Shown: in pieces, positions 1 to 18,429 of the stretch
How positions within the stretch are numbered: the stretch's first letter is position 1
How the letters are laid out: each line of letters opens with the position of its first letter
Source of the DNA: Elusimicrobia bacterium HGW-Elusimicrobia-2
GTDB lineage: Bacteria > CG03
Assembly: GCA_002841685.1 (NCBI GenBank)
Contig: PHAM01000048.1
Location: 1-18,429 of the forward strand
Direction of reading: 5' to 3'
DNA: 18,429 nucleotides
Notes under the pieces: generated by a model
Told to the model about the DNA's origin: nothing
Databases searched by the model: none
What the model saw: the letters and a program-made list of their open reading frames with translations, nothing else
Made by a program: the position numbers and the translations under genes

Positions 1-36
1 GGAAATAATTTTTGGGTATTATAAAATTTGAAAAAA

Positions 37-228
37 ATGTTAGATTATAGTTGGAAGCCGTCGGTTGCTGAAAAATTTGTTTGTGCAACAGGCTCTATTA
101 ATGATGCGCCTGAGAAACTTAAAGATGCCGCGGAAGAAATAGAAAAATTCCTTATAGGCCCGATTGAAGCAATGGTAAAGACCGGGGATTTTAAAGACGA
201 GTGGGTGGCGCCGGGGCCTTGGAAATGA
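37..228 (+). CDS. small hypothetical protein upstream of miaB
   Basis: A short ORF of 63 codons from ATG 37; a TTG at 28 would add three residues, and an in-frame TAA at 22-24 closes the frame upstream. I do not recognise the family. The product is soluble-looking, with an amphipathic, charged central part (DAPEKLKDAAEEIEKF) that is probably helical, and a Trp/Pro-rich tail (WVAPGPWK). No Shine-Dalgarno sequence is seen before either start. The first bases of the window are A+T-rich with a TATAAA-like stretch near 19-24 that could be part of a promoter, but too little upstream sequence is present to judge. Its stop codon overlaps the ATG of miaB as ATGA (225-228), which argues that it is genuinely translated and coupled to miaB. 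Confidence 0.5.
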   Translation: MLDYSWKPSVAEKFVCATGSINDAPEKLKDAAEEIEKFLIGPIEAMVKTGDFKDEWVAPGPWK

Positions 229-1496
229 AAAAAGCATGTCCTGAGCGGAGTCGAAGGGTCTATATCAGGACTTTCGGATGTCAGATGAACGCCGCCGATA
301 GCTCCGTTATGAGGGGCATTTTGGAAAACAGGTCTTTTGAATTCAGCGAAAATCCTGAAGAAGCGGATCTGATAATCTTCAATTCCTGCAGCATAAGGGA
401 GCACGCGGAAGACAGGATGTTCTCAAATCTCGGACTGGCCATGAAAAAAAATCCCAAGGCCGCTTTTATTCTCGCCGGCTGCACGGCCAAGAGGCACGGC
501 GCAAAGCTTTTTAAGAGGTTTCCGCATCTTGGCGCGGTGGTAGCGCCGTCGGAGCTTTTTAGTATCGGCGAAACCGCGGAAAAGGTTTTATCCGGTGTGG
601 CGGGGATCGAGGCGCTTGAGGGCGGCTACGGCTTTGTCCCCCGGCACGGCGGAGTGAGCGAATTCGTTGTCATACAGACGGGATGCGATAATTACTGCTC
701 GTATTGCGTGGTGCCTTTTTTAAGGGCCGCCGAGAGATACCGTCCGGCGGAGGATATCCTCAGAGAGGTCCGCTGTCTTGCCGCTTCCGGCACAAAGGAG
801 ATCGTTTTCCTGGGGCAGAATGTTAATTCCTACAGGGATGAAAAGACAGGCGGGGATTTTACCGATCTTCTCGCGCGCGCCGCGGAGATCGACGGCATAC
901 TCAGAATAAGATTTTTGACTTCGCACCCCAAAGATATTTCCGCAAAGCTCATAGATGAGTTCGCGCGGAATCCGCGCCTTGCGAGACATCTTCATCTTCC
1001 CGTCCAGAGCGGCTCCGATTCAGTGCTCAGGGCGATGAACAGAAAATACACTTCAGCGGATTATCTGGGGATCGTGGAGAAGCTCCGCGAAAGCGCGAAG
1101 GATGTGGCTCTTACAACGGATGTGATCGTCGGATTCCCCGGCGAGACGGACAGCGATTTCGCCGACACGCTCGCTCTTATAAGAAAGGCGGATTTTGACG
1201 GCGTGTATGTTTTTAAGTACAGCCCGAGAGAGGGGACCGCGTCATTCAGGATGGAAGATGATGTGACGGAGGAAGTAAAAAAAGAAAGACTCGCTGCGGG
1301 CCTTGCGCTCGCCAAAGAGCTGGCTCTAAAAAAAAGAGAGGCGTATATCGGGCAAAAAGCGGAAACGCTTTTTGAGAATGACGACGTTGGACATTCCTCA
1401 CAAAATTATTTAGTATTTAAAAAAGGCGCAAAGGCGGGCGATTTCGGACAGGTCCTGATAAAGGCCGTGTCCGGTTTCCGTCTTATGGCGGAATAA
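225..1496 (+). CDS. miaB: tRNA-2-methylthio-N6-dimethylallyladenosine synthase MiaB
   Basis: Radical-SAM methylthiotransferase that adds a 2-methylthio group to (i6)A37 of tRNAs reading U-starting codons. Numbering from ATG 225 (423 aa): the N-terminal UPF0004 domain supplies auxiliary-cluster cysteines C19 (FGCQMN, the MiaB signature, unlike RimO's GCPKN), C55 (NSCSIR) and C86 (AGCTAK). The radical-SAM core has CxxxCxxC at C154/C158/C161, then SHP, LPVQSGSD and DVIVGFPGE blocks. A short TRAM-like C-terminus follows. ATG 225 is preferred over GTG 201 because it overlaps the upstream stop as ATGA and gives the usual MKK start. Odd: residues 4-11 (ACPERSRR) are encoded by a short dispersed repeat inserted between MKK and VYIRTFGCQMN. 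The motif after the SAM cysteines, VVPFLRAAERYRP, is less canonical than the usual VPYTRGRERSRP type. Confidence 0.93.
   Translation: MKKACPERSRRVYIRTFGCQMNAADSSVMRGILENRSFEFSENPEEADLIIFNSCSIREHAEDRMFSNLGLAMKKNPKAAFILAGCTAKRHGAKLFKRFPHLGAVVAPSELFSIGETAEKVLSGVAGIEALEGGYGFVPRHGGVSEFVVIQTGCDNYCSYCVVPFLRAAERYRPAEDILREVRCLAASGTKEIVFLGQNVNSYRDEKTGGDFTDLLARAAEIDGILRIRFLTSHPKDISAKLIDEFARNPRLARHLHLPVQSGSDSVLRAMNRKYTSADYLGIVEKLRESAKDVALTTDVIVGFPGETDSDFADTLALIRKADFDGVYVFKYSPREGTASFRMEDDVTEEVKKERLAAGLALAKELALKKREAYIGQKAETLFENDDVGHSSQNYLVFKKGAKAGDFGQVLIKAVSGFRLMAE
234..257 (+). repeat. short dispersed repeat inserted in frame in miaB
   Basis: The core tgtcctgagcggagtcgaag (from 237) is a short sequence I recognise as recurring, in many copies and on both strands, in environmental bacterial genomes. 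In this frame it reads PERSRR. Here it adds exactly eight codons between the MKK start and the conserved VYIRTFGCQMN of MiaB. No second copy was seen in this window. Confidence 0.6.
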
Positions 1497-1515
1497 ATTA
1501 GAGTTATCTGTTTTT

Positions 1516-1540
1516 CCTGCAGGATATAAGTTCCTGTAGG
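1516..1540. repeat. stem-loop after miaB
   Basis: Arms cctgcagga (1516-1524) and tcctgtagg (1532-1540) pair over nine positions with one G-U wobble around a 7-nt loop, 19 nt past the miaB stop codon. It is preceded, not followed, by a T run, so it is not a standard intrinsic terminator for + strand transcription. It may be a structured dispersed repeat or an mRNA-stabilising hairpin. Confidence 0.4.
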
Positions 1541-1581
1541 GCGGGCGGTTTGCCGGAGCGTGTGAAAATTAAGAATAAGAA

Positions 1582-1639
1582 AATTAAGGACGTCCCCCTT
1601 TTTCAGAATATGAAAAGAATTAAGGACATCCCCTTTTTC
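1582..1639 (+). repeat. paired direct repeat in the miaB-lapA gap
   Basis: Two imperfect copies of an element aattaaggacRtcccc followed by a T run, at 1582-1602 and 1618-1638, are offset by 36 nt. The core aattaaggacgtcccc resembles a repeat often met in environmental genomes. The second copy runs straight into the ribosome-binding site of the next gene. The rest of the 154-bp gap (1497-1650) holds the stem-loop at 1516-1540 and no ORF I can support. Confidence 0.5.
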
Positions 1640-1641
1640 CT

Positions 1642-1647
1642 GGAGGG
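1642..1647 (+). promoter_or_regulatory. ribosome binding site of the LapA-like gene
   Basis: GGAGGG lies three bases before ATG 1651. It is a strong Shine-Dalgarno sequence with a short spacer and fixes that start. Confidence 0.6.
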
Positions 1648-1650
1648 AAA

Positions 1651-1959
1651 ATGACACAGATAAAACTGCTTTTCGCGATGGCTGTTCTGGTGGCGCTGAC
1701 GATTATTACGGTTTATGTGCCGAAAGACCTTGCGACCATCCCGCCGATGGTCATCCTTGTTTCCGCACTTTTTATAGGAGCCGCTTTTTCCGCGGTTCTC
1801 GGCATAGCCGAAAACCTGAGGCTCAGCGGAGAAATAAAGAAACTGAAAAAAGAAGCGGATAAATCATCGGAAAAGATCAAAGACCTGCAACTCAAGATCA
1901 GGGCGCTGGAAGAAGAAACGGAAAGCTCTCCGGGCATGGAAGAAGACCTGGGGATCTGA
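1651..1959 (+). CDS. LapA-domain (DUF1049-like) membrane protein
   Basis: A 102-residue inner-membrane protein. Two hydrophobic segments (about residues 5-24 and 31-54) are separated by a short polar turn (PKDLATIPP). A strongly charged heptad-like coiled coil follows (about 57-93, KKLKKEADKSSEKIKDLQLKIRALEEE), then an acidic tail. This layout matches the lipopolysaccharide assembly protein A domain family, in which a two-helix hairpin precedes a cytoplasmic coiled coil. In enterobacteria LapA works with LapB in LPS assembly and LpxC turnover; that role cannot be assumed here because no LapB is visible. The call rests on topology and pattern rather than on a unique motif. The gene lies 12 nt upstream of mutS, probably in the same transcript. 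Confidence 0.7.
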   Translation: MTQIKLLFAMAVLVALTIITVYVPKDLATIPPMVILVSALFIGAAFSAVLGIAENLRLSGEIKKLKKEADKSSEKIKDLQLKIRALEEETESSPGMEEDLGI

Positions 1960-1971
1960 AAAAACTTTTCT

Positions 1972-3891
1972 ATGGCCGGCACTACCCCCGTCATGGGGCA
2001 GTATGAAAAAATAAAGAGAAGTTATCCCGACTGCATAATATTTTTCAGGCTCGGGGATTTTTACGAGATGTTCGGTGAAGACGCCCGCGAGGCGTCAAAG
2101 ATACTGCAGATAGTCCTCACATCCCGCGGCGGCCGTCCCATGTGCGGTATCCCGTATCACGCCGCGGACAATTACCTTCTCAAAATCATATCAGCCGGCA
2201 GAAAGGTCGCCATTGTGGAGCAGCTCGAAGAAGCGTCAAAAGGCGGAAAAATAGTGGACAGGGGCGTGGTGAGAGTCGTCACTCCCGGCACACTCACGGA
2301 GGAGGTGCTTTCGCCTGCGGTGAATAATTTTATCCTCGCAGTTTCCCCGCAAAAAGAATTTTTCGGATGCGTTCTGGCGGATATCAGCACCGGCGAGATG
2401 CTAGCGCGCAAGGTGAGGGAAAAAGATCTCCCCGGTTTTCTCAAAAGCGTGGACAGGATAACGGAAGTCGTCTATCCCGAGGGCACGGGCCTGGAAAAAT
2501 ATTTCGCGCCGTGCGTTTTCCGCTCGCCGATGGATAAGAGTTTTTTCAGCGAGTACGAGGGAAGGGAGAAACTCAAGGATCTTTTTAAGGTCAAGTCGCT
2601 GGCCGGCTTTGATATGGAGGAAGGGATACTGCTTTCCGCCGCCGCGGCTCTTTTAAGTTATCTGGCCGGGACAAAACTTGATATTTTATCGTCAATAAAA
2701 AGTATTTCAAGGATACGGCGGGGGGATAACCTCTTCATGGATGAGTCCACCATACGCAACCTTGAACTGGTTGAGGATCTTACGAGCTCATCCTCCGGAG
2801 CCACGCTTTTCGGCGCTCTGAACAGGACTTTCACAAGCGCCGGCGCCAGGCTTCTGAAGAAAAGGATTCTCAGCCCTTCGCGGAGAGTGGAAGTCATCAG
2901 GCAGCGCCAGAAAGAGCTGGCGCTTTTTATGGATGACCCCGGCCTTAAAGACGCTGTGGGCGCGGCCCTCTCATCGGTCAAGGACAGCGAAAGGTCTTCC
3001 AGCCGCATAGCCATGACAGGCGGGCGGCTCGCGGGTTTCTTGAATATATTGAGCGCTTTGAAGGCCGCCCGGATCATCGAGAAAAAACTGAAGGGCGGTG
3101 TTTTCGGCGCTTTGAATTTCCTGCCGGGTTTGATGGAAACGCTGGATAAGGCGCTCGCGCGCGATGAGAACGGCCAGCCGGTCATAGACCCTTCCTTTGA
3201 CCCGCGGATGGAGCATTGCCGCGCGAAGCTCGCTATTCTGGAGAAATGGATAGGTGATTTTGAGGACGCCGAGCGCCGGAGGCTGGGAATACCCAAGCTC
3301 AAAGTTTCGTTCAACTCGGTTTTCGGCTATTACATCGATGTTACAAGGGTGAACCTGGGAAAAGTGCCGGAAAATTACATAAGAAAGCAGACGCTCGTCA
3401 ATTCGGAGCGCTTTATCACGCATGAGCTGAAAGAAAAGGAAACCGAAATACTGATGTTGAAAGAAGAGCTCGGCGGAATAGAAAAAGAGGCAAGGAAGGT
3501 CTTGTCGGACAGCGTCAGGCGGGAGCTCGGCGCGCTGAAAGAGCTTTCGACTAAGCTCGCCGGGATAGATGTGGCCAGGTCTTTCGCCGTAACCGCGGCC
3601 GCGGGGAATTATGTCATTCCCGAAGTCAATGACGGCGATGAGATCATCATAAAGGATTCGCGCCATCCCGTTGTTGAGAAAATCCACGCCGAAACTTTTA
3701 CGCCCAACGATATAAATCTTGACAGAAAAAACAATCAGGTCATGCTCATAACGGGGCCCAACATGGCGGGGAAATCAACCTATATCAGGCAGACGGCTCT
3801 TTGCGTTATAATGGCTCAGGCCGGCGGGGCAATTCCCGCCCAGAATCGGCGTTGCCGACAGGGTTTTCACAAGGATAGGCGCGGGAGATAA
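1972..3891 (+). CDS. mutS: DNA mismatch repair protein MutS, 5' part (frameshifted)
   Basis: MutS recognises mispaired and looped bases and recruits MutL. From ATG 1972 the mismatch-binding domain starts with TPVMGQYEKIK and carries the Phe-x-Glu wedge (F30-Y31-E32 in GDFYEMF). Connector, core and clamp domains follow, and the ATPase begins with Walker A GPNMAGKST (3754-3780). After A623 (codon 3838-3840, AGGAIPA) the frame is lost: 16 unrelated residues follow to the stop at 3889-3891. The expected sequence ARIGVADRVFTRIGAGDNLVQGAST is present from 3842 in the next frame. Family alignments have about three residues between IPA and RIG; only one base is left, so about 8 bp appear missing. The product as read would lack Walker B and the dimer interface. 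No Shine-Dalgarno sequence is obvious before the start. Confidence 0.9.
   Translation: MAGTTPVMGQYEKIKRSYPDCIIFFRLGDFYEMFGEDAREASKILQIVLTSRGGRPMCGIPYHAADNYLLKIISAGRKVAIVEQLEEASKGGKIVDRGVVRVVTPGTLTEEVLSPAVNNFILAVSPQKEFFGCVLADISTGEMLARKVREKDLPGFLKSVDRITEVVYPEGTGLEKYFAPCVFRSPMDKSFFSEYEGREKLKDLFKVKSLAGFDMEEGILLSAAAALLSYLAGTKLDILSSIKSISRIRRGDNLFMDESTIRNLELVEDLTSSSSGATLFGALNRTFTSAGARLLKKRILSPSRRVEVIRQRQKELALFMDDPGLKDAVGAALSSVKDSERSSSRIAMTGGRLAGFLNILSALKAARIIEKKLKGGVFGALNFLPGLMETLDKALARDENGQPVIDPSFDPRMEHCRAKLAILEKWIGDFEDAERRRLGIPKLKVSFNSVFGYYIDVTRVNLGKVPENYIRKQTLVNSERFITHELKEKETEILMLKEELGGIEKEARKVLSDSVRRELGALKELSTKLAGIDVARSFAVTAAAGNYVIPEVNDGDEIIIKDSRHPVVEKIHAETFTPNDINLDRKNNQVMLITGPNMAGKSTYIRQTALCVIMAQAGGAIPAQNRRCRQGFHKDRRGR
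3823..3840. repeat. GC hairpin at the mutS frameshift
   Basis: Perfect 6-bp stem ggcggg / cccgcc (3823-3828 with 3835-3840) with a 6-nt loop. Its 3' foot coincides exactly with the last in-frame codon before the mutS frameshift. Such hairpins favour slippage deletion in vivo and read errors in vitro. Confidence 0.5.
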
Positions 3892-3916
3892 TCTTGTCCA
3901 GGGCGCCTCAACCTTC

Positions 3917-4507
3917 ATGGTTGAGATGAACGAGGCGGCGAACATACTGAACAATTCAACGGAAAAATCGCTCATCATAATAGATGAGCTGGGCCGGGGC
4001 ACATCAACTTATGACGGAATATCCATAGCGTGGTCATGCCTTGAATACATAGCCGGCGATCCCCGCCATTGCCGCTGTCTTTTCGCCACCCATTTTTTTG
4101 AGCTGATAGAGCTGGAAGAAAAATTCCCCAACATAAAGAATTTCAACGCGGCGGTCAAAGAATGGCAGGGCAAACTCCACTTCCTCCACAAGATAGAGAA
4201 AGGCCCGGCGGACCGGTCTTATGGTATCCATGTGGCGGAACTGGCGGGAATCCCGCCTTCCGCGGTTGCCAGAGCCAGGGAAATAATGAAAGAGCTCGAG
4301 AACAAGCATATCAGAACGGATAAGACCTCGGCCGCTCCTCAGCTTTCTTTTTTTGACGATGGCAGATATGAAGGGATAATTAAAAAGATCAAAAACGCCG
4401 ATACGGATAATATGAAGCCCGTGGCGGCGCTGACTTTGCTGGATGAGATGAAAACTGAACTCGGCCTTCCGGAGAAAGACGGGCACGGCGGGAAGACGGA
4501 AAAATGA
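3917..4507 (+). pseudogene. mutS: MutS, 3' part (ATPase C-terminal half, other frame)
   Basis: Continuation of mutS in the shifted frame; MutS homology already begins at 3842 (RIGVADRVFTRIGAGDNL), and ATG 3917 is only the first internal Met. It contains the ABC signature region (STFMVEMNEAANIL), Walker B with the D-loop (LIIIDELGRGTSTYDG), the H-loop (ATHFFEL) and the helix-turn-helix dimerisation tail (YGIHVAELAGIPPSAVARAREIM). Joined to the 5' part the protein would be about 844 residues, normal for MutS. Translated alone from 3917 it lacks Walker A and cannot be a working ATPase. The sequence after the break is well conserved, so either the frameshift is very recent or it is a sequencing or assembly error. 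The stop overlaps the next ATG (ATGA, 4504-4507). Confidence 0.85.
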
Positions 4508-5595
4508 AAAAAAATAAAAAACTAACTGAAAAGCATCCTGTAAAAATAAAGAGTATTACAACGGCGGGGAACCTTGTTTCAGACATTCATAAAATGATAG
4601 GTGAAACACGTTCATCTGTTGCCGCTACAGTAAATATAGGCCTTACAATGCTTTACTGGAAAATAGGTAAACGGGTTAATGATGAAATCCTTGTAAATAA
4701 GAGAGCCGGTTATGGAGAGGAAATTCTTGCGACACTGTCGCAAGAATTGATTATTGAGCATGGGAGCAGTTTTTCTGAGAAGAATCTTAGGCGAATGGTT
4801 CAATTTTCCGAAGTTTTTTCAGATGAGAAGATTGTCGTATCACTGATACGACAATTGAGTTGGACGCATTTTATAGCGCTTATCCCTCTCAAAAAACCTC
4901 TTGAAAGAGAATTTTATGCTGAAATGTGCAGGGTTGAAAGGTGGAGTGTGAGGACTTTGCGGAAAAAGATAGATTCAATGCTGTTTGAGCGGACAGCTCT
5001 GTCTAAAAAGCCCGAAAAACTGGCGCGTATGGAACTTTCTAAATTGAGAGAAGAGGATAAACTTACGCCCGATCTTGTGTTCAGGGATCCGTATTTTCTG
5101 GATTTCTTAGGCCTTAAAGGAAGTTATCAGGAAAAAGATCTTGAATCTGCTATTCTGCGTGAAATAGAAGCTTTCATAATGGAATTGGGTGCGGGATTTT
5201 CATTTGTCGCCCGCCAGAAACGCATTACGATTGACAATGATGATTTTTATATTGACCTTCTATTTTATCACCGTAAACTGAAAAGTCTGGTTGTTATTGA
5301 TCTTAAACTGGGGAAATTCAAAGCGGCTTATAAAGGGCAGATGGAGCTTTATTTAAGATGGCTCGAAAAATATGAAACAGAACCCGGCGAGCAGCCGCCA
5401 TTGGGACTTATCCTCTGCGCGGAGGGGAATAACGGGCAAGTAGAGCTTTTGCAATTAGATAAATCCGGCATTCATGTTGCCGAGTATTTAACTGTGCTGC
5501 CGCCTAAAAAATTACTGCAAGAGAAACTGCACAAGGCAATTGGTTTGGCGAAACGGCAGATTGAGCAGAGGAATACGAATAAGGAAAAGAAATGA
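4504..5595 (+). CDS. DUF1016/YhcG-type PDDEXK nuclease family protein
   Basis: A 363-residue protein of the YhcG family: an N-terminal DUF1016_N helical domain (about 20-165) and a C-terminal PDDEXK nuclease domain (about 185-350). Visible family blocks are MLYWKIGKRV, the twin LATLSQEL / VVSLIRQLSW motifs, FRDPYFLDFLGL, and the nuclease core with D251 (FYIDLLFYH) and D266-x-K268 (VVIDLKLG), followed by the GQMELYLRW helix. These are the expected catalytic Asp...Asp-x-Lys residues, so the nuclease fold looks intact. The cellular role of the family is not settled; members are often found near restriction-modification and mobile DNA. The gene is clearly A+T-richer than mutS and the redox genes, suggesting acquisition, yet it is joined by ATGA overlaps on both sides (4504-4507 and 5592-5595). 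Two perfect palindromes lie inside it. Confidence 0.9.
   Translation: MKKNKKLTEKHPVKIKSITTAGNLVSDIHKMIGETRSSVAATVNIGLTMLYWKIGKRVNDEILVNKRAGYGEEILATLSQELIIEHGSSFSEKNLRRMVQFSEVFSDEKIVVSLIRQLSWTHFIALIPLKKPLEREFYAEMCRVERWSVRTLRKKIDSMLFERTALSKKPEKLARMELSKLREEDKLTPDLVFRDPYFLDFLGLKGSYQEKDLESAILREIEAFIMELGAGFSFVARQKRITIDNDDFYIDLLFYHRKLKSLVVIDLKLGKFKAAYKGQMELYLRWLEKYETEPGEQPPLGLILCAEGNNGQVELLQLDKSGIHVAEYLTVLPPKKLLQEKLHKAIGLAKRQIEQRNTNKEKK
4722..4748. repeat. 27-nt perfect palindrome within the nuclease gene
   Basis: Arms aattcttgcgaca (4722-4734) and tgtcgcaagaatt (4736-4748) are exact reverse complements around a single c at 4735. It encodes the first ATLSQEL motif of the DUF1016 domain. Confidence 0.75.
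4831..4855. repeat. 25-nt perfect palindrome within the nuclease gene
   Basis: Arms attgtcgtatca (4831-4842) and tgatacgacaat (4844-4855) are exact reverse complements around a single c at 4843. It encodes the second motif (IVVSLIRQL), the counterpart of the first palindrome's motif. Confidence 0.75.
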
Positions 5596-5735
5596 AAAAC
5601 AGTAAGGCACTTCTGCGGATTGTTTTAATCGTGCTGTTCGCGCTGTTTGTCGCCGAGGGGGTGAGACAACGCCGTTCCGCAGTGACGGGCGGAATAGCCG
5701 GATATGTCTGTCTCGAGTGCATGGGTTTCAAATAA
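5592..5735 (+). CDS. small CxxC membrane protein (CD1871A family-like)
   Basis: A 47-residue protein starting at ATG 5592, which overlaps the nuclease stop (ATGA, 5592-5595), and ending at TAA 5733-5735. It has one hydrophobic helix (about residues 7-21, LLRIVLIVLFALFVA), a basic stretch (RQRR) and a C-terminal YVCLECMGFK with a CxxC pair (C40, C43). Size, single helix and terminal CLEC motif resemble the CD1871A family of CxxC proteins, which I recall from clostridia, often next to polytopic 4Fe-4S proteins as here. The CxxC could be redox-active or bind metal; that is inference. Membrane topology is ambiguous because there are positive charges on both sides of the helix. The next gene starts 4 nt later, so the two are almost certainly co-translated. 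Confidence 0.7.
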   Translation: MKNSKALLRIVLIVLFALFVAEGVRQRRSAVTGGIAGYVCLECMGFK

Positions 5736-5739
5736 GCCG

Positions 5740-6582
5740 ATGAAAAGAAAAAAGATCAGCGGCCATAAAAGAAGAATTGTCCAGATCCTTTCGCTTTTCC
5801 TGATAAACGGGAATTTTAAAACTTTTTTGACCGGCGGGCTTTACAAAGGAAAGCTTAAAAATATCTGTATTCCTGTTTTGAACTGCCATTCCTGCCCCTT
5901 TGCCCTTACGGCCTGTCCCGTAGGAATGATCCAGCAGTTTCTCGCCCTGGGCCTGAGGCAGGGTTTTACGGGATTTCTCTATATTATCGGTTTGATAGGC
6001 CTTCCCGCGATGTTTCTCGGGCGTTTTTTCTGCGGGTGGTTGTGCCCTTTCGGTTTTTTTCAGGAGATGATCTTTGTCAGAAAATTCAAACTGTCTTTTC
6101 CGCCATGGCTGAAATATCTTAAATACCTTTTTCTTTTCGGATTTGTGCTGGTGTTCCCCGTGATTTTTACAAATAAATTCGGCGTAGTCGCCCCCGCATT
6201 CTGTAAATACATCTGCCCTGCGGGCACGGCTGAGGCCGGTTTCTGGGGTCTGTGGGCGGGCTACGGCGGATTCGGTTTTGTCCTGGCGGGTAAAATGGCC
6301 ATCCTCGCGGCAGTCATATTTTTTTCGGTCAGGATATGGCGTTTTTTCTGCAGGGCCTGTCCCCTGGGGCTGATACTCGGGTTTTTTAATAAAATCAGTC
6401 TTCTTCAACTTCGCCTGAATGACAGATGCGACAATTGCGGGGTCTGCGGGAGAATCTGTCCGATGAATATAGCCGTTCCGGTTGAGCTGAGTTCAAAGGA
6501 CTGTATAAGATGCGGAAAATGTGTTGACGCCTGCCCGAAGAAAGCGCTGTCTCTGTCATTTAAAGACAGCGGAAAACGATGA
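5740..6582 (+). CDS. polytopic membrane 4Fe-4S binding protein (NapH/CcoG-like)
   Basis: A 280-residue integral membrane iron-sulfur protein. Cysteine motifs in order: C43, C49, C52 and C59 (CHSCPFALTACP), C98-x3-C102P (FCGWLCPFG), C155-x3-C159P (CKYICPAG), C204-x2-C207P (CRACPLG), then a C-terminal double ferredoxin with CxxCxxCxxxCP twice (C230-C240 and C255-C265). About five or six hydrophobic segments alternate with these motifs. This is the NapH/YccM/RdxA-like architecture that moves electrons between quinol or ferredoxin and periplasmic partners. I chose ATG 5740 over ATG 5704 because 5704 lies inside the upstream small gene, whereas 5740 follows its stop by 4 nt and gives a typical basic N-terminus (MKRKK). 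No catalytic partner beyond the CxxC protein is visible. The stop overlaps the next start (ATGA, 6579-6582). Confidence 0.88.
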   Translation: MKRKKISGHKRRIVQILSLFLINGNFKTFLTGGLYKGKLKNICIPVLNCHSCPFALTACPVGMIQQFLALGLRQGFTGFLYIIGLIGLPAMFLGRFFCGWLCPFGFFQEMIFVRKFKLSFPPWLKYLKYLFLFGFVLVFPVIFTNKFGVVAPAFCKYICPAGTAEAGFWGLWAGYGGFGFVLAGKMAILAAVIFFSVRIWRFFCRACPLGLILGFFNKISLLQLRLNDRCDNCGVCGRICPMNIAVPVELSSKDCIRCGKCVDACPKKALSLSFKDSGKR

Positions 6583-7418
6583 TAGCCTTTTCGACTTTGA
6601 TGGCCGAGAAAGGCGGCGGATACCGCCAGCTTCTGCCTTTGCGGGTGGCAGGGCTTGAAAATCTGGAACTGACCTGGGGCGCGGGCGTGGATATAGATGA
6701 CAGGGAATCTTTTCTAAAGGCGGGCAAAGAACTGAAAAAGGCGGGGATAAAAACGGTCTCGGCTCATGCCCCGCTTCACACTTCCCCGGGAAGGGATGTG
6801 GATATTTCCTCTCCCGACAATTGGGAAAGAAAATTCGCCATAAGGGAAACGGAAAAAAGCATACTGGCTTTGTCCCTTATGGCCGGCTTAGGCGCCGCAA
6901 CGGTTATTCACATAGGCCGGGCGGTGGAAAATGCGAACCGCAAAAAACATCTCACGGCGGCTGTTGAATCTCTAAAAGAGATATGTAAATTTTCGGCGGA
7001 GTTTAATGCGGAGCTATGCCTTGAAAACACGCTGCCCGGGCATCTGGGCTGTTTTCTGGACGAGCTTCTTGAGGTCAGGGAAAAATCCGGATTTCCGGGC
7101 TTAAAATTCTGTCTGGATACGGGGCATTATAATCTTGCCGAACCCAACCCTGATATGCTCTCTGAAATGGCGCCGGATATAACAGAACTTCATATTCATG
7201 ATAACAATGGTGACAAGGACAGTCATCTCGTCCCCGGCCGGGGATGTATTAACTGGAAAGATTTATTGGCTTTGATAGCAATAAGTCACGAAATGTCGCA
7301 TCCGCCGCGGCGGAGTCAACCTCTGGCACCACGTCTGAATGTGTTTGAGATCATGCGGGGAGGAGCTCCCGAAATCAGGGAATGCCTGGGCTTTGCCGCG
7401 GAACACGGAATAGGGTGA
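6579..7418 (+). CDS. xylose isomerase-like TIM-barrel protein (AP endonuclease 2 family)
   Basis: A 279-residue sugar-phosphate isomerase/epimerase-type TIM barrel. Conserved metal-site positions are seen: H63 and H67 (HAPLH), H111 (VIHIGRA), E149 (CLENTLPG), D180 and H183 (CLDTGHYN), H205/H207/D208 (LHIHDNNG), H216 (DSHLVPGRG) and E257 (VFEIM). The set is that of the endonuclease IV/xylose isomerase superfamily; whether the substrate is DNA or a sugar cannot be told from the sequence. It is coupled to the Fe-S gene by ATGA at 6579. Odd: between WKDLLALI and the final strand NVFEIM about 20 residues (ISHEMSHPPRRSQPLAPRL) replace the usual short loop and look like translated repeat DNA, so the last catalytic strand is preserved but displaced. 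The stop codon lies inside a 15-bp tandem repeat. Confidence 0.8.
   Translation: MIAFSTLMAEKGGGYRQLLPLRVAGLENLELTWGAGVDIDDRESFLKAGKELKKAGIKTVSAHAPLHTSPGRDVDISSPDNWERKFAIRETEKSILALSLMAGLGAATVIHIGRAVENANRKKHLTAAVESLKEICKFSAEFNAELCLENTLPGHLGCFLDELLEVREKSGFPGLKFCLDTGHYNLAEPNPDMLSEMAPDITELHIHDNNGDKDSHLVPGRGCINWKDLLALIAISHEMSHPPRRSQPLAPRLNVFEIMRGGAPEIRECLGFAAEHGIG
7275..7340. repeat. probable repeat element inserted in the TIM-barrel gene
   Basis: About 66 bp that keep the frame but replace a short barrel loop with basic/Pro-rich sequence. It contains the self-complementary ccgccgcggcgg at 7302-7313. Position, frame preservation and composition suggest a dispersed palindromic element; no second copy occurs in the window, so the edges are approximate. 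Confidence 0.45.
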
Positions 7419-7460
7419 ATATCCGCCCAGTGAATATCCGCCCAGTGAATATCCGCCCAT
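7416..7460 (+). repeat. 3 x 15-bp tandem repeat
   Basis: Three head-to-tail copies of tgaatatccgcccag: 7416-7430, 7431-7445 and 7446-7460, the last with a final t instead of g. The first copy supplies the stop codon of the TIM-barrel gene; the altered last base is the first T of a TTGACT -35 box. Confidence 0.9.
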
Positions 7461-7488
7461 TGACTATTGACGGCTTTCAGTGTATTAT
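7460..7488 (+). promoter_or_regulatory. sigma70-type promoter
   Basis: TTGACT (7460-7465), a 17-nt spacer, then TATTAT (7483-7488): five of six matches at each hexamer and ideal spacing. It marks a new transcription unit starting after the TIM-barrel gene. The expected start point (about 7494-7498) is at or next to ATG 7498, so the mRNA would be leaderless or nearly so. Confidence 0.6.
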
Positions 7489-7497
7489 ATTAGTGCG

Positions 7498-8007
7498 ATG
7501 AAAAAGTTTTTATTTAGCTTCTGCGCGGCGTTTTCGCTGTGCGCCGTAGCCGTAAATCCGGCGCATGCGGATCTCACACCCGAACAGGTGAGAAAGATCT
7601 ATGCATCCAGCGTCTTTGAGGCGCGGGATACCTACAACAACAGCAGGCCTATGAGATTCGCTGAATCTTCGGCCATTAACGGATTTTTCTCGACGCTGTT
7701 TGCCGAAAAAGTGAATAAAGTATCATCCTTCAAAATGACTTTTCAGCCGACAATGAAAGGCTGGACGGCCCTGGTTTTTCAGGCCATTTACAGCAGGGAT
7801 TCGGGCCAGACTCTGCCGGCAAAACTCACGGCGCCCTATAAGATACTCGCCGCGAATGCCGTGTCCGCCATCCACGAACTGCGTTTTGACACGGCGTATC
7901 CCGTCAATACGGTTGCCGCCGGATTTATGTCGGCGCTGTTTTTGTTCGCTATTTCAATTTTACCTATACACAAAATAAAATTCAGGCTTTTTATTCAGAG
8001 AGAGTAA
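7498..8007 (+). CDS. secreted or membrane-anchored hypothetical protein
   Basis: A 169-residue protein I do not recognise. ATG 7498 gives a clean signal peptide (MKKFLFSFCAAFSLCAVAVNPAHA, probable cleavage AHA-D after residue 24); the in-frame ATG at 7480 would overlap the promoter and lengthen the n-region. The mature part opens with DLTPEQVRKIYASSVFEARDTYNNSR and has no cysteines or clear catalytic motif. It ends in a hydrophobic stretch (about 141-156, FMSALFLFAISILPIH) and a basic tail (KIKFRLFIQRE), so it may be anchored at the C-terminus. That tail might alternatively come from a late frameshift. No Shine-Dalgarno sequence precedes the start, consistent with the leaderless promoter layout. 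The 85-bp gap to the next gene holds only a weak 5-bp stem (8021-8025 with 8036-8040). Confidence 0.65.
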   Translation: MKKFLFSFCAAFSLCAVAVNPAHADLTPEQVRKIYASSVFEARDTYNNSRPMRFAESSAINGFFSTLFAEKVNKVSSFKMTFQPTMKGWTALVFQAIYSRDSGQTLPAKLTAPYKILAANAVSAIHELRFDTAYPVNTVAAGFMSALFLFAISILPIHKIKFRLFIQRE

Positions 8008-8092
8008 AATTTAATCCCCGACGGTGGATACTTAAACCGTACAGCAAAACATTCGGCTTTTAGCTCGAATTTTTTTCTATGCGGTTTATAAT

Positions 8093-8830
8093 ATGAATAA
8101 ACATAAAGAAACAAATTGCCACGCGCGTAAGGCGCTGTTCGCCGACGGCAGCCGCTTTCTGCCCCTTGGCGCTCTGGCTGTCATTGCCGGCTTTTTGTGT
8201 TTCGCTCCGGCATTCGCAGAGGCGAGGTTTTTGTTTTTCGGCAAAGATAAAAGTCCGCGGGAGATTAAAGCGGATCAGGCGGTGAAAAAACTTAAGGGTT
8301 CAAATTCCGCCGAAAGAGGGCGGGCCGCGGATGAGCTGATGCAGATGGATAAAAAAAGAGGCGTTAGCGAAATTAAAACAGCCCTCAAAAAAGAGAAAGA
8401 CGATCAGGCGAAGAAAAATATGCTTAACGCTCTGGGGAATTCCGGCGATGCTGAAGCTATTCCGGATGTGAAAGAGCATCTGTCTTCAGGCGATAGGGGC
8501 GTGAGGCTTTATGCCGCCTGCGCCTTGGCCGCGCTCGGTGATGATTCGGGGCTGGGAGAACTTGAAACCGTTATTACGGATGCGGGCGAAAGCCGCGGCC
8601 GCAGGTCGTTTGCCATAAGGTCGCTGGGCGGAATAAAAACAGACGCGGCTGTCGCCGTTTTAGAGAATGTCCTGAAAGACGGCGATTTCGCCATACGGCT
8701 TCAGGCGGTGTCTTCTTTGGGGAAAATCGGCACATCAAGGGCGCTGAACACGGTTAAGGGGATGGCGGGCGACAAAGATGAGAGGGTGCGGGATGCCGCG
8801 GGAAATATTCTGATGAGGACGGAAAAATGA
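8093..8830 (+). CDS. secreted HEAT-repeat protein
   Basis: A 245-residue exported protein. A long basic n-region and hydrophobic core lead to a likely signal peptidase site after AFA (residue 42). A charged linker follows, then about five HEAT/PBS-lyase-like helical repeats (about 65-245). Recurrent repeat units are ALKKEKDDQAKKNMLNALGN, VRLYAACALAALGD, SRGRRSFAIRSLGG, AIRLQAVSSLGKIG and VRDAAGNILM. HEAT solenoids are protein-binding scaffolds; no enzymatic residues are expected. It directly precedes the giant Ig-like gene and overlaps it by ATGA (8827-8830), so a role in assembly, export or anchoring of that protein is a reasonable guess, not shown. The start is uncertain: TATAAT at 8087-8092 abuts ATG 8093, and no ribosome-binding site is seen. 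Confidence 0.82.
   Translation: MNKHKETNCHARKALFADGSRFLPLGALAVIAGFLCFAPAFAEARFLFFGKDKSPREIKADQAVKKLKGSNSAERGRAADELMQMDKKRGVSEIKTALKKEKDDQAKKNMLNALGNSGDAEAIPDVKEHLSSGDRGVRLYAACALAALGDDSGLGELETVITDAGESRGRRSFAIRSLGGIKTDAAVAVLENVLKDGDFAIRLQAVSSLGKIGTSRALNTVKGMAGDKDERVRDAAGNILMRTEK
8815..8818 (+). promoter_or_regulatory. ribosome binding site of the giant gene
   Basis: GAGG lies 8 nt before ATG 8827, inside the end of the HEAT gene. Together with the ATGA overlap it fixes the start of the giant reading frame. Confidence 0.55.
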
Positions 8831-11800
8831 TTTCCGGAAATATTAGGAAATTTAGAAAATCACTTTCCACCGTCCCCTTTTTGTTCGGAAAACCCGTAGT
8901 TGCCTCCGCTTTTCTTCTTGTTTTTATGGCCGTGAGGGTATTCGCCATTGCCACTTTTTATTTTAAGGACGCCGCGGCTCCCAGTGACGCACCTTCAACC
9001 ATTTACTGTACGGATCCTGAATCCGGCTACACTTATGCTGCTTACGGCACAAATGTCAGGACAATGGGAACCAACCCGGGAGGCGCGGAATTAACATGGA
9101 CGCATACTGCGTTTGGGGCCGGTACCGGAGCTAATAATATTAACTTTGGAGGTGATATTTTTGTTTCTCCGGCGCTCAAAGCTCAGACGCTGAATTCGGG
9201 AACATGGTCGGCTCAGTTCAGGATGTATGCCAACGGTGACAAAGACAATGACGATTACGCGAGAATATGTGTTTATGTGTGGAGAAATAATTCTGTGGCG
9301 GCGGTGATTGTGTCCTCTTACACACAGACGACAACACATATTGTCGGCACGGTTTTGAAAACAATAAGTTTCACAGGGCGACCCGGAGCGGCCTGCAGTA
9401 TACTGGATAACGATTATCTTGTCGTTGAGGTCCTCGCCAGAACCATGACTAACGCTCCTGCCAACTCGGCGCCGGATTATATTTATGTAGGCAGAGATAC
9501 GACAGACAGTTATCTCACCGCTCCGCAGGATCTGCAGATTTTTACAGCGCCGAATCTTACGTCCGTTACTCCGGATGTAAAGGGTCAGGGCTGTTCATTG
9601 GAACAGATTAACTTTACGGGAACTGATCTTCAAAGTGACGATATTCTATCTTTTATGAGGGTGGATGTGGCCGAAATAGATACAATAGGGCAATCTGCGA
9701 AAACAATATGGACGACCAGCGGCACAGTTAAAATATCAATTCCGGATACCGTGGAAACAAGCGCCGCCGGCGGAAGTGTTGTTCTGAGAATCGCCAGACT
9801 TTCCAATACAAATCTTTTCAGCGAAAAAGCTTTTACAATAAGTTCTTATCCTCTTTCGGCCGTGACCAGTCCGGCGGATTCTTCTTTGAAAAACTCCGTT
9901 GCTTCTATAGGGGGTACGGCTAATGCCCGGGGCGGGACGATAGCTAATATCTGGATAGCCATAGAAAAGATAATGGCGGGAGATAACGAATTCTGGGATG
10001 GTTCGCAGTGGACAACCACTCCGGGGGCCAATCAGTGGCTGGCCGTCACGCCGGATACTTCATGGTCATATGATTCGTCCGGCGTGACATGGGATTCTGC
10101 TAATTCTCTTTATCAGCTTAAATCAAAAGCCAAAAATTCATACGGCGGCATTGAAAGCGTGGGGAGCGGCATACAGTTCCGTTTTGATGGACAGCCGCCT
10201 GTCGTCACTTCAACCGTGCCGGTCAACAATCTCTATTCGGCACAAGCCTTCAATTTTTCGGGAACTTCTTCGGACAATTCCTCGTCCTATGGTTATGGTG
10301 TTAAAACCTCAGGCGGCATTACCATGAGAATTTACGCTGTCAATGTTTCCAAATACTGGCATGGTGATGTCAATCAATGGGTAGAAGGCGAATACTGGTG
10401 CGTTGCGACGGGCTCTACCTCGTGGAATTATTCAATTGCCACGTCTTCGTGGAACGAAAACCAGCATTATCAGACAATCGTCAGAGCCGAGGATCAGGGG
10501 GGTAATTTTTCAACAGTGTGGTCAACGCGGAATTTCACATATGACATTTATGCCGCTTCTCCCGAAAAACCGGATTCCAGAGTGACGGATCCGGTAGATG
10601 GGGAATACCGCGGTTCCCAATGGATAGAGAATACGGGTATCTCCGGTACGGCCTCTGACAACACCCGTGGCGGCCTTGACATAGGCAATGACTGGGGGAT
10701 ACAGTACGCCATACGCAGGCAGAGCGACGGTTTTTGGTACGATATAGGTATTCCCGGATTCAAAGACAACAGCGGCAATCCTTTCTGGAATGCCGTAAAC
10801 GCGGTAAATATGGCGGAAACTTCAGCAACCGACTGGAGTGAGACTCTCACGGCTGATTGGGTGCGGACTCTTTCCGCGACGGAGTTTGATGACGGGGTAT
10901 CGTATGATGTTATAAGCAGATGCCGCGATATAACGGTCAGCGCATACGGAGGCCCGAATTACGAGATAGTTTATGAGACTTCTACATTCATTATGGATAA
11001 GGGCGTGCCGAGCTCTGCTATTTTGTCGCCTGTACTGTCACATTATCAGGATGTGAATACGATATCGGGGACGGCCGCGGACACTTTGTCCGATGTTAAG
11101 GAAACGGGCGGGGTTAATATAAGGGTTAGTTATACTAATGGAACAAGCACATATTACCTATTGCCCACTAACCTCTGGGACAGCGTTCCGAATGTTTCGC
11201 ACTGGCTTGTTTGCTCGGGTTCGCATACATGGTCATATAATTCTGCCGCGGTAGCCTGGACTGATACGGTTGATTATAAAGTTGAGGTTAGAGCGGAAGA
11301 TAAAGCGCAGAACAAACAGACAACTTTTCCGAATAACACATTTATGTGCGATGTGTCAGCGCCGGCTTCCGCTTTGACCAATCCGCAGACAGGGCAGCTG
11401 TACCGAAGGGGTTTCCCGACTTTGATTCAGGGCACTGCGGTCGACGTGTCCTCAACGGTCGCGAAAGTTTATCTTAAAATAAAAGAAAACTCGGCTGATA
11501 TTTATTGGTCGGATAATTTAAATACATGGGTGGGTTATTCAACAATTTGCGCCTGCTCGTACTCCGCGCCTAATTGGACATATGATTCAGACGCCAAAGG
11601 GGTGGGTTGGGTGAACGGAACAGAATACAGCCTGATACCTTATGCGAGGGATTTCCCGGGGAACGCGGGCGACGGAACATCACGGAATTTTACATGGGAT
11701 GTGAAAATTCCCACATCAGCGGTGACAACGCCCGCTAACGCGTCTTTTTTGAACAGCTTACTGACAATTGTGGGCACGGGCGCCGATTCCACGGGTCTTA

Positions 11801-14800
11801 TAAATAAGGTATATGTGGGCATCAAGGATACGGTGAATTTGAAATGGTGGGATGGAACTTTGGTTCAGTGGGGCGCCGAGGAGTGGAACACAGCATGGGC
11901 CGGCTCCGAACCGGCGCCGATTTGGGATTATGATATGCCTCATTCAACGGCTTACTGGACAAATAACCACAAATACATCATTTACACGAAAGCTGTTGAT
12001 GAATCTGTCAAAAATATCAGCGGCCAATGGGTGGGGAACACCGAAGACGCGCTGAACAACGGCACCAGTTCATATTTTACGTTTGACGGAAGCGCGCCCG
12101 AATCAAAAATAGACAATGTGACGGACAGTTCCTATATAAAAAGCCTTACTGATATAACGGGGACGGCTCTTGATTTGAACGGACAGTTGACGCCGGCTGG
12201 CTCCATAGGGCAGATCAGCAGTGTTAAGATACATATTTATGATGCTAACGCAGGGGAATACTGGGGGGGAGCCCTGGGCTGGCAGACGGGCGGCCTCGTT
12301 CCTTCCGACGCACAATACAGAACAGTTTCTTATACGGCTTATCATGCCGGCGGTTCTTCGGGAACATTTGTTTATAATTCCGGTGTTGAAAGTTTTCCTT
12401 CATGGACCCCGGGAAACCAATATAGACTTATAACCAAGGCGCAAGACGGCGCTTCCAACAAGGAAGTGACAGTTTCCACGGTATCGTTTTATTACGACGT
12501 TTATGTAGTCGGCCCGCCTGAATATCCCGATTCTTCTATCACATATCCGGCGAATAACTGGAATACCAAAACAACGACGACGACTATCAGCGGTTCAGCC
12601 GCTGACAATGTTGCGCTGAACTGGGTTTATGTTAAAATAATGCGTTTAACGCAGGCGGGAGCGACCGATTACTGGCAGGGCGCCACATGGGCGGGAACAG
12701 AAAAATGGCTCAACTATAATCAGGGAACTTTAAGCTCATGGGGAAGAACAGTTCCTTCGGATTCTTCTTTTTGGACAGAAAACCGTCTCTATAAAATTAT
12801 TTCAAGAGCTGAGGACAAGGCGCTGAACTGGGAAATTAATTTCACAACTATAACGGTTGTTTATGACTTGCTCATTCCGACCGCTGCTGTGACATATCCC
12901 GCAAACAGCGGTTATGTTTCGTCGGTCGGGAAAATAACTGGGACTTCGGAGGATTCGTGGCCCGGGCAGACGGGGAATGTCTATCTGAAATTGCAGAGGC
13001 AGGATAATTCCAAATACTGGAAGGGTTCGTCTTCCTGGACGGCGGTGGAGACATGGCTTGCCCCAACTTTGTCCAGCGGCGGAACTTGGTGGCAATTGAC
13101 TGACAATCCGTCATGGGAAACGACGAATTATGAGGCTTATGCTAAGTGCAAAGACAAAGCGGATAACTGGCAGACTGTTTATTCCACCGTTGCATTTATA
13201 GGTGATTTCACGGCGCCGTCTTCAACTGTTACAACGCCAGCCAACGGTTCCTCGCAGGATTCTGTCGCAGTGATTTCGGGCGCGGCCTCCGACGAAAATG
13301 AACTTGATTATGTGAAAATTGACATAAAAAGAAATACGGACAATTTCAGGTGGGACGAAGACAATGAGCAATGGGTGGATACATCAAACACTCCTTTCTG
13401 GCTTGATTGCGCCGGATCGGGCGGCTGGTCGTTTACCATTACTTATCAGACTTCATGCTGGTCAAACGGCCTTTCCTATACGATAACCCCGAAAGCCTTT
13501 GACAAGGCGGGGAACTCTTCGGTGGGGACAGCCTCAATATTTAATTTTGTCTATCCCGCACAGAATCCTTTCAAGGTGTCGTATCCCTCTGTGATGACGG
13601 CCGGAGTAGCCGGAAATTTTACGGTGACCGCATGGAATTATGATTACAGCGCCACCGCCACAGGCTACGGGGGAGATGTTTTCTTTGATTCTTCCGATAA
13701 TTACATGCTTGTTGACGGGAATGCTCACGACGGCTATTCTTACACGTATGTTCCAGGCGGCGGCGGAGACAATGGTGAACACATATTTTCCGTTACAATG
13801 AAAACCGCAGGTACAAATCTCTGGTGGAAAGTTTGGGATCCGGACACATACGGATATGTTATTTCCTCACAGGTTGTTATAAACAAAGTTAATCCCGGCG
13901 CTCTCAAATATTTCCAGGTGACCGTTAACAAGACCGGCGACCCGAATGATCCCGCCGGCGTGACGGCGGGCGTGCTGAGGAGCGTCACCGTCAGCGCCTA
14001 TGACGCGCAGAAAGATTACAATGATGCATCCCGTACGGGCGGCAATCCTAAGACGAATTATAACGGAATTGTTCATTTCACTTCTTCCGACGGAAACGCT
14101 TCCATCCCCGCGGATTATCAGTTTACTTCGGGTTCGGGAGAAGATAACGGCGTCCACACATGGTTGGTCGGCTCATCAACGGGCGTTAAGTTTAAAACAA
14201 TGAATCTGAACGGCGCGTGGCTGAGGACAAACGATACGGATCTGACAACTTCAACGGGAGCGGCCGCGGGAATTATTGTTTATCCTAATTCTTACGCTTC
14301 GGGAAGTTTTGTCGTGTCTGCAGCCACGGGGCCCTGGACGGCCGGCGTGGGAAGAGCCACAATGACCGTGGAATCTGTTGACGCTTACGGCAACAGGTGC
14401 TCAAGCGGAGTGTATAATTACAACGGCACGGCAAAATTCACATCTTCCGACGGAAATGTTTATTTTGGGAACACAAAATCAACGACTGTTTACACATTCA
14501 CAACCGGCGCTTCGGGCGACAACGGATACCATGTGTTTAACGCCACCGCGCAGTTTAGAACAAGCGGGACACAGTGGATAAAAGCAAAGGACGAAAGTAA
14601 CACCCAGGAGGGTTTGAAAACGGGTATTGTTGTTTACCCCGGCGCAGCGACGCATTTTGCCGTAACAGCGTCCACGAATGTTACGGCAGGAGCTTCTTTT
14701 GATGTTACGGTTGAGGCCCTTGACCAGTTTAACAACAGAGACACAAACTATTATTCCGCCGACTCCGAATTTGATTTCAGCGCTCTCAACAGCGACAACA

Positions 14801-17800
14801 GCCCAATGAGCAATTCTTCTTTTATTCTTGACCCCACGACTTTTGAAGCCGGCTGGAACGGTTACCATCCGTTCGGAAGCCAGGCGACACTTAATGCCGC
14901 CGCAGGGACAGGCAAGAAAATTAAGGTGACGGATACCGGAAAATCAATTACGGGCGAGCGGCAAAGCATAAAACTCAATCCGGCGTCGGCCTGGTCGCTT
15001 GAGGTTTTTGTTGATAACCTCGGCGACGCGGGCGCGGCGGTTACGCTTGTCGCGGGCGGGTGGTACAATATGAAAGTCCGCGCGAAGGATTTTTACGGGA
15101 ACGTTGATACAAATTATGCGCAGCAGATAAAATTTACCTCACCCAATTCGTCAAGCTATCTTTTTGACACCGACGGTTCCGCGGGTGCACCGTATATTGA
15201 CACTTACACTTTTGTGGGCGGCGACCTCGGTTCTAAGGTTTTTTCCGCCGCGGTCTGTCTGAAGCAGACGGGTGTTAATAAAATTGTAAAGGCCTCATCC
15301 ACGATTTCGGGCGTTTACGGCCAGAAAGTCAATAACACGGTTAGTGCCGCTACACTTAATTCTTTTGCCGTAAGCGGCGTTGAAAATCCCCATTCAAAGG
15401 GGCATAATCAAAGCTGGACGGTTGCGGCTGTTGACCTTTATGGAAATACCGTTACGAATTATTCAGGAACGGTCAATTTTGAGTCAGGAGCTTCCGCCTA
15501 TACATTTCTACCGGCAAATTATAAATTTGTGACTTCCGGGGGCAGTCCCGATAACGGAATTCACACTTTTGAAGTGAGCGCTTCCACGTATCTTGTTTTT
15601 AATTCAACGGGACTTTTATATATCAAAGCGATTGATTATTCCGCTGGCAAAGAGGGCAAGCAGGAGAATATAAGAGTCGTGGGTTTACCTCTAAGCGCCG
15701 TGACTGTGCCCTCTTCGGCAGTTAACTATTGGTCAAATGTGCCGGGGCTCCAGGGTACGGCAGCTGTCCAGCATTCGGCAGCGACGCTCGCGAAAATCGA
15801 GATAAATATAAAAAACATTGACGATGTTAAATGGTGGGACGGGTCAGACTGGAATGCGGGCTCGGTGAACTGGATAGAAGTTTTCGGCGATCCATGGACA
15901 TATGCCGGCGTTCCGCAGGTCAGCTGGGAAGACCCGAAAGAATTTAAAATTGAGAGCAGGAGCTATGATAATTTATTCGGCACACAAACCGCTGTTGGTT
16001 CGGTTCAGTTTTATGTTGACAAAACTGAACCTGGTTCAAATATAACAACACCAGGCTGGGATGACAGGAAAAACGCGCTGGATAATATAATAGGGGCATG
16101 TTGGGATACGGGTTCCGGCGTGGATATCGTGAAAATAAAAATATCGTCGGGGGCTTACACATGGACGGGTTCGTCGTGGTCGGTTAATATCCACTGGATT
16201 GAGGCCGCGGGAACAGGAGGTTCTCCGCCGACGGGCTGGAACTATGGCGCTTTTGCGGACGGCGTGAACTGGTCTGACGGCGTTGAATACAATATAGATT
16301 CAAAAGCTTGGGATTTATCGTCGCCCGCGAAAGAACAATCCACTGCATTCAACACAAAATTCACTTATGATGTAACTCCGCCCACCACTACTGTTTCAAA
16401 TCCCGCTGACGGCAGCGGAAGAAACGCTCTGAATGAAATATCGGGCAAAGCCGGGGATAAAAACGGGGTATCGGCGATTTCAGATGTTTATATATGTATA
16501 AGAAAAGCCGGGCCGACTTACTGGGACAGAGACGGCGGCACAGGATGGGGCGGGGCCATAATATGGAATGAGTGTTCAGGAACAGATAACTGGACGCTTA
16601 ATTCGTCAACGGTCACCTTGACGGACGGTTTGGAATACAAACTTTATGTGAAAGCCACCGATGCCGCCGGCAATCAGACAAACATAGTGGACGGTGATAT
16701 AACAAGCGGCGTAAATTATAACAGCAGATTTTATTATGACACACAGGACCCGAATGCAAAAATAACTTACCCTGAAGATGCGGGAAAATATAATAATGTT
16801 GCCGCTCTTTACGGTACTGCCGCGGACAATAACACAACGGCGCCGGGAAGAGAAATTGATTATTTAAAAATAAACGTGTATGACACAACAGAAAGCAAAA
16901 CATGGGACGGCGGGCCCGCCGCGGGCGGTGACGGCTGGGATGCGGGTGAATATGATGACGCTGCCCATTGGAGAACTGTTTCTTATACGGCTTATCAGGC
17001 AGCCGGTTCCTCGGGGACATGGGGCTATCCTTACGGCATAGGTGATTCAACGCCGACGTGGACGGATCCGCGCGCTTACAGGGTTAGGATAAGAGTTTAT
17101 GATAAGGCGGGCAATTATGTTTCGTATGTTGATACAATAACTTTTACTTATGACACATATGCGGCATCGCCGGAGCGGCCGGATTCATTGGCTAATTCAA
17201 TTTCAAACGGCGATCATCTAAATGACACATTTTCGTCAATAAGCGGCACAGCTGTGGACGATATACTTTTGGATGATATAGATCCGGTGAACATAAAGAT
17301 ATGGCGCGCGGACACATCTCAATTCTGGGGCGGGGCTTCATGGGGGAGTGATATATGGCTTTCCGCATCCGGCGGCGTTTCATGGTCGAGAGCGATACCA
17401 CCGGATCCGGCGAACGCATTTTGGGTTGAGAATTCTTCTTACGGGATAATCACAAGGGCAAAAGATAAGGCGGGGAATTATGAGAGAGTGTTTTCTACGG
17501 TATCTTTTATTTATGATATTGAAACTCCTGATTCTTTGACAACCTACCCTGCCGTTTCGCCGAATGATTATATAGCATCCTCCGCCGCTGTCAAGGGAAC
17601 ATGCTATGACACGCTGCAGGGAATCACAGATAAGGTTTATGCGAGACTTGCCAGAAACAGCGATAACAAATATTGGAAAGTGACGGCCTCTTCCTGGTCG
17701 GCGGCTGAATACTGGAATGAATCATGGCTTTCTCCGGGAGTGACGTCATGGGTTTTAACAGCGCCGACTGGTGACTGGAATGAAAGTGTTTCTCTTTACA

Positions 17801-18429
17801 GTTTGAACCCGCGCGCTAAAGATAAGGCGGGGAACTGGGAAAGCCCTTTTTCAACAAAAACATTCCAGGCGGATTTTACTGACCCGAATTCGTTTATAAC
17901 GGAGCCGGTTTTTGACGATTACGACACTCTTCCCGCGATAAAAGGAACGACATATGAGGCGAAAACAATAAACAAGATTAAAATAGACATAAGAAGAACA
18001 GATAATAACTGGAGATGGAATAACGCCTCTTCAACATGGACGGCTACAAATCCTTATTGGAACGAAATAAGCGGAGCGTCATCATGGCAGTTCGACATAA
18101 GTTTCCCGACGAGGTGCTGGCAGAGCGGCAAAAGCTACGAGGTTACAGCGCATGCTGTTGACGGAGCGCAGAACGAGGAATCGGATGACGCGGATAATAA
18201 AAAATCATTCAACTTCAGGAAGGCGCCGGTGACATTTCAGCTCGGCGGTATTCCGTCAAATCCCGTCGCGGGCACCGAATATACGGTGACGGGAACAGCA
18301 TTTGATGAGGATCTTACCGTCGCGTCAGCGTATAAACAGTTTGTGGAATTTGAGTGTTCAAACCCGGCCTACACAGTTTTGCCGTCGTCATATCAGTTTA
18401 CGACAAATGACGCCGGCGTTCACGAGTTC
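8827..18429 (+). CDS. giant exported multi-domain Ig-like surface protein (3' end outside window)
   Basis: I translated every codon from ATG 8827 to the window end: 3,201 codons without a stop, so the gene continues beyond. Domains by residue: signal peptide 1-40 (core about 26-40, site near VFA); beta-rich N-terminal domain of unknown name about 44-240 (FYFKDAAAPS...); IPT/TIG-like domain about 242-339 (PNLTSVTP..., INFTGTDL); type A modules A1-A10 at 341-1582; type B modules B1-B6 at 1583-2288; A11-A17 at 2289-3134; B7 from 3135. Type A consensus: P.S.vt.Pan, isGtA.D, YW.G..W, W.y, Y.i..rA.DkagN, F.YD. Type B: AG..f.VtV.A.D.ygN, FtSsDg.a.iPa.Y.Ft, GvHtF. Trp, Thr, Ser and Asn are abundant and Cys is rare. 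Such chains are typical of extracellular stalks or adhesins; the cell-wall, beta-barrel or type 9-like anchor must lie downstream. No enzymatic domain was seen. Confidence 0.92.
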   Translation, partial: MISGNIRKFRKSLSTVPFLFGKPVVASAFLLVFMAVRVFAIATFYFKDAAAPSDAPSTIYCTDPESGYTYAAYGTNVRTMGTNPGGAELTWTHTAFGAGTGANNINFGGDIFVSPALKAQTLNSGTWSAQFRMYANGDKDNDDYARICVYVWRNNSVAAVIVSSYTQTTTHIVGTVLKTISFTGRPGAACSILDNDYLVVEVLARTMTNAPANSAPDYIYVGRDTTDSYLTAPQDLQIFTAPNLTSVTPDVKGQGCSLEQINFTGTDLQSDDILSFMRVDVAEIDTIGQSAKTIWTTSGTVKISIPDTVETSAAGGSVVLRIARLSNTNLFSEKAFTISSYPLSAVTSPADSSLKNSVASIGGTANARGGTIANIWIAIEKIMAGDNEFWDGSQWTTTPGANQWLAVTPDTSWSYDSSGVTWDSANSLYQLKSKAKNSYGGIESVGSGIQFRFDGQPPVVTSTVPVNNLYSAQAFNFSGTSSDNSSSYGYGVKTSGGITMRIYAVNVSKYWHGDVNQWVEGEYWCVATGSTSWNYSIATSSWNENQHYQTIVRAEDQGGNFSTVWSTRNFTYDIYAASPEKPDSRVTDPVDGEYRGSQWIENTGISGTASDNTRGGLDIGNDWGIQYAIRRQSDGFWYDIGIPGFKDNSGNPFWNAVNAVNMAETSATDWSETLTADWVRTLSATEFDDGVSYDVISRCRDITVSAYGGPNYEIVYETSTFIMDKGVPSSAILSPVLSHYQDVNTISGTAADTLSDVKETGGVNIRVSYTNGTSTYYLLPTNLWDSVPNVSHWLVCSGSHTWSYNSAAVAWTDTVDYKVEVRAEDKAQNKQTTFPNNTFMCDVSAPASALTNPQTGQLYRRGFPTLIQGTAVDVSSTVAKVYLKIKENSADIYWSDNLNTWVGYSTICACSYSAPNWTYDSDAKGVGWVNGTEYSLIPYARDFPGNAGDGTSRNFTWDVKIPTSAVTTPANASFLNSLLTIVGTGADSTGLINKVYVGIKDTVNLKWWDGTLVQWGAEEWNTAWAGSEPAPIWDYDMPHSTAYWTNNHKYIIYTKAVDESVKNISGQWVGNTEDALNNGTSSYFTFDGSAPESKIDNVTDSSYIKSLTDITGTALDLNGQLTPAGSIGQISSVKIHIYDANAGEYWGGALGWQTGGLVPSDAQYRTVSYTAYHAGGSSGTFVYNSGVESFPSWTPGNQYRLITKAQDGASNKEVTVSTVSFYYDVYVVGPPEYPDSSITYPANNWNTKTTTTTISGSAADNVALNWVYVKIMRLTQAGATDYWQGATWAGTEKWLNYNQGTLSSWGRTVPSDSSFWTENRLYKIISRAEDKALNWEINFTTITVVYDLLIPTAAVTYPANSGYVSSVGKITGTSEDSWPGQTGNVYLKLQRQDNSKYWKGSSSWTAVETWLAPTLSSGGTWWQLTDNPSWETTNYEAYAKCKDKADNWQTVYSTVAFIGDFTAPSSTVTTPANGSSQDSVAVISGAASDENELDYVKIDIKRNTDNFRWDEDNEQWVDTSNTPFWLDCAGSGGWSFTITYQTSCWSNGLSYTITPKAFDKAGNSSVGTASIFNFVYPAQNPFKVSYPSVMTAGVAGNFTVTAWNYDYSATATGYGGDVFFDSSDNYMLVDGNAHDGYSYTYVPGGGGDNGEHIFSVTMKTAGTNLWWKVWDPDTYGYVISSQVVINKVNPGALKYFQVTVNKTGDPNDPAGVTAGVLRSVTVSAYDAQKDYNDASRTGGNPKTNYNGIVHFTSSDGNASIPADYQFTSGSGEDNGVHTWLVGSSTGVKFKTMNLNGAWLRTNDTDLTTSTGAAAGIIVYPNSYASGSFVVSAATGPWTAGVGRATMTVESVDAYGNRCSSGVYNYNGTAKFTSSDGNVYFGNTKSTTVYTFTTGASGDNGYHVFNATAQFRTSGTQWIKAKDESNTQEGLKTGIVVYPGAATHFAVTASTNVTAGASFDVTVEALDQFNNRDTNYYSADSEFDFSALNSDNSPMSNSSFILDPTTFEAGWNGYHPFGSQATLNAAAGTGKKIKVTDTGKSITGERQSIKLNPASAWSLEVFVDNLGDAGAAVTLVAGGWYNMKVRAKDFYGNVDTNYAQQIKFTSPNSSSYLFDTDGSAGAPYIDTYTFVGGDLGSKVFSAAVCLKQTGVNKIVKASSTISGVYGQKVNNTVSAATLNSFAVSGVENPHSKGHNQSWTVAAVDLYGNTVTNYSGTVNFESGASAYTFLPANYKFVTSGGSPDNGIHTFEVSASTYLVFNSTGLLYIKAIDYSAGKEGKQENIRVVGLPLSAVTVPSSAVNYWSNVPGLQGTAAVQHSAATLAKIEINIKNIDDVKWWDGSDWNAGSVNWIEVFGDPWTYAGVPQVSWEDPKEFKIESRSYDNLFGTQTAVGSVQFYVDKTEPGSNITTPGWDDRKNALDNIIGACWDTGSGVDIVKIKISSGAYTWTGSSWSVNIHWIEAAGTGGSPPTGWNYGAFADGVNWSDGVEYNIDSKAWDLSSPAKEQSTAFNTKFTYDVTPPTTTVSNPADGSGRNALNEISGKAGDKNGVSAISDVYICIRKAGPTYWDRDGGTGWGGAIIWNECSGTDNWTLNSSTVTLTDGLEYKLYVKATDAAGNQTNIVDGDITSGVNYNSRFYYDTQDPNAKITYPEDAGKYNNVAALYGTAADNNTTAPGREIDYLKINVYDTTESKTWDGGPAAGGDGWDAGEYDDAAHWRTVSYTAYQAAGSSGTWGYPYGIGDSTPTWTDPRAYRVRIRVYDKAGNYVSYVDTITFTYDTYAASPERPDSLANSISNGDHLNDTFSSISGTAVDDILLDDIDPVNIKIWRADTSQFWGGASWGSDIWLSASGGVSWSRAIPPDPANAFWVENSSYGIITRAKDKAGNYERVFSTVSFIYDIETPDSLTTYPAVSPNDYIASSAAVKGTCYDTLQGITDKVYARLARNSDNKYWKVTASSWSAAEYWNESWLSPGVTSWVLTAPTGDWNESVSLYSLNPRAKDKAGNWESPFSTKTFQADFTDPNSFITEPVFDDYDTLPAIKGTTYEAKTINKIKIDIRRTDNNWRWNNASSTWTATNPYWNEISGASSWQFDISFPTRCWQSGKSYEVTAHAVDGAQNEESDDADNKKSFNFRKAPVTFQLGGIPSNPVAGTEYTVTGTAFDEDLTVASAYKQFVEFECSNPAYTVLPSSYQFTTNDAGVHEF
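9847..13572 (+). repeat. type A Ig-like module array A1-A10
   Basis: Ten modules of roughly 110-145 residues start near 9847, 10201, 10573, 11011, 11365, 11713, 12100, 12529, 12880 and 13219. Each opens after a P..P boundary with a strand ending in a GTA.D-like turn and closes with a YD..aP-like strand. They are strongly diverged from each other at the DNA level. Confidence 0.8.
11011..15690 (+). repeat. higher-order repeat, unit 1 (A4-A10 + B1-B6)
   Basis: First copy of a 13-module super-unit of about 4.68 kb. Offsets to the matching modules of unit 2 are 4680, 4668, 4671, 4653, 4653, 4650 and 4668 nt (A4-A10) and 4656 nt (B1 to B7), which is close to constant. Confidence 0.7.
13573..15690 (+). 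repeat. type B module array B1-B6
   Basis: Six modules start near 13573, 13906, 14293, 14641, 14986 and 15355. Recurrent features are tAG..f.VtV.A.D.ygN, Y.GtV.FtSsDg, and dnGvHtF. B2 (14077-14163) and B6 (15463-15572) show the pattern best. These resemble the invasin/filamentous-type Ig-like modules common in bacterial surface proteins. Confidence 0.78.
15691..18228 (+). repeat. type A Ig-like module array A11-A17
   Basis: Seven modules start near 15691, 16033, 16384, 16753, 17182, 17530 and 17887, followed by a type B module (B7) at 18229. Each pairs individually with A4-A10 of the first array (A11 with A4 by position only). Confidence 0.8.
15691..18429 (+). repeat. higher-order repeat, unit 2 (A11-A17 + B7..., truncated)
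   Basis: Second copy, cut by the window end inside its first B module. If complete it should run to about 20.3-20.4 kb in window coordinates with five more B modules. Confidence 0.65.

Follow-up and report, generated by a model that had tools for sequence, protein, structure and literature searches.

Palindromes inside DUF1016 nuclease genes covary with the DNA-binding domain that they partly encode and may be its cognate sites

The palindromic parS and NBS sites of ParB and Noc proteins are among the closest described parallels to the sequences discussed here, and a parS site is also found inside the B. subtilis spo0J (parB) gene. The reading of the half-site by ParB has been traced to individual residues, in a way that R173 of the recognition helix sets base 1 and G201 of helix alpha 6 sets base 6, with R204 contacting the DNA (PMC7383237). 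If positions in the parS and NBS sequences are counted from the dyad, base 1 can be derived to be the seventh and base 6 the second. A different kind of precedent is given by I-TevI, a homing endonuclease that regulates itself through an operator at its gene, to which it binds (PMC2988022). Finally, perfect or near-perfect palindromes within protein-coding genes have been described in nematomorph mitochondria (PMC6649704) and as Rickettsia palindromic elements (RPE; PMC4316617), in both cases in many unrelated genes and with no known link to a DNA-binding protein.

The DUF1016/YhcG family (COG4804; PF17761 plus PF06250), whose nuclease domain was predicted in 2005 (PMC1189080) and which PADLOC holds as the candidate defence gene PDC-S02, has traits in common with all of these systems. 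Here, a DUF1016 gene is analysed in an 18,429-nucleotide stretch of Elusimicrobia bacterium HGW-Elusimicrobia-2 (contig PHAM01000048.1, positions 1 to 18,429; hereafter, the window). Like ParB/Noc and parS/NBS, it combines a predicted DNA-binding fold of that kind with palindromic sites; unlike in them, no ParB CTP-binding domain was found in the window protein and a PD-(D/E)XK nuclease occupies the C-terminal end instead, the specificities within DUF1016 are very diverse, and the site occurs only within the gene and along its borders. The mode proposed below, a nuclease binding its own gene, resembles that of I-TevI and other self-repressing homing endonucleases. However, the I-TevI operator overlaps the promoter upstream of the ORF, whereas the DUF1016 site forms part of the sequence that codes for the DNA-binding domain and changes along with the protein; it is intact there, and homing, in which an allele lacking the gene is cleaved and then receives a copy of it, would be no more than a possibility in this case. 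As for the nematomorph and RPE palindromes, those of DUF1016 differ from them in their fixed position, phase and length and in that their bases change with the encoded protein. Both intragenic binding sites and ParB-like domains have been described before. In the open-licence literature, nothing decisive was found on intragenic parS sites and operators, nor any report linking DUF1016 with ParB or describing DUF1016 palindromes; a family-wide, coevolving cognate site in the coding sequence of the binding-domain segment was not found there either, which does not establish priority.

Palindromes in the window gene and across the family

The window gene (4504..5595, + strand, from the ORF list) encodes 363 amino acids and is a member of DUF1016/YhcG, its product scoring 152.7 bits against PF17761 (DUF1016_N; E 8e-45) and 168 bits against PF06250 (YhcG_C; E 2e-49), for curated cut-offs of 32.8 and 32.5. 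Its start ATG shares bases with the stop codon that ends the mutS fragment upstream (ATGA); mutS itself is spread over two ORFs (1972-3891 and 3917-4507), the break at window 3840-3920 being a frameshift or a sequencing error. Elsewhere in the window, TGTCCTGAGCGGAGTCGAAG (237-256), in the 5' part of a radical SAM ORF (UPF0004; 201-1496), codes for CPERSRR, has three similar copies elsewhere in the genome and resembles a short interspersed repeat within a gene, and the ORF at 8827-18429, of more than 3200 amino acids, runs off the contig end with many similar repeated segments, suggestive of a large, repetitive protein of the surface or secreted type.

Two palindromes, neither of them assigned to a strand, lie within the DUF1016 gene. 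Site 1 (4722..4748) is a perfect 13-1-13 palindrome of 27 nt, AATTCTTGCGACA-C-TGTCGCAAGAATT, coding for I74-L82 (ILATLSQEL), and site 2 (4831..4855) is a perfect 12-1-12 palindrome of 25 nt, ATTGTCGTATCA-C-TGATACGACAAT, coding for I110-L118 (IVVSLIRQL). In both, the central C opens a CTG (Leu) codon; the centres are 108 bp apart, and the two are the longest perfect palindromes anywhere in the window. A preliminary description of this DNA had reported these C-centred palindromes of 27 and 25 nt in a nuclease gene, and had considered them very unlikely by chance; the first statement was confirmed exactly and the second was borne out by synonymous codon shuffling of the gene, in which one of 20,000 randomised versions had a 12-bp arm and none had an arm of 13 bp, ruling out chance and codon bias as their origin. 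It had further suggested comparing the homologues with codon shuffling, and had named homologous genes with the protein motif and no excess of palindromy as the outcome that would speak against it.

This comparison was carried out on about 150 genes from relatives, 80 other prokaryotic genomes and viral contigs, and its result was positive: a site with at least 11 of 13 pairs is present in 122 of 146 homologous genes, compared with 5.9 expected from synonymous shuffles. When only the fixed homologous positions are considered, the same threshold is reached at site 2 in 90/149 genes (0.9 expected) and at site 1 in 26/149 (0.1 expected), the opposite of a motif without palindromy. Palindromy is therefore family-wide and goes beyond codon effects, even though around 40% of the homologues have no strong palindrome at the fixed site 2, partly due to insertions there. 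Sites with at least 12 pairs have their centre in codon phase 0 in 76 of 77 cases (146 homologous genes), and 13-bp arms occur at 179 per Mb in DUF1016 ORFs vs 5 per Mb in flanking DNA. Giving each position as i, the number of bases from the palindrome centre, with the base of the left arm on the coding strand, the conserved bases are AATT at either end, T at i8 and a central CA-N-TG; positions i3-i7 and i9 are variable, and the cores differ from gene to gene with the palindromy kept. In the 17 genes with two sites, the cores are more alike within a gene than between genes (0.61 vs 0.42; permutation p 0.0004).

The genome of the window (G000, 1.78 Mb) contains at least five DUF1016 genes or fragments (contigs C17, C19, C22, C55 and C88), each with a palindrome, the cores being all different apart from types shared with sister genomes. 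The pattern AATTST-N15-ASAATT is found in this genome at six places, of which five are perfect palindromes with different cores (L001, L003, L004, L007/L031 and the window), all five in DUF1016 genes. The 21-mer cores of site 1 and site 2 were found at no other place in G000 at up to three mismatches, further matches to them in related genomes are DUF1016 genes or one decayed copy, and the exact site 2 core appears in two of 2.9 million viral contigs, both times within DUF1016 genes. With the cores confined in this way in G000, the related genomes and the viral contigs, no target was found outside the gene family. Copies of a gene's own core (up to four mismatches) do occur in the flanks for 7 of 154 cores, most of them within about 60 bp of the ORF, compared with 9 of 1523 for cores of other loci. 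Such copies just before or after the ORF are seen at L081:2387-2411, L085:1562, L086:3525-3555, L087:3536-3570, L090:3524-3554 and L138:2416.

The yhcG gene of E. coli K-12 (L166:5828-6995) contains in-frame palindromes at three places, spaced by 39 nt, with one more just past the stop codon; all four have CAGAC...GTCTG. In other E. coli alleles, the 3' copy shows a paired arm change, with TCTGCAGACA/TGTCTGCAGA in some and TCTCCAGACA/TGTCTGGAGA in others. Breakpoints at the palindromes, suspected at first in E. coli, were in the records examined mostly IS insertions and deletions, and do not count as evidence.

The encoded protein and its covariation with the site

The C-terminal part of the window protein is a PD-(D/E)XK nuclease domain (residues 192-342; 5077..5529, + strand; Pfam PF06250). 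Its putative active site comprises D251 (5254-5256, +) and D266-L-K268 (5299-5307, +), of which D251, L267 and K268 are invariant in 59 homologues, and residues 205-327 match nuclease folds. The protein thereby presents the catalytic D and the D/E-x-K motif in the core fold that define the PD-(D/E)XK superfamily.

For the N-terminal part, an AlphaFold model built from the 59 homologues, whose confident parts are residues 31-160 and the larger share of the nuclease domain, together with VIA-align and a weak PF17762 match, points to a ParB/Noc-like helix-turn-helix domain (residues 43-166; 4630..5001, +), with a predicted recognition helix at residues 92-104 (4777..4815, +) and, N-terminal of the helix-turn-helix, one long helix. 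In the same model, the palindrome-coded residues 74-82 fall in helix 69-86, and 110-118 in helix 108-115. For residues 43-166, the structural matches are to entries of Noc, ParB and Spo0J, including the protein-DNA complexes 6y93, 7ol9 and 4umk, with VIA-align Z scores of 6.5-8.0 over 96-103 residues (rmsd 2.7-3.6 A), although Z values up to 8 may reflect a common helical arrangement. An independent comparison by sequence leads in the same direction, HTH_ParB (PF17762) being the top non-self Pfam family for this domain, weakly (16 of 59 members, best E 8e-5). Foldseek on its own found nothing at E 0.001 or better, and phmmer and profile searches of PDB sequences gave no relative. The Pfam scan of the protein returned DUF1016_N and YhcG_C only, without the ParB CTP-binding domain (PF02195), and since the full ParB architecture is not present, the protein is likened to ParB and not classed as one. 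The N-terminal domain thus resembles the DNA-binding domain of ParB/Noc by predicted fold, with a weak likeness in sequence as well.

The bases of site 2 were tested against all variable protein columns outside the palindrome-coded stretches. The top covarying pairs were V149-i3, I124-i4, T121-i3, K93-i7 and R97-i6, which place the candidate specificity residues at K93 (4780-4782, +) and R97 (4792-4794, +), at T121 (4864-4866, +) and I124 (4873-4875, +) in the SWTH helix (segment 4864..4875), and at V149 (4948..4950, +). In the case of residue 121, Ser goes with A at i3 in 44 genes (C 12, G 2, T 1) and Thr with G in 31 (T 17, C 1), and Lys or Arg at 149 goes with C at i3 in 19/19. At i4, Arg at 124 is accompanied by C in 26/28 (34/40 for Arg or Lys) and Val by G in 19/20; at i7, Lys at 93 by C in 41/47 and Arg by G in 31/33; and at i6, His at 97 by T in 28/29 and Tyr by C in 14/15. 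In nearest-neighbour pairs matched on the nuclease domain, residue and base change together (Fisher p 1.6e-8 for 121, 7.6e-6 for 124, 4.5e-5 for 93 and 1e-3 for 97). The palindrome core bases therefore covary with five residues (93, 97, 121, 124 and 149) outside the palindrome-coded stretch.

The relationship holds under several controls. With whole clusters held out, the own palindrome of a gene has a mean percentile of 0.87 among all cores (0.92 averaged over clusters), a value obtained with code columns chosen on the same data set, compared with 0.51 (maximum 0.60) for control sets of five random nuclease or other N-domain columns. When the choice of columns was nested as well, 121, 149, 124, 93 and 96 were picked in 6/6 folds and 97 in 5/6, the percentile being 0.82 with very unequal groups (75 of 117 genes in one of them); the held-out base accuracy was 0.73 (i3), 0.65 (i4), 0.50 (i6) and 0.75 (i7), vs 0.20-0.27 for the commonest base, a range that is 0.25-0.27 for i3, i4 and i7, while in this nested test i5 was weakly predicted and i9 failed. 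Neutral co-inheritance of one recombining cassette was discarded, as the non-contact residues of the cassette do not predict the core (percentile 0.51, vs 0.88 for the contact residues), and the contact pairs remain significant in pairs matched on non-contact cassette residues. Phylogenetically independent pairs on the nuclease-domain tree were in agreement for 121/i3 (8:0, p 0.008), 93/i7 (10.8:0, p 0.001) and 124/i4 (6.2:0.1, p 0.03); on this tree, mismatched residue-base controls were not significant, and Tyr at 97 with i6 was unsupported by the independent pairs. The code trained on site 2 can also be applied to the site 1 palindromes (35 genes), which usually fit their own protein (percentile 0.83). 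In E. coli K-12, YhcG has S121, V124 and V149 (read by eye), predicting A at i3 and G at i4, with which all four copies agree; i7 differs among the copies despite the single protein.

By analogy, the five covarying residues would correspond to the DNA-contact regions of ParB. Its recognition-helix residue 173, here 93, reads an outer base, here i7, and residue 201 reads an inner one; the residues 201 and 204 of helix alpha 6 match 121 and 124, which pair with i3 and i4, if ParB G-H-x-R (201-204) is aligned, as we infer, with T121-H-F-I124. Hence, the covariation recovers the layout of ParB-parS without having used it.

Readings of the palindromes

Since the covariation persists when families are held out, against controls from the same cassette and in phylogenetically independent pairs, the palindrome within the gene is most likely a parS-like site cognate to the protein that the gene encodes. 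We consider it quite probable, from sequence data, that the palindromes are protein-binding sites for the gene's own ParB/Noc-like domain, that is, that the cognate site is written into the gene. The protein, presumably a dimeric nuclease, would read the palindrome of about 27 bp through its N-terminal domain, one monomer per half-site, and the cognate palindrome would lie within the stretch coding for helices of that same domain. Each lineage would have its own specificity, which would make the core bases differ between genes, and palindromy would be kept because both half-sites must match the same protein. Once abundant, the protein would bind inside its own ORF and lower its own expression. 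If binding does take place, the chances are about even that the site serves the negative autoregulation of a dangerous nuclease, a use that is favoured over self-cleavage or homing. A site within the ORF would travel with the gene whatever the promoter upstream, and the window gene, starting within the mutS stop, has little upstream room for an operator of its own.

In the window gene, the two sites seem to tell different stories. Site 2 (T at i3, A at i4, G at i6, C at i7) agrees with K93, R97, T121, I124 and V149 (LLR +3.2, roughly the top 5% of cores), which suggests that it is the cognate binding site of the encoded protein. In contrast, site 1 does not fit the specificity of its own protein (LLR -5.1) and fits proteins with S93, R97 and S121, such as that of L018, from a genome of the same genus, which has the identical 27-mer at its own site 1. 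The DNA identity between the window and L018 is high at site 1, 47-67% from the recognition helix to site 2 and 80-97% just beyond. On the simplest reading, site 1 would then probably be a relic of an earlier specificity, left after a swap of the specificity cassette, although selection on parts of the gene could yield a similar profile. Consequently, of the single function first assumed for both sites, only site 2 keeps its share by fitting the protein, and the proposal of a palindromic-element footprint persists in the weak sense of such a relic and does not fit otherwise.

Other explanations account for part of these observations. The structure itself might be selected, as an mRNA hairpin or as a DNA cruciform or single-strand hairpin, the sequence being free as long as it pairs; the wide variation of the cores with complementary arms and the frequent difference between site 1 and site 2 within a gene agree with this, as does the relation of the nuclease domain to Holliday junction resolvases (PMC1189080), with Hjc among the fold matches. 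Nevertheless, the mismatched pairs at i2-i12 of 133 distinct sites comprise 19 sense G.U vs 26 A.C, with no excess (21 vs 21 in a hand count for i2-12), and since a selected hairpin should tolerate G.U and not A.C, this speaks against an RNA helix. Mismatches are moreover frequent at the centre, and pure structure does not explain that five protein residues predict the core bases in held-out groups. The hairpins or cruciforms proposed in the preliminary description are thus not supported as the cause, base identity following the protein, and a selected structure is very unlikely; its suggestion of a recognition site of the encoded nuclease has fared better, in the sense of binding, the core bases covarying with DNA-contact residues of the gene's own ParB-like domain. 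A process without function, in which arm-to-arm conversion or template switching perfects a chance quasi-palindrome, has been discussed for the nematomorph coding palindromes (PMC6649704), and the paired change among the E. coli 3'-UTR alleles, TCTGCAGACA to TCTCCAGACA with a matching change in the other arm, is what it would leave. However, such a process gives no reason for the core bases to follow DNA-contact residues coded outside the palindrome, for additional copies of a gene's own core to lie next to it, or for RhuM (see below) to show a like arrangement, so that neutral upkeep alone is extremely improbable.

More weight, although still on the unlikely side, is to be given to a site that is bound in order to be cut, by a nuclease of a self-targeting or homing-like kind whose substrates would be further copies of its gene or alleles related to it; as part of this reading, cutting would drive gene conversion, the exchange of specificity cassettes or the exclusion of incoming elements of the same allele. 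The conserved putative PD-(D/E)XK catalytic residues, the mosaic appearance of the E. coli and window alleles over the segment of the recognition helix and the palindrome, and the status as PDC-S02 in PADLOC are consistent with it. Yet the intact site in an active gene would also be cut unless cleavage were blocked or conditional, RhuM has the same site logic with no nuclease domain recognised in the present analysis, and I-TevI exemplifies a nuclease able to bind a site without cutting it (PMC2988022). That a mobile palindrome has been taken into the coding sequence, as with the Rickettsia palindromic elements, is barely credible. In its favour, E. coli yhcG and L022 contain in-frame copies in tandem, and at several loci copies lie just beyond the gene, but a Rickettsia-type element is one element in many unrelated genes, whereas 5/5 perfect palindromes of this architecture in G000 lie in DUF1016 genes, with no copies outside such genes in that genome; furthermore, the position and the codon phase are fixed (76/77), the length does not vary and the core changes with the protein.

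RhuM genes and the meaning of a possible binding site within its own gene

RhuM, unrelated to DUF1016, shows in its sequences what looks like the same palindrome-protein pattern. Palindromes with variable cores and at least 11 of 12 pairs are found in 51 of 78 RhuM genes, compared with 1.7 expected, at one homologous in-frame position and phase. The core bases covary with residues 54-61, apparently the recognition helix of a helix-turn-helix; for instance, Arg or Lys at residue 61 is accompanied by C in 36/36 and Glu by G in 8/8. The RhuM palindrome loci are L042:4340-4364, L110:33-57, L197-L199 and L207-L283; two RhuM genes lying in the flanks had first drawn attention to the family.

Taken together, it is fairly likely that there is a class of horizontally mobile prokaryotic genes, with the DUF1016 nucleases, RhuM and perhaps others as members, whose coding sequence for a DNA-binding domain doubles as the cognate operator or target of that same domain, the site and the protein specificity evolving as one transferable cassette. 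Since the site and the protein change together in evolution, the gene would carry its own target, probably to control itself; and with both specificities locked in one cassette, the DNA site would, if this is true, constrain and partly dictate the protein sequence. For DUF1016, a large family with E. coli yhcG among its members and with no function known, this would provide a DNA-binding mode and a predicted site for each gene, and would make the function of YhcG directly testable. In addition, thousands of natural protein-site pairs, each contained in one gene, would give a ParB-like recognition code without experiment. In two unrelated families, the same DNA would then be selected both as coding sequence and as the target of the protein it encodes.

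Follow-up and report, generated by a model that had tools for sequence, protein, structure and literature searches.

A 13-module super-repeat of two Ig-like domain types in a giant, probably exported protein of an Elusimicrobia bacterium

Giant Ig-like surface proteins are already known, and the locus described here raises the question as to whether such a chain can be ordered at a level above that of its single domains. The window, i.e., the whole of contig C88 (18,429 nucleotides) of a draft genome of 1.78 Mb in 94 contigs, ends inside a giant open reading frame (ORF) made of two kinds of module, types A and B. An earlier note on this DNA had proposed that a block of seven A and six B modules was duplicated as a whole and then diverged. 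A higher-order duplication with a period of 13 modules (seven A and six B) exists in this protein and again elsewhere in the gene; where the copied unit begins, how large the gene is and how the array may have grown are considered below.

Module layout and gene neighbourhood

HMMs for the A and B module types were built from hand-cut seeds, iterated and then used to segment the protein. This segmentation gives the order ten A, six B, seven A and a cut B (Table 1), the A10 run spanning residues 344-1583, the B6 block 1576-2285 and the A7 run 2290-3136. The A modules are mutually about 30% identical and have many motifs in common. Neither Pfam nor NCBIfam assigned the A or the B modules to a family with confidence, the Pfam family Big_3_2 (PF12245) reaching 13.5 bits, under its curated cut-off of 23.3.

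The HEAT-repeat gene that precedes the giant ORF is a conserved neighbour, being found beside it in relatives as well (70% identity in genome G008; 34% over 123 aa in G009). A 175-aa gene at 7480-8007 was rejected as a second conserved neighbour, its similarity to relatives being not significant (E 0.14). Further upstream, MutS is encoded in two ORFs in different frames (1972-3891 and 3917-4507) with domain V divided between both; a real frameshift and a sequencing error are both possible. A YhcG/DUF1016 gene (PDDEXK nuclease family; 4504-5595) lies between MutS and an Fe-S protein gene.

Table 1. Features of the giant ORF and its upstream neighbour; positions are those of the window.
Feature	Position	Strand	Remark
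HEAT-repeat protein gene	8093..8830	+	overlaps giant ORF start (ATGA)
Giant ORF, N-terminal part of the giant protein	8827..18429	+	3201 aa; open at contig end
Probable export signal, hydrophobic N-terminal segment	8827..8946	+	read by eye
N-terminal region without confident family match	8947..9855	+	27% identity to same region in G008
A1-A3, outside the repeated unit	9856..11016	+	81-92% aa identity to G008 orthologue
A4-A6, put in the unit by the earlier note	11014..12105	+	no pairing to A11-A13
A7-A10, first copy of paired A modules	12103..13575	+	partners A14-A17
B1-B6, six-module B block (block alpha)	13552..15681	+	nearest in-genome block: first B block of C42, 44% identity
A11-A13, complete the 13-module period	15694..16758	+	orthologous to G008, G009, G010 modules
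A14-A17, second copy of paired A modules	16756..18234	+	partners A7-A10
B7, first 71 residues of second B block	18217..18429	+	cut by contig end

The super-repeat in the window and along the gene

When the 17 A modules are compared all-against-all by global alignment, the A1-A10 by A11-A17 score table has a mean of 82, true pairs included. Four pairs stand far above this mean and are all reciprocal best partners, namely A7/A14 (score 198, 40% identity), A8/A15 (197, 37%), A9/A16 (208, 43%) and A10/A17 (176, 34%); the motifs by which the earlier note had matched them are real. It had counted seven one-to-one A pairs, of which the other three, A4/A11 (74), A5/A12 (89) and A6/A13 (87), lie at background with no reciprocal best match. 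Averaging over orthologues (two of the first A run, four of the second) gives these three 86, 81 and 108, versus 172-212 for the other four, and the A6/A13 similarity is at best a weak hint. With the window sequence alone, the seven-pair sum ranks second among 5040 permutations; with orthologue averages it ranks first, a signal driven by the four pairs.

With no period assumed, the best diagonal lies at offset 13 and joins modules 7-10 with 20-23 (score 9.6); the maximum in 300 module shuffles is 5.6, and none of the 300 reaches the observed value. The 13-module super-repeat proposed for this protein is thus real; its boundaries were misplaced, as the diagonal begins at A7, three modules after the claimed A4, and a block consisting of A4-A10 and B1-B6 throughout finds no support with A4-A6 at background. 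The spacing itself had been read correctly: on the module boundaries of the segmentation, start offsets put at 4650-4680 nt measure 4680, 4668, 4671, 4653, 4653, 4650 and 4668 for A4 to A10 and 4665 nt for B1/B7, and about 1,555 residues is correct as a period. Since the diagonal starts at A7, the copied unit would be A7-A10, B1-B6 and A11-A13. On the B side, B1 against B7 scores 13, B7 being 71 residues only; B7 has its best matches mostly among B modules in first position, and orthologous genes of the same layout go on with a full six-B set after the second A run. In the window pair, the part shared at offset 13 comprises four A modules only, to which six B modules are added by homology.

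The diagonal is longer on contig C42 of the same genome (40,204 b), a single frame open from end to end (13,401 residues) that very probably carries the giant gene on from C88 and has the module order B6, A15, B6, A7, B6, A58, B15. Here, offset 13 spans modules 18-33 (AAAABBBBBBAAAAAA) with a score of 33.5 versus a shuffle maximum of 8.4 and per-module identities of 26-53%. The last four A modules of the A15 run pair with the last four of the next A7 run (176, 166, 272, 214), the six B modules align in register (rank 2 of 720), and six further A modules, on the far side of the B block, are paired as well (168, 150, 117, 119, 177, 211). The continuous off-diagonal that the earlier note had named as its own test is best seen in these 16 consecutive modules, single B modules in mid-run being weak (40, 69, 87), so that "continuous" is to be read as positive throughout, not strong throughout. 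The same diagonal occurs again in contig C141 of genome G001 (30.1 versus a null maximum of 8.2). The A58 run of C42 (L003/L013) has a second period, with offset 10 across modules 53-76 and offset 20 too (range 53-82), and offset 10 is found as well in the A43 run of contig C2 of genome G007; together with the offset-13 zones, this means that the gene has zones of different period.

As to the total size of the gene, the last 69 nt of C42 are the first 69 nt of C74, exactly and in frame, and the joined ORF runs for 17,225 aa to a stop, with the C-terminus on C74. C88 and C42 have no exact end overlap; their B modules are 71% identical across the 31 residues in common, which points to different B modules and to material missing between the two contigs. 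We nevertheless regard C88 and C42 as probable parts of one gene because, in the relative G009, one ORF of 12,755 aa takes in the N-terminus together with the majority of zones (two A7-B6 units, A15-B6, A38, B16). Together, C88, C42 and C74 amount to 20,426 residues (2.21 MDa, 3.4% of the bin), the gap between C88 and C42 excluded; if the pieces are one gene, the protein has at least about 20,000 aa and is among the larger bacterial proteins.

Conservation in relatives and proposed growth of the array

Homologous giant ORFs are present in six other genomes of the phylum (G001, G003, G007, G008, G009 and G010); the giant-protein query matched nothing in several relatives, among them one of the same genus, and a scan of the named genome collection with the B block returned no homologue. 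The A10-B6-A7-B layout is common to G008, which belongs to another family: A1-A10 of C88 match all ten modules of its contig C79, and A11-A17 match the second run of G008, G009 and G010 at seven of seven positions. Per module, A11-A17 are nearer to these orthologues (40-62% identity) than to their in-protein copy (30-43%), and the duplication thus predates the family-level split. Every internal B block that was found complete consists of exactly six modules, and seven A modules between B6 blocks recur in several units and several genomes. Module layout and 13-module offset are in this way conserved across genomes.

The duplication was not a single event, as B6 blocks occur at least four times in the genome and units differ among relatives by loss, gain and hybridisation. 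The B blocks give a less clear picture than the A runs: that of C88 is nearly equidistant from the first block of C42 (44% identity) and from the blocks of other genomes (39-42%). Compared with the first block of C42, its modules 2 and 3 stand at 58 and 63%, which suggests later exchange. In the second A7 run of contig C124 of G001, A1-A5 are like the A7 run of C42 (162-307) and A6-A7 like A16-A17 of C88 (259, 318), which gives this unit the appearance of a hybrid between two super-units. In G009, the A15 run is followed by a delta-like B block and the gamma block is absent, as if one unit had been lost. Hybrid and lost units are read from draft metagenome bins, of which G001 holds contigs identical to G003; the B blocks of its contig C141 (L069/L070) are 100% identical to those of G003 (L081, L082), and the bin seems to mix two populations.

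Conservation is uneven along the chain. Modules A1-A3 share 81-92% identity with G008, versus 27% in the preceding 340 residues and mostly 34-70% in later modules. At identical residues, their third-base identity (0.52-0.66) falls inside the range of other regions or only slightly above it. This suggests strong constraint on A1-A3 and, the value being so little raised, disfavours a recent horizontal transfer; the segment may be a binding head. In the giant ORF of G007 contig C5 (L075), the N-terminal 2400 residues are a long IPT/TIG array ahead of the A modules.

Taken together, we regard it as probable that an exported giant Ig-like protein, putatively a surface adhesin or coat, grew in part when a block of 13 modules was duplicated in tandem and in frame, with later recombination. 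In the phase of the diagonal, the block would comprise four A, six B and three A modules, its period being seven A and six B; the copies would have diverged to roughly 30-45% identity with the register kept, and units would later have been lost, gained and hybridised in relatives, most simply by recombination at equivalent positions of different units. Duplication plus unequal recombination is the mechanism that we infer.

The best-placed alternative, which we nonetheless consider unlikely, is that only a 10-module block (four A and six B) was copied in the window, A11-A13 being acquired separately and the 13-module spacing being partly coincidental. It would account for the absence of pairing between A4-A6 and A11-A13, and in relatives whose next A run is available, the first three A modules past block beta do not pair with the A11-A13 orthologues either, scoring 58, 79 and 89 in G009 (r2/r3) and 69, 47 and 46 in G008 (C79 r2/C144 r2). 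However, offset 13 on C42 spans both sides of a B block and runs of seven A modules between B6 blocks recur in units and genomes, from which 13 is taken to be a real period of the gene. That the array consists of ordinary Ig-like repeats, their pairing due to chance or to selection on position with no block duplication, is hardly tenable: motifs shared by so many A modules could mislead a choice made by eye, and three of the seven claimed pairs fail, but module-order shuffles in seven ORFs never reach the observed diagonals, B blocks stand in register between units (ranks 1 and 2 of 720, the two best pairs), and runs of 4-16 consecutive modules are not readily explained by positional selection alone. 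Still less credible is an apparent super-repeat arising from a chimeric or duplicated contig: the draft is indeed fragmented and its contigs end inside repeats, but the copies, at 34-43% identity, are far too different for an assembler duplication and the same order is found independently in G008, G009 and G010. In-frame duplication of a 13-module block thus remains the preferred reading.

Predicted function and comparison with known giant proteins

When a single module of either type is modelled with AlphaFold, in each case from a shallow alignment of window modules, the result is an Ig-like β-sandwich (pLDDT 83.6 for A and 81.2 for B). The A model is similar to sulfite oxidase in its Ig-like domain (Z 11.9), to CopC and to SiiE (Z 8.4, rmsd 2.3 over 88); the B model is similar to the adhesin InvE (Z 8.3, rmsd 2.7 over 100) and to GH2 enzymes, again in their Ig-like domains (Z 9.4). 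The adhesin match of B is equalled or exceeded by GH2 and further Ig-like domains, and such matches speak for fold, not function; as the Foldseek matches all have E > 0.001, no more than a general Ig-like fold is read from them. A sequence search of the PDB with an A module matched SiiE (E=0.005), and with a B module it returned nothing useful. Three Asp residues are kept in 91, 97 and 96% of the A modules of the genome (87/96, 94/97 and 90/94; n=97), one of them sitting in the linker as in SiiE, whose type I calcium site is formed by three Asp at a two-domain interface, one from the preceding domain (PMC5466336). By its position, the triad is a candidate inter-domain calcium site; calcium predicted there would stiffen the chain, which the B blocks of six would divide into segments.

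The protein is probably exported by a type IX-like system, a prediction made because the C-terminus on C74 resembles a T9SS sorting tail (type A sorting domain TIGR04183, partial match, 21.4 bits with a cut-off of 23). In the genome, the PorV family exceeds its cut-off many times, SprA-like collinear segments on C93 and a PorU-like segment on C18 stay below curated cut-offs, and a search for SprA_N gave no match, its control search being uninformative. PorV-family genes (C5, C14, C22, C31, C57, C66, C77, C78) often adjoin genes with FlgD_ig/T9SS-like C-terminal domains. A long, exported, calcium-stiffened surface adhesin or coat protein is the most likely putative function. By analogy with titin, one may also imagine a bacterial molecular ruler, in which the fixed 7A+6B period would determine the distances within a regular surface structure or between bound partners. 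Each internal block has six B modules, several units have seven A, and the period is kept despite sequence divergence, in contrast to the variable counts in the remaining zones (A7/A10/A14; A38/A58; 16 to about 25 modules in B arrays). Modules so diverged would, however, rarely recombine singly, so that their count could freeze without selection, and with two A15 runs and hybrid units the A count is not absolute; we regard the ruler as very unlikely.

Among bacterial adhesins, SiiE of Salmonella belongs with LapF and BapA to the giant BIg-domain adhesins (PMC5466336). It is likewise a long Ig-like chain, which A modules match by weak sequence similarity, predicted fold and Asp triad position; SiiE has 53 domains, all of a single kind, and is secreted by a T1SS, whereas the giant protein has two domain kinds in super-repeats, about four times the size and a T9SS-like tail. 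The ice-binding adhesin MpAFP is comparable in its region II, a giant extender of Ig-like domains of about 100 residues that is calcium-dependent in MpAFP, but consists of about 120 identical 104-residue copies with no higher order (PMC4083281), whereas the modules described here are each distinct. Giant ORFs have been reported in Omnitrophota (PMC10066038) and in Elusimicrobiota and other phyla (PMC11573180), with proposed roles in adhesion, coats and predation, Elusimicrobiota being noted as rich in huge proteins (PMC11573180). The present gene resembles them as a very large single ORF from an uncultured bacterium. Such ORFs are usually portrayed as long, poorly conserved arrays of unannotated sequence, with few domains assigned; in the present gene the architecture is legible and consists of two types of Ig-like bead, a super-repeat of 13 modules, another of 10 modules elsewhere and a layout conserved between families of an uncultured phylum. 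In a literature search of incomplete coverage, no bacterial surface protein with a super-repeat of two domain types came to light, and this organisation would set the gene apart from the giant Ig-like surface proteins already known. The gene offers a test case for gene growth by block duplication and in-register exchange, with the conserved A1-A3 segment and the predicted calcium-stiffened rod as concrete targets.

Domain arrays commonly grow by several domains at once, often in mid-array, as in the units of seven of nebulin (PMC1553488); such duplication has been studied mainly in eukaryotes, and the unit described here is larger and holds two domain types. The standard example of a mixed-domain super-repeat is the A-band of titin, with seven domains in the D-zone and 11 in the C-zone, attributed to recursive duplication (PMC10665226). 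As in titin, two bead types form a fixed multi-domain pattern that appears block-copied, and domains one period apart are more alike than neighbours, in consecutive runs of 4 modules on C88 and 16 on C42. By comparison, titin is a muscle protein of Ig and FnIII domains whose period matches the thick filament; no matching partner is known for the giant protein, its copies are fewer and more diverged, and there is no evidence of common ancestry. The super-repeat resembles that of titin in organisation, not in ancestry, and is an independent bacterial parallel.
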